Shown here: in pieces, positions 1 through 64,000 of the stretch | How the letters are laid out: every line of letters starts with the position of its first letter | Numbering within the stretch: the first letter of the stretch is position 1 | From: Cylindrospermum sp. FACHB-282 | GTDB taxonomy: Bacteria > Cyanobacteriota > Cyanobacteriia > Cyanobacteriales > Nostocaceae | Assembly: GCF_014697195.1 (NCBI RefSeq) | Contig: NZ_JACJRJ010000016.1 | Location: 53,474 to 117,473, forward strand | Direction of reading: 5' to 3' | DNA: 64,000 bases | Notes under the pieces: model-generated | Seen by the model: only the letters and a program-made list of their open reading frames with translations | Databases searched by the model: none | Told to the model about the DNA's origin: nothing | Position numbers and translations under genes: made by a program

Positions 1-176
1 TTGGTGCAGATAGCTTTTATAACCGTGGAGGAAGTTTTTTTGCCATTAAGCTTTGCTCTTCCAAAATCAAGGTTGGTAAATATTTTCTCCGAAAAGTAAC
101 AAAAGAGGGTTAAGTTATGAGCCGTAAGTTTTTGGAAATTTAGTATGGTCGCTATGGGTCAAAGCGGTCAGGGGCT

Positions 177-425
177 TCATCCTCTATCGTAGCAACCCTT
201 GCTAGTGCAGTTCGGCGGCCTACCTCCTGACACGGCATCTAACTGCTCTTGAGTCAGCCCCTCTTCTGCATAAATAGCCTTTAGCTCCTCAATTGTGAAG
301 CTGTAGCCAGATTTTTCAGCAAGTTGGACTACAACTTCGGGACTGTCTGCGATTTTCAGCTTATCTGCTAAGGCTTTGTCGTTTTCAACAGCCTTGAAAA
401 ATTCCTGAACGGTTTCTTTAGACAT
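177..425 (-). CDS. Nif11-type leader peptide (RiPP precursor)
   Basis: This 82-residue protein has the layout of the Nif11-like family of ribosomal peptide precursors. About 67 residues of acidic, helical leader end in the double-glycine cleavage motif LDAVSGG, followed by a 14-residue core, RPPNCTSKGCYDRG. The core has two Cys, one Thr and one Ser, which would allow a disulfide or a lanthionine ring. In the family, the leader is recognised by a modifying enzyme and cut by a C39-peptidase transporter. No LanM, radical-SAM or C39 transporter gene lies in the window, so any partner is beyond the left edge or elsewhere in the genome. The product is unknown. The ATG at 425 is followed by the typical Nif11 opening of a short helix with an EFF motif. 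Confidence 0.82.
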   Translation of the reverse strand: MSKETVQEFFKAVENDKALADKLKIADSPEVVVQLAEKSGYSFTIEELKAIYAEEGLTQEQLDAVSGGRPPNCTSKGCYDRG

Positions 426-880
426 GATGACTTTCTTATTCCTTGTACAACAAAATGAATCTTATTAACCCGGTTGAGTATAGCTTCTGAATCTGAACGC
501 TTTAAGATCCAAGACTACCTGGGTAATTAGCTTTATGCCAGCCAATTTTTTGACTTAAATGAATAGTATCGAACCTGTCTGAAATTTTTAGTCATGATAT
601 ATCAACAGAGTCATAGGCTACACTAGCTTAGGCAGCAATATATTTTTTTGTTACAAAAGAAAATATTTTATCTATATTACCAGCGCTGGTTCGTTTTGGC
701 TGCTTTTCTTATTTACCGATCACAACTTCATAGACACCTAATACCAAGTTGCTAGCTAGAAAGAATATTTCTGAAGAGAAGAGAAGTCAAACATTTTATT
801 TCTTAAATTAGCGATCGCTATGCGGGTGCTGTTGCCCAACTATTCTAAAAGGATGGTTGCACCGTACCTTTGGCACGGCG
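426..880. other. AT-rich intergenic region upstream of the Nif11 gene
   Basis: This stretch is AT-rich upstream of the leftward Nif11 gene and carries one HIP1 octamer near 812. I see no convincing gene. The 60-aa ORF at 820-1002 runs through a hairpin and the antisense of an IscB relic, and is treated as a shadow. The promoter of the Nif11 gene should lie at its left end, but I cannot place it. Confidence 0.4.
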
Positions 881-906
881 GAGGCTTGCTGTATCCAGCA
901 AGCCTC
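881..906. repeat. Perfect 11-bp hairpin (possible IS200/IS605-like end)
   Basis: GAGGCTTGCTG and CAGCAAGCCTC form a perfect 11-bp inverted repeat around a TATC loop. It lies about 58 bp beyond the stop codon of the IscB relic. That is where the right-end hairpin of an IS200/IS605-type element would be expected, so I infer that it is the remains of that end. A decayed transcription terminator is an alternative. Confidence 0.5.
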
Positions 907-963
907 GGCAACATACGCGCCATCGCCACACCTCTAGTCCTTAAATCAGTGGACAAAACTAGA

Positions 964-1158
964 CTATGCGACATAACTATAACCATCAATCCGATGAACT
1001 AGCCGACAATACTTATGTCTCACAGGACTCACTTTACCAATTGAAGTCATCATCTCAAAAACACCAGTTGCACGGACAACCAATCTACCAACATGACTGG
1101 CGGCAAACTTTCCACTAGGTAAAATAGCCCGAACCATATCACCAGTTTGAAATCCAAA
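964..1158 (-). pseudogene. C-terminal remnant of an IscB (HNH, RNA-guided) endonuclease
   Basis: The minus strand encodes FGFQTGDMVRAILPSG, then HVGRLVVRATG, then HKYCRLVHRIDGYSYVA and a stop. This is the typical C-terminal end of IscB-type proteins, the RuvC/HNH nucleases of IS200/IS605-like elements and relatives of Cas9. The motif order matches the C-terminal TAM-interacting region of the family. No RuvC or HNH catalytic section remains. The reading frame runs leftwards straight out of the 3' end of pyrR, in another frame, so the rest of the gene has been deleted. It is absent from the ORF track because no start codon remains. I am confident in the family and treat the gene as dead. Confidence 0.72.
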
Positions 1159-1181
1159 GATCGTTATCAGGTGAAATGGGA

Positions 1182-1718
1182 TTAATCCCCAATCAACTCC
1201 ACCGCATCTCGTCCATCTAAATCTTGTAAATAAACCTTAACAATCTCTTCTTTAGCGGTAGGCAGCTGCTTGCCAACAAAATCTGGGTGAATTGGTACCT
1301 CACGATGGCCCCTGTCTACCAACACGGCTAAACGAATCACCTCTGGTCTACCGTATTCGTTAACCGCATTTAAAGCAGCGCGAATTGTTCGTCCTTTGAA
1401 AATCACATCATCTACAAGCACAACCGTTTTTCCTGTGAGGTCAAAAGGGATATCGGTTTTCGCTGGAGTCCGTAATCCAATTTTATCAAGGTCATCACGA
1501 TAAAATGTAATATCTAAGGCTCCTACAGACACGTTGATACCTTCAAGATTCTCAATCTGACGCGCCAATAATTCAGCTAACAGCACACCTCTAGTAAAAA
1601 TACCGAGGAGTACCAATTGGGACAAATCGCGTGTCCTTTCCACTATCTGAGAGGCCAGACGAGTCAAGGTACGACGAATTTCTTCTGATGAGAGAATTTC
1701 AATTACTTTGGCAGACAT
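1182..1718 (-). CDS. pyrR: PyrR bifunctional regulator / uracil phosphoribosyltransferase
   Basis: A 178-residue type I phosphoribosyltransferase. The PRPP-binding motif [13 protein letters not shown] lies near residues 96-108, and an early [16 protein letters not shown] segment is characteristic of PyrR. The length is normal for the family. In many bacteria PyrR binds pyr mRNA to control attenuation and has weak UPRT activity. In cyanobacteria the gene is usually alone, as here, so its regulatory role is uncertain. Downstream its stop abuts the relic of an IscB gene. Upstream, a block of GGTAATG heptamers separates it from cobD, so the two genes may still be co-transcribed. Confidence 0.9.
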
Positions 1719-1725
1719 AAATACT

Positions 1726-1787
1726 GGTAATGGGTAATGGGTAATGGGTAATGGGTAATGGGTAATGACTAATGACTAATGACTAAT
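1726..1787. repeat. Short tandem heptamer repeats: six GGTAATG, then about three ACTAATG
   Basis: Six perfect GGTAATG units (1726-1767) are followed by two ACTAATG units and one partial unit (1768-1787). They belong to the STRR class of cyanobacterial heptameric repeats. The block reaches into the 3' end of cobD and supplies its last codons and stop. Confidence 0.93.
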
Positions 1788-2734
1788 AAAATAGCCGTTA
1801 CCCCCAACCACAGGAAAAAGGAATATCGAGTCAGTTGTAAAGCATTCTGTATGACAGTTGGCGTGATGGGATTAATCGCATCTCCTAACAGTGGTTTAGG
1901 TTTCGCTACCCCGCGATACCAATTTGTACCTCCCATCTGCACACCCAAAACAGCAGCATAGGCGCACTCACTCCAGCCAGAATTGGGACTAGGATCGGTA
2001 AGTGCATCCCGCCGACAAATTTGCCAAACATGGAGGGGTTTAGCTGATAGCAGTGCCAGACTTATAACTGTTAATCTACAAGGGAGCCAAGTTAAGCAAT
2101 CTTCTAACCGCGCACTGAACCACCCCAAATAAGTATAGGGTGCTTCCCGATAGCCCACCATTGAATCCAGGGTACTGCTAGCTTTATATGCTAGAGCTAG
2201 GGGAGCGGCTCCCACAGCAGGTATAAACGCACCCACAATTGCATAAAAAAGCGGAGCCATTACCCCATCAGTGGCATTTTCTGTAACAGTTTCCAGCACG
2301 GCTCGCAAAATCTCTGGTTCTGAAAGGTTTTCTGTATCTCGACCAACATAATTGCTTAAAATATGACGCGCCTCCTCCAGATGTCCTGCTATTAAAGGTT
2401 GTAAAACATCTGTAGCTGCTGCTTGCAAACTCGAAAGAGCAAAACAACTAGCTAGGAGAATGCTTTCTAAAGCAATTCCCAACCAGGGATGCAGGCGTCT
2501 GGCACTTTGAATGATAAAAGAGCCGAAGAAACCACTACCAATTATTAAAAACAAGCCTAGCAGAATTCCAGCTAGGCGCTGTGTTAGAGAACTCTGACAA
2601 TATTGCTGAGAAAATTTGCTCAAGCGAGAAATTAACCACCCCATAACTCGCACTGGATGAGGCCAACCCCAAGGATCACCAACTAAGTAATCTAAAATTG
2701 CCGCAATAATTAAGATATAGATGTTATTAGTCAT
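1769..2734 (-). CDS. cobD: Adenosylcobinamide-phosphate synthase (CobD/CbiB)
   Basis: A 321-residue polytopic membrane protein of the CobD/CbiB family, which attaches aminopropanol (phosphate) to cobyric acid late in cobalamin synthesis. The family signatures [19 protein letters not shown] at the N terminus, [17 protein letters not shown] and [14 protein letters not shown] in the centre, and [15 protein letters not shown] are all present. The length is normal. The final residues (LVISH) are encoded by the ACTAATG heptamer block, so the C-terminal end seems to have been rewritten by repeat expansion. The ATG at 2734 is the only good start and lies just after another heptamer-rich gap. No other cobalamin genes are nearby, which is usual in cyanobacteria. 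Confidence 0.92.
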
Positions 2735-2811
2735 GAGTTATGAGTTAGTTGTCAATTGTCAGCTGTTAGTTGTTTTGCCATTGACTACTGACCACTGACT
2801 CTTGACCAATG
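2735..2811. repeat. STRR-like heptamer-rich gap
   Basis: The gap between cobD and the Rrf2 gene is built from degenerate 7-bp units of the TTGTCAG/GTTAGTT and TGACTAC/TGACCAC types, as in other short gaps of the window. Confidence 0.7.
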
Positions 2812-3255
2812 TCAAACAACAAAACTAGCTCCTTCACCCAGGGATGCTTGCCAGCTACGAGCATCGTAATAGAGATCTGCCAGAGTAATACTGAACAAAG
2901 CTTCTTTGAGCTTTTGGTTGAGTCTGTGCCAAAGGGTAAATGTTACCCAATCTTCAGCTTGTGCAGGTGTAGTTGCATTATGGGGTAAGTGAGCGACGGT
3001 TTCCCCGACTGCCTCTAAAATTTGTCCTATAGAGATTTGTGCAGGCTCTCGTGCTAATTGGTATCCACCGACGCTGCCGCGAATTGATTTTACTAATCCA
3101 GCACGACGCATTTCTATTAGCAGCTTTTCTAGATAAGGCGCAGGGATATCTTGACGATTGGCGATCGCTCTTACAGATACAGGATCATATCCTGGCTGTA
3201 AACTCAAATCTAGCAACGCCTTCACACTGTAGTGTCCTCTGGTCGTTAGTTTCAT
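2812..3255 (-). CDS. Rrf2-family transcription regulator lacking cluster-binding cysteines
   Basis: A 147-residue winged-helix protein beginning MKLTTRGHYSVKALLDL, the standard Rrf2/IscR opening. The helix-turn-helix segment ISVRAIANRQDIPAPYLEKLL-type is present (here VSVRAIANRQ), followed by the wing SIRGSVGGYQLAREP. Family members often sense redox or iron through an Fe-S cluster held by three Cys near residues 90-105. This protein has no Cys at all, so it must either act without a cluster or bind it differently. Similar cysteine-free Rrf2 proteins are common in cyanobacteria. Targets are unknown. It is transcribed away from calA with a roughly 400-bp divergent gap. Confidence 0.88.
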   Translation of the reverse strand: MKLTTRGHYSVKALLDLSLQPGYDPVSVRAIANRQDIPAPYLEKLLIEMRRAGLVKSIRGSVGGYQLAREPAQISIGQILEAVGETVAHLPHNATTPAQAEDWVTFTLWHRLNQKLKEALFSITLADLYYDARSWQASLGEGASFVV

Positions 3256-3340
3256 TTGTCAGTTATCATTGGTTATTTGTCAGTTGTCAGTTGTTTTGTC
3301 ACTGACCAATGACCAATGACTAATAACTAATAACTAGGGA
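3256..3340. repeat. STRR-like repeats upstream of the Rrf2 gene
   Basis: Units of TTGTCAG (around 3278-3291) are followed by CTGACCA/ATGACCA/ATGACTA/ATAACTA units up to about 3337. They form a degenerate heptamer block in the promoter region of the leftward Rrf2 gene. Confidence 0.75.
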
Positions 3341-3654
3341 TCAGCTTTGCTTATAGTTCTGTGTCCCAATGATCATCCTCAGCAAGTTGACAACTTTTTC
3401 CCGTTACGTTAAAAAACTTAAACAAATACAGTCTAGCAGTAATTCACCAACTATATATAGCTATCAGCATTGCTTTGATTCTATTTTATAAAATGTCTCG
3501 ACAATATTGGTAATCGCGCAACAATTTCGCCTATGAGTGTAATATACTTGTTCAGGCTGAGATCAAAACTAAAGGATTTTGTTCCTATTAGCTCGACCTC
3601 AGCTAAAATAAAATCGATTCAACCACTTCAAACATTCATTTTCGACCTAAGTTG
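3341..3654. promoter_or_regulatory. Divergent promoter region between the Rrf2 gene and calA
   Basis: About 310 bp of AT-rich, non-coding DNA separate two divergently transcribed regulators, so both promoters should lie here. I see no confident operator. A purine-poor leader with AAAATAAAATCGATTC precedes calA. Confidence 0.45.
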
Positions 3655-4068
3655 ATGCCTAAACAGAAAAAAATAGACCCCCTAGTCGGTGAAGAACTAC
3701 TCAAAAAAGTCAAGGAGCTAGAGAGCGAGAGCAAAGAAGATAAAGCCAAACAGTGTGGCTACTATACCGTTACCAAAAACGGGATAGAGCGCGTCAATAT
3801 GATGAAATTCTTAAATGCCCTAATTGATGCTGAGGGCATTCAGTTGGACAGTACGCCTAGTGCCAATGGTCGTGGCGGACGTAGTGCTAGCTATAGAATT
3901 AGTGTGCAATCGAATGGAAATTTACTGATAGGTTCAGCTTATACGAAACAGATGAATCTCAAACCTGGTGATGAGTTTCTGATCACTTTAGGGAAAAAGC
4001 ACATTCGTCTGCGGCAGGTAGACCCAGAAGGCAGGGAAGATGCTGAAACCGTAGAAGCTACAGCTTAA
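3655..4068 (+). CDS. calA: cyAbrB transcription regulator (CalA-type)
   Basis: A 137-residue protein of the cyanobacterial AbrB family. The conserved N-terminal half (LVGEELLKKVKELESESKEDKAKQCGYYT) is followed by a C-terminal SpoVT/AbrB-like DNA-binding domain, GNLLIGSAYTKQMNLKPGDEFLITLGKKHIRL. cyAbrB proteins are global regulators of carbon/nitrogen balance, hydrogenase and iron superoxide dismutase genes; CalA is the Anabaena cyAbrB1. The ORF track begins one codon early at a TTG; the ATG at 3655 fits the known N terminus (MPKQKK). Length and sequence suggest a fully functional essential-type copy. Confidence 0.9.
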   Translation: MPKQKKIDPLVGEELLKKVKELESESKEDKAKQCGYYTVTKNGIERVNMMKFLNALIDAEGIQLDSTPSANGRGGRSASYRISVQSNGNLLIGSAYTKQMNLKPGDEFLITLGKKHIRLRQVDPEGREDAETVEATA

Positions 4069-4179
4069 TAATATAGTCAGTTGTCAGTTGTTTATCTTGG
4101 GCACTGACCGCTGACCATTTACGGGCGGATGGAATGAGATATAGTTTATTCCCATAATATTCATAGGTTAAACCCACCC

Positions 4180-6084
4180 CTACGGACTAATAACTATATC
4201 TGTTGTTGGTAAAACTGGTAAATAGCGGCGTAGTGCTTTACGAGTGAATGCCAAATTACAGGTTAAGGCAATTTGCTCTCTTTCTAGTAAACCCAAAATG
4301 CGATCAGGGTTGTCTCGCTCTACCACTGGTAATTGATGTAAACCACGCACGGCCATGCGGTCTAAAGCCTCAGATAAGGGTTCATCATGCCAAGCATAAA
4401 GGATTTCCGTGGTACAAATATCTATCAGAGTTTGACTGGATAAATTATCATGAATATCCGGAGGCGAATTAGGGTAAGTTTGCCAAAGGGAAAGGGTGCG
4501 GTTAATATCTTCCAGAGAAAGGATACCAACTAATTGCTCGGCATCATCAATTACTAAAGCACTTCGTGTGCGATCGCGTGTCATTTCCACAGCTGCTTCT
4601 AACACCCCTAGAGTTGCAGGCAGTTTTTTCGGGCAAGACTGCATAGCATCTTCTACCAAAATTTGCTGCACAATTTCCGCCTGTTCGTCTTTCAAACCAG
4701 AAAGACCAATTTGTTGTAGATTTGAGTTGGAGTTAAAGGTTGGCTTAATTCGTTCCACTAGCCACACACTCAAACCTACCGCCGCCATCAAAGGTAAAAC
4801 AATGCGGTAGTCGCGGGTTAATTCAAACAGCATTAAAATTGATGTTAACGGTGCTCTGACACTACCAGCCAAAACGGCAGCCATTCCCACCATTGCGTAA
4901 GCTGGGGGAGCAGCCATCTGCTCGCTAATAGTCGGGACTACTAGAGCCAAAATCTTGGCATAAGCTGATCCAAAAGACGCACCCAAAAACATGGCTGGTG
5001 CAAATAACCCACCAACGAAACCACTACCAGCACTGATTGCCGTCATCAGTAGCTTTACCACCAGCAGGGCAACTAACAAATTCAGGGAAAACTCCTGATC
5101 TTGAAGCATGGCTTGCACAGTACCATAACCGATGCCCAAAATTTGCGGGTATTGCAAAGCTACTACACCAACAATCACACCGCCAATAATCGGATGAATT
5201 GGCTGAGGAATTGGTCCCAAAAAACCAAACCCCGGAAGCCGCCCAGCAAAGCAGGCTTTTGCTAACCGAATTGATTCGGTATAAGTTAGGGAAACTAGAC
5301 TTGCGCCTAAACCCAACCCAAGATAAAGGGGTAATTCTAGGGGACTGCGGACTTGGTAAACAGGTAAAGCAAAAGCAGGCTGTGCCCCCAAACCAATTTG
5401 TGCAATTAACGCCGCCACCACCGCGGCTAGAAGCACCACACTCACAGCAGAAGTAGCAAAAGATGTAGCTCCCATCACTACCTCTAAAGCAAAAAATACT
5501 CCAGCGATGGGAGCATTAAATCCAGCAGCTAACCCAGCCGCAGCACCAGCTCCCAAAAGCAAACGCTGTCGCTCTTGAGAAACCTGTAGTACGTCAGACA
5601 ACAACACCCCAAAATTTGTGCCAATTTCTACACTTGGCCCCTCTGGTCCTAAAGAAGCACCACTACCTAAGGAAACAGCGGCGGCCAGCATTTTTGTCAC
5701 TGGTCGCAGTTGTCGCTTGACCTCTGTTCCTTGAGAGACGGCGATCAGAGATGAAAGTCCAGGGCCAAAGTCTTGAGTGCGCCAGCGCATTAAGCCAACG
5801 ATAAGTCCACCTAGGGTGGGAACGCAGGCTAAAGACCAAGCACCCCAGACGCCAATCTCACCCATTAAATTTTCCAGCATTAGGTCATGAGTTAGCTGGA
5901 TCAAATAGTGAAAGGTGACCACGCCCATACCAGTACTACCGCCAATTAAAATGGCTAAAAATAGCACAACTGTTTCTGGGGATGGTTGAATACGGTTAAT
6001 TAGGTGGGTTAAACGAGCGGAAGGTGTGGGAAAAGCAGGTAGTTCCGTTACCTTCCTCAATTGAGTGGGAGGCAAGAGAGTCAT
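4180..6084 (-). CDS. ClC-type chloride channel/antiporter with CBS pair
   Basis: A 634-residue membrane protein. Residues about 30-440 form the ClC fold with its three anion-path motifs: GGSTGMG near the N terminus, GSGASLGPEGPSVEIG (the GxEGP segment with the gating Glu kept) and GSGFVGGLFAPAMFLG. The remaining roughly 170 residues hold two CBS domains (VEDAMQSCP... and ICTTEILYAWHDEPLSEALDRM...), which in this family bind adenine nucleotides and tune gating. Retention of the gating Glu favours a Cl-/H+ antiporter or a gated channel. It stands alone. The rightward neighbour is a small zinc-ribbon protein on the other strand, and its upstream gap is about 480 bp. Confidence 0.9.
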   Translation of the reverse strand: MTLLPPTQLRKVTELPAFPTPSARLTHLINRIQPSPETVVLFLAILIGGSTGMGVVTFHYLIQLTHDLMLENLMGEIGVWGAWSLACVPTLGGLIVGLMRWRTQDFGPGLSSLIAVSQGTEVKRQLRPVTKMLAAAVSLGSGASLGPEGPSVEIGTNFGVLLSDVLQVSQERQRLLLGAGAAAGLAAGFNAPIAGVFFALEVVMGATSFATSAVSVVLLAAVVAALIAQIGLGAQPAFALPVYQVRSPLELPLYLGLGLGASLVSLTYTESIRLAKACFAGRLPGFGFLGPIPQPIHPIIGGVIVGVVALQYPQILGIGYGTVQAMLQDQEFSLNLLVALLVVKLLMTAISAGSGFVGGLFAPAMFLGASFGSAYAKILALVVPTISEQMAAPPAYAMVGMAAVLAGSVRAPLTSILMLFELTRDYRIVLPLMAAVGLSVWLVERIKPTFNSNSNLQQIGLSGLKDEQAEIVQQILVEDAMQSCPKKLPATLGVLEAAVEMTRDRTRSALVIDDAEQLVGILSLEDINRTLSLWQTYPNSPPDIHDNLSSQTLIDICTTEILYAWHDEPLSEALDRMAVRGLHQLPVVERDNPDRILGLLEREQIALTCNLAFTRKALRRYLPVLPTTDIVISP

Positions 6085-6568
6085 TAACAGGCGGTGTGCA
6101 GGGTAAATGTAAGAAAAAATTTAAATCTTTATCTGTTACTTCTCATTGTGAGCCATTATTTAGCAACCAGACAAGTATGCTTGATTGGCTTGATTTACAA
6201 AGGGTTGGTAAAAAAATGCAACTACTCACAGTTTTTGTGGGGAGAATGGTTAAATGGGAGAGAATTAATAGTCAATGGTCAAGGATCATTAGTAGATCCG
6301 GGTGAGCGCAGACAGTATTTTCTGTAAAGAAAATAGTTGGGCTGTAGTCTTATTTGATACGGTAGTGGCAAGCAGTAACGAGGATTTATCCTCACTGAAA
6401 TCTAGCTATAATCCTGTTACGACCATGTAGCTCTTCTTAGTAGCCATAAAAATGTATGTGTAATTCATGACTAATGACTGACCATACTGAGCAGTATACT
6501 AAGTGTTGAGCAAAATTCAATATAGCTATTGTTATAGAGCGAGTAAATGGACTAGGCGGACGAGGTAG
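6085..6568. other. Intergenic region, no gene seen
   Basis: About 480 bp between the divergent ClC gene and the zinc-ribbon protein gene. The ORFs listed here (6024-6327 plus strand, 6437-6712 minus strand) have no recognisable features and overlap known genes. A few ACTAATGACTGACCA-type heptamers occur around 6469-6485. Both promoters are expected here. Confidence 0.4.
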
Positions 6569-6955
6569 ATGAATATACACACCTTTGATAATCATTATGT
6601 TACTTGCCCAATTTGCCAAAGAAATACCAGGACAAAGCCAGTCAGGACTTGCATCGGCTTGTTTAGTTGTCCTTATTGCCAGGAACGCCTGGTAGTCTGT
6701 AAAAGTGGTCATTACGTCCGCGATCCGTTTACCTGGAAACAGATAATGATCTCTTCGGTACTACGTCGTCAAAGCCGACCTTTAGCCAGGATTATCAGGG
6801 ATTTTGCCCTGCTCAAACGTCCTGTGGTAGCTTTGGCTGTGGGCAGTGCAATTTTTTTTAGTCTGATTGCTATCACCCAAGAAAACACTGGTTACGATTA
6901 TCAAATGGTTCCAGGAACCGAGAAAGTTAAAGAAGCAGGAACAGAATTTCTATAA
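6569..6955 (+). CDS. Small zinc-ribbon membrane protein of unknown function
   Basis: A 128-residue protein. The N-terminal half contains CPIC and CPYC pairs about 20 residues apart, a likely four-Cys zinc ribbon, with a further Cys close by. A single hydrophobic helix follows near residues 90-108 (VVALAVGSAIFFSLIAI), and the tail is short and charged. This suggests a membrane-anchored protein with a cytosolic zinc ribbon. I do not recognise a named family. GAGGTAG just before the ATG is a plausible ribosome binding site. The next gene is convergent. Confidence 0.7.
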   Translation: MNIHTFDNHYVTCPICQRNTRTKPVRTCIGLFSCPYCQERLVVCKSGHYVRDPFTWKQIMISSVLRRQSRPLARIIRDFALLKRPVVALAVGSAIFFSLIAITQENTGYDYQMVPGTEKVKEAGTEFL

Positions 6956-7058
6956 GTGTAAGCCTAAACTTTGGTATAAATCGCCTCTTTCGCAGTATTT
7001 GGCAATATTATATCAAAAAATACTCCTAAGACACTGTGTCCCATCTTTGAGATGAGCG

Positions 7059-7089
7059 GGTAATGGGTAATTACCAATTACCCATTACC
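7059..7089. terminator. STRR-derived perfect hairpin between convergent genes
   Basis: GGTAATGGGTAATT and AATTACCCATTACC form a perfect 14-bp stem with a 3-nt loop. Heptamer repeats in opposite orientation have therefore made an inverted repeat between two convergent genes, where it could act as a two-way terminator. The stem is AT-rich and has no long T tract. Confidence 0.5.
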
Positions 7090-7108
7090 AATTACTGCCA
7101 GAAGCACT

Positions 7109-8731
7109 CTACAGTCGGCTGGTATCTTTGGTAATCAGCTTCCAACCTTCGGCTTGATCAACTAGCTTGATTGACTCTAGTTGGAGATTATCTAAAGCAG
7201 ATGTATTTAGCAGGAAGTAGGGTTGCCCATTGTACTGCCAATAATATTGCAATTCACCAAGAGAAGCGGGAATAATGGTGCGATCGCTATAAAAATCTAA
7301 TGACGGACGATGGTAGGCAAAAGATGTGTATATTTCCCTGTCTGCTGGATTAGCCCGCTTGATCATTGCCGCAACTGGTTTAACTGGATAAGCTTCACCT
7401 AATTCCCAAACCCAGTAGTTAGATTTCATCAACAGCAGCAGGGAAATATAACTTCCCCAAAATAAAATCTTCAGAAACTGCCCGTCGCCTCGCTCTGCCA
7501 AAATAGCTGATAAAGTCATAGTCAAAGCTACTGCGGCAAAAATCATCTGTAAGTCGGTTTTTGGTGGACTATCCCAACTGAAATAAATGCTACCACCTGA
7601 AGCGACTACAGCCAGTATTGCCAAACCAGCTACCCAGGCGCGGGGATAGGATGATGAGAGTATAGGCAAATTTTCTGTCTCTGCTAGTTGGACACCGAAA
7701 GCTAAGGCCAAACTAGGGTAAATCGGAAATAAGTACCAGGAAAATTTGGTACTCATCAGGGAAATTAGCACTAGATAAACGCCACTCCAGACGATGATCA
7801 GTTTTGCCCAGCTAAGATTGCGATTTTCCCAGGTTAAGCGGGCACTTTGCGGTAAAAATAATAGCCAAGGCCATGTCCACTTGATAATTTCTATGAAATA
7901 GAACCAAGGTGGCTCTGACTTCTCGGTGACAACTGTACCAATACTGTTGAGGGATTGAGTTACCAAGCTAATTTGGCCGAAGTCGTAACGATAGTGCAGT
8001 AGCTGGGCAGCATACCAACAAGCTACAGGCAGACTGCCGATGATCACTGCTATCCAAAGATAGTAACTGGTGAGTAGTCGTGGTGTATCCCAAAAGAGAA
8101 AGACTATCGCCATCGCCCCAAGTAAAAGGCCAATCATCCCTTTAGTGAGGCAAATCAACCCAAACCCGATGCCCACGCCAAGACAGTAACGCAAATCCCG
8201 GCGCGATCGCAACACACACAACATCATCACCATCAAAAAGCTGACAACCGCACCATCCAACATCGCCAACCTTCCGTGACGTACTACGGGTAGCATAGTC
8301 AGGTAAATCAAGGCACTATAAACAGCTGCCCAACGTTGGCGAAATATCTCTCGTCCAATGCCATACAGTAAAGGTACGGAAGTTGCTGTTAAAATTGCAC
8401 CGGGTAAACGTGTTGTCCACTCATTCACACCGCCCAGGGAATAAGCCCAAGCAATTAGCAAATGCATTAGGGGAGGCTGATTTTGGTACGCTACACCGGA
8501 CAAAGTTGGGTAAAGCCAATGCATTGAACCCAATGGGGCACGCCAAATTTCTCTAGCCACTTGTGCCACAGTACCTTCATCCCAATCTCGTAGCGGCAGT
8601 CCCCCAAGATTGATGCTAAATAGTAACACTGCTGCCAAAAGCAGTACTATCAGCCATACCCAATCAACCCATTGATCAACCGCGCGATGCTGTTTTTCTA
8701 GATGACTCCAAATAAAGCTTCCTTCTGGCAT
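7109..8731 (-). CDS. GT39/ArnT-like membrane glycosyltransferase
   Basis: A 540-residue polytopic protein with about a dozen hydrophobic helices. The first periplasmic loop contains LPLRDWDEGTVAQVAREIW, which matches the acidic DE catalytic loop of the PMT/ArnT superfamily (GT39/GT83). GVAYQNQPPLMHLLIAWAY resembles the second conserved loop. Such enzymes move a sugar from a polyprenyl-phosphate carrier to a lipid or protein on the periplasmic side. The C-terminal part (YHRPSLDFYSDRTI) is the soluble domain typical of family members. The acceptor is not known. The start MPEGSFIW is preceded by no other in-frame Met. Stand-alone gene. Confidence 0.82.
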   Translation of the reverse strand: MPEGSFIWSHLEKQHRAVDQWVDWVWLIVLLLAAVLLFSINLGGLPLRDWDEGTVAQVAREIWRAPLGSMHWLYPTLSGVAYQNQPPLMHLLIAWAYSLGGVNEWTTRLPGAILTATSVPLLYGIGREIFRQRWAAVYSALIYLTMLPVVRHGRLAMLDGAVVSFLMVMMLCVLRSRRDLRYCLGVGIGFGLICLTKGMIGLLLGAMAIVFLFWDTPRLLTSYYLWIAVIIGSLPVACWYAAQLLHYRYDFGQISLVTQSLNSIGTVVTEKSEPPWFYFIEIIKWTWPWLLFLPQSARLTWENRNLSWAKLIIVWSGVYLVLISLMSTKFSWYLFPIYPSLALAFGVQLAETENLPILSSSYPRAWVAGLAILAVVASGGSIYFSWDSPPKTDLQMIFAAVALTMTLSAILAERGDGQFLKILFWGSYISLLLLMKSNYWVWELGEAYPVKPVAAMIKRANPADREIYTSFAYHRPSLDFYSDRTIIPASLGELQYYWQYNGQPYFLLNTSALDNLQLESIKLVDQAEGWKLITKDTSRL

Positions 8732-8996
8732 ATTCTACTATAATCATCATTATACTTGCTGGTTTGATTACATAGAGACGACTAGCAAATCTCCAATGCT
8801 CTCACCCAGGAACAACTTATTTTCTGAACAATTGCTAGATCCCAAATTAACTCAATTGCCTCTGAACAGTGAGATTTTTTTGCAGGGGAGTTTTTCTTAC
8901 TTATTTGTCAAATAATTTAACAACTATTCCGCTGGATAGATGATACAAATATTACAAATACAAACTAGTTAATTTATCTCCTTCAGGTGTCTGTAA

Positions 8997-10571
8997 ATGA
9001 GCATACCTTTTGTCTTAGATGTAGCCATTGGTTTAATTTTTATTTACTTAATTTTAAGTTTGCTAGCCTCAGAAATTCAGGAACTGATTACTACGATACT
9101 GCAATGGCGTGCTGTCCACCTCAAAAAGTCAATTGAAATCTTGGTGGCAGGTGATGCAACAAAGTCAGAAGACCCTAGTGTAATCAAGCTTGTAAACGAC
9201 TTGTACGAACATCCTCTAATTAAAAGTGTAAATCAAGAAGCAAAAGGATTTTTAACAACCTTACCTCGCAAATTTATTTGGTTCTTATCATCTCTTCCAG
9301 TCAAATTATCTTTATCTGGAGAAAAAAGAACTAAAACTATTTTTGGATATACAGAAAATCAAGAGGGAGATACTAAAACTCAAAAGCATAGTGCGCCATC
9401 TTACATCCCTGCTGAAACTTTTGCTACCACTCTTATGGAGACATTAGGAATTCCCACACTTGTGCAAAAGTTAACTGAATCAAGACTAATGAATTTTAAG
9501 GATGAACAGTTACATGAAATACAAAAAATACTGTTAAAACTACGGGAATATGCAAATAATCAAGCAAATGACAACTTAACTAAATTTTCCGATAGTATCT
9601 ATGCAGAATTTACAGAGAAAGTTGAACTAGGCTTTGGAAAAATTATTGAAGATTTCTGCAAAGAGAAAGTTGATTTGATTACTAGCATTGATCGCATGGC
9701 ACTCATTGTGGATAAATATATAGATACTTTTGAATTAGATATGCCAGAAGATGAAAATATTGGCAAAGTATTGCAGAGGTTGAAATTTTTAAGAAAAGAT
9801 ATTTTTGACAATGTTGAACAGACTATCTCACTCAGGGGTTTGCGACCTAATATTAATGAAGTTGTTCAATTAATTAATACAGGTAGTGATATTCACGAGG
9901 AATTTAAAAATGAATTTAATGATAAAGATAGCGAAGCTTATCAAACCTTTGAATACTTCAGTAAAAAGCTTGAAGAATTCAGTAAAAAATTGCCCCCATC
10001 TGTAGTAGCTAATATGTCTATTTTGGCCAAGCGTGCCCAGAGGAAAGCTAAAACCACAGAAGAAGGAATATATATTTTAAAAAAAGAACTTGAAGAAACC
10101 TTTGATAACTCAATGCAAAGAGCCTCTGGTGTCTACAAGCGGAATGCTAAAGGAGTAGCAATTTTAATTGGCCTGAGCATAGCTGTTATTACCAATGCAG
10201 ATGCATTTCATATTGTTGGCAGATTATCAAAAGATACAGGAATACGTAGTGCAATTGTTACTAATGCCGGGCAAATAGTGGAAAATAACTCATCAGTAGA
10301 TTTAGCAAAGGTTAAAAAAGAAACTGATCAGGTTTTGACGGAAATTGCTCTACCGATTGGTTGGAATGATGTTAATTTAGAACAGCAATTTAACTGGAAA
10401 CCACATCAAAAGAAGGGTTCCGCTATTTTTAGAGTTTTAACGGCAATTCCTGGTTGGATTTTGAGTGGTATCGCTATTGCTATGGGTGCGCCTTTTTGGT
10501 TTGATTTACTCAATAAAATTGTGAATGTGCGGAATGCGGGTAAACCACCGGCTTCTTCTGCTAAAGATTAG
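8997..10571 (+). CDS. Large membrane protein of unknown function
   Basis: A 524-residue protein with one hydrophobic helix at the N terminus (VAIGLIFIYLILSLLASEI), a long charged, helical central part (about residues 40-370), and two more hydrophobic segments near 385-402 and 480-500. It ends in a conserved-looking motif FWFDLLNKIVNVRNAGKPP. Proteins of this shape, with an N-terminal helix, a long coil and an FWFDxLNK...NVR tail, occur in many bacteria, but I know no function. The gene is AT-rich compared with its neighbours. It lies directly before a decayed TnpB tail that starts right after its stop codon, so it borders an old insertion. Confidence 0.75.
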   Translation: MSIPFVLDVAIGLIFIYLILSLLASEIQELITTILQWRAVHLKKSIEILVAGDATKSEDPSVIKLVNDLYEHPLIKSVNQEAKGFLTTLPRKFIWFLSSLPVKLSLSGEKRTKTIFGYTENQEGDTKTQKHSAPSYIPAETFATTLMETLGIPTLVQKLTESRLMNFKDEQLHEIQKILLKLREYANNQANDNLTKFSDSIYAEFTEKVELGFGKIIEDFCKEKVDLITSIDRMALIVDKYIDTFELDMPEDENIGKVLQRLKFLRKDIFDNVEQTISLRGLRPNINEVVQLINTGSDIHEEFKNEFNDKDSEAYQTFEYFSKKLEEFSKKLPPSVVANMSILAKRAQRKAKTTEEGIYILKKELEETFDNSMQRASGVYKRNAKGVAILIGLSIAVITNADAFHIVGRLSKDTGIRSAIVTNAGQIVENNSSVDLAKVKKETDQVLTEIALPIGWNDVNLEQQFNWKPHQKKGSAIFRVLTAIPGWILSGIAIAMGAPFWFDLLNKIVNVRNAGKPPASSAKD

Positions 10572-10720
10572 GGTGATAAGTTCCTCGGTGGTGATGTGCT
10601 AGCTACTTTCGGTGAAAAACCCGAATGGTGATAACCATCCGGTAAGCGAGTAAAACGTGGACTTATCAAACAGCCCTCGGCTACAAACTCAACGCAGATT
10701 GCAACGGCTGTATAGTGCAT
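10572..10720 (+). pseudogene. Decayed C-terminal end of a TnpB transposon nuclease
   Basis: Reading across frames gives KFLGGDVLATFGEKPEW, two stops, then PSGKRVKRGL, then after a frameshift KLNADCNG. The same order of motifs (FLDGDFLPTFGAKPEGWKPSGKRVNRG...INADLNG) is present in the TnpB gene at the right end of this window. The relic therefore retains the C-terminal zinc/RuvC-III part of a different TnpB with stops and at least one frameshift. It directly follows the stop of the membrane protein gene. Confidence 0.7.
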
Positions 10721-10721
10721 A

Positions 10722-10748
10722 ACTCCTACAGTTAAAAACTGTAGGAGT
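10722..10748 (+). repeat. Perfect 12-bp hairpin, right end of the decayed TnpB element
   Basis: ACTCCTACAGTT, AAA loop, AACTGTAGGAGT. It lies where the right-end/omegaRNA hairpin of an IS200/IS605-type element is expected, just past the TnpB relic. A second short palindrome, CAGTTCGTGAACTG, follows at 10758-10771. Confidence 0.6.
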
Positions 10749-10771
10749 CTGGCTTGTCAGTTCGTGAACTG

Positions 10772-11145
10772 TAAAGACTCAGTACTGTCTGTAAGTATTG
10801 TGACTACGTTATTTTAATTTTGCTATTAAATCATTAAAAACCCACTTTTTATAAGGATTTCAGCAATATAACAGCAAATACAAGCTAAGTAATTTATACA
10901 AATTTCAAGTTATTTTACCTAAACTTTATATTTCTTAGTAAAATGCATGAGATGATACGGAGGAAGTAAGCAAAATCGCTGATAATAAAAATCACCTTAA
11001 TTTTTCTCTCGCCACATTAAAAGGTGGGATTAGAGCTGAAAAATCTTGATTTTGCTACTGTCTGCAGTTCGTTAACAGAGCTTGTAGATGGTGTCTCGCC
11101 ATAATTACTTAACCAACATCTCAATAACTAGATTCGGTAAAACAA
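10772..11145. other. Intergenic region upstream of the PEP-CTERM gene
   Basis: AT-rich, non-coding. I see no recognisable element other than the likely promoter and leader of the downstream secreted protein gene. Confidence 0.35.
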
Positions 11146-11799
11146 ATGATGAATTTCAAGAAATATATCAGCGGTGGAGCGGCTTTTGCTGGTAGTGCCT
11201 TGATTTTAAGCAGTACTCTAGCTGTTGCGCCTGCTCAGGCAGCTTCGATCTATGGTACGGTTAATATCTCTGGATCTGCTACATTTGCCAACCCAAATGA
11301 GGCGGCTCCTGCAACAGACACAATCAAGTTTTTAACATCCGTAGTTGATACTACAACAACTGGTAGCTTCACTTCTTTAATTGGAACAAGCGCTACTGTA
11401 TCTGATGTTAATCTCGTTAAGAGCGGATCATCTTCTACCATGGGTTCGTGGACCGCTACCTCCTATACAGGTACCGCATCAAATCCCTTGATTCAGTTTG
11501 CGAATGGTCTGAAGTTTGATATTAATAATTCGTTCAACGTTCTCAGATTAGCCACAAGCGGTTTTACATTAGCTGCGACCGAGCCATTTTCGGGAACCTT
11601 TTATAACAGTTCCGGAGTAGCTGTGGGTAATGGACTTTTTACTGTAAATTCCATCGGCAGCCAAGGTAGTTACTCTGCCACCATAGAAGCTGTACCCGAA
11701 CCTTTCACCATTTTAGGCTCTGCTACGGCTTTAGGATTTGGAGCGTTCTTGAAAAAGAAGCGTGCCGAAAAGCAGAAGCAAGCAACAGTCAGCGCTTAG
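11146..11799 (+). CDS. PEP-CTERM sorting-domain secreted protein
   Basis: A 217-residue exported protein. A signal peptide covers about residues 1-33 (GAAFAGSALILSSTLAVAPAQA, cleaved after AQA). The middle is a Ser/Thr/Gly-rich, beta-type domain. The C terminus is VPEPFTILGSATALGFGAFLKKKR: the PEP motif, a hydrophobic helix and a basic tail of the PEP-CTERM sorting signal. Such proteins are processed by an exosortase and are often linked to extracellular polysaccharide. No exosortase is in the window. MMNF gives two possible ATG starts, 11146 or 11149. A good rho-independent terminator follows about 100 bp downstream. Confidence 0.88.
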   Translation: MMNFKKYISGGAAFAGSALILSSTLAVAPAQAASIYGTVNISGSATFANPNEAAPATDTIKFLTSVVDTTTTGSFTSLIGTSATVSDVNLVKSGSSSTMGSWTATSYTGTASNPLIQFANGLKFDINNSFNVLRLATSGFTLAATEPFSGTFYNSSGVAVGNGLFTVNSIGSQGSYSATIEAVPEPFTILGSATALGFGAFLKKKRAEKQKQATVSA

Positions 11800-11895
11800 T
11801 ATCACCGAGAGTTGAGTTCGCATAATAGGTGCAAAGCTTGAAAGCTAACGCACTCAACCAAACTAGCTACATAGTGCATCTATCTTTCAGAAATC

Positions 11896-11928
11896 CCCTG
11901 TGACTCCCACAAGTCAGAGGGAGTTTTT
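11896..11928 (+). terminator. Rho-independent terminator of the PEP-CTERM gene
   Basis: CCCTGTGACT and AGTCAGAGGG pair with one mismatch around a CCCACA loop and are followed by AGTTTTT. Confidence 0.75.
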
Positions 11929-11962
11929 CATTTGATACAATTTCACTAGACCGAAAAGTTCT

Positions 11963-12003
11963 GCGATGCCTTCTCTACGAGAGGCTACGCGAACGGCGGG
12001 CGT
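11963..12003. repeat. Small dispersed repeat (Nostoc type)
   Basis: GCGATGCCTTCTCTACGAGAGGCTACGCGAACG is a palindrome-rich sequence of the small dispersed repeat class common in Nostoc-group genomes. The rest of the 12004-12151 gap shows no gene. Confidence 0.75.
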
Positions 12004-12151
12004 CATCTGTAAGAGGTTAAGGAAATTGCACATTTGTCAAGAAGGTGCAGTCCAAGGCGATAAATCTATCTTGGAGACTGGCTTTCGGAGATATAGCAGA
12101 AGGCACTAATATAAAAGGCAAAAGTAAAACCCTTATCATCTCCCGCAACTA

Positions 12152-13444
12152 CTAAAAAATAAAAATAACTTGCAATTTCCACTCTTTACCCTGGCGAATA
12201 ATCTCAATTTGCCGAATGAATTCGCGAAAATAAAATCGTCGTTCTGTTTCTGATAAGTCTAGCCAAAATTGCCGAATTGAAACAGCTTGGGCGACGGAAC
12301 GCAAGTTCACCGGTGGGAGAGTCGCCAGCTTTGCTTGGAGGGCAGAAATTTCTGTGTGGAGTTTGTAAGCCCTTAATTTGGCGGTTTCTAGATCCAAAAT
12401 TCCAGTTTCTGTTAAAGCGGGTAATGCAGAGAGGATTTCTTGTTGACGGGCGATCGCATCCCCTAAACTATTTTTAATGGCATCCAATTGGGGAAAATTC
12501 ATCCCCGCAACCGCTAGCGGTAAGTCCCGACAAACGGTTTCAATGGTTTGTTCCAAAACTTCTTGGTAAGCAATAGCACGACATTTCGGGTTTTGAGGAC
12601 AGCTAATAGAACGTAAATAAAGATACTCTTTGTCTTGGTGACGCTGGGTAACGCGAGTAACTCTCAGATGTGATTGACACTCAGCACAGACAACTAACCC
12701 AGCAAGAGAACGGTTAGCACTGGCGGTGCGAGGTGGTAAGCGACTGTTACGGCGGAGAATTCGGTCAACTTGAGCGGCTTCTTCTCTAGAAATTATGGGA
12801 ATATGAGTATTAGAGATAATTTCATCATTCTGATAAGCTGTATCGCCCCGATAAACTGGATTAGTTAGCCAACGTCTCCCAGTTGTCACAGATATTTTTT
12901 TACCATATTTTTTTGCTAAATAACGAACTGCTCCCCGCAGGGAACCATAGAGTAAAAAGTTGTCAAAAAAATCTTTGACTACGGGTGAAGTGCTGCGGTC
13001 AATGGTATATTTGCCTTTACCTCTGCGGTAGCCATAGGGTGCTTTACCTGGTGGGGGTGCAGTTTCTAGACGATTGCGGGCGTGTCCTTGGCTAATGCGG
13101 CGACTGCGTTGCTGGCGCTGGATTTGGTGTAGCAAATTTAGCAATTCGACGCGCAGATGGGCATTTTCTGAGGTGTATGGTTGTTCGGTGACAATGACCA
13201 TTACCCCCATTGTTTCTAGTTGGTTGAGGCGATCGCTCACTTGTTCTACACTATCCCCTAATTCTTCTAAACGGCGAATTAGAAGATAAGCTGCTGCTTC
13301 GGTTTGACAGTCTGTAAATAATTGTTGTAACTGGGTACGCTTCCCCAAATCTTGATAAACCTGATCTATCTCCCATCCCCAGTTAGTTTCATCGCTAGCA
13401 ACTTCTAACAAAGGATCAGTGTAACTGTAGGCGATGATTTTCAT
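12152..13444 (-). CDS. Catalytically dead serine-recombinase-like protein
   Basis: A 430-residue protein with the layout of a large serine recombinase. It has a resolvase-like N domain (about 1-120), a Recombinase domain (GKAPYGYRRGKGKYTID...NPVYRGDTAY, about 130-230), a zinc ribbon (CAECQSHLRV...CPQNPKC) and a C-terminal coil. The N domain aligns with resolvase from IIAYSYTD (normally GYARVS) to RRLEELGDS (normally KLDRLGRD) and RQQRSRRISQGHARNRL (normally AERRRILERTNEGR). By that alignment the active-site Arg8, Ser10, Arg68 and Arg71 are replaced by Tyr, Asp, Glu and Asp. It should bind DNA but not cut it. Length and frame are intact, so it seems to be selected for another role. A VOC-protein gene lies 14 bp upstream and may form an operon with it. 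Confidence 0.8.
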   Translation of the reverse strand: MKIIAYSYTDPLLEVASDETNWGWEIDQVYQDLGKRTQLQQLFTDCQTEAAAYLLIRRLEELGDSVEQVSDRLNQLETMGVMVIVTEQPYTSENAHLRVELLNLLHQIQRQQRSRRISQGHARNRLETAPPPGKAPYGYRRGKGKYTIDRSTSPVVKDFFDNFLLYGSLRGAVRYLAKKYGKKISVTTGRRWLTNPVYRGDTAYQNDEIISNTHIPIISREEAAQVDRILRRNSRLPPRTASANRSLAGLVVCAECQSHLRVTRVTQRHQDKEYLYLRSISCPQNPKCRAIAYQEVLEQTIETVCRDLPLAVAGMNFPQLDAIKNSLGDAIARQQEILSALPALTETGILDLETAKLRAYKLHTEISALQAKLATLPPVNLRSVAQAVSIRQFWLDLSETERRFYFREFIRQIEIIRQGKEWKLQVIFIF

Positions 13445-13458
13445 TACACAAGAAAAAG

Positions 13459-13818
13459 TTATTGCTGGCTCAATTCAATAATATTCCCATCTGGATCTTG
13501 GGTGAAAAGGGCGGCGCGTCCAGAAGCGCTGGCTTGTATGGGATAATTTTGACTGAGTAATTCTTCCTTGGCGCTGTCTAAGTCAACAACAGAAAAGGCG
13601 ATGTGGGGGTTACGTCCCCATTTTTCATTTTGGTTTTCTGTGGGGACTGTGGTAGAAACTATCAGGTGAAGTTGATAATTGCCAATTTGATACCATGCAC
13701 CGGGGTATTTGAGAGTTCTATCTATTTTGGCTAATCCCAATACTTTGCTATAAAAGTGTTCGGCGCGTTCTAAGTCGGTGACGAGGATAGCGGTGTGGAG
13801 ACTCTGGGTAATTTGCAT
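13459..13818 (-). CDS. VOC (glyoxalase/bleomycin-resistance-like) protein
   Basis: A 119-residue single-domain vicinal-oxygen-chelate protein with paired beta-alpha-beta-beta-beta modules. HTAILVTDLERAEHFYSKVLG gives the first metal ligand, NYQLHLIVST and PHIAFSVVDLDSAKEELL the middle of the fold, and FTQDPDGNIIELSQ the terminal Glu ligand. Likely ligands are His8, His53, His93 and Glu115. Family members include glyoxalases, dioxygenases and resistance proteins; the substrate here cannot be told. It is followed 14 bp later by the recombinase-like gene on the same strand. Confidence 0.85.
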   Translation of the reverse strand: MQITQSLHTAILVTDLERAEHFYSKVLGLAKIDRTLKYPGAWYQIGNYQLHLIVSTTVPTENQNEKWGRNPHIAFSVVDLDSAKEELLSQNYPIQASASGRAALFTQDPDGNIIELSQQ

Positions 13819-13859
13819 TGTGGATAAAAGGCGATCGCATTTATTGCTTACTCTTTAGA

Positions 13860-14060
13860 TTTTGACCTATTTGAACCGCAGAGAACACAGAGGAAAGAGA
13901 GAATGAGATGGGGATGAGTTTAAAAGCCTATACAGAAACCCCAGCCGATAATGCTGGAACTCTACCACCACCCGCCCAGAACTTTAGTTCAGGGCTAATA
14001 ACTAAAGTCCGTTTTAACGGACTAGAAATTTATTTTAGTTGTCTAAAGACGACTTTCGTT
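13860..14060. repeat. Dispersed repeat sequences downstream of the TPR gene
   Basis: This contains CCGCAGAGAACACAGAGGAAAGAG, a phrase seen repeatedly in cyanobacterial intergenic DNA, and the palindrome AGTCCGTTTTAACGGACT at 14006-14023 flanked by AACTAAA/TTTAGTT. The ORF at 13908-14237 runs through it and over the TPR gene on the wrong strand, and is rejected. Confidence 0.6.
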
Positions 14061-14074
14061 ATTAGACTCAGAAT

Positions 14075-15907
14075 TCATTCGGAGGCGGGCTTTGGTAATC
14101 TCTCTAACGCCTTTTGCGTAATTTCTGCCCTATATTCATCTTTATATTCAACAAATATCTCTAACGCTTTCTGCAAATTAACCCTCGCTTCTGCATCATC
14201 TGTCTGTGCTTCTGCAAGCAGTCCTAATTGTCCATAGATTCTAGCTTGAGAATAGCGATCGCCTAATTCGATGCAGGTAGACAAAGCTAGTTGATAATTG
14301 CGCCGCGCTTCCTCATATTCCCCCAATTCTTGGGCAACCATTCCCAACTGATGGTAGGTGCTAGCTTGAGAATAGCGATCGCCAAATTCGATTTTGATAG
14401 CCAAAGCTAGTTGATAATTGCGCCGCGCTTCCTCATATTCCCCCAATTTTTGGGCAACCATTCCCAAATGGTGGTAGGTTCCAGCTTGAGAATAGCGATC
14501 GCCAAATTCGATTTTGATAGCCAAAGCTAGTTGATAATTGCGCCGCGCTTCCTCATATTCCCCCAATTCTTGGGCAAGAATTCCCAACTGGTGATAGGTG
14601 CTAGCTTGTTCATAGCGATCACCAAATTCGATACAGATAGCCAAAGCTAGTTGATAATTGCGCCGCGCTTCCTCATATTTCCGCAGGTCTTGGGCAAGCA
14701 TTCCCAAATTGTGGTAGGTGCTAGCTTGAGAATAGCGATCGCCAAATTCGATTTTGATAGCCAAAGCTAGTTGATAATTGCGCCGCGCTTCCTCATATTC
14801 TCCCAATTCTTGGGCAAGAATTCCCAACTGGTGGTAAGTGCTAGCTTGAGAATAGCGATCATCTAACTTTTCAAAGATTTCTAAACACTGTTGATAATAT
14901 GTCTTAGCCTGTGAAAACTGCCTCAAATTTAAGTAAGCAGTACCTAAATTAAACAAAGCACAACTTTCAACACTACTGTTTTTTAATTTTTGGGCAATAC
15001 TTAAATATTTTTGATAATAAATAATTGCTGTTTCAAACTTTCTTTGCTCTGAGTAACAATCACCAAATGAATTCAAAATACTAGCTTTGAGATTTACATC
15101 CTGAAGACTATCAGCAATTTTTTCTGCTTTTTCTAAATACTGCCTCGCTTCTTCAGGTTTCCGCTGACTAATATAGGCAAGCCCTAACTCATGTAAAATA
15201 TTACTACATCTGCGGTTATTTACCTCTGTAATCTGCTCTCCAGTTGGCTGATATTCCATCAATAGACGGTGTAATAAATCGATGCGTTCTTCTTGCTTCT
15301 CTAGTGGTTCTAATCTATCGACAATCTTATCAAATTTAATTATCTGAGCAATAGCATTTTCTCTAGTTATTTCTGGAGTTTTAAACCGAAATATTCCCGA
15401 ACGCCAAGCCCAAAAATCAGGCGCAAATTTAGCTAAACGGGTAATGGCATAATCTGGCAGAATAAATAATATTGGATGAGGAACAGTTCTTTTATAAGCA
15501 TCGCGGACAAAGTTTAAGTCTTGTAAAATTGGCGGATAATCACCATAAACGCCTATAGATTTTTCTAACCCCCGAATAACCAAAACTAGTTTTTTCTCAG
15601 GTTCTTTTTTAATATTTACTAGTTGTTTAACAAGTTCATCCCGGAGAAAACGCAAATTAGCATCAGGAAATTTGAGAATTTCAAATTGGATATTTTGACA
15701 TTCATCATTTGTTTGTAATGCCGGGATCAATAAATCTATATCTGGAGGAAAATTAACTTCTATCAAACCCAGTGTGAAATTTTCGGCAAAGTCTATAAAC
15801 GTAATTAATTCAGCAAATATTTCTTGATTAAGTGAGATAAATTGCCGAATTTCTGGGCTAAGGTGTGGTTGAGAGTGCGGCTGTAATTGCTCGTTGGAAG
15901 AATTCAT
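14075..15907 (-). CDS. TPR protein with a P-loop-less STAND-like N domain
   Basis: A 610-residue protein. The N-terminal 230 residues resemble the ATPase core seen in cyanobacterial STAND/TPR proteins. LVLVIRGLEKS sits where Walker B would be, and PDYAITRLAKFAPDFWAWRSGIF follows, but no Walker A GxxGxGKS is present (GLIEVNFPPD instead). The rest is tetratricopeptide repeats with a 40-residue period. The last five or six, SQASTYHQLGILAQELGEYEEARR-type, are nearly identical. The gene starts 50 bp inside the upstream ATPase gene, so the two are probably translated together and act together. I infer that the pair is a split sensor/switch in which this part is the ligand- or partner-binding arm. 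Confidence 0.82.
   Translation of the reverse strand: MNSSNEQLQPHSQPHLSPEIRQFISLNQEIFAELITFIDFAENFTLGLIEVNFPPDIDLLIPALQTNDECQNIQFEILKFPDANLRFLRDELVKQLVNIKKEPEKKLVLVIRGLEKSIGVYGDYPPILQDLNFVRDAYKRTVPHPILFILPDYAITRLAKFAPDFWAWRSGIFRFKTPEITRENAIAQIIKFDKIVDRLEPLEKQEERIDLLHRLLMEYQPTGEQITEVNNRRCSNILHELGLAYISQRKPEEARQYLEKAEKIADSLQDVNLKASILNSFGDCYSEQRKFETAIIYYQKYLSIAQKLKNSSVESCALFNLGTAYLNLRQFSQAKTYYQQCLEIFEKLDDRYSQASTYHQLGILAQELGEYEEARRNYQLALAIKIEFGDRYSQASTYHNLGMLAQDLRKYEEARRNYQLALAICIEFGDRYEQASTYHQLGILAQELGEYEEARRNYQLALAIKIEFGDRYSQAGTYHHLGMVAQKLGEYEEARRNYQLALAIKIEFGDRYSQASTYHQLGMVAQELGEYEEARRNYQLALSTCIELGDRYSQARIYGQLGLLAEAQTDDAEARVNLQKALEIFVEYKDEYRAEITQKALERLPKPASE
14262..14861. repeat. Five tandem near-identical 120-bp units inside the TPR gene
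   Basis: The phrase AAAGCTAGTTGATAATTGCG recurs exactly every 120 bp from about 14284 to 14764. Each period encodes one 40-residue TPR unit and most contain a HIP1-like GCGATCGCC. Confidence 0.93.
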
Positions 15908-17210
15908 TTTGCTTTACCACCGGATTTGGGTAATTCCATCGGTTATCGCCGTTGTATTCTAAAACTGAAGTATTAAATAGCATCAATTGTCCAATTTCAT
16001 CTTTACTTACATCTTTGCTAATGCAAATTTGGGCTAATAATGGATAATGTTCTTCAGGAATAAACCTTTCAAAACTAAATTGTTGTTGTTTGACAGCATA
16101 AATAATATCTTCTGCTGTAATTTTGGGATGTTTGCGAGTACTTGCAGTTTGACAAGCTGTTCTCATCATTTGCATTAATTGGCGCACATGTCCCCCACTA
16201 GCTTTAGCTAAATTTAGCAATTCTTCACGTGAGTTAAAGACAGCATCAATATCTACTCGTTTTTCAATTAAACTCGCTACTGCATCCAGTCCCGCTTGTT
16301 GATAATTTAAATCGCAAATATCCCGTTTAAATTCATAGATATTCACCATTGGGACGATATGCGGATTACCATCAAACAAATTTAACGGGTGTTTTGGTGA
16401 ACAAAGTACAGAAATTGGAACTGTATAAATAATTGTACAATGTAACTCTTGCAACTGAGACGCATAATCAAAAAACAAATGATTTGCTACTGTTGGTGTA
16501 ACCCGATCTAAGTTGTCAAAGATAATCAGTAAACCTTTATAATCGGGAAATTTGTTTCTCAATTTAACGTAGGCATCACCCAATAATAAGTTAATATCTG
16601 CTTTTAGGCGAGACAAATCTTTTTCTAAGGTTTGGCGAATAGTGGTTTTTTGCTTATGAGATCCTTTAATTTGTGCCAACAATTTGACCATCAATTTAGC
16701 AATAAATGGCGCTTCTGGCTGGAGAGTTGCTTCGCCCTCAATACTTACAGATTTTTCTACAGTTTCTTCTGTTTCTTGGGTAATATCTTTAAACCAAGAT
16801 TCAAAGCTTTTGAGTAGTTGAGTATCAAAACTTAAACCTAATTTTCTTAACTCAAATTCTACTTGCTTGATGACGATTAAATATAAATCTGTATAACTAG
16901 CATCATTAATATCTGTTTCTTCATTAACTTCTAAGTAAATAACATGATAATTTTGTTCCCAGATTTTTTGAATTCGCTTTAATTCCGTACTTTTACCAGA
17001 ACCCCGATGTCCAGTAAACAAAATTGTGCTAAAATCAGCGGGTTCTTGAAAGTCTAAAATTGTACTAACACTCTCAACGGCTGAGGTTTTTCTTACTGCT
17101 GATAAATCAACATAGTATTTTTCGATATCTTCACCTTCTAGGGGTTCCAGGGTACAGACCTTAAAGGCTGATTTAAGAGTATTTGCCCGTTGAAAATTAG
17201 ATAAAGGCAT
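15858..17210 (-). CDS. AAA/STAND-like P-loop ATPase paired with the TPR protein
   Basis: A 450-residue ATPase. Walker A is TGHRGSGKSTELKRI near residues 64-78 and Walker B is LLIIFDNLDRV near 228-238. A sensor region follows, and then a winged-helix-like C-terminal half (GGHVRQLMQMMRTAC, then PEEHYPLLAQICISKDVSKDEIGQL). The N-terminal phrase CTLEPLEGEDIEKYYVDLS and the layout match single P-loop ATPases related to Orc/KAP/STAND groups that are common in cyanobacterial conflict loci. The 3' end overlaps the start of the TPR gene by 50 bp. The function is unknown; likely a nucleotide switch for the TPR partner. Confidence 0.8.
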   Translation of the reverse strand: MPLSNFQRANTLKSAFKVCTLEPLEGEDIEKYYVDLSAVRKTSAVESVSTILDFQEPADFSTILFTGHRGSGKSTELKRIQKIWEQNYHVIYLEVNEETDINDASYTDLYLIVIKQVEFELRKLGLSFDTQLLKSFESWFKDITQETEETVEKSVSIEGEATLQPEAPFIAKLMVKLLAQIKGSHKQKTTIRQTLEKDLSRLKADINLLLGDAYVKLRNKFPDYKGLLIIFDNLDRVTPTVANHLFFDYASQLQELHCTIIYTVPISVLCSPKHPLNLFDGNPHIVPMVNIYEFKRDICDLNYQQAGLDAVASLIEKRVDIDAVFNSREELLNLAKASGGHVRQLMQMMRTACQTASTRKHPKITAEDIIYAVKQQQFSFERFIPEEHYPLLAQICISKDVSKDEIGQLMLFNTSVLEYNGDNRWNYPNPVVKQNEFFQRAITAALSTTP

Positions 17211-17377
17211 AGTTTTTTAGCAATAGGATCAATATAACTTTCTCTGATTCAGATTTTAAGCCATCAACGTTAATCTTGCACCAGCCAATTAGAAATCGCG
17301 GGTTACTCATTCACCTAGGCTAAGTATCAGATTCCGTTCTGCTTCTACGTAATTCAAAAATAATTTCTACCCAACCC

Positions 17378-18310
17378 ATGTTATTACAAGTCCAAGAAAA
17401 AACAGATCGCCTAGATCGCTACCTTTCCCAAGAATTATCAGACATATCTCGTTCGCGGATTCAACAGTTAATTGAACAGGGTAACGTCCAACTCAATGAC
17501 AAAGTTTGCACATCTAAAAAAATAAATCTCAAAATAGGCGATCGCATTACCCTAGAAATCCCAGAAGTCCAACCCCTCAAACTCCAAGCCGAAGATATCC
17601 CCCTAGATATTCTCTACGAAGACGACCAGCTAATTATCCTCAACAAACCCGCCGGATTAGTCGTTCATCCTGCACCGGGACATCCAGATGGTACACTCGT
17701 TAACGCCTTATTAGCACATTGTCCTGACCTCCCCGGAATTGGTGGAGTCCAACGACCAGGAATAGTCCATCGATTAGATAAAGATACAACTGGTGCGATC
17801 GCGATCGCCAAAACAGATATCGCCTTTCAACACCTCCAAGCACAACTCCAAGCAAAAACCGCACGACGAGAATATTTAGGCGTAGTTTATGGTGCGCCAA
17901 AAACTGAAAGCGGTAGCATAGATTTACCAATTGGTCGTCATCCCCAAGATAGAAAAAAAATGGCGATCGTCTCCATAGAACAAGGTGGAAGAAATGCCAT
18001 TACTCATTGGCAAATCCGAGAACGCCTCGGAAACTACACATTAGTTCACTTCCAACTAGAAACAGGACGCACCCATCAAATTCGCGTCCACAGCGCCAAA
18101 ATGGGCCATCCCATTGTCGGCGACCCAATTTATAGTTCTTGTCATTCTGTTGGGGTAAATTTACCTGGTCAAGCACTACATGCTTGGCGACTAAAGTTGC
18201 AGCATCCGATATCTGGAAATTTAATCGAAGTCACAGCCCCCCTTCCCCAAACTTTGACAACTTTGCTAGAAATTCTGCGCCGACGAATCGGCATTTATTC
18301 AGAAAACTAA
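17378..18310 (+). CDS. RluA-family 23S rRNA pseudouridine synthase
   Basis: A 310-residue enzyme with an N-terminal S4 RNA-binding domain (about 10-75, SRSRIQQLIEQGNVQLND) and an RluA catalytic domain. The signature GIVHRLDKDTTGAIAIAK contains the catalytic Asp; LNKPAGLVVHPAPGH and QLETGRTHQIRVH are the other conserved blocks. The family converts uridines in 23S rRNA; RluD-type (1911/1915/1917) is the best guess from the S4 domain and length. A hairpin with a short T-run follows the stop, separating it from the pec operon. Confidence 0.92.
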   Translation: MLLQVQEKTDRLDRYLSQELSDISRSRIQQLIEQGNVQLNDKVCTSKKINLKIGDRITLEIPEVQPLKLQAEDIPLDILYEDDQLIILNKPAGLVVHPAPGHPDGTLVNALLAHCPDLPGIGGVQRPGIVHRLDKDTTGAIAIAKTDIAFQHLQAQLQAKTARREYLGVVYGAPKTESGSIDLPIGRHPQDRKKMAIVSIEQGGRNAITHWQIRERLGNYTLVHFQLETGRTHQIRVHSAKMGHPIVGDPIYSSCHSVGVNLPGQALHAWRLKLQHPISGNLIEVTAPLPQTLTTLLEILRRRIGIYSEN

Positions 18311-18323
18311 AAAGAAATCTGAG

Positions 18324-18347
18324 AAATCTGAGAAAATTTTCAGATTT
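18324..18347 (+). terminator. Terminator after the pseudouridine synthase gene
   Basis: AAATCTGA and TCAGATTT form an 8-bp stem around GAAAATTT, running into TTTTTC. Confidence 0.55.
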
Positions 18348-18995
18348 TTCTTAACTAATATTTACAAACTGTTACAAATAGCTTAGACATCAAAGCAGCA
18401 GTAAATAGCAGCAGTAAATGCTGTAAATACTGTTGTACATGATTTTTTTGATATAAGAAAATATGCTTAATACTTAAACTATTTGATAATAATCATGATT
18501 ATTTGGCTACAAAAAATTGGTTAATGTTATATAAAAGACATTTATTATAAATAAATAATCTTTGAAACGCTTATGTAAAGCAACTTAATCTCGGTAGTAC
18601 AGCACTTATAAGCTTAATCTGCTACAAAGTTTTTGAAATACTAGGAATTTTTATAAAGTTAAGTAAAGACAAATGTTTAATTGTAAATAAATTAATTAAT
18701 CAAAATCACCAAAAGCTTTATAGGGAAAGAGCTTTCGCGGAATGTTGTATGGATTAACACATTTTCATGAAACTTAATAAAAAATTAAGGCAAGCAATAT
18801 ATAAAATACAAACAGCTTTTAAAAGCGATTAAAAAACAAGCAAAACTCAAACTTCTTTGGTTAGTTAATTGCACACAATAAGGTAATAATTTATGTCTTT
18901 GATGTGCAAAGATAACCAGATTTTGTCTTCAGTTATTGCCTTGAATAATTAATTGCAATTGAATAAGCAACAATAACCTTTAAGAGGAATAAAAA
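18348..18995 (+). promoter_or_regulatory. Long AT-rich leader/promoter region of the pec operon
   Basis: About 650 bp without a gene, very AT-rich. GCTTTTAAAAGC at 18815-18826 is a perfect 12-bp palindrome and is a possible operator. AAGAGGAATAAAAA is the ribosome binding site region of pecB. A long untranslated leader is usual for phycobiliprotein operons; the transcription start cannot be fixed by eye. Confidence 0.55.
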
Positions 18996-19514
18996 ATGCT
19001 TGACGCTTTTTCCAGAGTTGTTGAACAAAACGATAAAAAAGGTTCTTACCTAAGCGCTGACGAAATCAATGGATTATCAGCCATTGTTGCTGATAGCAAT
19101 AAGCGGTTAGATGTAGTCAACCGTCTCACAAGTAATGCTAACTCCATTGTGGCGAATTCTTATCGGGCTTTAGTCGCAGAACGCCCTCAAATATTTAACG
19201 CTGGTGGTGCTTGTTTCCACAACCGCAATCAAGCTGCTTGTATCCGCGATTTAGGATTTATTTTGCGTTATGTCACCTATTCAGTACTAACAGGTGATGC
19301 CAGCGCGATGGATGATCGTTGTTTGAATGGTCTGCGCGAAACCTACCAAGCCCTCGGTACTCCTGGTGATGCTGTGGCTTCAGGAATTCAAAAAATGAAA
19401 GAAGCAGCAATCAGTATTGCTAATGACTCCAATGGCATTACCAAAGGCGATTGCAGCCAACTGATGTCTGAAGTAGCTGGCTATTTTGATCGCGCAGCTT
19501 CTGCTGTTGTCTAA
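18996..19514 (+). CDS. pecB: Phycoerythrocyanin beta subunit
   Basis: A 172-residue phycobiliprotein beta chain. The chromophore cysteines are at Cys82 ([18 protein letters not shown]) and Cys153 ([18 protein letters not shown]), equivalent to C84 and C155. It carries phycocyanobilin in rods, at the distal, green-yellow-absorbing end. It is distinguished from cpcB by [10 protein letters not shown] and by standing first in a pecBACEF order. The position equivalent to the methylated Asn72 of CpcB reads Ala here. First gene of the operon; pecA follows after 75 bp. Confidence 0.96.
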
Positions 19515-19589
19515 TAAATAGATTTTGCCAGATTTTTTTCAAAGCTGATTGTTAGTAATTACTCGAAAATTGAGGAGATTAAGAAAATC

Positions 19590-20078
19590 ATGAAAACACC
19601 TTTGACCGAAGCGATCGCCACCGCCGATGTTCGCGGTTCTTACCTGAGCAACACCGAACTACAAGCGGTATTTGGTCGTTTCAACCGCGCTCGTGCTGGT
19701 TTAGATGCTGCTAAAGCCTTCTCTGAAAATGGCAAAAAATGGTCAGAAGCAGCAGCAAATCACGTCTATAAAAAATTCCCCTACACAACTCAAATGAGTG
19801 GACCTCAATATGCCTCTACCCCAGAAGGCAAATCCAAGTGTGTACGAGATATTGACCATTATCTCCGCACTATCAGCTACTGCTGTGTAGTTGGCGGTAC
19901 TGGCCCCTTGGATGAATATGTAGTTGCTGGCTTGAGCGAACTCAACAGTGCCCTTGGTTTATCTCCCAGTTGGTATGTAGCTGCTCTAGAGTTTGTCCGC
20001 GACAATCATGGTTTGAGCGGTGACGTTGCTGGTGAAGCCAACACTTACCTCAACTACGCGATCAACGCATTGAGCTAA
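19590..20078 (+). CDS. pecA: Phycoerythrocyanin alpha subunit
   Basis: A 162-residue alpha chain. The chromophore cysteine is Cys84 in [14 protein letters not shown]. It should carry phycoviolobilin, attached and isomerised by PecE/PecF. The SYCCVVGG segment contains Cys98-Cys99, the extra cysteines typical of alpha-PEC and linked to its photoreversible behaviour. The ATG is preceded by TGAGGAGATT. A strongly structured gap follows, which probably reduces transcription into pecC. Confidence 0.96.
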
Positions 20079-20088
20079 ACGCACACCC

Positions 20089-20228
20089 TTGGGTCTTTAG
20101 AAATAGATAAGTGCTAGATAAGTAGATTGACAAAATTAAATGTTTTTTTCGTAGCGCTACTACGAACATTACTTTTTATTAGTGTCTATTTACTAAATCT
20201 GAGTATTTTTCTACTTCCAAAGACCCAA
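20089..20228 (+). promoter_or_regulatory. Nested stem-loops between pecA and pecC
   Basis: An outer stem TTGGGTCTTT (20089-20098) pairs with AAAGACCCAA (20219-20228). Inside it an inner hairpin, AATGTT...CGTAG-CGCTA-CTACG AACATT, spans 20139-20170. This is a likely attenuator or mRNA-stability element that sets subunit:linker ratios. Confidence 0.7.
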
Positions 20229-20269
20229 ATTTATTTCTAAAACAAATTTGCAAAGGAGCGTTTTTCAAG

Positions 20270-21106
20270 ATGAGTAGCTCAGTCGCAGAACGGCTAGGAA
20301 TTAGAGATTTAGCTAACGAAAAAGTTGAGCTTCGCCCAAATTCCAATGAAGAAGATTTGCAATTGGTATTCCGGGCTGCCTACCAACAAGTTTTTGGGCG
20401 TCAAGGCGTATATGCCAGCCAAAAATTTACCAGTAGCGAATCCTTGTTACGTAACGGCAAAATTGATGTCCGCCAATTCATTGAGATTTTAGCAAAATCT
20501 GAATTTTACAAGGAATGCTTTTTTTACAGTAACTCTCAGGTGCGTTTTATAGAATTAAACTATAAGCACTTACTGGGACGCGCACCCTATGATCAATCAG
20601 AAATTGCTTACCACGTAGACTTATACGCTTCTAGCGGTTATGATGCCGAGATTAATTCTTACATCTACAGCCCAGAATACAACAACGGCTTTGGTAATTT
20701 TGTCGTTCCTTATTACCGTGGATTTAAGTCAATTCCGGGAATGAAGACCGTAGGATTTAACCGCATATTCGAGCTTTATCGTGGCGATGGCAACAGTGAT
20801 AACGCTCAATTAGGCGGCAAAAATTCGCGCCTGCGGACAAAAATATCACTGAATTTGGCTAACTGGATTTCGCCACCAACTTCTGCTGGTATCGGCTTTG
20901 CATCATTAGCACCGACATTAATCAGTTCTGCTCCCAGGGGAGATAGTCGGATGTTCGTGATTGAAGCGATCGCTGGTAAAGTTGGTACTAAAGCAGCAGT
21001 GCGTCGTAGTAAACAGGTTTACACTGTGCCCTACGAGCGACTCTCTTCTTTATACCAAGAAATTCACAAGCGCGGCGGCAAAATCATCAACATTTCCCCC
21101 GTTTAA
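20270..21106 (+). CDS. pecC: Phycoerythrocyanin-associated rod linker
   Basis: A 278-residue linker. The N-terminal phycobilisome linker domain (about residues 20-180; [28 protein letters not shown], then [14 protein letters not shown]) sits in the hexamer cavity. A C-terminal CpcD-like domain ([12 protein letters not shown]...[23 protein letters not shown]) caps or links hexamers. The position directly after pecBA marks it as PecC. A strong AAAGGAG ribosome binding site precedes the ATG. Confidence 0.95.
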
Positions 21107-21115
21107 AACACCAGG

Positions 21116-21163
21116 AAAGGAGAGGGGAAGAATTCTAGAAGAATTGTCTCCCCCCTCTCCTTT
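21116..21163 (+). terminator. 12-bp GC-rich hairpin after pecC
   Basis: AAAGGAGAGGGG and CCCCTCTCCTTT form a perfect 12-bp stem, with AGAATTCT palindromic material in the loop. Placed between the linker and the lyase genes, it probably lowers pecEF expression by partial termination or RNA processing. Confidence 0.65.
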
Positions 21164-21201
21164 GTCTCCCCCCTTGTATCCCTATTTTTCCACTCTTGGC
21201 A

Positions 21202-21975
21202 ATGACTGCTGCTAACTCTGTCGAACCAATAATGTCTCCAGAAACAGCGATCGCAGCGCTGTCTTGTGACGATAACCAAATCCGCTATTATGCCGCTTGG
21301 TGGCTAGGCAAGCATAAAGTGCAAGCAGGCTGTGGGGCTTTGTGCGATGCCCTGTTTGATACCAGCTATCGCATTCCATCAGGGGGGTATCCTCTGCGTC
21401 GTCAAGCTGCACGGGCTTTAGGACAACTGAAAAATCCTCAAGCAGTACCAGCATTAATTGCCGCCTTAGAATGTGATGCGGATTTGCGTCTGCGGGAAGC
21501 AGCGATCAGTGCTTTAGCAGCTATTGGAGATCAGCAGGCTGTGACACCAATGCTAAATCTTTTGCAAGAGAGTCATGAACAACCCTATGAAGCCCTGATT
21601 GAAGCATTAGCCACTTTACAAGTTTGGTCAGCTCGTTCTCAAGTTGAGTCTTTTCTCAATCATTCTTCCGAGCGAGTGCAATGTGCAGCTGCTCGATATA
21701 TGTATCTTTTGACTCAGCAGCCCCAATACATTGAACGCATTATCAAAAATCTCAATCATGAGAATATGTATTTACGCTGGGCTGCGATATTTGATTTGGG
21801 CGCAGTTGGTCATCAGCAAGCTATACAGGCAATTTTAGCGGCTAAAGTTCCTAACAGTTTGAAACTATTAAATTTGAAGCGAATGTTAGAAGCAGTTTTG
21901 GATAGTGATGTTTCCCAAAATGAAATATCTCAGTTACTTTTCCAAACAATTGATGATTTGCTAATTCAGCTTTGA
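21202..21975 (+). CDS. pecE: Phycoerythrocyanin alpha lyase/isomerase subunit PecE
   Basis: A 257-residue HEAT-repeat protein of the CpcE/F lyase family. IRYYAAWWLGKHKV, GGYPLRRQAARALGQLKNPQAVPALIAALE and later E-Z type repeats are the typical features. With PecF it attaches phycocyanobilin to PecA Cys84 and isomerises it to phycoviolobilin. The ORF track starts two codons early at a TTG; the ATG at 21202 gives MTAANS. It follows the post-pecC hairpin and is separated from pecF by about 110 bp. Confidence 0.94.
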   Translation: MTAANSVEPIMSPETAIAALSCDDNQIRYYAAWWLGKHKVQAGCGALCDALFDTSYRIPSGGYPLRRQAARALGQLKNPQAVPALIAALECDADLRLREAAISALAAIGDQQAVTPMLNLLQESHEQPYEALIEALATLQVWSARSQVESFLNHSSERVQCAAARYMYLLTQQPQYIERIIKNLNHENMYLRWAAIFDLGAVGHQQAIQAILAAKVPNSLKLLNLKRMLEAVLDSDVSQNEISQLLFQTIDDLLIQL

Positions 21976-22086
21976 GATGAGAAATTATAAATTAGGGATT
22001 GGGGACTTGGATATTAGGAGGAATCTTAGTATCTAGCCTCCAATCCCTTTTACAATCAGTTTTTTTTCTACCTACACGATTTAAAT

Positions 22087-22752
22087 ATGCACACACACAA
22101 CTCTCATCATATCGAGCAATTGATTTCACAATTAAACCACGCCTCAACCCCTCAAGATGCGATCGCCGCAATTACTGCTTTGGCTACCAGCGGTATCAAA
22201 GAAGCAACAGTTATCAATGCCTTAATTCAAGCTTTAAGCCATCATCATCCCTCTGTAGGCGCAGCATCTGTCGAAGCTTTGGTGCAATTAGCCCCTGCAA
22301 CTGTAAAAGCCTTAATTGCCGCCTTCGCTGCTTCTAGCGATCAGGGGCTACAAGCTTATATTATTCAGGCTTTAGCACAAATTGGCGACCCAGAAGCGCT
22401 TGATTTGTTAGCTGAAGTTGTGGGCGTCGCAGTAGCCAATCACTGCCAGGGAAACGTCCGCCGCATTGCCGCGCGGGGACTCGGACGGATAGGTAGTACT
22501 TCTAACGACACAGAGGTTATCCGTCGTATCGAAGACAAGCTGACTTGGGCGTTGCTCACCCCTGAGGATTGGGGACTCCGTTACGCAGCTGCGGTTTCTC
22601 TACAAGAAATTGCGACACCAGGGGCTGGCGCAGCCTTACAACAGGCAACAGACCAAGAAGTAGATAAAGTTGTGCTATCTCGGATTGCCACCGCCCTAGC
22701 GGCTTTAAATGTAGTTCATTTCTCCCCATTGCCCCAAATCCCCGCTTCCTGA
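22087..22752 (+). CDS. pecF: Phycoerythrocyanin alpha lyase/isomerase subunit PecF
   Basis: A 221-residue HEAT-repeat protein. The motif NHCQGNVRR is the His-Cys isomerase motif that separates PecF from CpcF and is needed to turn phycocyanobilin into phycoviolobilin. Repeats such as PSVGAASVEALVQLAPATVKALI fill the first half, and WALLTPEDWGLRYAAAVSLQEI the last part. It works as a heterodimer with PecE. The start MHTHNSHH is itself His-rich. Last gene of the pec group; a roughly 585-bp leader then precedes cpcB. Confidence 0.95.
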   Translation: MHTHNSHHIEQLISQLNHASTPQDAIAAITALATSGIKEATVINALIQALSHHHPSVGAASVEALVQLAPATVKALIAAFAASSDQGLQAYIIQALAQIGDPEALDLLAEVVGVAVANHCQGNVRRIAARGLGRIGSTSNDTEVIRRIEDKLTWALLTPEDWGLRYAAAVSLQEIATPGAGAALQQATDQEVDKVVLSRIATALAALNVVHFSPLPQIPAS

Positions 22753-23337
22753 GATCCCCAATTTCCCCATCTTCCCCCCAGAAGAAAGAATTGTAGACAC
22801 TTAGAGCAATATTTATAAATATAAATTTAACCTTTCTTAACAAAATCTGCGGGGACTGTAAATGCAATGAGAATCTGCAACATATTGTTTTTTCAAGGTT
22901 TTTGCAAAAATTAAAAAAAAATTAACCCAGTTAAATATCCTAGGTAAATGCAACAGTTATGAAGTTTTGTAACAAAGATTTTGGTCTTTTCTCAGGTAGA
23001 CGCCTTGTATGTAAAGGATTTGAGGCATTTCTTATTCCCCCATCTTATTTATTCATAATTTGTAATAAATAAAGGATCTATAGCATTGTATAAACATAAA
23101 CTGGAGGGGTAAAAGAACAGACGAAAGTTAAATGCGGCAATCAATTCGTTAAGGTTTGCCAGTTTCTCATAAAATCACCCCAGATTCTCATATTTCTCAT
23201 TCATCGTAGTGGCAAGGAAATGTGAGACTAACTTGAGAAGCAGTTTGACAGTCTGTTGTCAGCCATTCCAGATTGATAAAAGATTGACAGTTTAAATTCT
23301 GACATCTTTCAACTAAGTAATTAGGAGATTAGAGTCC
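22753..23337 (+). promoter_or_regulatory. Promoter and long leader of the cpc operon
   Basis: 585 bp without a gene, AT-rich. This must hold the cpcB promoters. TTAGGAGATTAGAGTCC just before the ATG provides the ribosome binding site. No specific operator can be assigned by eye. Confidence 0.6.
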
Positions 23338-23859
23338 ATGACATTAGATGTATTCACCAAGGTTGTTTCCCAAGCCGACGCTAAAGGCGAATTCCTGAGC
23401 ACCGACCAAATCGACGCTTTGGCAAACGTGGTTAGAGATGGCAACAAGCGCTTAGATGTCGTTAACCGCATCACCAGCAGTGCTTCTGCTATTGTTACCA
23501 ACGCAGCTCGTGCTTTGTTTGAAGAACAGCCCCAACTAATCGCTCCTGGTGGTAACGCTTACACCAACCGTCGTGCAGCTGCTTGTTTGCGCGACCTAGA
23601 AATCATCTTACGCTATGTTACCTACGCTATCTTAGCAGGTGACTCCAGTGTTCTAGATGATCGCGCTCTCAATGGACTGCGTGAAACCTACCAAGCTTTG
23701 GGTACTCCTGGTTCTTCCGTAGCTGTGGGCGTTCAAAAAATGAAGGAAGCAGCGATCTCTATTGCTAACGATCCTAACGGGATCAGCAAGGGCGATTGCA
23801 GCCAATTGATTTCTGAAGTAGCTGGCTACTTTGATCGCGCTGCTGCTGCTGTTGTTTAA
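23338..23859 (+). CDS. cpcB: C-phycocyanin beta subunit
   Basis: A 173-residue chain. Chromophore cysteines are Cys83 ([18 protein letters not shown]) and Cys154 ([18 protein letters not shown]). The GGNAYTN segment holds the Asn that is normally gamma-N-methylated. This is the main rod pigment; with CpcA it forms the (alpha beta)6 hexamers. Codon use is strongly biased, as expected for a very highly expressed gene. Confidence 0.98.
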
Positions 23860-23939
23860 TAGCGCTACAGAAAACCCAGAACCTAATTTTTTAGGTGTCT
23901 AGGTGAAAAAATTACGAATTACCAAGGAGATTTGAAATC

Positions 23940-24431
23940 ATGGTTAAAACCCCAATTACCGAAGCTATTGCAGCAGCAGACACCCAAGGACGTTTCTTGG
24001 GCAACACCGAACTTCAAGCTGTTAACGGTCGTTTCGTCCGTGCTGGCGCTAGCTTAGAAGCAGCTCGTGCTTTGACCTCAAACGCTCAACGTTTGATTGA
24101 TGGTGCAACCCAAGCTGTATACCAAAAGTTCCCCTACACCACCCAAACACCTGGGCCTCAGTACGCTGCTGACAGCCGTGGTAAATCCAAGTGTGCCCGT
24201 GACGTTGGTCACTACCTACGCATCATCACCTATAGCTTAGTTGCTGGTGGTACAGGCCCATTGGATGAATACCTGATTGCTGGTTTGGCAGAAATCAACA
24301 GCTCTTTTGAGTTGTCCCCCAGCTGGTACGTAGAAGCTCTGAAGTACATCAAAGCCAATCATGGTTTGGGTGGTCAAGCTGCTAACGAAGCTAACACCTA
24401 CATTGACTACGCAATCAACGCCCTCAGCTAG
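23940..24431 (+). CDS. cpcA: C-phycocyanin alpha subunit
   Basis: A 163-residue chain with its single chromophore cysteine Cys85 in [14 protein letters not shown]. It carries phycocyanobilin attached by CpcE/CpcF. The gene follows cpcB by 80 bp with the ribosome binding site CAAGGAG. A perfect 10-bp GC-rich hairpin follows the stop and probably produces the abundant cpcBA transcript. Confidence 0.98.
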
Positions 24432-24439
24432 ATAGCGTT

Positions 24440-24503
24440 ATGCCCGGAGAGGGATGCAAGTGTTAGATGGAATCACCTAGCAGTTGGATCTCACTCCGGG
24501 CAT
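24440..24503 (+). terminator. cpcA-cpcC attenuator hairpin
   Basis: ATGCCCGGAG (24440-24449) pairs perfectly with CTCCGGGCAT (24494-24503) and is followed by CGTTTTATC. It is a partial terminator or 3'-end stabiliser that keeps linker expression below that of cpcBA. Confidence 0.8.
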
Positions 24504-24749
24504 CGTTTTATCTGGGGATTTATGGCAATGCGGTAGATATGAGGTTGCGATTTGAACGCGATCATCAATGATTACCAAATGCGCGGCGAGTTCCGTCGTG
24601 CCTGTGGACAGGGTACTGCTGAGAGTCCCAGTTGAATCAGGAAGATTTGGTTAGCAAATGTTAGCTAAATTGGAACAGATAGATAAAAAGCTTTATTGAG
24701 CGAGCAGTCGGCAAAATTAGCCGAATTGCAAATAAATAGGGGAAAAAAA

Positions 24750-25610
24750 ATGGCCATTACAACAGCAGCATCAAGGCTAGGAACAGAGCCTTTTAGCGAA
24801 GCCCGTCGAGTTGAACTGCGCCCCAACGCCAGCAAAGAAGAAGTTGAACTGGTAATCCGCAGCGTTTATCGGCACGTTTTGGGTAATGACTATATATTGG
24901 CATCAGATCGCCTGATTAGTGCAGAATCACTCCTCCGGGATGGCAACCTGACAGTGCGAGAATTTGTCCGCAGCGTTGCCAAATCAGAACTCTACAAAGC
25001 AAAATTTTTCTACAATAGTTTCCAAACCCGGTTGATCGAACTCAACTACAAACACTTGTTGGGTCGCGCACCATACAATGAGTCTGAGGTGGCTTACCAT
25101 TTAGACTTGTACATTAGCCAAGGGTACGATGCGGAAATAGACTCCTACATCGATTCTCAGGAGTACCAAAACAACTTTGGCGATAATGTTGTACCCTACT
25201 ACCGTGGTTTTGATACTCAACCAGGGCAAGCGATTGCTGGCTTTAACAGGATATTCCGCTTATACCGGGGTTATGCTAATAGCGATAACGCTCAGGTAGA
25301 AGGCAAAAAATCTCGTTTAGCCCAAGAGTTGGCAAGTAACAAATCTTCCTCAATTGTTGGCCCATCTGGTAGCAACGACAATTGGAACTTCCGCGCGTCT
25401 GCGGATATCGCTCCCAAGCAAAATTTAGGTAATGCTGTAGGTGCAGGCGATCGCACTTATCGAATTGAAGTCACTGGCATACGCGGCCCTGGCTACCCCA
25501 GCGTTCGACGTAGCAGCACAGCATTTATCGTACCCTATGAGCGGCTATCTGACAAGATCCAGCAAATTCACCGGCAAGGTGGCAAAATTGTCAGCATTAT
25601 CTCAACCTAA
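24750..25610 (+). CDS. cpcC: Phycocyanin rod linker CpcC
   Basis: A 286-residue rod linker. The N-terminal linker domain (about 20-180; [42 protein letters not shown]) is followed by a CpcD-like C-terminal domain ([12 protein letters not shown]...[23 protein letters not shown]). The ORF track starts 18 codons upstream at a non-ATG codon; the ATG at 24750 with AGGGGAAA before it gives the normal [11 protein letters not shown] start. It joins PC hexamers to each other or to PEC. Confidence 0.95.
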
Positions 25611-25652
25611 AGTAGTCAGCAATACCCAAAAATTAGAGAGGATATAGTAATA

Positions 25653-25898
25653 ATGTTTGGTCAAACCACACTTGGTGCGGGTAGCGTTTCTTCATCCGCT
25701 AGCCGAATTTTTCGTTACGAAGTTGTAGGCTTGCGGCAAAATTCAGAAACCGACAAGAATAAATACAATATTCGTCGTAGTGGCAGCGTGTTTATCACAG
25801 TGCCTTATAGTCGTTTGAATGAAGAATATCAGCGGATTACCCGTCTAGGCGGCAAAATCGTCAAAATTGAACTGTTGAGTACCCCGGAGGCAAACTAA
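25653..25898 (+). CDS. cpcD: Small rod-capping linker CpcD
   Basis: An 81-residue protein made of one CpcD domain: RIFRYEVVGLRQN...YNIRRSGSVFITVPYSRLNEEYQRITRLGGKIVKIE. It caps the far end of rods and limits their length. It is transcribed with cpcC (42-bp gap) and ends 10 bp before cpcE. Confidence 0.96.
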   Translation: MFGQTTLGAGSVSSSASRIFRYEVVGLRQNSETDKNKYNIRRSGSVFITVPYSRLNEEYQRITRLGGKIVKIELLSTPEAN

Positions 25899-25908
25899 AG
25901 CCCTGGCA

Positions 25909-26763
25909 ATGATAGAACCCAGTGGGTCAGAATATTCTGCCGAAAACGGTCTACATCTCACACCAGAGCTAGGGTTCGCTGAAGGCGTGCGGGACGCACT
26001 CGCCAATCTGCAATCATCAGATTTAAGTCTCCGCTATTATGCTGCTTGGTGGCTGGGAAAATTCCGGGTTAGTTGCCCAGAGGCTATAGATGGACTGATT
26101 GCAGCCTTAGAAGATGAATCCGACAGAACTGAATTGGGAGGCTATCCACTACGACGCAATGCAGCTAGAGCACTGGGGAAATTAGGCAACACCAAAGCCG
26201 TGCCAGGCTTAATTAAGTGTTTAGAATGTCCTGATTTCTACGTGCGCGAAGCAGCAGCCCAATCTCTGGAAATGCTCCGGGAAAAAACAGCAGTATCAGC
26301 ACTGATAAAACTGCTAGATGGCGGTGTTTCACAGGCAGTGCAAGTACCAGGACGCCCCCACCTAACCCAACCCTATGAAGCAGTCGTAGAAGCCTTGGGT
26401 GCTATTGGTGCAACTGAGGCTATTTCCCTGATTCAGCCTTTCTTAGAGCATCCAGTACCAAGATTGCAGTGTGCCGCAGCCAGAGCAATGTACCAACTTA
26501 CACAAGACCCTGCTTATGGGGAACGCTTAGTGAAAATGTTGGACAACAACGATCTGAAATTGCGCCGTGTTGCTTTAGGGGACTTAGGTGCAATCGGATA
26601 TCTGGCCGCAGCAGAGGCGATCGCTGACACCAAGGCAGAAAATAGCTTCAAACTTCTTGCCCTCAAAGGATTGCTAGAGCATCAACTCACAGATGAGTTA
26701 GATGCCATTGGTGTTTGTGATCATGCAATCCGGATAATGAACCTGATGGATTCACTATTATAG
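25909..26763 (+). CDS. cpcE: Phycocyanin alpha phycocyanobilin lyase subunit CpcE
   Basis: A 284-residue HEAT-repeat protein; LSLRYYAAWWLGKFRV and GGYPLRRNAARALGKLGNTKAVPGLIKCLE are the family hallmarks shared with PecE. With CpcF it attaches phycocyanobilin to CpcA Cys84. It starts 10 bp after cpcD. A repeat-rich 230-bp gap separates it from its partner cpcF, which is unusual for two proteins needed in equal amounts. Confidence 0.95.
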   Translation: MIEPSGSEYSAENGLHLTPELGFAEGVRDALANLQSSDLSLRYYAAWWLGKFRVSCPEAIDGLIAALEDESDRTELGGYPLRRNAARALGKLGNTKAVPGLIKCLECPDFYVREAAAQSLEMLREKTAVSALIKLLDGGVSQAVQVPGRPHLTQPYEAVVEALGAIGATEAISLIQPFLEHPVPRLQCAAARAMYQLTQDPAYGERLVKMLDNNDLKLRRVALGDLGAIGYLAAAEAIADTKAENSFKLLALKGLLEHQLTDELDAIGVCDHAIRIMNLMDSLL

Positions 26764-26994
26764 TCAGTTGTCATTTAGTTATTAACGCAAGTTGCTAGTT
26801 ATCTAGTTAGGGCTGGTAATGGGTAATAGGTAATAGGTAAGTTAATTACCAATCCTCAGTGCCCTTTTTCCCTTTTTCCCAATAAGAGAGACTACAGCCA
26901 TCTAACTAGCAACTTGGGTGATTAGTTAAATGAGCAAAAAACCAATGACTAATGACTAATGACTACTGACTAATGACCATAAGACTGTTGACTA
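26764..26994. repeat. STRR-rich gap between cpcE and cpcF
   Basis: This contains GGTAATAGGTAATAGGTAA units near 26821-26840 and ATGACTAATGACTAATGACTACTGACTAATGACC units from about 26943. The heptamers run right up to, and supply, the cpcF start codon (CTAATGACTGACG). CAAGTTGCTAGTTATCTAGTTAG (from about 26789) has a near inverted copy, CTAACTAGCAACTTG, at about 26901-26915, so the whole gap could fold back. Confidence 0.75.
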
Positions 26995-27597
26995 ATGACT
27001 GACGAACTGATTAGTGTTGTCGCCCTTGCAGATACACCAGCGCGAATGGTGACAGCGGTGCAAAACTTGGCAGCAGCCAAAGATACAGCGGCAATTCCCA
27101 CCTTAATAGCCGTGTTTGGTTATAACAACCCAGCAGCGGCGGCGGTGGCAGTAGCGGCACTAACCGAGTTGGGAGAAAAAGCAGTACCACAACTCATCGC
27201 CCAAATAGATGATTATAACTATGGCGCACGGGCTTATTCGATTCGTACCTTAGCGGCGATCGCTGACCCCCGTGCAATAGATGTCTTAATCACAGCCGCA
27301 GCTACAGACTTTGCCCCCACTGTCCGCCGCGCCGCGGCTAAAGGACTAGGAAAGTTACACTGGCATAAGTTGGGTTTTGCTGAAAGACAAACAGCGTCTC
27401 AGCAAGCTTTGGAAACACTGCTATTCATTTCTCAAGACTCAGATTGGTCGATTCGTTACGCCGCCGTTGTCGGTTTGCAAAGCTTGGCCAAGATAGGCGA
27501 TTTGCAACAACCCATCCGGGATAGACTCAAAGAAATGCTGGCAACTGATGCCGAAAAGGCAGTCCGTGCCCGCGTCCATTTGGCTCAAAGCCAATAG
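26995..27597 (+). CDS. cpcF: Phycocyanin alpha phycocyanobilin lyase subunit CpcF
   Basis: A 200-residue HEAT-repeat protein (AIPTLIAVFGYNNPAAAAVAVAALTELGEKAVPQLI, YGARAYSIRTLAAIADPRAIDVLI). It is the partner of CpcE. It lacks the NHCxGNVRR isomerase motif of PecF, as expected for a plain lyase. The start ATG lies within a run of ACTAATG heptamers and has no clear ribosome binding site, so translation may be weak. Confidence 0.94.
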   Translation: MTDELISVVALADTPARMVTAVQNLAAAKDTAAIPTLIAVFGYNNPAAAAVAVAALTELGEKAVPQLIAQIDDYNYGARAYSIRTLAAIADPRAIDVLITAAATDFAPTVRRAAAKGLGKLHWHKLGFAERQTASQQALETLLFISQDSDWSIRYAAVVGLQSLAKIGDLQQPIRDRLKEMLATDAEKAVRARVHLAQSQ

Positions 27598-27598
27598 A

Positions 27599-27621
27599 TT
27601 GTTTTATACACAATAAAACAA
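27599..27621 (+). terminator. AT-rich hairpin between cpcF and cpcG1
   Basis: TTGTTTTAT, loop ACACA, ATAAAACAA: a perfect 9-bp stem starting at the cpcF stop and ending 14 bp before cpcG1. It may protect RNA ends or tune the ribosome binding site. Confidence 0.5.
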
Positions 27622-27634
27622 GGTAAAAGTAAAG

Positions 27635-28474
27635 ATGTCAATACCACTGCTACAATATTCACCCACCACACAGAATCAGCGTGTGGAAGGCTACGAAGTC
27701 CCTAACGAAGATACGCCAACTATCTATCGCTCGTCCGCCGCTACCTCAGATGCAGACATTGATGCCATTATCTGGGCAGGATATCGGCAAATTTTCAGCG
27801 AACACTTGATTATCAAGAGCAATCGCCAACTCGGTCTGGAATCTCAACTGCGAAATCGGGCGATTAACGTCCGGGACTTTATCCGGGGATTGGGTAAGTC
27901 AGAAGTTTACCGCACCCAGGTGGCAGAAACCAACTCCAACTACCGCTTAGTTGATATCACCTTAAAGCGGTTTTTGGGACGCGCTGCCTACAACAAAGAC
28001 GAGGAAATTACCTGGTCAATTGTGATTGGCACAAAAGGGTTACACGGTTTCATCGACGCCTTGTTAGACTCTGACGAGTACCTGGAAAACTTTGGTGATG
28101 ATATCGTACCTTTTCAACGCCGCCGCTTTGGAGACCGCCCCTTTAACTTAGCTAACCCCCGTTATGCAGCATACTGGCGCGATCTCCTAACTCTCCAATA
28201 CCTGGGAGGACGTTCCTTCTATAACGCCCGCACCTCAGGGGATCTGACTACAGAAGATATTCGGCGGGCAATTCCAGCCAATTTCATGGCAATGGCAGGA
28301 AATATCATCACCGGCGAACGTAACTACCAGCGAACCATCGCCTCAGTTACCTCCCAAATCAAAACTCTAGAGATTCCCGATACCTCCCGCGAAGTTACCA
28401 CCCAGCAACCAACAGTGAAACCCACGCCAGTTGCCTTGCCTTATCGTTACCTTCCTGGAAACCGGACAACTTAG
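27635..28474 (+). CDS. cpcG1: Phycobilisome rod-core linker CpcG1
   Basis: A 279-residue rod-core linker. The N terminus MSIPLLQYSPTTQNQRVEGYEVPNEDTP is typical of CpcG, followed by the linker domain ([44 protein letters not shown]) and FGDDIVPFQRRRFGDRPFNL. A basic C-terminal extension should bind the allophycocyanin core. First and longest of three tandem cpcG copies. Confidence 0.95.
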   Translation: MSIPLLQYSPTTQNQRVEGYEVPNEDTPTIYRSSAATSDADIDAIIWAGYRQIFSEHLIIKSNRQLGLESQLRNRAINVRDFIRGLGKSEVYRTQVAETNSNYRLVDITLKRFLGRAAYNKDEEITWSIVIGTKGLHGFIDALLDSDEYLENFGDDIVPFQRRRFGDRPFNLANPRYAAYWRDLLTLQYLGGRSFYNARTSGDLTTEDIRRAIPANFMAMAGNIITGERNYQRTIASVTSQIKTLEIPDTSREVTTQQPTVKPTPVALPYRYLPGNRTT

Positions 28475-28479
28475 GGAAT

Positions 28480-28500
28480 AGTCATTAGTCATTAGTCATT
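28480..28500. repeat. Three tandem AGTCATT heptamers
   Basis: (AGTCATT)3 follows the cpcG1 stop and is continued by degenerate units to the cpcG2 start. No ribosome binding site better than AACACCCCTG is seen before cpcG2. Confidence 0.85.
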
Positions 28501-28560
28501 AGCAATAACACCAATGACAAGTAACAAATGACCAATCACAACTCACAACACCCCTGAACT

Positions 28561-29304
28561 ATGTCAATCCCTTTACTAGATTACAAACCCAGTTCCCAAA
28601 ACCAGCGCGTCCCTGGTTACGAAGTACCTAACGAAGACACCCCCAGACCTTACCGCATAGAAGACTATGCTTTTGGTGGGGAAGTCCAAGAATTAATTTG
28701 GGCTGCCTATAGGCAAGTTTTTAGCGAACACGTCATCCTGAAATTCTACCGCCAGGGAAACTTAGAATCCCAGTTGAAGAATAAAGCCATTACTGTGCGC
28801 GACTTCATTCGGGGTTTGGCCAAGTCTGAGGCGTTCCAAAGTTTGGTGATTAAGACAAACTCCAACTACCGCCTTGTGGAACTTGCCCTGAAGCGGTTTT
28901 TAGGTCGTGCGCCTTACAACAAAGACGAAGAAATTTCTTGGTCAATCAAAATTGCTACCCTTGGTTGGGGTGGTTTTATTGATGCTTTGCTAGATTCTGA
29001 GGAGTATCAAACCAACTTTGGCGAGAATATAGTTCCCTACCAACGGCGGCGGTATAAAGATCGGCCTTTTAATCTGGTGACACCCCGCTATGGCAACTAC
29101 TGGCGCGACAAGCTAGAAAGTGAGCGCTATAAGACAGGAGATATCAAGAACTTCTTGGAATTAGCTAGTTCCATCGAGATCAAGACACTTGTCTATACAA
29201 CAGTTAACACTGCAAACATTACAATTCCTGACACCACGAGGGAGACGAAGCCAAAAGGTATTCCTGTTTCCATCAATACCAGTGCTAATTTCCCTGTGCG
29301 CTAA
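28561..29304 (+). CDS. cpcG2: Phycobilisome rod-core linker CpcG2
   Basis: A 247-residue paralogue of CpcG1: MSIPLLDYKPSSQNQRVPGYEVPNEDTP, YRLVELALKRFLGRAPYNKDEEISWSIKIATLGWGGFIDALLDS. The C-terminal extension is shorter and different (TTVNTANITIPDTTRETKPKG), and has no obvious membrane helix, so it is not the photosystem-I-binding CpcL type. It presumably attaches a different rod or core face. Confidence 0.93.
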   Translation: MSIPLLDYKPSSQNQRVPGYEVPNEDTPRPYRIEDYAFGGEVQELIWAAYRQVFSEHVILKFYRQGNLESQLKNKAITVRDFIRGLAKSEAFQSLVIKTNSNYRLVELALKRFLGRAPYNKDEEISWSIKIATLGWGGFIDALLDSEEYQTNFGENIVPYQRRRYKDRPFNLVTPRYGNYWRDKLESERYKTGDIKNFLELASSIEIKTLVYTTVNTANITIPDTTRETKPKGIPVSINTSANFPVR

Positions 29305-29446
29305 ATAGGAGGAATTCGTTAGAAACTAGTTCTGGCGACTAACCTAATGCGGGACAATATGAATGAGCAGTTTGAGGAATCAAGCCTCGTTCAGTTTTCA
29401 CTAGCTAGCTCTTTGTTTAATTTGTTAATAAGAGGAACAACGCAGC

Positions 29447-30214
29447 ATGGCACTGCCATTACTTGAATACAAACCAAGCAGTCAGAATCACCGGGTCAAA
29501 AGCTTCGGCGTTGCTGACCAAAATGAAAATACTCCGTATATCTACCGTATAGAAGATGTTAGTTCTTACACTGACATTCAAAGCATAATTTGGGCTGGTT
29601 ATCGCCAAATTTTCAGCGAACATGAGATTCTCAAATTCAACCGCCAAGGTACTCTAGAATCTCAACTAAAAAATGGCTCTTTGTCGGTGCGGGACTTCAT
29701 CAGAGGTTTGGCTAAATCTGAAGCGTTCTATCGTTTAGTTGTCTCGGTTAACAACAACTACCGCTTAGTAGACATTACTCTCAAGCGCTTGTTGGGTCGT
29801 TCGTCTTACAACAAAGACGAAGAAATTACCTGGTCAATTGTGATTGGTACTAAGGGTTTTAGCGGCTTTGTTGATGCCATCATAGACAGCGAAGAGTACA
29901 CCCAAAGCTTTGGTGACAATACTGTACCCTACCAGCGCAAACGCTTAGAAGGTCGTCCCTTCAACTTGGTAACTCCCCGCTATGGCGAAGACTTCCAAGA
30001 AAAAGAAGGTACCGTCAAGACCGATTGGCGCTTCACCTTGGATAAATTCTACAGCCGTAAAGCTAAGGAAAAGCGACTGGCAGAAGGCGATCCTGGCAAG
30101 TATGCGGATCTAGCAGCCGAACTCTCTGGCAAGGGTAACTACGCACAAAAGCTATCTGCATTTGATATCGATTATCTCAGTGCAGTGCCTTACCGTGGTG
30201 GTAGCAGACGCTAA
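29447..30214 (+). CDS. cpcG: Third phycobilisome rod-core linker (CpcG4-like)
   Basis: A 255-residue paralogue: [83 protein letters not shown]. The C-terminal tail is distinct and highly charged ([26 protein letters not shown]). The N terminus looks like CpcG4 of Anabaena. The strong AAGAGGAACAACGCAGC leader supplies the ribosome binding site. Last gene of the supercluster. Confidence 0.92.
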
Positions 30215-30244
30215 GATTTAAAATCTGATTACCGATAATTTTAT

Positions 30245-30340
30245 ACTGGGTCTGGTTTTTGCGTTGATATGACGACAGGTTTGCAGGTTTTCTGTTAGCT
30301 GGGCGTTATATTAAGTGGAGACTAGACCTAGTTGTTTTTT
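30245..30340 (+). terminator. Candidate end-of-operon hairpin with T-run
   Basis: ACTGGGTCTGG (30245-30255) pairs with CTAGACCTAGT (30322-30332), allowing two G-U pairs, and is followed by TGTTTTTT. The loop is long (about 66 nt), so this is less certain than the other terminators. Confidence 0.4.
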
Positions 30341-30432
30341 ACATAGCAATCCTATTTAAATTTGTAAGAGTTTATTTTGTAAGGCTGACAGGCTTTATTC
30401 GCTTTCACCCATGATTTAAGACTGCTATAGAG

Positions 30433-33400
30433 TTAGCCATTGATTTGTTGTAATTGTTTGATCCTTTCTATCAAGAGACGAACTTGAGCAGGTTTGTTAC
30501 GAAACCAGTCTGTTGACCAAATTCGGTGAATTTTCCAACCTAGCCTTTCAAGCACCTGTTGTCTGAGGCGATCGCGATCTCTTGCAGTAGGTGAGCTATG
30601 GTAAGATGCACCATCACACTCAATTCCCAGCAAAAACTCACCAGGGCGATTATTATTAACTACAGCTAGGTCAATCCGGTATCCTGAGCATCCAACTTGG
30701 GTGCGGATAGTGTATCCTTGCTGGATTAAGCTACGGTAAACATCTTCTTCAAATGGCGAATCAAAGTGAAGCTTATCTGTGTACGAGTTGCCTTGTAGTC
30801 GTTCTCCACCACTCGCTGCATACTCTAAGTAATCACGCAGTGCTTCTACGCCTTTGCTTTTGGCGCGTGTTGTGTCGATGTCTCCAGCTTGTATAGAAGA
30901 AACCAGTGTAATCTTACTTTTTGCCCGCGTCACAGCTACGTTGAGCCGTCGTTCTCCACCTTGCCGATTCAGGGGGCCAAAGTTGAGAGAAAGCTTGCCT
31001 TGATCATCACGAGCATAGCCAACACTGAGTAAAATCACATCTCGTTCATCACCCTGAACGTTTTCCAGCGCTTTGAGAAAAAACTGAGGTGAGTTATCGC
31101 TGCAAAACGTCTCCAGATTAGGATATTCTTTTCCCAAAATCTCAATTTGCTCCTGAATGGCATCTGCTTGGGCTTCGCTAAAGGCAATAATACCAAGGGA
31201 TTTTTCGGGAAACCGTTGAAAATGCTCCAAGGCCAACTCAGCAACTACTTCTGCCTCGCGTCGATTATCTCTGCGTCTACCGCGATCGTAAACACCGTCA
31301 GAAACGTGCTTAAACCATACTCCCAAATCTGGATTTTGAACTGGGTTTGGAAATGTAACTAGTTCAGAGTTATAAAAGTGACGGTTGGAGAAAGCTATCA
31401 AACGCTCATCTTGACTGCGGTAGTGCCATTTCAGCGTGCGTCCAAACATAAAATTTGAACATTCATCCAAAACACTCTCATAGCTTGCATCATCCTCATC
31501 ATCAACATCTTCTTCACTATCTCCGGTTGAAAAGAATGATGTGGGGGGAAGCTGCTTATTGTCTCCAATCACAATAACTTGATTAGAACGGATAATCGAA
31601 GGAACAACATCCTCCGTGCGAAGCTGAGATGCTTCATCAAAGATGAGAACATCAAAATGAACTACATCTGGATTGATATATTGGCTCACCGAAAGCGGAC
31701 TCATCATCCAGCAAGGCTTTAAGGCTTTAACTAAATTTGGTATCCCCTTTTGTGTATCGTTGAGAAGTTTACGGACAGGCAAATGTTGTCTTTTTTTAGT
31801 CGCTTCCCTTTTTAGCCTTGGCAACTCAGCTAGAGCTACTGATGTCTTTTCCCAGTTTTGCCAGCGTTGTACATGAACCTGTTTTAGACGTTCTTTAGCA
31901 GCATCTAGTTGGTTATAGTCGAGTTTAGAAAACTCCTTTATTTGCCGTTCATGTACTTCAACGTTAAAGTTTTTCAACTCAGGCTTTCTTGCGAGAATAG
32001 CATCAAGGCATATTTGATAAATTCGGTTTTCTAAAACTGGAAACCATTGCTCTGGTTTAATTTTATTATCACGTAAAGCATCCAAAAACTTATTATTTGC
32101 CAGACTTTCAAGTTTCTGGTAAGTTTCTTTATAGGTCAGCCATTCTTGAAAATAAGGCAGTTCAGATTGAGCCAAGTTTAAGAAGCTTTTTAGTTCGACA
32201 AAAGTAATTTGATTACGAGGTAGATAAGAATCTGTGATGTCATTTTCATCAAAGTGCGATAATAGAAAATCTAATCCTTTCCTAATATCGTTATAGACTG
32301 ACTCATATTTCTTGACTAATTCAGTCAGTTCGCGCCGTTTAGAAGGAAAATTTATCACGCTCTGGACGGAATCAGCAGAAAGCGAATACTTTTGTAAGCC
32401 AATCAACCAATTTAAAGCTTGTTCAATTTCTTTTAACTCTGCTTCACTAGAAAAATCTGGATTAAATAGAAAACCAAAAATCTGACGAGCGGGGTAGTCG
32501 ATTTGACGCAGCTTGTTTTGCAAAGACTCAATAGAATTAGGTTTACTGCCACCAAAAATGTTAAATAGCTTTAAAAGCTGGCTCAGTAAGTCTTGGCTTT
32601 CTTGCGATCGCTTATTTTTTTCAATTTCTCGAACATCTTTTTTCAGATTAGTAAAAGCATCTTGAGCAATTGCTATATCTACTTTTACCCATTTTTCTGG
32701 TAAATTCAATGGAGCTTTTAATATATGCAGCAGGGCTGGATAACACTTATCTAGAGAATCTAAATTCAATAAAGGTTGAACTTGGAGAATCCCCTGTAAT
32801 TCTTGATTAATCTTTTGGGCTGAAAAAATTGCTTGCTGAAATTCCTCTATTTGTTCTTTAATTTGCAATTCCATCTCAAAGGAATAAGAATCTAGAGAAC
32901 TTTTTGCCCAAATAGTTGTTTTTTCTCCTTTAAAAAAAGGTAGGAATTGCGCTAGTTTGTTTAATAAATCTTTTGCTTCTTCTAATCTACTAGGATTCCA
33001 TTGGCTAAAGTTGGAAAATATGACATTGAGGCTGGGAATTGCTTCGCGTTCTTTTTTCAAAAGCTCACCAAATATCTCAAACGGTGATTTATCTAGAGGT
33101 TTTTCTTTAGCGTGTAAACTCGTGAGATAGGAATTTAGCGATTGACGACTAGAAACAAGCCGCTCAAAGAAAAGGTGATTATCTTCTGCCCCATAAATTT
33201 GTTTAACATATTCAATAGTTTTCGATAAATTATTTACAAGTGCTCGTTTATCTGTTGTTCCACTATGGTGAAGATTAAGGCACACATGATCTAAACCAGA
33301 TTCAGCCATGCGTTTATAAACCACACTCAGCGCTGTCTCTTTTTCTGCAACTAATAAAACTGATTTACCAGCGCCAATCAGTTCAGCAATCATATTTACA

Positions 33401-34389
33401 ATAGTTTGACTTTTGCCGGTTCCTGGTGGCCCTTGAACCACAAAGCTAGAACCAGCTTTTGCTGCTTCAATCACGACTTGCTGGCTAGAATCAGCATCAA
33501 GAATTTGAAATATTCGCTCAGGTTTAACTTGTGAATCTAGTGCAGATGCCGGTATGGGTTCTCTATAATTAGACTGATAAGTAGTTAAATTCCCACTAAT
33601 TGCTTGCAAAATTGGGTGGTCAAAAATTCGAGCTTCATTTTCGATAATGTCCCGAACCATTGCAGCTTTGGCATAAGAGAACAGTGAGAGAAATACATTA
33701 TTTTTAATTTGCCATGTCTTTTGTTCTGCTAACAGTTGGTGAATCTGGGCAATTAATTCGCTATAAGTTAAACTTTGTATAGCTTCTCCCTCTGGAAGCT
33801 CAATCCCAAACGTTTGCTTTAACTTTTGTGCCAATGTTGGATTGAGTACAATATCTTCCTCCAAAACAGATATTTTATATGCATCCCGTTTAGGTTCTTT
33901 AACTAATTCCACAGGAACCAAAATTAGGGGTGAAATTAAAGCATCTTCTGGCTTATCTTTGTCATACCAAGTAAGGGTTCCTAGTGCCAAAAACAGGCTA
34001 TTGACCCCTCGTTCCTCAAATGATCGTCGTGCCTCAGTACGCAATTTTTTAAGCCGCTTTAGTTGCTCGTTGCCTATCTGACGAGTTATTAATTCAAGAG
34101 GATTTGCTTTTGCTGGTAATGCTTTGGTCTTTTTGAATTCAATAATATCTTGATGTTCGCTATCATCAACCATTTTCAAATTAAGCGATTTCTTCCCTTC
34201 TGTCAGATTTTTGAAGAGAATATCTGTTTCTTCTGTCAGAATTTCCAAAGTTCGAGGACTATCTTGCCGGAACTTGATGAGAGGATTTTTTCGTCCCAAG
34301 TCAGCAAGTCCAGCTTTCCACTTGGCAATTTTTTGAGCAAGGTTGTGTTGAGAGTCTGAAGCTGGCTGCCGCATATTATTCTTTCCCAT
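30433..34389 (-). CDS. DUF4011 / SF1 helicase / Vsr-like endonuclease fusion (defence type)
   Basis: A 1318-residue multidomain protein. The N-terminal 280 residues match the DUF4011 type (WKAGLADLGRKNPLIKF...LFLALGTLTWYDKDKPEDALISPLILVPVEL). The helicase core has Walker A VQGPPGTGKSQTIVNMIAEL near residue 320 and motif II LIFDEASQLRTEDVVPSI near 915, then VIGDNKQLPPTSFF and the SF1 motifs QGDERDVILLSVGY and RLNVAVTRAKSKI. A coiled insert of about 500 residues separates the two halves of the core. The last 105 residues form a Vsr/DUF559-like nuclease (SPFEEDVYRSL, YRIDLAVV, LLGIECDGASYHSS, LGWKIHRIWSTDW). Helicase-Vsr fusions of this type occur in anti-phage islands. Stand-alone gene, divergent from nothing obvious. 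Confidence 0.88.
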   Translation of the reverse strand: MGKNNMRQPASDSQHNLAQKIAKWKAGLADLGRKNPLIKFRQDSPRTLEILTEETDILFKNLTEGKKSLNLKMVDDSEHQDIIEFKKTKALPAKANPLELITRQIGNEQLKRLKKLRTEARRSFEERGVNSLFLALGTLTWYDKDKPEDALISPLILVPVELVKEPKRDAYKISVLEEDIVLNPTLAQKLKQTFGIELPEGEAIQSLTYSELIAQIHQLLAEQKTWQIKNNVFLSLFSYAKAAMVRDIIENEARIFDHPILQAISGNLTTYQSNYREPIPASALDSQVKPERIFQILDADSSQQVVIEAAKAGSSFVVQGPPGTGKSQTIVNMIAELIGAGKSVLLVAEKETALSVVYKRMAESGLDHVCLNLHHSGTTDKRALVNNLSKTIEYVKQIYGAEDNHLFFERLVSSRQSLNSYLTSLHAKEKPLDKSPFEIFGELLKKEREAIPSLNVIFSNFSQWNPSRLEEAKDLLNKLAQFLPFFKGEKTTIWAKSSLDSYSFEMELQIKEQIEEFQQAIFSAQKINQELQGILQVQPLLNLDSLDKCYPALLHILKAPLNLPEKWVKVDIAIAQDAFTNLKKDVREIEKNKRSQESQDLLSQLLKLFNIFGGSKPNSIESLQNKLRQIDYPARQIFGFLFNPDFSSEAELKEIEQALNWLIGLQKYSLSADSVQSVINFPSKRRELTELVKKYESVYNDIRKGLDFLLSHFDENDITDSYLPRNQITFVELKSFLNLAQSELPYFQEWLTYKETYQKLESLANNKFLDALRDNKIKPEQWFPVLENRIYQICLDAILARKPELKNFNVEVHERQIKEFSKLDYNQLDAAKERLKQVHVQRWQNWEKTSVALAELPRLKREATKKRQHLPVRKLLNDTQKGIPNLVKALKPCWMMSPLSVSQYINPDVVHFDVLIFDEASQLRTEDVVPSIIRSNQVIVIGDNKQLPPTSFFSTGDSEEDVDDEDDASYESVLDECSNFMFGRTLKWHYRSQDERLIAFSNRHFYNSELVTFPNPVQNPDLGVWFKHVSDGVYDRGRRRDNRREAEVVAELALEHFQRFPEKSLGIIAFSEAQADAIQEQIEILGKEYPNLETFCSDNSPQFFLKALENVQGDERDVILLSVGYARDDQGKLSLNFGPLNRQGGERRLNVAVTRAKSKITLVSSIQAGDIDTTRAKSKGVEALRDYLEYAASGGERLQGNSYTDKLHFDSPFEEDVYRSLIQQGYTIRTQVGCSGYRIDLAVVNNNRPGEFLLGIECDGASYHSSPTARDRDRLRQQVLERLGWKIHRIWSTDWFRNKPAQVRLLIERIKQLQQING

Positions 34390-34749
34390 AAATAGACTGA
34401 TCCTCCAACATTTTCGGCTTTTTCCCCTGCGATTGTTTTTTGGGAGAATTACTTTTTCTACTACTGGAGATATTGCGATCTAAGTACTTATTGGACGGGA
34501 TTTTTATGGATATGCACCTTACCAAGTGAGACTAACTCAGGGTTGTGGGTGGTTGCTTCTCTAATAAACAGAATTTTTTATATAAATCTTATCCATCTAT
34601 TATACATATTTTTGTGCGTATATTTACTCTGTTCTGGGTAGATTGCAAGAATTTTTCTAGATTTTATTTCGGATAATATACAATTTTCCGTAATCGCGAA
34701 TGACTAATTGAAACCACTGGACATTCCCAGCATCGGCTTAATCGCCTGT
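34390..34749. other. Intergenic region, nothing recognised
   Basis: 360 bp of AT-rich sequence between two leftward genes. It should contain the helicase-gene promoter. No repeat or RNA gene seen. Confidence 0.4.
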
Positions 34750-35409
34750 TTATATGAGGATTTGAATTTCTGCTTGAAGATTTGATCTGGCAGATTGTTC
34801 AGATATCTCAAACATTAAAGGCGTAAAGTAGATACGCGGACGCTGCAAAAATCGTTCTAAAACCTGCCGTCTACCTGCGATATAGTCCGCTTCTGACACC
34901 CAGCTATATTCCTGGCGAATGGCATTAGCGTATTCTTGATACTGAACTGGGTTGGCAGCCAAAATCGCTAAATCTGCATCGAGTAACACTTGGCTGTCAA
35001 GGTCATCGGCAGCTGCTTGGTGCTTCGTGTGCAGAATTAGACGAGTGATGGTGGTAATATTGCTAGATGGAATTCCCAAGCTTCTCAGCGCATCACTAGC
35101 ATATTCAGCACTCCTTTCTTCATTATCTTGAGCGTGAGTGTTATATACTACATCGTGAAACCAGGCAGCAAGTTGTACAGCAGGTAAGTTTTGGGCGTAG
35201 GTTTGTAAGGCGTCAATTGTGCTGAGGACGTGAGCAATATGTTTTACTGTGTGATAGTAGCGTTCGCCCTTGGCGCGGCGTAGCCGTTCGCCCTGAGAAT
35301 AAGCTTCAACCAGGCGAATAAACACTTGCTTTGCTGCTACTTGGTCAACGCCGAAGGGTTGGAGTGTCTGCTGCCAGTGAGAAAATAAGACATCTGTTCT
35401 TGGATGCAC
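34750..35409 (-). CDS. HD-superfamily metal-dependent phosphohydrolase
   Basis: A 219-residue HD-domain protein. RYYHTVKHIAHVLSTID provides the first His, AAWFHDVVYNTHAQDNEERSAEYA the HD pair, and VLLDADLAILA the last Asp ligand. The first half of YYHTxxHI is preceded by GERLRRAKGER, which looks like an 8-codon in-frame insertion made by a dispersed repeat (duplicated GER). Family members act on nucleotides or phosphoesters; the substrate is not known. The fold seems intact despite the insertion. Confidence 0.85.
   Translation of the reverse strand: MHPRTDVLFSHWQQTLQPFGVDQVAAKQVFIRLVEAYSQGERLRRAKGERYYHTVKHIAHVLSTIDALQTYAQNLPAVQLAAWFHDVVYNTHAQDNEERSAEYASDALRSLGIPSSNITTITRLILHTKHQAAADDLDSQVLLDADLAILAANPVQYQEYANAIRQEYSWVSEADYIAGRRQVLERFLQRPRIYFTPLMFEISEQSARSNLQAEIQILI
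35261..35294. repeat. Dispersed repeat inserted in-frame in the HD gene
   Basis: CGTTCGCCCT occurs twice with a 24-bp period (35261 and 35285), around TGGCGCGGCGTAGC. This is a typical Nostoc small dispersed repeat and adds exactly 8 codons. Confidence 0.8.
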
Positions 35410-35781
35410 AGTGGCACAACTTGAGAAATACCTTTTAACCTAGCATAAACTTATTGCTAAAGAATTGCAAATTTGGTGGCAGCAATCTAGATAGCAAAAT
35501 AAAATCAGGATTTAGGCAAATCTTAGGAAAATACAGGGCTTTGAGATTTTGCCCTCAGAATGACATAATTACGTTGTCGCTGGATAAGTCTGGAAAATTT
35601 TTCAGAAAGAATATGGTTGAAAACCCCTAATTAGGTGGATTTGCGTTATTTTATCCTAGCTTTTACAAAAATTTATAATTAATTAATGATAAATCATCTC
35701 AATAAATCTGATAGGATATTCTCGGAGCTTATTGAGATAGATCCTCAATAAAGTAGTTACATATCACAACTTTTTCAAACA
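35410..35781. other. Upstream part of the flavodoxin leader, with a possible Fur site
   Basis: No gene. ATTAATGATAAATCATCTC at 35682-35700 resembles a Fur box (GATAATGATAATCATTATC) with one extra base in the middle. Fur control would suit flavodoxin, which replaces ferredoxin under iron limitation, but the match is imperfect. Confidence 0.35.
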
Positions 35782-35905
35782 ATTCACAGCATGGCTGTGT
35801 AAACGCCGATTCCTTGGTGGTCAGGGAATGGGCAGTTAACTAACCCTTCAGAGCGATGGGGGGCTTTGTTTGCTTTCTTGCTCTTAACCAATAGCAGTTT
35901 GTATT
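35782..35905 (+). promoter_or_regulatory. Candidate structured 5' leader of the flavodoxin gene
   Basis: Three stems can be drawn in order: CACAGC-ATG-GCTGTG, ATTCC...GGAAT, and AGAGC...GCTTT/GCTCT, with a G-run (GATGGGGGG) and a T-rich stretch after it. The base composition is much more GC-rich than the flanks. I do not recognise a named riboswitch; this could be a cis-regulatory RNA or the relic of a small RNA. Confidence 0.4.
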
Positions 35906-35925
35906 TCTAAATATTAGGTTTCAAT

Positions 35926-36435
35926 ATGTCGAAAAAGATTGGTTTATTCTACGGTACTCAAACTGGCAAAACTGAATTTGTGGCTGAAATCATTCGAGAT
36001 GAGTTTGGAGATAACGTGACATTACACGATATTTCCCAAGCCGAAGCCGCTGATTTTGATGACTATCAATATCTGATTATCGGCTGTCCTACTTGGAATA
36101 TTGGCGAACTCCAAAGTGATTGGGAAGGCTTTTTCCCTGAACTCGATGAGATGGATTTTATCGGCAAAGTAGTTGCCTATTTTGGTACTGGTGACCAGCT
36201 TGGCTATGGCGACAATTTTCAGGATGCAATGGGAATTTTGGAAGAAAAAATTTCCCACCGCGGTGGGAAAACTGTAGGTTATTGGCTAAATGAGGGCTAC
36301 GATTTTAATGATTCTAAGGCGTTAAGAAATGGCAAGTTTGTAGGACTTGCCATTGATGAAGATAATCAATCTGACTTAACCGAAGAACGCATTAAGGCTT
36401 GGGTGGCTCAGTTGAAGACAGAATTTGGTTTGTAG
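35926..36435 (+). CDS. isiB: Flavodoxin
   Basis: A 169-residue long-chain flavodoxin. The FMN phosphate loop FYGTQTGKTEFVAE is at residues 9-22, the W-containing loop at CPTWNIGELQSDWEGF, and the second isoalloxazine loop at YFGTGDQLGYGDNF. It carries electrons in place of ferredoxin (photosystem I to FNR) when iron is low. It is not next to isiA here. A long leader precedes it, and the inactive hydrolase gene follows after about 160 bp. Confidence 0.96.
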   Translation: MSKKIGLFYGTQTGKTEFVAEIIRDEFGDNVTLHDISQAEAADFDDYQYLIIGCPTWNIGELQSDWEGFFPELDEMDFIGKVVAYFGTGDQLGYGDNFQDAMGILEEKISHRGGKTVGYWLNEGYDFNDSKALRNGKFVGLAIDEDNQSDLTEERIKAWVAQLKTEFGL

Positions 36436-36596
36436 AGAGTTTTGTGTTGTAGTTCGACAACTCGTTGGCTCTTCGTTAAGTATATATCTGATGCCAAAAA
36501 ACCACAGATGCACACAAATAAATTATCTGTATGTATTTGTGGTTCTATCTAAGTAGCCTATTGATGATTCTTAAATTATAAGGATGTACAGTATTT

Positions 36597-37349
36597 ATGT
36601 CTGATGCTTTCGATGTTGTTTGGTTAAGTTCTAGTCCTGTATTGCAGCGTTTTGATAAACCATTACTACAATACATATCTAAATATGTGCGTGTAGCGCA
36701 GTGGGAATACCACCAAAGCCAAGATGAAGGTAGTTCTATAGATCAAGCGGTAGATTTGCTGGATGAATTTTTAGCAAAGTATCCTCATCCAATACATTTA
36801 GCGGGTCATGGTGCAGGTGGTGCGATCGCTTTAACTTTTGCGCGTCGCTATCCTCAAAAAGTGCGATCGCTCACCCTACTGGCTGTACCTTCTAAACCTG
36901 CAAATACGTGGCACGTCCACTATTATCTTCAAAGACAACTATTGACTATCAGCCGTGAGCAGGTTTTAGCAAATAGTGTTCGTCATCTTTTTGGTCAACA
37001 ACCCCCTCACACCACTAAAAAGTTAGTAGCAGCTTTAGAAAAAGATTTAGAGCAAACCCCCTTGCTACACTCTCTTTTCAAGTTAGTTCATTTACCCAAA
37101 GGTGGAGTTTCTATGCCAATGTTGGTATGTGGGAGCCAGAACGATCTCATTGCTGAACCACCTGCATTACAGGACTGGTTAAAATGGTTTAAGCCTGAAG
37201 ATAATCTCTGGGAATGTTCCAAAGGACATCATTTTTTTCATTACTTTTATCCTCAACAAGTCGCCGAACAAATGTTGAGCTTTTGGCAACTTCATCATCT
37301 ACAACCAATGGTTGCATCTCAAGTAATTTCCCATAATTTGATAAATTAG
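36597..37349 (+). CDS. Alpha/beta-hydrolase fold protein without a nucleophile serine
   Basis: A 250-residue alpha/beta-hydrolase. The nucleophile elbow reads HLAGHGAGGAIALTFARRYP where active enzymes have GHSxGG, so Ser is replaced by Gly. The later acid segment (LVCGSQNDLIAEPPALQDWL) and a His near the end (KGHHFFHYF) remain. It therefore probably binds a ligand or partner rather than hydrolysing esters. It lies between flavodoxin and a small conserved-type protein on the same strand, so co-transcription is possible. Confidence 0.8.
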   Translation: MSDAFDVVWLSSSPVLQRFDKPLLQYISKYVRVAQWEYHQSQDEGSSIDQAVDLLDEFLAKYPHPIHLAGHGAGGAIALTFARRYPQKVRSLTLLAVPSKPANTWHVHYYLQRQLLTISREQVLANSVRHLFGQQPPHTTKKLVAALEKDLEQTPLLHSLFKLVHLPKGGVSMPMLVCGSQNDLIAEPPALQDWLKWFKPEDNLWECSKGHHFFHYFYPQQVAEQMLSFWQLHHLQPMVASQVISHNLIN

Positions 37350-37512
37350 CAAGTATTAATAAGGGTGTATATACACCTTTATTAATTTTTCATCTAACTA
37401 TAGAGAACCTTAAAGTAGGATTAAAATTCATCAAAGTTAATTTTGATATTTACTCCCGCTCAATTATCAAATTGTTAGTTTTTCAAAAAAACCTGTTCCT
37501 TACTGAATTCCT

Positions 37513-37761
37513 ATGAATACCAACTTTGATTTTCTAGGTGAATTATGTGATTTTCTATATCCTCGTCATCCATATCATGGGCAATTCGAGGCAGAATATG
37601 CGACGTTTAATGCACATCTTCAAGAGTTTTCTCAACGAATAAACTACATTTGTAGCCTGCAAACTGGTGGTAAAATCTCCCCAGAAGAAGCTTACAAACA
37701 AATTCACCTCCTTTGGAAACAGTTAAAACGTACCAAAAAAGCCCTAGAAATAGCTAACTGA
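37513..37761 (+). CDS. Small protein of unknown function
   Basis: An 82-residue, mostly helical acidic/aromatic N-terminal part (FDFLGELCDFLYPRHPYHGQF) with a basic end (WKQLKRTKKALEIAN). No known motif. The sequence looks like a real small cyanobacterial protein (balanced composition, ATG start, normal codons), and it lies on the same strand as the two genes before it. Function unknown. Confidence 0.65.
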   Translation: MNTNFDFLGELCDFLYPRHPYHGQFEAEYATFNAHLQEFSQRINYICSLQTGGKISPEEAYKQIHLLWKQLKRTKKALEIAN

Positions 37762-37870
37762 TTCTCAAATTTGACTTCCTATCCACTGGAATATTATAAA
37801 ATCCAGCTTTTGACAAACAAAAAAAATGCAGAGGATAAACACCTCTGCGTCAAAAAATAGTTGCAAATTC

Positions 37871-39763
37871 TTACAGTTTCGTCCCGCACTCAGCACAGAA
37901 ATTGTGGTTGGGGGGGTTTTTCGAGCCGCAGTTACTACAATAAACTGGTTCGACTGCGGCTTTTGGCGTTTGCTTAGGCAACCCGATCATCTGCGCGTTA
38001 TTCTTGCCTGGGGCTACCATTGGATAACAGTTTTCGTCTCTGGTGATTCGGGCATCGACAATCACAGGGCCATTGTGTGCCAGCATGGTGGCGATCGCAT
38101 CTGGCAACTCATCCCGATTGCTAATCACCATGCCCTTAATCCCATAGGCTTTAGCCAAAAATTCAATGTCTGGCATCCCTACTTCCATGTTTGAGCATGA
38201 GTAACGCTCACCGTAGAAGGCTTGCTGCCATTGGCGCACCATCCCCTGCCAGCCATTGTTCATAATGACTGTCTTGACATTTATGCCATACTGTGCTAGT
38301 GTTCCCAGTTCCTGTAAACACATTTGGAAACTGGCGTCGCCGCTGATACAGATGACTTCTTCATCTGGAAACGCCACTTTTGCACCCATAGCCGCAGGCA
38401 CACCAAAACCCATTGTTCCCAATCCAGCACTGGAAATCCAGCGTCTGGGGCCATTTTTGAGAAATTGTGCCGCCCACATTTGATGTTGACCTACATCGGT
38501 GGTGTAGAAAGCATGGGGCGCTTGGCGACCGATTTCCACAATCACCTCTTGGGGTGACATACTGTCGGGATAGTGGGGCACCACTAGGGGATATTCTTCC
38601 CGCCAACGGTTAATTAAATTCAACCACTCTTGGTTTTGGTTAGGTGTAGCCTTGGCGTTGGCGCTTTGACAACGACGTAACAAGTCAGTCAAGACGTTTT
38701 TGACATCACCGACTATAGGCACTTCGGGAACGCGGTTTTTACCAACTTCTGCCGGATCGATGTCGATGTGAATGACTTTGGCGTGGGAGGCGAATTCATC
38801 TAACTTACCTGTGACGCGATCGTCAAATCTGGCCCCGACACAGATCAGTAAATCACAGTCTGTAACAGCAAAGTTGGCGTAGGCGGTGCCGTGCATCCCC
38901 AACATTCCCAAAGACAGGGGATGATGTTCGTCAAAAGCACCTATACCCATTAGGGTTGTGGTGACGGGGATATTAAATAACTCCGCCAGTTTTTTTACTT
39001 CTTCGTGGGCATTGGCGGCGATCGCACCTCCACCCACATACAATAGCGGTCGGCGACTTTCCCGAATTAACTGGATCGCTGCATTAATTTGCCGTGGATT
39101 CCCTTTCACAGTGGGACGATACCCAGGTAACTTCACTGAACCCGGTACCACAGGCAGATAGTCAAATTCTTCTAAAGCCACATCTTTGGGAACATCAATC
39201 AAAACTGGCCCCGGACGCCCTGTGCTGGCGATGTGGAATGCTTCGGCGACAATTCGCGCCATGTCTTTGGGGTCACGCACTACATAGGAGTGTTTGACAA
39301 TTGGTAGGGTAATCCCGTAAATATCCGTTTCCTGAAACGCATCCGTACCAATTGAGGCCCGTGGCACTTGTCCTGTCACCACAATCATTGGAATTGAGTC
39401 CATGTAGGCAGTGGCGATGCCTGTTACCAAGTTGGTTGCCCCTGGTCCTGAAGTGCCAAAGCACACTCCTACTTTACCTGTAGCGCGGGCGTAGCCATCG
39501 GCCGCATGGGATGCGCCTTGTTCGTGCCTAACTAAAATGTGCTTAATAGCACCTGTAGCTTCTACTTTATAAAGGTCGTCATAAATCGGCAGAATCGCTC
39601 CACCGGGATAACCAAAAATATATTCAACGCCATGGCGCACCAGGCTATCCAGTAGGGCAAACCCACCAGATGCACGTTTGGGCGTGACGACTTGGGAGTT
39701 AGAGATAGGGGACTGGGTTTGATTCTCAGATTGCGCGGGACTGATGGGGGAGAGAGAACGCAC
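37871..39763 (-). CDS. ilvB: Acetolactate synthase large subunit with C-terminal zinc ribbon
   Basis: A 630-residue ThDP enzyme for the first common step of branched-chain amino acid synthesis. [20 protein letters not shown] carries the catalytic Glu, and [12 protein letters not shown]...[12 protein letters not shown] the ThDP/Mg motif GDxS...NN. The usual protein ends near [19 protein letters not shown]. Here it is extended by about 35 residues, including [23 protein letters not shown], a four-Cys zinc ribbon. The ORF track starts at 39880, but the codons before 39763 come from the right end of a TnpB-type element; GTG at 39763 ([11 protein letters not shown]) is the more likely start. Confidence 0.92.
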
Positions 39764-39810
39764 GATGAACCTCAGACTATAGCTAAAGTTAATGCTTAGA
39801 TTCTGTGTGT

Positions 39811-39880
39811 GACATACTCCCACACTGACGCAAGCGTACAGTGTGGGCTTCTCAGCGACTCCCGGTATCCCGTCGGACAT
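39811..39880 (-). mobile_element. Right-end (omegaRNA-like) scar of a TnpB element upstream of ilvB
   Basis: On the minus strand, GAGAAG is followed by a long hairpin CCCACACTG-TACGCTTGCGT-CAGTGTGGG (39819-39847) and then AGTATGTCAC. This is the form of the right end of cyanobacterial IS200/IS605-type TnpB elements. No TnpB coding part remains. It supplies the extra N-terminal codons ([21 protein letters not shown]) of the over-extended ilvB ORF. Confidence 0.6.
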
Positions 39881-39925
39881 TAACTGAGCTTTGTTTTAAG
39901 TCCACGAGATGCCCCTCCGCAGACT

Positions 39926-40243
39926 ATGCAATTTCTTACCTTGTACCCTACGAATTTTACTGCCCTGGATGAGATGCTGGCTTATTCGCGCTATGGGGCA
40001 AACCCGAAGGTGATTCGTATTGATCAAGATGTGCCTACTTACTTCTATGCTGTGCAACGGAGTCGCTTACCAATAGTCGCAATGCTGCTGGACAGAGGCT
40101 TATCAGACACCAATAGGGGTGAAGTTAACCACTGCAATTCTATCAGAAAACACAGAAATTGGCGATTCGTCGCCCACCCCCCGGACTCAATGAGTGATAG
40201 TGATAGTCGTTATTGGTCGGGGATGAATTTTGGATTTAGCTAA
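39926..40243 (+). CDS. Doubtful short ORF, possible ankyrin-like remnant
   Basis: 105 codons, divergent from ilvB. The middle (YFYAVQRSRLPIVAMLLDRGLSDTN) resembles one ankyrin repeat; the rest, especially after residue 70, looks like translated non-coding DNA. No ribosome binding site. It may be the start of a truncated gene or chance. The rest of the 39881-40326 gap has no other feature. Confidence 0.3.
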   Translation: MQFLTLYPTNFTALDEMLAYSRYGANPKVIRIDQDVPTYFYAVQRSRLPIVAMLLDRGLSDTNRGEVNHCNSIRKHRNWRFVAHPPDSMSDSDSRYWSGMNFGFS

Positions 40244-40326
40244 AATTTAATTTTAGTGGAAAAATCCATTAAATACTTACAGAATTCTGGTTTTAAGCAT
40301 AAGAATAAGCTATGATTGTAGCTTTT

Positions 40327-41583
40327 TTACATAACATCTTGCAAGACCCGCCGGGTATTTTGCCAAGCCCAGACACCAACAGCGGCAACTACAACACTCA
40401 TTCCCAAAAGCACAATTGATAAACCGAAGGCGTTAACTAGCTTGGTAGTAATCAGCAGGGGTGCGGTGAGGGCAATATTGATGGCGTGATTTTGAAAACC
40501 AAATACCTTACCGTGCATTTCTGGTAGTGTTTGTTGCTGAATTAAAGTTTGCATTGGCACGTTAACTAGGGCAGCACCCACGCCCAAAAAGATACAGAGT
40601 CCAAGGGCTAGGGATAGGTTCTGAACAAAAATGAACAACCCTAAGGCCAGCGCCATGATCAAAAACCCAATTAAAGGCAAGGGCAAGTGATGTAATTTAT
40701 GACCAAAGTGCCCAAGTATTGCCGCACCTATAACCATACCAACCCCAGCAGAGGCCACGAAAAAGCTAAACTGCTCCGGTGCCAAGTGTAACTTCGCCGC
40801 CATTCCAATGGCTAATTCTATCAGCGCTGCAAACACGCAGTATAAAGTGACAATTTGCAACATGGCATTCCACACCAGCCGATTTTTTTTGAGATAGCGC
40901 AAGCCCTGTAAGAATTCAGTCCAGGGATTAGCTGCACCTGCCTCTGGGTCAACCTGTCTGTGTTCTTTAAAATGAATCGGCATCATGATCAAAGCAGACA
41001 CCAGGTATAAGCCACCTACCACCATCTCTTTACCAAAACCTTTGTTCAAGCTTTCAAACCAATCCAACATGGGATTAGCCACCGCATTACCAACAATTAA
41101 GGCTCCCATCATCGTGCTGCTAAATAAGGCATTGGCAGCCATTAAACCCTCTCGCTTTACCAAAAGGGGGATAGCAGCTTGTTCTGCTGGTGCAAAAAAC
41201 TGTGTCACGGTGGAGATGGCAAAAGTGAAGATCAGCAGGATGAGAAATTCCCGTGGTAAAAAGGGAATCAACAGCATCAATACCCCGCGCACTGCATCGG
41301 AGCCAACCATGATCAGTTTTTTCGGCACGCGATCCACAATCACGCCGCCCGCGGAGCCAAACAAGATTGCTGGCACGGTAAATGCCATATACAAATAGAA
41401 GCGCCCGTTGTCGCCCACTTCATTAGCAGGTAGGTAGAGCTTCAGTAAGGCAATCATCAACACGAAGAATACCTTATCTGCTAATTGGGAAACTAATTGC
41501 CCAATCCACAGAAGCATAAAACCACGGTTTTTTAGCAGTGCGCCAAAGCCGTTATTAACAGCAGCAGGTTCAGTGGGAAACAT
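40327..41583 (-). CDS. MFS transporter
   Basis: A 418-residue major-facilitator protein with about 12 hydrophobic helices. The inter-helix motif GGVIVDRVPKKLIMVGSD (loop 2-3, GxxxDRxxRR type) and the repeated-half layout are clear. It resembles the MFS_3/EntS-like and LplT-like exporters. Substrate unknown. It is separated from the next leftward gene by about 100 bp of heptamer repeats and could be transcribed with it. Confidence 0.88.
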   Translation of the reverse strand: MFPTEPAAVNNGFGALLKNRGFMLLWIGQLVSQLADKVFFVLMIALLKLYLPANEVGDNGRFYLYMAFTVPAILFGSAGGVIVDRVPKKLIMVGSDAVRGVLMLLIPFLPREFLILLIFTFAISTVTQFFAPAEQAAIPLLVKREGLMAANALFSSTMMGALIVGNAVANPMLDWFESLNKGFGKEMVVGGLYLVSALIMMPIHFKEHRQVDPEAGAANPWTEFLQGLRYLKKNRLVWNAMLQIVTLYCVFAALIELAIGMAAKLHLAPEQFSFFVASAGVGMVIGAAILGHFGHKLHHLPLPLIGFLIMALALGLFIFVQNLSLALGLCIFLGVGAALVNVPMQTLIQQQTLPEMHGKVFGFQNHAINIALTAPLLITTKLVNAFGLSIVLLGMSVVVAAVGVWAWQNTRRVLQDVM

Positions 41584-41599
41584 TCAGATACTTGGGAAT

Positions 41600-41684
41600 T
41601 TATTGACTAGGTCATGGGTAATTTGTCATGAGTAATAGGTAATGAATAATAGGTAATAGTTTTTACCAATTAGCCATAACACAA
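41600..41684. repeat. STRR-like repeats between the MFS and hydrolase-like genes
   Basis: Degenerate units of GGTAATTTGTCATGAGTAATAGGTAATGAATAATAGGTAATAG, the same heptamer class as elsewhere. Confidence 0.75.
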
Positions 41685-42278
41685 TTACCAACTCTGTTGT
41701 CCGGACTCTTTTTCTTCATAGTGTTTTACCAGCAGATGCAAAAATTCAGCGGCACTCAGGGGACTTTTGGGGGCGGAAAAATCCATAGATTGATCTACCC
41801 AGCAGCCTTTGACAATTTGGGGCGATCGCCACATCGATAAATGATCAACTGCTGGCTCGGCATAAAAATTATTTTGCCCGCCACCCAGCAAGGCTGAACT
41901 CCAATGGGTGAAATAATCATGACTCAGTCGATGAATCGGAAAATTACCCCATAGTGGCATCCCCCATCCATCTATAGCAATAAATGCTTTCACATGACCG
42001 CCTAAGAGTTGCCACTTCACAGCAGCGGCGATCGCTCCCACCACACCAGCACTAAAGCTAACAAATATAACTGGCGATTTTAGCTCATTCCCCAAGCGAT
42101 CGCCTAAAAAGTGCAAAATATGAAATGCTGATAAAGTCAAAAGACCCTGTCCCGGAACAACCAGTATATTCTTGGCATCTTGACTGATTGCCCTATCAGC
42201 AACCGGATTTAACCACTCTTTGAGCAAGCTTTCCGTTAGTTGTGGTTGATGGATTCCAGGGCAAATAATGATCTTCAT
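41685..42278 (-). CDS. Small alpha/beta-hydrolase-like protein
   Basis: A 197-residue protein opening MKIIICPGIHQPQLTESLL, with a central VIFVSFSAGVVGAIAAA that fits a nucleophile elbow (SxSxG) after a beta strand. A Ser-containing elbow and several His in the C-terminal half (FYAEPAVDHLSMWRSP) suggest an esterase or lipase-like fold without a lid. I do not know a named function. The ATG at 42278 follows a long gap. Confidence 0.65.
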   Translation of the reverse strand: MKIIICPGIHQPQLTESLLKEWLNPVADRAISQDAKNILVVPGQGLLTLSAFHILHFLGDRLGNELKSPVIFVSFSAGVVGAIAAAVKWQLLGGHVKAFIAIDGWGMPLWGNFPIHRLSHDYFTHWSSALLGGGQNNFYAEPAVDHLSMWRSPQIVKGCWVDQSMDFSAPKSPLSAAEFLHLLVKHYEEKESGQQSW

Positions 42279-42643
42279 TCCGCTTTCTTGTTAGCAGCTT
42301 TCACAAAGCTCTTATTTAGGAATCTTAATTGTCTTAGATATAACATACCTTTTACAGAACCTTCAGGAAAATTTGTTCCCCAAAAAATAATCTGAATCCT
42401 TTATAAATAACTCAAACCCGCCACTGGTGTCTATTAACCTTTGGCAGCGGCACACAGCAGGTACGGAGGCTTAAATACTTAGCCTTCAGTATCGAGTAAT
42501 AACCGTAGTATGTCTTTTGAAAGATTGTTTTAACTCTTGTCCCTATCCTATCCCCCCGGATGGGATAATATCGTACAAGTACGGGAAACAATTAATTTAT
42601 TCCCTCGCTCTCTCTCCATTCAGGTCATATTGAGGAATTCATT
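42279..42643. promoter_or_regulatory. Divergent leader before the ferrochelatase-like gene
   Basis: 365 bp without a gene. GGAGGCTTAAATACTTAGCCTTC (near 42465-42487) forms a small hairpin. GGCAGCGGCACACAGCAGGTACGG lies just before it. I cannot match it to a known riboswitch. ORF 42537-42788 is a shadow. Confidence 0.35.
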
Positions 42644-43771
42644 GTGGTTGCCACGCCCCAAACTAAAGACCAACTGCAACACACCCACGAGCATCTATCA
42701 GGTCAAGACCGTGTCGCCGTATTGCTCATGGGCTACGGCGAAGTCGAAAGCTACGAAGATTTCGCTAACTATAACGAACAAGCTTTAAATCTACTCACTG
42801 CAAAATTCGCACCAGTGCCAACCTGGATTTATCCCCCCCTGGCAAAGCTGTTGGCGTTATTTGATCGCCATGAGTGGGGACACACACACCACGATTTTAT
42901 CTCCCCACACAATGCCATTTTTGAACAGCAACGGGCTGGTATTGAACACGAATTACAACACAAGTGGGGCGGTGGTGTCCAAGTTTTTAAAGCCTTCAAC
43001 TTCTGCGCTCCCTTCCTACCAAATCAAGTTCTGGCAGAAATCAAAAATCAAGGTTTTGATAAAATCTTAATTTATCCACTGCTGGTTGTGGATTCCATCT
43101 TTACCAGTGGGATCGCTATCGAGCAAGTTAATAACGCCTTCGCTGAATTAGCTGATGGTGATGAAAGTTGGGTAAAAGGAATACGCTATATTCCTTCTTT
43201 CTACAACGAACCGGAATACATCAAATTGATGGCTCGTTTAGTTGAAGAAAAAATCAACGCTGACGTAGCAGCAGCTTATCTACCTTCCCAAATCGGCATC
43301 GTGTTAATGAATCACGGTTGTCCTCACAAAGCCAAAGGATTCACCTCTGGAATTGTGGAAAGTCAGACACTGTATGATTTAGTGCGGGAAGAGTTAATTA
43401 ACCGTTATCCCTTAATCTCGGTGGGTTGGCTTAACCATGACACCCCCCTAATTGAATGGACACAGCCAGATGCCACCCAAGCGGCTAAAAACCTGATTCA
43501 ATTGGGTGCAAAGATCATCCTCTTTATGCCCATTGGCTTTGCAACAGAAAACCACGAAACCCTGTTAGATGTCCACCACATCATCCATGCTTTAGAGAAA
43601 CAGTATTCTGGTGTGGACTATGTGCAAATGCCTTGTGTTAACGACAATCCACAATTTCTATCGATGGCCGCTGAATGGGCCAATGCTCATATTGCTGAAT
43701 TGATGCAAGAACAAGCAAAGGCAATTAATCCCCAGTTAGCTGAACATCATCACCATCATCACCACCATTAG
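42644..43771 (+). CDS. Ferrochelatase-family protein with C-terminal His8 tail
   Basis: A 375-residue protein of the ferrochelatase fold: AVLLMGYGEVESYEDFANYNEQALNLL at the N terminus, LIYPLLVVDSIFTSGIAIEQV in the middle and IGIVLMNHGCPHKAKGFTSGIVESQ, then LISVGWLNHDTPLIEWTQPD and FMPIGFATENHETLLDVHH near the end. GFATENHET fits the His/Glu metal-binding site seen in chelatases. The C terminus is EHHHHHHHH, a natural run of eight His. The protein is diverged from heme-synthesis HemH, and a polyhistidine tail recalls CbiX-type cobalt/nickel chelatases. It may therefore insert or store another metal. Start is GTG at 42644 with TTGAGGAATTCATT before it. Confidence 0.8.
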   Translation: MVATPQTKDQLQHTHEHLSGQDRVAVLLMGYGEVESYEDFANYNEQALNLLTAKFAPVPTWIYPPLAKLLALFDRHEWGHTHHDFISPHNAIFEQQRAGIEHELQHKWGGGVQVFKAFNFCAPFLPNQVLAEIKNQGFDKILIYPLLVVDSIFTSGIAIEQVNNAFAELADGDESWVKGIRYIPSFYNEPEYIKLMARLVEEKINADVAAAYLPSQIGIVLMNHGCPHKAKGFTSGIVESQTLYDLVREELINRYPLISVGWLNHDTPLIEWTQPDATQAAKNLIQLGAKIILFMPIGFATENHETLLDVHHIIHALEKQYSGVDYVQMPCVNDNPQFLSMAAEWANAHIAELMQEQAKAINPQLAEHHHHHHHH

Positions 43772-43826
43772 GTAGACAAAGAAAGGGAGATGAGGCAATT
43801 ATTTTCTCTTCTCTCCTTTCCTCTCG

Positions 43827-45248
43827 TTAATGGGAATGTTGATCCAACAAAGGAATTGTATCCGGTAACTCATCTTCCAGCAGACGCAGACGGGGATACA
43901 AGTAGGCAATGAAGGTGAAAACGATGCTAAATATGCCCATGATGATAAACATCAAACCAATACCGCGACCATGCCCAACACCAATAATTTGTCCAATACT
44001 GGCTGCTCCCAACCCATCAGCAGCCATCAACGGTTCAAAAACTTGGTCAGCTAGTGGCCCTGCAATCAGATAAGAAAGCGGCAGAAAACCCTGACTAACC
44101 GCAGTGCGGAATGCAAAGACCTTTCCTTGTACTTCTGGAGGAACTTTCTTTTGGTGAATTACTTGGATTGCACCATTAACGATTGGGATTATAAAAAATA
44201 TAAAGAACTCAGAGATCGTAAACAGAATCGGCGCCGGGCGCAAGCCTGCTAATACATAAAATAAACCGAAAAAAAACATCGAGGTAAATATGATATTGAT
44301 TAGGCGCTCTATTCCCCCCCAAATGCTCATAATCAAACTGCCAACTAACATTCCAGAACTAGCAATAGAATAGATTGTCCCCAAGGATTGCATTGAGGTG
44401 AAGGAAAGTACTAGAGGTGTGGTTAGAGCTTCAGCACTACCAATGAGAAAATTGCTGATCGCCACAAAAGCCACTAAGCCAATGAGTCCAGGGCGCTCGA
44501 TAAAATAATGCCATCCAAAGGTCACCTCTTGCCAGAATGAAGAGAAGAACCTAACCTCCTCTCGATTAGCTTCTGTGGTCTGAACTTCAGGGAATTTAAC
44601 CACTAGCAAACACACCAGAGCAAAGCACAAAGTTGTCAAATCAATGACAACAACTCCCGGAATTTCGACAGTTACCAGCAGTGCAGCTGCCAGCGCAGGT
44701 GAGAGGATTTCCGCAATAGACAACCTAATCTGCGTCATCGAACTAGCGCGACCAAGTTGTTCTTTAGGTACGAGTAATGTAGTCGCTGATGAATAGGCAA
44801 GCCCTTGAAAAGCACTGAAACCAGAACTAAGAGCACTAATTAGGCACAGATTCCAGACTTCTAAATTACCACTAACAAATAACCAGGCAATAGTTAGGGT
44901 ACACAGACCAGCGCAGAAGTCACTAATAATCATAATCCAGCGACGACTCCAGCGATCGACAAACACTCCAGCAATGGGAGAGATAATAATCCCCGGTAAG
45001 GTTGTTGATAGAATCAGGAGAGTGAATTGAGTAGTTGAGTTAGTATGTTGGTAAACCCAAATACTTAGAGCAAAACTGGTTGTGCGTGAGCCAACTAGAG
45101 ATAAAACTTGACCAAACCAGATCAAGATAAAAGTACTCATGCTTTGAGTTATCTCTCCTTCCTGACTGGAGAAATACTCAGTCCACTTAAATAAAGATGA
45201 TCCAAATCTGGGCTGTTGTTCCAACTCTGGTGGGCCGTTTTCTAACAT
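43827..45248 (-). CDS. MFS exporter linked to the NRPS
   Basis: A 473-residue MFS_3/EntS-type transporter. About 12 helices, GVFVDRWSRRWIMIISDF as loop 2-3 motif, and a C-terminal cytosolic tail (RLRLLEDELPDTIPLLDQHSH). It lies 119 bp downstream of the NRPS gene on the same strand. In NRPS clusters this position and family usually mean export of the peptide product. It is different in sequence from the other MFS gene at 40.3 kb. Confidence 0.88.
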   Translation of the reverse strand: MLENGPPELEQQPRFGSSLFKWTEYFSSQEGEITQSMSTFILIWFGQVLSLVGSRTTSFALSIWVYQHTNSTTQFTLLILSTTLPGIIISPIAGVFVDRWSRRWIMIISDFCAGLCTLTIAWLFVSGNLEVWNLCLISALSSGFSAFQGLAYSSATTLLVPKEQLGRASSMTQIRLSIAEILSPALAAALLVTVEIPGVVVIDLTTLCFALVCLLVVKFPEVQTTEANREEVRFFSSFWQEVTFGWHYFIERPGLIGLVAFVAISNFLIGSAEALTTPLVLSFTSMQSLGTIYSIASSGMLVGSLIMSIWGGIERLINIIFTSMFFFGLFYVLAGLRPAPILFTISEFFIFFIIPIVNGAIQVIHQKKVPPEVQGKVFAFRTAVSQGFLPLSYLIAGPLADQVFEPLMAADGLGAASIGQIIGVGHGRGIGLMFIIMGIFSIVFTFIAYLYPRLRLLEDELPDTIPLLDQHSH

Positions 45249-45367
45249 AGCAACAGTGATTATTGGTTAATTTGTGGCAAACCTTCATCGTTAAATGTAG
45301 CATTTATTTCTCATTTCCCTGCTACACGGCAGTAAGTATGGCAGTTACCAGGGTAATTAGGACAACC

Positions 45368-48300
45368 TTAAAGACTTAGATCCTTGTCAAATTCACAAAT
45401 CTGGCTAGTTGGATGTTGGACGAGCTTCTGGAGAATTTCCTGATAATAGCTAAACAGAAACTCGATGGTTTCATTTGTAAATAACTCTGTGCTGTACAAG
45501 ACTTTAATTTCCATAGTTGGCTTATTTACAGAAGGTGAAGAAACAAAAATTTCTAAAGGCATTTCCTGATACCACAAGCTGCGATCGCGCTTAATTGATA
45601 CAAAGTCTACATCTAAGCTCCAGTGCTGCAAATCTTGTGTAGGTACCATAGTCAGGGATGCCGAGATGTTAAGCGGTTGTTTGCTGGTAATAGTATCAAT
45701 GACTGTTTGCACAGCAATCTCTTTATTGTTGATTGCTTCTGTGAGGGTTTCTTTGATCTCTTCTAAAAGAGTAAGCCCTGTTTGCTCAGATGAGAGATGC
45801 GATAGCGTTCGCGGAGCGTGTGCTTTGCACTCAGCGCTGCTGCCAAGCGCAGATCGCAAAATTACGTCGTTGATGAAGCAACCGAGCATTTTTTCGGTTT
45901 CCACTGGACTACGATTACCAACTGTTACCATTACTAAAATTTCGTTTTTACCAGTGTACTTGAACAAAAGTATTTTCAGAGCAGTAAGGATAATGGTAAA
46001 CAGACTAACTCTTTGAGAACGGCTGAGGGCTTCGATTGAGCTAACAAGACTCGCTGGCAAAACCACATAATAAACAGATGCGCTGATGCTATTACTCACC
46101 TGCGGCTGATGGCTGGACACTAGATCAGATCCTGGTGTAGTACTAGTCAGTTTTTGCAGCCAATAAGACAACTGCTTTTCTATAACTTTTTCATTAAAGT
46201 ATTGACGCTGCCAGAGAGTAAAATCTGCATACTGAACAGGTAATTCGGGTAGTGGTGAAGGTAAACCATTGGTAAAAGCTGCATAGAGTATTCGTAACTC
46301 CTCCAACAACAGGCCAAATGACCACCCATCCGTAATAAGATGGTGTATATTTATTATCAACCAATGCTCCTGTTGAGCTAATCGCAGCAAAGTTGTTTTG
46401 ATCAGAGGGCCTGAAGCTAGATCAAAATGGTGCTGATATTCTAGAGCAGCAAGTCTTTGTGCTTCAGATATTCGCTCTCTCTTAGGTAGGTTTTGTAAGT
46501 CTATGATCTCCAACGGTATGGTCAGGGATGGGGTAATGATTTGTACGGGTTGACCTTCTACTACAGTAAAGGTAGTACGTAATATTTCATGACGGCGAAT
46601 AATTTCATTGAAGCTGGACTCCAACACACTTACAGAAAGAGCGCCAGAGAAACGTAAAGCAAAAAAGCTATTGTAGGCAGAACTTTCAGGAGTTAATTGC
46701 TGTAAACACCAGATAGACTCTTGTGCAAAAGATAGTGGGATATATCTGTCTCGTACTTGAGGGACAAGAGGTGGTAAGGTGTCAAATTTCATACCACTTG
46801 CGCTCTGTTTCTGTACCTCCATCTGAAGCGCAGTTATTACTTGACTAAGTTCAGCTATAGTCGGTGCGGTAAATAGAGAACGGAGAGGAAGAGTAATGGC
46901 CAAACTTTCTCGAATGCGAGATATTACAGATGTTACCAGGAGAGAGTGTCCCCCCAATTCAAAGAAGTTATCATGAATGCCTACCTGCTCCCGATGTAAT
47001 ACTGTACACCAGATTTCGGCTAGTTGTTCTTCTAGCCAAGTACGGGGTGCAACAAAAGCGGCTTCTAGTTCTGAATTTGTTGTCTCTGGCTTTGGCAAAA
47101 CCCGACGATCAACTTTACCATTAGGAGTTAGAGGCAAGGTTTTGAGCATCACAAAAGCCGCTGGTATCATATATTCAGGCAGATGTTCTTTCAGAAACTG
47201 ACGCAATTTACTACTGGTCAATGTTTCTGTTTCGCTCACAATATAAGCTGTTAAATATTTATTTCCTGGGTTGTCTTCTCGAACAATTACCACCGCTTGT
47301 TGAACTTGGGCATATTGGTTCAGTACCGTTTCAATTTCGCCTAGTTCAATGCGAAAACCGCGAATTTTAACTTGGTGATCGATGCGTCCCAGGAATTCAA
47401 TATTTCCATCTGGTAAAAAGCGCCCCAAATCTCCAGTTTTATAAAGTCGCTCATCTTCCACAAAAGGATTAGCAAGAAATCGCTCAGATGTTATGTCTGG
47501 ACGATTCAAATACCCCCTAGCTAAACCTGCACCACCAAGGTATAGTTCCCCAGAAACACCAATGGGAACAGGTTGAAAATAGCGATCAAGAATGTAAACT
47601 TGGGTGTTGGCAATGGGACGACCAATAGGCGGAAATTTACTTGCTAATTTTCCAGGTGAAATTTGCCCAGAAGTTGTAACTACAGTATTTTCTGTAGGGC
47701 CGTAGTTATTAAAAAACTTAAATGGTAATGTATCTGATGGATAATGATTAAGTCTATCTCCACCAGTTAATATAATTCGCAAAGCTGTATTTTCTGACCA
47801 TGCTAAAAGACATAATTTTTCTGCTAAGGGTGTAGGAATAAAACTAATAGTAATATTTTGTGATATCAACTGCTCTTGGAGGATTTTTGGTGAAAGCAGA
47901 AACTCTGATTTAATTAAATATATACTTGCCCCGACTACTAAATAAGGCCATAATTCCCAGACAGCAGCATCAAACGCTGTTCCTGCTAACTGTGTCGTTC
48001 GATCTGATGATTTAACTTCAAAATTATTTAAGTGCCAAAACAGTAAATTTAACAGTGCTGAATGTTGAATCAGCACACCTTTCGGTCGCCCTGTTGAACC
48101 AGAAGTATAGATTACATAAGCTAAATTTCCAGGTTGTACACTATTAATAGGATTATCTAAACTCTGACTCGCAATAATTTCTAAATCTTTATCCCAACAA
48201 ATGATTTTGGTTTGCCCTTGCTCTAGCGTTGCTGATAAATGTGGCAGTAATGAAGAATGAGTCAAGATAACCGATATTTGCGAATCTGCCACCATATAAT

Positions 48301-51300
48301 TGAGGCGTTCTGGCGGATAATTGGGATCTAGGGGAACATAAGCACCACCAGCTTTCAAAATGCCCAAAAATCCCACTATCATTTCAAAAGAACGTTCTAA
48401 ATAAACACCCACTAAAGTTTCTTTTTCTACGCCTAGAGACTGCAAATAATGGGCTAGTTGGTTAGCTTGTAGATTTAAGTGTCGGTAGGTTAATTGCTGA
48501 TTTTCAAACACTAATGCCACTGCATCAGGTGTTTTTTCTGCTTGTTCTGTTACTAATTCATGAACACATTTATTTTGTGGGTAATCAGTTTGTGTATTAT
48601 TCCATTCCACCAGTAACTGATGTTGTTCTGCTGCTGTTAGTAAAGGTAATTGTCCGACTCGCTCATCTGGATTAGTAACAATAGCCCCTACCAACGTTTG
48701 AAAATGCTCTACCATCCTGGCAATAGTCTCACCATCAAACAAGTTGGCATTATATTCAAATGCCCCCCTGAGTTCTGAGTCTATTTCTTGCATTGACAGG
48801 GTTAAATCAAAAGTCGCACCTGCGGTTGGTCTGTCTAATTCGATCTGCGTTATATTCAAACCTGGCAGTTTTGGTTTTTCCACTGGGGAATTTTGCAATA
48901 CAAACATCACCTGGAATAGCGGACTATGGCTGAGGTGACGTTGTGGTTGGAGAACTTCAACTAGTTGATCAAAAGGTACATCTTGGTGAGCGTAAGCATC
49001 AAGCGCAACCTGTCTTACCTGAGCTAGTAGTTCTCTAAATGTGGGGTTGTTCTCTAAGCGGGTACGTAAAACCAGAGTGTTGACAAAAAAACCAATTAAT
49101 GACTCAAGGGCTGGACGGTTGCGGTTAGTAATGGGAGAGCCGATGACAATATCTTCCTGACCAGTGTAGCGATAAAGCAACGTCGCAAAAGCCGCTTGGA
49201 GAGTCATAAATAGGGAAGTACCTGACTTCTGACTGAGGATTTTTAGTTTGTTAGTCAGGTCATGACCCAACTTAAACCTCTCGATACTACCTCGAAATTT
49301 CTGCATAGCAGAACGTGGGTGATCTGTTGGTAATTCTATTACAGGTGGAGCATCTGCTAATTGTTGTTTCCAGTAGTTTAGCTGGGTAGTGATAATATCA
49401 TTTTGCTGCCACTGACGTTGCCAGTGAGCGTAATCTGCATACTGAATCGGCAAATCTGGTAAGGGAGAAGCGGCATAGAAACTAGACAATTCTTTGAGAA
49501 AGATTCCCACTGACCAAGCATCAGAAATAATATGGTGCATTGTCACTAGCAGAACGTGGGAATCTGACTCTAGGCGAATGAGTTTGACTCTTAATAAAGG
49601 TGCTGTGCTTAAATCAAAACGTTGTGTATATTCTGCGGTAATTAATCTTTGTAATTCCGTCAGTCGCTCAACTTCTGGTAATTCTTGTAAGTCCACTAAC
49701 GGTAAAGTAAATGGTACAGTTGCAGCAATAAATTGCACTGGTTTTTCATCTACCATGCCAAAGGAAGTACGCAGGGTTTCGTGACGTTGAATAATTGAAT
49801 CTATAGCTTGTTGGAATACTGTTAAATTCAGCCGACCAACTAAACGCAATGCTCTGGCAATATTGTAGGCAGCATTTGCCCCTTCCATTTGGTCGAGAAA
49901 CCAAAATCGCTGCTGAGTCAAAGATAAGGGTAATTCCAGAAACCGGGAAACTGGCTGTAAAGCTGGCAGGGAGTTAGTTTGCTGATTTTGATGCTGGAAA
50001 GTTGCAATCTTTTCGCTTAAACTGGCTACGGTAAGCGATTCAAATAAAACGCTGACCGATAATTCCACAGATAAGGCTTCGCGCAATCTAGATATAACTA
50101 AACTGGCCAGCAGCGAATGCCCTCCCAATTCTAAAAAGTTGTCATAAATGCCTACTTTTTCTAATCCTAAAACTTCCGCCCAAATGTTAGCTATAATTTG
50201 TTCTTTTGGAGTACGGGGTGCAACAAAGTTACGAATATCAGCAGATATATTTGGTGCAGGTAAACTGTTGCGGTCTAATTTGCCGTTGGGTAATACTGGC
50301 AGTTTCTCCATCAGCACAAAGGCATTAGGAACCATATAATCTGGTAGTTTATGCTCTAAAAAACTGCGGATTTCTCCCCAATTAAAGGCTTGATTGTTAA
50401 CTACAATATAGGCTATTAGGCGCTGGTCTCCTGGGATATCTTCTCTAACGGTGACTATACCTTCCCGGACATGGGGATGAAGCTTCAATACAGATTCGAT
50501 TTCTTCCAGTTCAACTCGCATCCCTCGGATATTTACCTGAAAGTCGATCCGACCAAGAATTTCTAAAGTACCGTTGCTGGAGTAGCGAGCGACATCGCCA
50601 GTTTTGAAAAGTCGTTTTTGTGGCTCAAAAGGATTATCAATAAATTTTTCAGCATTCGCTTGAGTCCGGTTTAGATAGCCACGAGCTAAGGTAGAACCTG
50701 CAATATGTAGTTCCCCCGACTCACCAATTTTTACTGGCTCAAGTTGAGAGTTGAGTACATAAACTTGCTGAATCTTTCCCAGAGGATTACCAACTGGCAC
50801 ATATCCCTCTTCAAGGTTGCAGTCATCTGGAATGGGATAAAAACCATTGCCAATACTTTCTGTTTGACCTAAGATATTAAAAAATCGGGGTGGTGTTTTA
50901 AAAAGGTTGCGTAACTTTTTAATTAATTGATAAGGTAGTAATTCGCCACCAAATACTATTAATCTTAATTTTGATTTGCTCAGTGCTTTAGTATATTTCA
51001 CATCTAAACTTTCTAAAGCCATGAGTCCATAACGCCACACGGAAGGTACACCATCAGAGATAGTGACCCCCTGTGTTTGGATTAATTCAAATAGACTGAG
51101 GGGAGTTCTAGTTTGTTCGCGGGTAGCAATGATACTTGTAGCACCTTGGGATAAAGGTAAGAATAATTGTCTGACTGAGGCAGTAAATGAGAAAGATGCT
51201 GTGTGGAGATAAATATCGTTGCTATTGACTGGGATTATTTTAGCGATCGCCTCAATATAACTACAAACACTGGCATGAGGCATCTGTACTCCTTTTGGCT

Positions 51301-51802
51301 TGCCAGTAGAGCCAGAAGTATATATTAAGTAAGCGAGGTTTTCCGGTGTCACATCACACACTGGATTTTGTTGGCTTTGTTGCTCAATTTTCTCCCAGTC
51401 TGCATCAAGAAAAATCACTGAAGCGGTAGTAACAGGTAGTATCTCTATCCACTCTGTTTTAGTTAAAAGCACTTTTAAGTGAGTATCCTCTAACATAAAT
51501 GCCAGACGTTCTTGGGGATAAGCAGGGTCTAAGGCAACATAAGCTCCACCCGCTTTGAGGATACCAAGAATTCCTATAATTACTTCAATAGAGCGCTCTA
51601 CGCATAGACCCACCAATACCTCTGGGCCTACCCCCATCCCTTGCAAGTGATGTGCCAGTTGATTAGCTTTTGCATTCAATTCTCTGTAGGTCAATTGCTG
51701 GTTTTCAAATACTACTGCTACTGCGTCAGATGTTTTTTCTACCTGCTCTGCAAACACCTGATGAATGCAGTTGTTTTGAGAATATTCAATTTCTTCTGTC
51801 AT
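45368..51802 (-). CDS. Two-module non-ribosomal peptide synthetase (A-PCP-C-A-PCP-C)
   Basis: A 2144-residue synthetase. Domain order from the N terminus: A1 (about 10-520), PCP1 (LELGGHSLL, Ser near 561), C1 (HHIISDAW near 758), A2 (YTSGSTGRPKG near 1234; FDAAVWE and NNYGPTENT intact), PCP2 (LELGGHSLL, near 1617), C2 (HHLITDGW near 1824) and the end. There is no starter C, epimerase or thioesterase. A1 lacks the Asp that holds the amino group (FTASVRQ for FDxSV) and has NILGQTES instead of NxYGPTE, so its substrate may not be an ordinary alpha-amino acid. The ending C domain may release the product by condensation with an outside amine or by cyclisation. The product is unknown. Confidence 0.93.
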   Translation of the reverse strand: MTEEIEYSQNNCIHQVFAEQVEKTSDAVAVVFENQQLTYRELNAKANQLAHHLQGMGVGPEVLVGLCVERSIEVIIGILGILKAGGAYVALDPAYPQERLAFMLEDTHLKVLLTKTEWIEILPVTTASVIFLDADWEKIEQQSQQNPVCDVTPENLAYLIYTSGSTGKPKGVQMPHASVCSYIEAIAKIIPVNSNDIYLHTASFSFTASVRQLFLPLSQGATSIIATREQTRTPLSLFELIQTQGVTISDGVPSVWRYGLMALESLDVKYTKALSKSKLRLIVFGGELLPYQLIKKLRNLFKTPPRFFNILGQTESIGNGFYPIPDDCNLEEGYVPVGNPLGKIQQVYVLNSQLEPVKIGESGELHIAGSTLARGYLNRTQANAEKFIDNPFEPQKRLFKTGDVARYSSNGTLEILGRIDFQVNIRGMRVELEEIESVLKLHPHVREGIVTVREDIPGDQRLIAYIVVNNQAFNWGEIRSFLEHKLPDYMVPNAFVLMEKLPVLPNGKLDRNSLPAPNISADIRNFVAPRTPKEQIIANIWAEVLGLEKVGIYDNFLELGGHSLLASLVISRLREALSVELSVSVLFESLTVASLSEKIATFQHQNQQTNSLPALQPVSRFLELPLSLTQQRFWFLDQMEGANAAYNIARALRLVGRLNLTVFQQAIDSIIQRHETLRTSFGMVDEKPVQFIAATVPFTLPLVDLQELPEVERLTELQRLITAEYTQRFDLSTAPLLRVKLIRLESDSHVLLVTMHHIISDAWSVGIFLKELSSFYAASPLPDLPIQYADYAHWQRQWQQNDIITTQLNYWKQQLADAPPVIELPTDHPRSAMQKFRGSIERFKLGHDLTNKLKILSQKSGTSLFMTLQAAFATLLYRYTGQEDIVIGSPITNRNRPALESLIGFFVNTLVLRTRLENNPTFRELLAQVRQVALDAYAHQDVPFDQLVEVLQPQRHLSHSPLFQVMFVLQNSPVEKPKLPGLNITQIELDRPTAGATFDLTLSMQEIDSELRGAFEYNANLFDGETIARMVEHFQTLVGAIVTNPDERVGQLPLLTAAEQHQLLVEWNNTQTDYPQNKCVHELVTEQAEKTPDAVALVFENQQLTYRHLNLQANQLAHYLQSLGVEKETLVGVYLERSFEMIVGFLGILKAGGAYVPLDPNYPPERLNYMVADSQISVILTHSSLLPHLSATLEQGQTKIICWDKDLEIIASQSLDNPINSVQPGNLAYVIYTSGSTGRPKGVLIQHSALLNLLFWHLNNFEVKSSDRTTQLAGTAFDAAVWELWPYLVVGASIYLIKSEFLLSPKILQEQLISQNITISFIPTPLAEKLCLLAWSENTALRIILTGGDRLNHYPSDTLPFKFFNNYGPTENTVVTTSGQISPGKLASKFPPIGRPIANTQVYILDRYFQPVPIGVSGELYLGGAGLARGYLNRPDITSERFLANPFVEDERLYKTGDLGRFLPDGNIEFLGRIDHQVKIRGFRIELGEIETVLNQYAQVQQAVVIVREDNPGNKYLTAYIVSETETLTSSKLRQFLKEHLPEYMIPAAFVMLKTLPLTPNGKVDRRVLPKPETTNSELEAAFVAPRTWLEEQLAEIWCTVLHREQVGIHDNFFELGGHSLLVTSVISRIRESLAITLPLRSLFTAPTIAELSQVITALQMEVQKQSASGMKFDTLPPLVPQVRDRYIPLSFAQESIWCLQQLTPESSAYNSFFALRFSGALSVSVLESSFNEIIRRHEILRTTFTVVEGQPVQIITPSLTIPLEIIDLQNLPKRERISEAQRLAALEYQHHFDLASGPLIKTTLLRLAQQEHWLIINIHHLITDGWSFGLLLEELRILYAAFTNGLPSPLPELPVQYADFTLWQRQYFNEKVIEKQLSYWLQKLTSTTPGSDLVSSHQPQVSNSISASVYYVVLPASLVSSIEALSRSQRVSLFTIILTALKILLFKYTGKNEILVMVTVGNRSPVETEKMLGCFINDVILRSALGSSAECKAHAPRTLSHLSSEQTGLTLLEEIKETLTEAINNKEIAVQTVIDTITSKQPLNISASLTMVPTQDLQHWSLDVDFVSIKRDRSLWYQEMPLEIFVSSPSVNKPTMEIKVLYSTELFTNETIEFLFSYYQEILQKLVQHPTSQICEFDKDLSL
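45798..45860. repeat. Dispersed repeat inserted in-frame in the last C domain of the NRPS
   Basis: GCGATAGCGTTCGCGGAGCGTGTGCTTTGCACTCAGCG... is of the small-dispersed-repeat class. It adds about 15 residues (ALGSSAECKAHAPRT) after VILRS, a segment with no counterpart in C1. Confidence 0.7.
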
Positions 51803-51854
51803 GTCTAAATGTTTATTAAAATAAAGTGGTATTATGGCGCAAATTTAGGATTAA

Positions 51855-52817
51855 TCAGACTGAGTTTTTGCTGATTCTCTGCCCAATTGCTCTCAAAGGC
51901 TGTAAAAACATATTGGTGACACTATTAAACAAATTTGATTCTCCATCTGATAAACCAAAGCTCAGTTTTTCATAGTTGCTTGGCACGTATAAAGAGCCAA
52001 ACATCCAGTCCCAAAATGCGAAAATATAACCGAAGTTTTTATCATAATGTTTGGGGTCTACACTATGATGAATTTGGTGTTGTGCTGGACTGATAAATAT
52101 ATGGCTGATCCACTGAGGATAAGCTAACCAGATATGAGAATGACGCAAGTTATATCCTGCTAAATAAAAGATAAAAATCTCAAAGCTGACTCCATAAATT
52201 AATAACTCTTTCATCCCGTTTCCAAACAAGTAAATCCAAATGCCTGCTCCAAAATTAGTGATTGTAACAATCGTTATTGTGCCTAAAAACATCTCAAATG
52301 GATGAATGCGATATACGGTCAATGGTGTGATGACTTCGGCTGAATGATGTACTTTATGAAATTCCCACAAAATAGGAATTTTATGAGCCAGACAATGGTA
52401 TAGAAAATTAGCAAAGTCACCTAATAATGCTACAAAAATGCTGAATACAACCTGCTGCCATAATTGGGGACTCGTGACTATAAAAGGTGTGGTAATGCCT
52501 GTAATTTGTATCAAACCTTGGACAGTTATATCGGTAACTTTTGCTAAAGATAGTGTTGTTGGCACTACGAAAAATATCTGGAACAAGGAAATTAAAAAGA
52601 AATATTTGTATAGAGCAATAGATGAAGGATGTAAATAAACTTCTTTAGGTAAAAGGTATTCTAGTAAACTTTTCTCTTTGTCCCGATTTGCTAGACCAAT
52701 TATATATAGTATTGTCGCCAGTAAAATAGTTGAAAGCAGATATAACCAATAAATTTGAGATGATGCCAAAAATGGTATTTTAAATGGATACAAAATACTG
52801 TTCAATATTTCCATCAT
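51855..52817 (-). CDS. Sterol desaturase / fatty acid hydroxylase family protein
   Basis: A 320-residue membrane protein. The His clusters of the di-iron site are present: HCLAH (near 170), HKVHHSAE (near 184-191) and HQIHHSVD (near 250), plus HSHIW. There are four to five hydrophobic helices. Members hydroxylate or desaturate alkyl chains. It lies 52 bp upstream of the NRPS gene on the same strand, so it is probably the first gene of a hydroxylase-NRPS-exporter operon and may tailor a lipid or the peptide. Confidence 0.88.
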   Translation of the reverse strand: MMEILNSILYPFKIPFLASSQIYWLYLLSTILLATILYIIGLANRDKEKSLLEYLLPKEVYLHPSSIALYKYFFLISLFQIFFVVPTTLSLAKVTDITVQGLIQITGITTPFIVTSPQLWQQVVFSIFVALLGDFANFLYHCLAHKIPILWEFHKVHHSAEVITPLTVYRIHPFEMFLGTITIVTITNFGAGIWIYLFGNGMKELLIYGVSFEIFIFYLAGYNLRHSHIWLAYPQWISHIFISPAQHQIHHSVDPKHYDKNFGYIFAFWDWMFGSLYVPSNYEKLSFGLSDGESNLFNSVTNMFLQPLRAIGQRISKNSV

Positions 52818-52882
52818 TTTTGCTGTATTGCCAAAATTTAGCTTAGAGACAATTTATCTACTCGTATGTACTTATGAAATGC

Positions 52883-53020
52883 CGGCTATTATTTGAGGTG
52901 GGTTTTCCCTCGTTCTGGCATCCTTTGCAGGTTACGCTTTAGCCCTTTCGGGTCAGCTTTCCAGCTAAACGAATCGCAGCCCTTTTGGGACGGTGACCGC
53001 CAAGACAGGAATTTCCCTTA
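52883..53020 (-). ncRNA. GNRA-rich structured RNA, HEARO / IscB-omegaRNA-like
   Basis: The minus strand holds a chain of short stems closed by GNRA- or A-rich loops: CCC-AAAA-GGG, AGC-TGGAAA-GCT, CCC-GAAA-GGG, CCT-GCAA-AGG and GAGGG-AAAA-CCCACCTC. TTTAGC...GCTAAA encloses two of them. This is far more structured than the flanks. The pattern recalls HEARO, the guide RNA of IscB-type nucleases, which exists also without its protein gene in cyanobacteria. No IscB gene follows here. I infer a stand-alone or decayed omegaRNA; the ORF at 52893-53084 is its antisense shadow. Confidence 0.5.
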
Positions 53021-53148
53021 TCAAGTAACCACAGTAGAGGTAATAACTTGGTTAATAATTCAGTATTTTTACTTAAAAAATTAGTATTACACATCCCCTT
53101 GATAAATTCAATACCTTCGCCTTTGCTATTCTACAAATGAAGCGACAG

Positions 53149-53195
53149 AGGATAAGAGGGAGAAACTATGCACAGAAATGTCCTCCCCTTATCCT
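53149..53195 (-). terminator. Inverted repeat after the FMN reductase gene
   Basis: AGGATAAG (53149-53156) pairs with CTTATCCT (53188-53195), with GGG/CCC pairs inside. No long T-run, so strength is uncertain. Confidence 0.5.
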
Positions 53196-53201
53196 TTATT
53201 T

Positions 53202-53747
53202 CTAACTAACTCCGCGCAGTTTACGAGTGTTATCAACTAAACTTTGAGCAAATTGATCAAAGCGTTGGGAAAGCTTTTCATCCAGCAGCTTACCTTCAGG
53301 ATTGAAAGCACCGTAAGCTTGTCCGATCGCAATTTGTTCTGGAATCACCCAACCATGTACCCAGCGGACGATTAACCGTAGCTCATTAAGGGCGTTACTA
53401 TTAGACTGACCCCCCAAAATGCTAATCAGTCCCGTCACTTTACCAGACAGTTCGTCAAAGCTCATCAAATCTAGGGAATTTTTCAGGACACCACTCACAC
53501 CGCCATGATATTCTGGTGTTGCCAAAATTAACCCATCGGCGTTGCGAACGGTATCGCGCAACCGTTGCACGTCTGGATACTCTGGATACTCCTTGGCACC
53601 AGTACAAAATGGTAATTGCAATTGTCGCAAATCCAGAATTTCTACCTCTGCCCCTAGGGCTGCTACTCGTTGCACTGCTATTTGCAAACCTAGCTGAGTG
53701 TAGGAGCCGGGTCTTAAACTACCACCAATGCCCACAATTTTTACCAT
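53202..53747 (-). CDS. NADPH-dependent FMN reductase family protein
   Basis: A 181-residue flavoprotein. GIGGSLRPGSYT is the FMN phosphate loop, and ATPEYHGGVSGVLKNSLDLM the conserved flavin/tetramer motif. It belongs to the NAD(P)H:FMN reductase group (chromate/azo/quinone reductases). The exact substrate is unknown. It is transcribed away from ftsH with a 400-bp gap between the two genes. Confidence 0.9.
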   Translation of the reverse strand: MVKIVGIGGSLRPGSYTQLGLQIAVQRVAALGAEVEILDLRQLQLPFCTGAKEYPEYPDVQRLRDTVRNADGLILATPEYHGGVSGVLKNSLDLMSFDELSGKVTGLISILGGQSNSNALNELRLIVRWVHGWVIPEQIAIGQAYGAFNPEGKLLDEKLSQRFDQFAQSLVDNTRKLRGVS

Positions 53748-54150
53748 AATTCACCCATAAAATAATATTTAACCACTATCATCAAAATTCTAGAAAAGCG
53801 TAGTCATTATGATTATGCTTATCTTAGCGATTTATATTGTACGATGTCAAATTCCCATTGAGCGGTTTTGGGTTAGGAGGAGAGAGCAAATAAAATTTCG
53901 TCAAAAAAATTACTCAAGGAATGCCTAATCGAGAGTTGGATGCTGGGCTGTTTGCCTTGCCATTCCTCCTAGGAGCCAGATTACCCAGACTAATAAGCTA
54001 CATAGTGTAACTAGTGGAGATTTGGGAATGGTTTTGTCTGGAAGTTAGACTAGATGAGACAACTGTAATTTCCAGTTATTGCAATTTCTGCTAGAAGAAT
54101 AGGCATAAAACCAGTTCTCAGCTTATGCCAACAGACAAAGGGTAATTAAT
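53748..54150. promoter_or_regulatory. Divergent promoter region before ftsH
   Basis: 400 bp with no gene. The two promoters should lie here. No repeats or RNA gene were recognised. Confidence 0.4.
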
Positions 54151-56052
54151 ATGACAAATTTTGGGAAAAAAGCATTGATGAAACAGGGATTGGCAAAGCG
54201 GTCTGCTTGGACTGGGGCCATAGTAGCTAGCTTGATCATGCTGCCAAGCATTTTTGGGGGTGCTCCCGTCTTGGCGCAAAAAACAGAGCGCGAGTCCTTA
54301 ACTTATGGGGAGTTGCTTCAGAAAACGGAGAAAGGGGAAATCAAAAAAGTAGAACTGGATGAAACTGAACAGACAGCCAGGGTTTATTTAGCGGGGCAAA
54401 AGCCAGATACACCACCCATACAGGTGCGACTTTTAGAGCAAAACTCGGAGTTAATTAACAAACTCAAAGAAAAAAACGTTGACTTTGGTGAGGTTTCCTC
54501 AGCTAACAGTAGAGCGGCTGTAGGGTTGTTGATCAACCTGATGTGGATTTTGCCGCTGGTGGCTTTAATGCTGTTGTTCCTGCGTCGCTCTACCAATGCT
54601 TCTAGCCAAGCGATGAATTTTGGCAAATCTCGCGCTCGCTTCCAGATGGAGGCTAAAACAGGTGTGAAATTTGAAGATGTGGCTGGGGTGGAAGAAGCGA
54701 AGGAAGAACTGCAAGAAGTCGTTACTTTTCTTAAACAGCCAGAAAGATTTACGGCTGTTGGCGCACGCATTCCCAAAGGAGTGCTGTTAATTGGGCCTCC
54801 CGGTACTGGTAAAACTTTACTAGCAAAAGCGATCGCTGGGGAAGCTGGTGTACCTTTCTTCAGTATTTCTGGTTCAGAATTTGTGGAAATGTTTGTTGGT
54901 GTGGGTGCTTCCCGCGTCCGCGACTTGTTCAAGAAAGCCAAAGACAATGCCCCCTGTTTAATATTTATCGATGAAATTGACGCTGTGGGGCGGCAGCGGG
55001 GTGCTGGTATTGGTGGCGGTAACGATGAGCGGGAACAAACCCTCAATCAACTGCTGACGGAGATGGATGGTTTTGAAGGTAATACAGGCATTATTATTAT
55101 TGCTGCCACCAACCGCCCCGACGTACTAGATTCAGCATTGTTGCGTCCCGGACGCTTTGACAGACAAGTGATGGTGGATGCACCAGACCTCAAAGGACGA
55201 CTGGAAATTTTAAAAGTTCATGCCCGGAATAAGAAAATTGATCCTAGTGTATCTTTAGATGCGATCGCACGCCGCACCCCAGGGTTCACCGGTGCAGACT
55301 TAGCCAACTTACTCAACGAAGCGGCAATTCTCACCGCCAGAAGACGCAAAGAGGCTGTCACTATCCTCGAAATTGACGCTGCTATTGATCGGGTAGTCGC
55401 TGGGATGGAAGGTACCCCCTTAGTAGACAGCAAAAACAAGCGCTTAATTGCCTACCATGAAGTCGGACACGCCTTGGTGGGTACATTCCTTAAAGACCAT
55501 GACCCAGTGCAAAAAGTCACCCTCATCCCACGGGGACAAGCCCTAGGATTGACTTGGTTTACCCCCAATGAGGAGCAAGGTTTAATTTCTCGTTCCCAAA
55601 TCAAAGCTAGGATTACCGCCACTTTAGGTGGTCGCGCCGCTGAGGAAATTGTTTTTGGTAAACCAGAAGTAACCACAGGGGCAGGAAATGACCTGCAACA
55701 CGTGACAAATATGGCACGGCAGATGGTAACAAAATTCGGGATGTCTGAATTAGGGCCAGTCTCCCTAGAAAATCCGAGTAGCGAGGTATTTTTAGGGCGC
55801 GACTGGATGAATAAATCAGATTATTCTGAAGAAATTGCCGCTAAAATTGATAGTCAAGTCCGCGAAATTATCAACACTTGTTACATCAAAGCAAAGGAAC
55901 TATTGGAAGAACACCGCATAGTTTTGGAGCGATTAGTTGATTTGTTAACAGAGCAAGAGACCATTGAGGGCGAAGTATTCCGCCAAATTGTAGCTGACAA
56001 CGTTGAAGTAGTTGATCAGGTAATTGATCAGAAGTTGGCAGTACCTCATTAG
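54151..56052 (+). CDS. ftsH: ATP-dependent zinc metalloprotease FtsH
   Basis: A 633-residue membrane protease. One N-terminal helix ([21 protein letters not shown]) and a second ([19 protein letters not shown]) flank the lumenal/periplasmic domain. The AAA domain has Walker [14 protein letters not shown] (near 217), Walker [11 protein letters not shown] and the second region [21 protein letters not shown]. The protease has the zinc motif HEVGH (near 434). In cyanobacteria FtsH complexes degrade damaged D1 in photosystem II and other membrane proteins. Which paralogue (FtsH1-4) it is cannot be settled here. The next gene is convergent, 10 bp away. Confidence 0.96.
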
Positions 56053-56062
56053 GGGACAGCTA

Positions 56063-56722
56063 TCACCTGGTAGCCTTAGAAATGGTGCGTTGGCGATAGC
56101 GCAACGCACCATATTCTCTTAATTTTAATGGTGTAGCATAAAGAGAACGATAGAACGGAAACTCTTTAAATGGTGGTGTGATGGGATAATTAGCTCTTAC
56201 TTTTTCTCTCACCATGACTTCAATAACTGCACAAGCAAGGTCATGGAAGAATGCTCTAGAAGACCCGATTTCTCCAAAGGTTCCCCACTTAAAATAAACT
56301 TCACCAGATCCAAAAATATCACTAATTGCAGGTTCTTGGAGCTTAGATTTTGCTCCAATAAAAACACTATTAGCATATTCTTCGGGTATGCCAACTCTAA
56401 CTACATCTAATGATGTTGCTAGAGAAAAATTGACTTCGCGTTCTAATTCAGTTGAAATAACAACATTCAATACCAATTTGTCAGAATTATTGGGTTCAAA
56501 AATAGCACCTAAGCAGCCATAAAGAAATCTAGCACCCAGAGGCACTAATCTCTCAAGCATTACTTGCTTTTTAGATAATGAACCACTTTTGGCATGATTA
56601 TTTATAGTTTCTCTCCTTTCATCTACAGCAGGATAAATAGGTCGGAAATTCCAAGGATAATTAAAATTTTCATCCTTCCAAATACGAGCTTTTCCCGTTA
56701 AGCCTAGATCAAGTTGTTTCAT
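56063..56722 (-). CDS. Uncharacterised protein, partner of the following ORF
   Basis: A 219-residue soluble protein. Features: MKQLDLGLTGKARIWKDENFNYPWNFRPIYPA at the start, a central hydrophobic region (GARFLYGCLGAIF), and EYANSVFIGAKSKLQEPAI. I recognise no family. It starts 2 bp after the stop of the 124-codon ORF upstream, so the two are translated as a pair. Together they resemble toxin/immunity pairs found next to polymorphic toxins, with this one as the possible immunity protein. Function not proven. Confidence 0.65.
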   Translation of the reverse strand: MKQLDLGLTGKARIWKDENFNYPWNFRPIYPAVDERRETINNHAKSGSLSKKQVMLERLVPLGARFLYGCLGAIFEPNNSDKLVLNVVISTELEREVNFSLATSLDVVRVGIPEEYANSVFIGAKSKLQEPAISDIFGSGEVYFKWGTFGEIGSSRAFFHDLACAVIEVMVREKVRANYPITPPFKEFPFYRSLYATPLKLREYGALRYRQRTISKATR

Positions 56723-56724
56723 AT

Positions 56725-57099
56725 TTACTCAATCCCCCAAGGTTTTCGCCAATTCCGATTGAAATCTTCTGGATAAGCTTTAATTACATCAGGATGATAC
56801 AAGCTAAATGGTGATACACCATAATCTGCTATAGCCTTAAGATGAGCTTCAGCCCATTTATCACCTTCTTCCATTAGTTTAGCCTCTTTCAGTTCATGAA
56901 AGTAGAAACTAGCATCAGATCCAGAAATTGTTTGTCCTGAATCTAAAGCTTGCTGAAGCCGCTGAATCATCTTTATATTAGGTAAATATTCAGGAAATCG
57001 ACCAATATGCTTTTTGACAATCTCTAATTTTTCTGGCTCAACAATATACTCCTTACCAGCTAAAATGCCAAAAAAATCTGTTCCCGGTGTTACAGACAA
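56725..57099 (-). CDS. Possible toxin-tail remnant or small partner protein
   Basis: 124 codons beginning with TTG and no ATG (VPLL-SVTPGTDFFGILAGKEYIVEPEKL). A tga lies four codons upstream in frame. Conserved-looking points are GSDASFYFHELKEAKLM, SLYHPDVIKAYPEDFNRNW and WGIE. The absence of a normal start and ribosome binding site suggests that it was the C-terminal end of a longer protein, such as a polymorphic toxin, and is now cut down. It may instead use the TTG. It is translationally coupled to the gene that follows. Confidence 0.5.
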   Translation of the reverse strand: MSVTPGTDFFGILAGKEYIVEPEKLEIVKKHIGRFPEYLPNIKMIQRLQQALDSGQTISGSDASFYFHELKEAKLMEEGDKWAEAHLKAIADYGVSPFSLYHPDVIKAYPEDFNRNWRKPWGIE

Positions 57100-57197
57100 A
57101 AGAGGTACTCACTTTTAGTTAATTTTGTTTGCTTCTTAAGTAGATGCATAAAAACATACAAATTTTCTAATACTTATCCCCTTTATTTTTACAATAT

Positions 57198-58661
57198 TTA
57201 ACAACGCCGCAACTGCGTTAATAACACCACAATTTCATCAATTCCTTGCCTGATAACAGTAGCAGACTGTTCAGATTGATTCACCATAATACTGAAAGCC
57301 AAAGGCTCATACTGTGGCAAATTCACATATCCAGAAAGAGAAACTGTACCTCTCATTGTGCCTGTTTTTGCTTGCACAATACCCTCAGCTGATGTGTTAA
57401 GAAAGCGATTTTTGAGAGTTCCGCTTTTCCCCGCTACGGGTAAAGATGCACGATACACAGATGCTGCTGGTGTTTTTGCCATTCCCCGTAACGTTTGGAT
57501 TAAAGCAAATGGAGTCACTAAGTTACGACGTGATAAACCAGAACCATCCACCAAAACATAATTCGCTGAATCAACACCCAATTGAGTTAAACTTGCTTTG
57601 ACAACTTCTAAACCCACATCAGCACTACTCTGATTTAAACCTCTGGTTTTTTTCACAGCTAATGATCTGAGTAATGCCTCAGCATAGAGATTATTACTAT
57701 TTACATTTGTCTCTATCAATAATTCAGATAAAGGAGGCGATTCTACAGATGCTATTTCCTGTTGATTAGTACCACCATTTACTACCAATGTTTGCCCCAA
57801 GGAAATTTTTTCTGAGTCCAAAATTGTGCGGAAGCGCCGTAAGAAATATTGATTAGGAGCAATTACAGGCAAATTTACTAAATATGGTTCAGCATTTGCT
57901 GTCAATTGTCCTGTAATGCGTAAGACTGTTCCTGATAAATCGCGGGTAACGTTGATGTAGGTTGGTTGATTTTGAGCAACTGTTACGGACTGATTAATTA
58001 TGCCCCACTGTTTTGCTTCGTTGGTATCATTCCACGCTACTTGTGAAATTTTACCCACAGTTTGGGGTAGAAGCTTGAAACTAAAAGCATTTTGATTCAG
58101 AATCAAGCTGTTGACTGGTGCACCATAATCTGATTGCACATCTTCCCATTGCCAAGTAGGGTTAACAATGTCCCCTTGAATATAACTATCATCGGCAATT
58201 AACTGCTTAATTTCGGTAATGCCTTGCTGTTTTAATTGCTGTGTTAATGCTTGTAATTGAAGATCATTTAAACTAGGGTCTCCCCTACCCACAACTCGTA
58301 AAACACCATTGCTATTGCTATAAATGGAGGTGCGAAAGCGAAAATTTTCGCCTAGTTGCTGTAATGCAGCAGCGGTTGTTAGTAGCTTGAGGTTAGAAGC
58401 AGGAACAAAGTATTTCTGAGCATCGCGACTGTAAAGAGTTTGCTCAGATGACAGGGGTTGTACCATAATACCCCAGTGCGATCGCATAAATTGAGGACGA
58501 TTGAGCACCGCATCCACAGATGTACCCAGTTGAGCAGGACAAATTGATTTGCTGGTAGTTACCGATACTACTGGAGTTTGGGCTCTGGCTATTTGCTGGT
58601 TTATACCAATTTGCGTACCAAGAAGCAGCAGCATCAAGCCAATAGTAATTTTTTTAGACAT
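57198..58661 (-). CDS. dacB: D-alanyl-D-alanine carboxypeptidase/endopeptidase (PBP4 type)
   Basis: A 487-residue class C low-molecular-weight penicillin-binding protein. A signal peptide (KKITIGLMLLLLGTQIGINQQIARAQ) exports it. Motif 1 is SNLK (VPASNLKLLTTAAAL, near 90), motif 2 SNN (NVNSNNLYAEALLRSL) and motif 3 KSG (VAGKSGTLKNRF). The long insert between motifs 1 and 2 is typical of PBP4. It trims peptidoglycan pentapeptides and cuts cross-links. The last residues (LTQLRRC) carry a single C-terminal Cys. Confidence 0.92.
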   Translation of the reverse strand: MSKKITIGLMLLLLGTQIGINQQIARAQTPVVSVTTSKSICPAQLGTSVDAVLNRPQFMRSHWGIMVQPLSSEQTLYSRDAQKYFVPASNLKLLTTAAALQQLGENFRFRTSIYSNSNGVLRVVGRGDPSLNDLQLQALTQQLKQQGITEIKQLIADDSYIQGDIVNPTWQWEDVQSDYGAPVNSLILNQNAFSFKLLPQTVGKISQVAWNDTNEAKQWGIINQSVTVAQNQPTYINVTRDLSGTVLRITGQLTANAEPYLVNLPVIAPNQYFLRRFRTILDSEKISLGQTLVVNGGTNQQEIASVESPPLSELLIETNVNSNNLYAEALLRSLAVKKTRGLNQSSADVGLEVVKASLTQLGVDSANYVLVDGSGLSRRNLVTPFALIQTLRGMAKTPAASVYRASLPVAGKSGTLKNRFLNTSAEGIVQAKTGTMRGTVSLSGYVNLPQYEPLAFSIMVNQSEQSATVIRQGIDEIVVLLTQLRRC

Positions 58662-58945
58662 CAGAATAATTCTTAAAACTATTTGATGATGATAACTTGG
58701 GTTAGTACTGTTTCACCCAAGTTAGAGTTATGAGCATTGTGCAGCCATCAGGAAGACACATCACCACGATATAACAAGCTCATTTTGTGATGTAAAAAAA
58801 TAGTAGGGTATAAACATCGCCTAACCAAACAATACTAGAATTTCCAGACCATATTGCAGGAAATTACACATATCTCGGCTCAATACCTACTATAATCTGT
58901 AAGACTAGAAATTTTCGTATTTATACACAATCTTGTAAGTTTATT

Positions 58946-59284
58946 GTGAAACGCATAGTAGAATTTCCTCTTGAAAGTGGCGAATTTATTCTTGTTGAAG
59001 TAGACGAAACAACACAAACCGATGATCGCATCGGTTTGCGAGACCAAGTAGTTGATAAGGCTACACAGACTTTTGAGTCAGCCCTAGAAACCGTCAAACC
59101 GATAGCGAATGCAATTATTACCAAAATAGGCAGCCTCAAACAGCCGGCAGATGAAGTGGAAGTCAAGTTTGGCATCAAAATTAGCGCTCAACTTGGGGCG
59201 GTTGTAGCTTCTGGTAATAGTGAAGTCAACTATGAAATCACCTTGAAGTGGAAAAAAGATTCACAAAATGGCAGCACCCTTTGA
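58946..59284 (+). CDS. Trypco1 (CU044_2847-type) domain protein
   Basis: A 112-residue protein consisting of one Trypco1 domain: MKRIVEFPLESGEFILVEVDE at the start and DEVEVKFGIKISAQLGAVVASGNSEVNYEITLKWKK at the end. This domain is known to occur next to trypsin-like STAND or NACHT proteins in prokaryotic conflict systems. The GTG start at 58946 is followed by the family's usual N terminus. Its 3' end overlaps the large trypsin-STAND-WD40 gene by 17 bp, so the two are translated as a unit. Probable role: regulates or is cut by the partner's protease. Confidence 0.85.
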   Translation: MKRIVEFPLESGEFILVEVDETTQTDDRIGLRDQVVDKATQTFESALETVKPIANAIITKIGSLKQPADEVEVKFGIKISAQLGAVVASGNSEVNYEITLKWKKDSQNGSTL

Positions 59285-62200
59285 GTCATCTATTGTCAGA
59301 ATTTACTCCAATAGTGGCAAAGTAATTGGTGCTGGCTTCTTAGTTTCCCAAAAGTACATCCTCACCTGCGCCCATGTTGTAGCTGATGCCTTGGGACTTC
59401 CGAGAAAAACTGCTGAAATGCCAGATGCAGAAATTACCTTGGACTTTCCGCTAGTGGCGGCTAAACAGTACCTAAAAGCCAAAGTAGTCTTTTGGCGACC
59501 TCTTAATCCCGATGCAGAAGCAGAAGATATTGCTGGATTGGAGTTAGAAAATTCTCCCCCAACATCTCAAAAAGCACTATTAGTTACATCTGATGATTTT
59601 TGGGGACATTCTTTTCGTGTATTGGGTTTTCCCGATGGAAAACTCGATGGGGTTTTTGCAGTGGGAGAGTTACGGGGAAAACTTGCTAACGGTTGGGTGC
59701 AACTAGAGGATTTCAAACAACCAGGTTATAGATTAGAACCTGGTTTCAGCGGTGCGCCCATCTGGGATGAAGAACTTCAGGGTGTAGCAGGAATGGCTGT
59801 GGCGGCTGAAATGAAACGACCAGAAACCAAAGCAGCTTTTATGATTCCCACGGAGGTGCTAATTACAGCATGGACAGCTATTGCCTCTTGTCCCTATCGT
59901 GGTCTATTTGCTTTCCAGCAAGAAGATGCGCGATTTTTTTTTGGGCGGGAGATTTTCACCCGGAACCTGGTAGATGCTGTCCAAAGACAGTCCCTGGTAG
60001 CAATAATTGGGGCTTCTGGTAGCGGTAAGTCTAGTGTAGTGTTTGCGGGTTTGATTCCCCATCTGTACCAACAAAATAATTGGCTGATTGAGTCCTTCCG
60101 TCCCAAGACTCATCCTCTGGATGAACTAGCAGCAATACTTGTGCGTCTACGTGAACCAAAGGAGAGGAAGGTACAACAAGATTTTGATGCTGGAAAATTA
60201 GTTGGTGAGTTACGAGAGGGTAAAATGGCAGTACATACCGTTTTATCCCGAATTTTGGCGCAAGCAGCGAATTCTCGCCTATTGCTTGTTGTCGATCAAT
60301 TTGAGGAACTGTATACGTCTCGCTTAGATGTTAAAGAGCGTCAGTTATTTTTAAATCAATTACTGGAAGCTGTAGAGTTAGTGCAGAATTTTACCCTTGT
60401 GCTGACGCTGCGGGCTGATTTTCTGGGATATGCGCTTGAGGATCGTCGCTTTGCCGATGCTTTGCAGAATGCTGATTTAAAACTTGCTCCGATGAGCCGA
60501 GAAGAATTGCAGCGGGCGATCGCTCTACCTGCAAACAAGCAAGGGGTAAGCTTAGAAGAAGGTCTTGCAGAGCGGATTCTCCAAGCGGTAGCAGATTCAC
60601 CAGGAAATTTGCCATTACTGGAATTTGCTTTAACCCAACTGTGGGTACAGCGGCAAAATGGACAAATGACTCATGCTGCTTATGAAGCGATTGGCGGTGT
60701 AGAAAAGTCCTTGGCGAATCATGCAGAAACTGAGTTTGCCAAACTCAAACCAGAGGAACAACAACGGGCACAGCAAGTATTTGTCCAACTGGTGCGTCCT
60801 GGGGAAGGTACAGAAGACACCCGGCGACTGGCTACCAGAAATGAGGTGGGAGAAAATAACTGGGATTTGGTCACGCGCCTAGCTGATGCAAGGCTGGTGG
60901 TGACTGGACGTGATGAAACTGCTAAGACTGCTAGTAAAGAAACAGTAGAGATTGTCCATGAAACCTTGATTCGGAAATGGGGACGGCTGCACGGATGGAT
61001 GGAGAGCGATCGCTCTTTCCGCATTTGGCAAGAATTATTGCGATCGAGAATCCGTCAATGGGAAAATGCCGGACAAGATGAGGGTTCATTGCTGCGAAGT
61101 GTCCCTCTAGGGGAGGCGGAAAATTGGCTCAAGCAGCGCCAAGATGAGTTGAGCCAAGCAGAGCAAGGTTTCATCCAGCGGAGTTTGGCACTCAGAGAAC
61201 GCGATCGCCAGCAGCAGGAACGCGATCGCCAGCTAACTCTATTTGGGCTGACAGGTGGTTTAATACTAGTCTCAATCCTCGCTGTAGTTGCATTTTGGCT
61301 ACGATGGACAGCTGAAGTTGAAGGCGCTGGAGTCACCGCTTTAAAAAACTTTGAGTCTGGCGCTGGAGAGATAGAAGCTTTAGTATCAGCAATGGAAGCA
61401 GGACAAGAAGCTAAAAAAATGGCTTTTTGGAATAGCCAATGTTTGCAAGACTGTCCGGCTACAAGTCCGCTGCTAGCTTTGCAGAAGATTCTGGATAATA
61501 TTCATCAAACAAATCAAATCAATACTTACCAACAAGGTATAAACAGTATCCGTTTTCTTCCCAAGGAAAACCAAGAGGAAGACTTAATTGTTGCCGGTGG
61601 AGAGGATGGCAGGGTTACCTGGTGGGATTTCCAGGACAAAAAATTGAAAAGATTGAAATATATTGCACTGCACAATAACAGTATCAAAAGTATCGATTTT
61701 AGTCAAGATAAAAAAATCTTGGCTACAGGTGCAAGTAACGGTTGGGTAAAGCTGTGGGATGTCTCAAATAGTCAGAAGCCACCTGTTTTTATAAAATCTA
61801 TGCATCATCAGTGTGCCAATGGTCAGCACTTAGGAGAATACCAGATACCAAATGAGGATGATAAATGTAGTGTCAAAAATGTCCGTTTTCTTCCAAATAA
61901 CAAACTTCTGGCGACAACTGGAGATGATGGTACGCTCAGGCTGTGGCGTCTCAAGGGCGAACCGGTTGTACCAGCCATTAATGCTCACAAAGGCAGTATC
62001 AACAGTCTCAATCCTAGCCCAGATGGTCAGATGCTAGCTACAGCTGGAGAAGATGGAATGGCAATACTTTGGGATCTTAATGGAAAGCGACGGGCAGAAT
62101 TTAAGGTTCATCAATGCAATGCCAACCCAAAACGTAGGGACGCTAAATGTAGTGTTAACAGTGTTTCGTTTTTTCCTGATGGTCAGCAAGTTACTACAGG

Positions 62201-63476
62201 TGGAAATGATGATACAGTCAGGTTGTGGAATCTTGCTGGAACAAAACTGTCACAGTTTGAGGCCCATCAGGATGGTGTTGAGACAGTCCGAATTAGCCCA
62301 GATGGTAAACAACTTGCTACAGCAGGCAAGGATGGCACCGTTAAGCTATGGGATTTTAATGGCAAACTACAAGCAGAGTTAAAGGGTCATCAGGGCAGTG
62401 TTGTTAGCATCCGGTTTAATGATCAGGGCAATACTCTTGCTACCTCTGGACAAGATGATGGTACGGTAAGACTCTGGGCAGTTCCAGGAAAATCATTAAT
62501 CAAACCCAAAAATCCCTTAACCAAATTAGAAGGGCATACAAAAACTGTTGGCAGCGTTCGTTTTAGCCCAGATCGTAACTTACTGGCTACAGCTTCAGAC
62601 GATGACACTGTTAGGCTTTGGAAACTGGAAGGAGATATGGTAACGCTGGTAAGGTCATTTCGCACCTACCAAGACGGTACTAATAGCGTGCGTTTTAGCC
62701 CCAAAAAACAAAAAGACTTACTTGCTACAGGTGGAAACAATGGCACAATTAAACTGTGGAAATACAGTGGAGAATTACTAAGAAAAATTAATGCTCATTC
62801 TAGCGCCATCCTAAGTACCAATTTTAATAATAATGGCGATGAGCTTGCTACTGCTGGGGATGATGGTATGGCCAAACGGTGGAACTTGGAAGGAAAGAAA
62901 TTAGCCGAATTAAAACATCAAGGCAAGCTAGAGGCTACCAGGTTTAGCGCAGATGGTAAGCTCTTAGCTACAGTTGGAGAGAATGGAGCATGGTTGTGGA
63001 ATATAAATGGCAAACTGTTAGCAGAATTGAAAGGTCATCAGGGCTATGTTCGCAGTGTTAGTTTTAGCCAAAAGGAAAATAAACTTGCTACTGCTGGAGA
63101 TGATGGAACTATCAGGCTGTGGGATTTCTCAGGAAGGCAGGTAGCAACACCATTTAAGACTTATCAGAGCAGAGTTAGATCTATAAGTTTTAGCCCGGAT
63201 GGTAAGCTCCTAGCTACAGCTTCTGCTACTAAAAAAATCCGGTTGTGGAATTTATCAGGACAACAAATTGCAGAATTTACAGGTCATCAGGGCAATATTA
63301 AAAGCGCAGATTTTAGCCCGAATGGCAAACTGCTAGCTACAGCCAGTTCCGACAATACGGCGATTTTGTGGCGCGTCAGAGGATTAGATCAACTCCTGGA
63401 TGAAGGGTGCGATCGGCTCAAAGATTACTTTATAACTCATCCTGAAGAAAAGAAAAAACTTAGTGTGTGTCCTTGA
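59268..63476 (+). CDS. Trypsin-like protease / nSTAND NTPase / 14-blade WD40 protein
   Basis: A 1402-residue protein. Residues 1-205 are a trypsin fold with the triad His (TCAHVV near 35), Asp (AEDIAGLEL near 86) and Ser (PGFSGAPIWD near 159). Residues 210-640 are an nSTAND1-type NTPase with Walker A GASGSGKSSVV (near 248), Walker B LLLVVDQFEEL (near 342) and LTLRADFLG, PLLEFALTQLW. A coil and one membrane helix (LTLFGLTGGLILVSILAVVAFWL, near 660-680) follow. About 14 WD40 repeats (residues 760-1370, ending LW/VW) make up two seven-bladed propellers. STAND proteins oligomerise when the propeller senses a trigger; here that would activate the protease. Paired with Trypco1, it looks like an immune or cell-fate switch. 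Confidence 0.9.
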   Translation: MAAPFESSIVRIYSNSGKVIGAGFLVSQKYILTCAHVVADALGLPRKTAEMPDAEITLDFPLVAAKQYLKAKVVFWRPLNPDAEAEDIAGLELENSPPTSQKALLVTSDDFWGHSFRVLGFPDGKLDGVFAVGELRGKLANGWVQLEDFKQPGYRLEPGFSGAPIWDEELQGVAGMAVAAEMKRPETKAAFMIPTEVLITAWTAIASCPYRGLFAFQQEDARFFFGREIFTRNLVDAVQRQSLVAIIGASGSGKSSVVFAGLIPHLYQQNNWLIESFRPKTHPLDELAAILVRLREPKERKVQQDFDAGKLVGELREGKMAVHTVLSRILAQAANSRLLLVVDQFEELYTSRLDVKERQLFLNQLLEAVELVQNFTLVLTLRADFLGYALEDRRFADALQNADLKLAPMSREELQRAIALPANKQGVSLEEGLAERILQAVADSPGNLPLLEFALTQLWVQRQNGQMTHAAYEAIGGVEKSLANHAETEFAKLKPEEQQRAQQVFVQLVRPGEGTEDTRRLATRNEVGENNWDLVTRLADARLVVTGRDETAKTASKETVEIVHETLIRKWGRLHGWMESDRSFRIWQELLRSRIRQWENAGQDEGSLLRSVPLGEAENWLKQRQDELSQAEQGFIQRSLALRERDRQQQERDRQLTLFGLTGGLILVSILAVVAFWLRWTAEVEGAGVTALKNFESGAGEIEALVSAMEAGQEAKKMAFWNSQCLQDCPATSPLLALQKILDNIHQTNQINTYQQGINSIRFLPKENQEEDLIVAGGEDGRVTWWDFQDKKLKRLKYIALHNNSIKSIDFSQDKKILATGASNGWVKLWDVSNSQKPPVFIKSMHHQCANGQHLGEYQIPNEDDKCSVKNVRFLPNNKLLATTGDDGTLRLWRLKGEPVVPAINAHKGSINSLNPSPDGQMLATAGEDGMAILWDLNGKRRAEFKVHQCNANPKRRDAKCSVNSVSFFPDGQQVTTGGNDDTVRLWNLAGTKLSQFEAHQDGVETVRISPDGKQLATAGKDGTVKLWDFNGKLQAELKGHQGSVVSIRFNDQGNTLATSGQDDGTVRLWAVPGKSLIKPKNPLTKLEGHTKTVGSVRFSPDRNLLATASDDDTVRLWKLEGDMVTLVRSFRTYQDGTNSVRFSPKKQKDLLATGGNNGTIKLWKYSGELLRKINAHSSAILSTNFNNNGDELATAGDDGMAKRWNLEGKKLAELKHQGKLEATRFSADGKLLATVGENGAWLWNINGKLLAELKGHQGYVRSVSFSQKENKLATAGDDGTIRLWDFSGRQVATPFKTYQSRVRSISFSPDGKLLATASATKKIRLWNLSGQQIAEFTGHQGNIKSADFSPNGKLLATASSDNTAILWRVRGLDQLLDEGCDRLKDYFITHPEEKKKLSVCP

Positions 63477-63492
63477 ATGAGATTTAATCGTG

Positions 63493-63525
63493 TTGACCTC
63501 TCCCCGGTCTAAAGACACGGGGATT
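63493..63525 (-). ncRNA. Right-end hairpin / 3' omegaRNA scaffold of the TnpB element
   Basis: Just after the TnpB stop, TCCCCG-T-GTC-TTTA-GAC-CGGGGA folds into a 9-bp stem with one bulge (63501-63523). It is followed by GAGGTCAA, ending at 63493. In IS200/IS605-type elements this hairpin is the scaffold end of the guide RNA and TCAA is the right cleavage site, so the 16-20 nt beyond it (CACGATTAAATCTCATTC) would be the guide. That sequence reaches the last codons of the WD40 gene. Confidence 0.65.
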
Positions 63526-64000
63526 CTAAACTGATGCTACGTCGTAGGCTGAAGCCGTACCACTTCGCTTTTTAGTTTTGGTTTCCCAGATACGAAATCT
63601 GGTAGCAAGGGTCAAAACTTGCCTACAGACCTTGACTAGGACGAGTCCTAATTGTGTCTCTACCTTGCGAAGTATATTCGCTGCACCATTTAAATCAGCG
63701 TTAATAAATAGTCCTTTTCCTGTGCGGAACATACCGCGGTTTACTCGTTTTCCACTTGGTTTCCACCCTTCAGGTTTTGCGCCGAAAGTAGGTAGAAAAT
63801 CACCATCTAGAAAACTAGTTTTACTGGTATAGGATTCTTCAGTTTCTACAAATTTGATGCCGTGGTACTCGCATAACTGTTTAACTCGTTTTTTGAGTTT
63901 GGCGGTTGGTATCTGCACAAATGATTGCGTTGTTCTACCTAACTGCGCTTCTTGTCTTTGTCCCTGATTCCACCCAAATACCACTACACCAATTTGATGT
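63526..64000 (-). CDS. tnpB: TnpB-type RNA-guided nuclease, C-terminal part (cut by window end)
   Basis: The reading frame is open to the right edge; the ORF-track Met (63984) is an internal GTG. Visible: VVVFGWNQGQRQEAQLG (RuvC-II area), SFVQIPTAKLKKRVKQLCEYHGIKFVETEESYTSKTSFLDGD (the catalytic Glu), GKRVNRGMFRTGKGLFINADLNGAANILRKV (the last RuvC Asp). The usual zinc-finger Cys pairs are missing, as in many cyanobacterial TnpBs. The C-terminal tail runs to TAG at 63526. The catalytic residues that can be seen are intact, so this may be an active copy. Confidence 0.85.
   Translation of the reverse strand, partial: HQIGVVVFGWNQGQRQEAQLGRTTQSFVQIPTAKLKKRVKQLCEYHGIKFVETEESYTSKTSFLDGDFLPTFGAKPEGWKPSGKRVNRGMFRTGKGLFINADLNGAANILRKVETQLGLVLVKVCRQVLTLATRFRIWETKTKKRSGTASAYDVASV

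Follow-up and report, generated by a model that had tools for sequence, protein, structure and literature searches.

What does a small protein of the Trypco1 family do beside a large protein that carries its own protease, switch and sensor, and on which side of the membrane does that sensor lie? Since Trypco1 was named in 2020, its presence beside trypsin in predicted conflict systems has lacked an explanation. The question is raised by two overlapping genes in a stretch of 64,000 nucleotides from Cylindrospermum sp. FACHB-282, the whole of which is referred to here as the window.

The reading that we favour, with a probability of about one half, is that of a membrane-anchored, two-gene receptor-protease of the STAND (NLR-like) type, with an outward sensor and a protease acting on Trypco1. 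WD40 propellers placed outside the cytoplasm, in the periplasm or lumen, would bind a trigger, and the signal would pass through a single membrane helix to a cytosolic nSTAND1 NTPase. Nucleotide exchange and oligomerisation of nSTAND1 would bring the N-terminal trypsin-like domains together and switch them on; that oligomerisation drives the activation of the protease is likely. The protease would then act on the cognate Trypco1 from the same overlapping operon, most probably by cutting it, and the product set free would be active and would damage the cell or stop its growth. The Trypco1 and trypsin pair is an effector cassette that evolution has moved between many unrelated sensor and switch chassis. 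Every domain concerned, and the sensor-switch-effector layout as such, is already known.

Anatomy of the locus

All features of the locus lie on the forward strand. The Trypco1 gene (58946-59284; 112 aa, GTG start) overlaps the large gene (59268-63476; 1402 aa, ATG start) by 17 bp (59268-59284), and both the GTG codon and the overlap are kept in 11 of 11 orthologues. The small protein matches PF19493 over the full profile (positions 1-98 of 98; 92.9 bits for a cut-off of 24.6, E 2e-26) as well as NF041216, the CU044_2847 family (80.9 for a cut-off of 23). The genes are preceded by a conserved stretch (58883-58945), presumably a promoter or leader, of which about 57-66 bp are 76-84% identical in five orthologues and about 60-110 bp are common to the window and some of the context groups; the flanks outside it are unrelated in the orthologues. 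Promoter and terminator scans remained at chance level.

The large protein begins with a trypsin-like protease domain (59268-59882, residues 1-205) bearing the triad H36 (CAHVV), D87 (EDIAGL) and S161 (GFSGAP), followed by the nSTAND1 NTPase (59892-61082, residues 209-605; PF20703 above cut-off, E 1.1e-117) with Walker A at 248-256 and Walker B, LLLVVDQ, at 338-344. A single transmembrane segment (61239-61295, residues 658-676, mean hydropathy 2.48) separates the NTPase from the propellers. The WD40 part (PF00400, E 3e-119) comprises exactly 14 blades according to a model derived from its own repeats (61518-63371, residues 751-1368), that is, two seven-bladed propellers. The earlier note, made from the letters of the window, had described this anatomy correctly, from the overlap to the propellers, and had named a dead triad in orthologues as something that would refute its reading; judged by their motifs, triad, Walker A and Walker B are intact in the window and in all 11 orthologues.

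The trypsin domain has no Pfam line of its own among 25 of the 66 families listed. Its relatives score on Trypsin_2, and a profile of the domain and its relatives retrieves HtrA/DegP and glutamyl endopeptidases from the PDB (E 5e-13), the branch to which it belongs by sequence. The residue six positions before S161 is R155, variable in relatives, and the trypsin-type S1 Asp is absent, so that 'trypsin' designates a fold and not a cutting specificity. PADLOC returns weak matches of the domain to Avs1b, LmuA and RT-Protease, the match to Avs1b being confined to residues 17-127 (E 6e-4).

A portable cassette and the part played by Trypco1

Trypco1 is present in 62 of 386 cyanobacterial genomes. 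The 102 cyanobacterial Trypco1 ORFs examined include those of the window and of the named orthologue; for 45 of them the next gene downstream encodes a protein that starts with a trypsin domain. The triad is intact in all 45 of these trypsins, and Trypco1 was found upstream in each of 18 further trypsin loci inspected. These counts lend good support to the general form proposed in the earlier note, a sensor, switch and effector with Trypco1 as partner.

Past the trypsin domain, the modules vary widely: VMAP-M1/C, EAD9, EAD9-iSTAND, iSTAND, nSTAND1-pentapeptide, TIR-AAA_35, NACHT-HEAT, NB-ARC-TPR, NB-ARC-WD40 and nSTAND1-FGE. Compared with the TIR-AAA_35 and the TM-less NB-ARC-WD40 chassis, Trypco1 is 71-78% and trypsin 71-73% identical, whereas the NTPase is unrelated; the cassette is more distant on the other chassis (EAD9, VMAP, iSTAND, NACHT, FGE). 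Compared with CHAT-nSTAND1-TM-WD40 proteins, the window's nSTAND1 is 60% and its TM-WD40 part 41% identical, and in the nSTAND1 tree the window clade is nested in a cyanobacterial clade holding the CHAT forms (support 97). On these alignments the cassette has been swapped, and the window protein is a chimera of the portable Trypco1-trypsin cassette and an nSTAND1-TM-WD40 chassis.

Three related arrangements were observed. Two loci (L219:4236-7394 and L220) combine Trypco1 with trypsin-nSTAND1-TM-FGE/sulfatase, a C-type-lectin-like sensor, on an nSTAND1 60% identical to that of the window; the chassis is kept and the sensor exchanged, and here too the Cys that follow the TM are even in number. 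Plasmid pNsp_e of Nostoc sp. ATCC 53789 (L229:6001-12333) carries Trypco1 with trypsin-TIR-AAA_35, and the next gene, annotated as an amidase, has a TM and WD40 repeats whose blades are free of Cys. Genome G000 has a second Trypco1 (C62; L070:9058-9399, 9487-12363), which lies just downstream of, and on the same strand as, another TM-WD40 gene; no trypsin was seen there, the N-terminus of that gene being partly read.

A different protease accompanies another part of the family. Among the 57 Trypco1 genes that have no trypsin downstream, 26 face, head-to-head and across a gap of 12-189 bp, a gene that opens like a caspase; they come from several cyanobacterial families (L065-L138, n=26; for example L102:8999-9373 with L102:9499-12300). 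These neighbours are mostly of caspase-nSTAND1 size and type; Pfam C14 was confirmed in all five that were examined, of which three continue with nSTAND1 and then WD40 or pentapeptides, one continues with iSTAND, and one has the caspase domain alone. A single branch of the Trypco1 tree (SH-aLRT 99) parts all 45 trypsin-linked from all 26 caspase-linked sequences; the class of partner is, as read from this tree, lineage-specific. A further eight Trypco1 genes lie near a 'ASREWWSQRWLELLDS'-type gene (L095, L097, L105, L120, L125, L133, L134, L139), a grouping made by eye in which the SWIM zinc finger was confirmed in L097 and L095 and L125 are doubtful; in the tree, seven of the eight are placed on the trypsin side, and these have no adjoining protease. 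In the available part of PMC7159879 caspases are tied to alpha/beta hydrolases, and no caspase-Trypco1 pairing was found in its passages on Trypco1.

That Trypco1 moves with its protease across chassis and has a sister lineage on the caspase side narrows its job to the protease step. AF2 models of Trypco1 from two alignments (pLDDT 67 and 60) disagree in topology, and no fold was assigned; Foldseek and a profile search gave no match in the PDB; no catalytic or toxin-like motif was recognised, no invariant cleavage-like residue was found among relatives in the variable loop, and a pattern search of viral contigs gave no Trypco1 relative. It is very slow to change, with a dN between the window and L209 of 0.03, against 0.16 for trypsin.

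Our inference is that the protease acts on Trypco1, and that Trypco1 is slightly more likely to be its substrate than its regulator; its role as substrate and executioner is put forward tentatively. The idea of a protease target draws on two precedents, LypABC (PMC13236601) and the nuclease-protease pairs. As described in the available part of PMC12799240, a trypsin domain fused to HamA or Avs1b, once switched on, cuts and activates a pro-nuclease encoded upstream; forcing the protease to dimerise is toxic, and caspases activate relatives of that nuclease. The slow change of Trypco1 also fits a regulator, however, and the seven SWIM-adjacent genes without a protease neighbour likewise count against the favoured reading.

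The strongest alternative, although an unlikely one, is a Trypco1 that serves as regulator, as an inhibitor, folding partner or gate holding the trypsin off as long as the STAND switch is at rest, the real targets being host or phage proteins. The position of its gene upstream of the protease gene, overlapping or close to it, the constraint on it, stronger than on its protease, a partner class that tracks its lineage and the lack of a recognised catalytic or toxin-like motif all agree with such a function, and Trypco1 is termed an adapter in PMC10907252. Caspases, however, are of an unrelated fold, and their pairing with Trypco1 relatives in separate, divergent units is less expected of a fold-specific inhibitor; moreover, the partner in the closest tested analogue is a substrate, according to the available part of PMC12799240.

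Distribution, repeat evolution and orientation of the sensor

Full-length orthologues were found in 11 others of 218 genomes of the window's family, the Nostocaceae (one carrier is Nostoc sp. NMS4), with 73-76% identity over the first 266 residues, and in two more copies (L217, L218) the large gene is broken. Streptomyces plasmids carry two-gene loci of the same form, Trypco1 followed by trypsin-nSTAND1-TM-WD40 (L226, L227, L228, L231), about 30% identical across 97-99% of the protein (86% for H16); by these sequences the two-gene form is not unique to the window. For a shared origin of these Streptomyces proteins and the trypsin-nSTAND1-WD40 forms of Nostoc, the AU p is 0.050, on long branches. 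The orthologous pair has at least four different settings, the flanking genes of which are unrelated, and no third gene common to its loci was found; the two genes therefore make up the whole conserved unit.

In the window, an FtsH-like gene (54151-56052, named from its sequence) was considered a candidate partner, on the model of the FtsH ternary systems of Kaur, and rejected because the flanks of the orthologues differ. Two small genes on the reverse strand (56063-57099; 219 and 124 aa) have no Pfam or PADLOC match. About 50 bp past the large gene, the C-terminal part of a TnpB-like gene with a Cas12f1-like TNB domain (63526-63999, reverse strand) runs off the end of the window. Farther away on the reverse strand lie a two-module nonribosomal peptide synthetase of 2144 aa, with condensation, AMP-binding and PP-binding domains twice each (45368-51802), and a 1318-aa DUF4011-helicase-REase_MTES_1575 protein (30433-34389) that matches PDC-S37 and Hhe strongly in PADLOC and is probably, from its sequence, a second defence gene.

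The similarity of the repeats had been taken in the earlier note as a means of changing quickly what is sensed, a suggestion that the data do not support. Mean blade-to-blade identity is 39%, just under the 40% cut-off for 'moderately repetitive' and below the internal identity of at least 0.7, with recent duplication, that defines highly-repetitive WD40 proteins (PMC5587647). The best match of each blade in orthologues is the blade at the same position in 112 of 112 comparisons, which rules out blade shuffling and concerted evolution. In comparisons with the window, dN/dS is roughly 0.3-0.4 for WD40 and 0.17-0.21 for nSTAND1, a difference of about twofold. At the sequence level, the WD40 part is subject to faster point change without shuffling, and its blade order is fixed.

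A role of the pair in conflict or cell death is fairly likely, on the basis of published prediction and analogy. Purifying selection throughout and the absence of blade turnover would also suit an outward-facing signalling protease that serves housekeeping or development, in stress, the cell envelope or filament communication, and an extracytoplasmic sensor would be appropriate for envelope or environmental cues. We regard such a role as improbable, given the patchy distribution, the various contexts, the decayed copies, the plasmid-borne relatives and a cassette common to predicted ternary conflict systems.

Charge and cysteines both bear on the orientation of the sensor. The 20 residues before the TM contain six K/R in the window and those after it two, with 6-9 against 1-2 in the 12 orthologues. 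Before the TM there are 2-5 Cys, a number that varies among these 12; after it there are exactly eight, in four close pairs at sites conserved in 12 of 12. The first pair, C725/C729 (61440-61454), kept in all 12, precedes the blades, C849/C867 and C950/C961 lie in WD40 loops, and C1381/C1401 belongs to a C-terminal motif, LDQLLDEGCDRLKDYF...VC (63384-63473), common to cyanobacterial TM-bearing STAND-WD40 proteins. Blades of the CHAT-chassis and Streptomyces relatives are mostly without Cys, save one C-terminal pair about 21-26 residues apart, whereas the TM-less trypsin-NB-ARC-WD40 has 17 Cys per 539 blade residues and a TM-less WD40 protein from the same genome (L281) 19 in 590. Pooled, the blades hold 0.63 Cys per 1000 residues in 22 TM-bearing proteins and 24.8 per 1000 in four TM-less ones, several of the TM-bearing blade spans being approximate; because the proteins are related to each other, the p-value of this comparison should not be read literally. 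TM-less L290, which yet lacks Cys, and odd single Cys in L243 and L286 are exceptions.

The positive-inside charge and the all-paired Cys after the TM, set against the Cys-rich TM-less relatives, indicate that the WD40 sensor very probably faces outside the cytoplasm, and we read the location of this part as non-cytosolic and oxidising, with disulphides. With the sensor so placed, the pair is probably a membrane receptor and not an intracellular detector. An Avs/NLR-type phage detector with cytosolic WD40, the hydrophobic stretch merely tethering it or being buried, would accord with the weak PADLOC matches of the trypsin domain, with the TM-less trypsin-NB-ARC-WD40 cousins and with the cytosolic sensing of phage proteins by the STAND defence proteins that have been characterised, but the charge bias and the cysteine pattern make it very unlikely. 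If the outward topology is confirmed, STAND proteins of a class common in cyanobacteria and Streptomyces would be receptors in the membrane, whereas the phage detectors characterised to date are cytosolic. A bolder version of the receptor-protease reading, which we consider rather doubtful, would make Trypco1 a general protease-activated executioner of cell death for trypsin and caspase folds, mounted here on an outward NLR-like receptor of envelope events; such a receptor would sense phage adsorption, contact or wall damage even if nothing has yet entered, or ever enters, the cytosol.

Relation to known systems

An outward sensor joined to a portable Trypco1-trypsin effector, and a caspase-linked Trypco1 lineage, are absent from the related literature consulted, in the parts available. 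The nearest parallel is offered by the nuclease-protease pairs found with Hachiman, AVAST type 1, Lamassu and DRT, together with the caspase-nuclease (canu) loci (PMC12799240), which, in the available part of that source, share with the window pair the gene order, portability through repeated acquisition and the pairing of the partner's relatives with caspase as well as trypsin. Their partner is an MBL-fold pro-nuclease beside the protease; in the window that upstream place is taken by Trypco1, of about 100 aa and without a known catalytic fold, there is no third gene, and neither a membrane helix nor an outward sensor is described for those pairs in the same part. As to AVAST type 1 itself, the likeness to Avs1b lies within the trypsin domain and not in an Avs1b-type STAND core.

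The VMAP ternary systems, as presented in the available part of PMC7159879, use the same Trypco1 family with an N-terminal trypsin, and the cassette occurs with VMAP in several of the cyanobacteria analysed here. They combine VMAP-C with neighbouring MoxR and vWA genes, whereas the window protein has nSTAND1-TM-WD40 in place of VMAP-C (none among 25 of the 66 Pfam families listed) and the system is self-contained in two genes, no gene beyond the pair being conserved. LypABC, of the CARD-NLR type, likewise unites a trypsin-like peptidase with a STAND/NLR-like ATPase, both activities being needed for lysis (PMC13236601), but it has a CARD domain, a TPR sensor and three genes, with no mention of Trypco1; the window has a single fused protein in which the trypsin match starts at residue 8 and leaves no room for a CARD. 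The STAND proteins with DGR-diversified C-type lectins (PMC10907252) resemble the window in their nSTAND1/NACHT switch, peptidase effectors and nearby Trypco adapters; their sensor is FGE/CLec, that of the window a WD40 part with stable blades. The CHAT-nSTAND1-TM-WD40 proteins (e.g. L232), finally, have the same TM and C-terminal Cys-pair motif as the window protein and differ in the effector, which is CHAT instead of trypsin.
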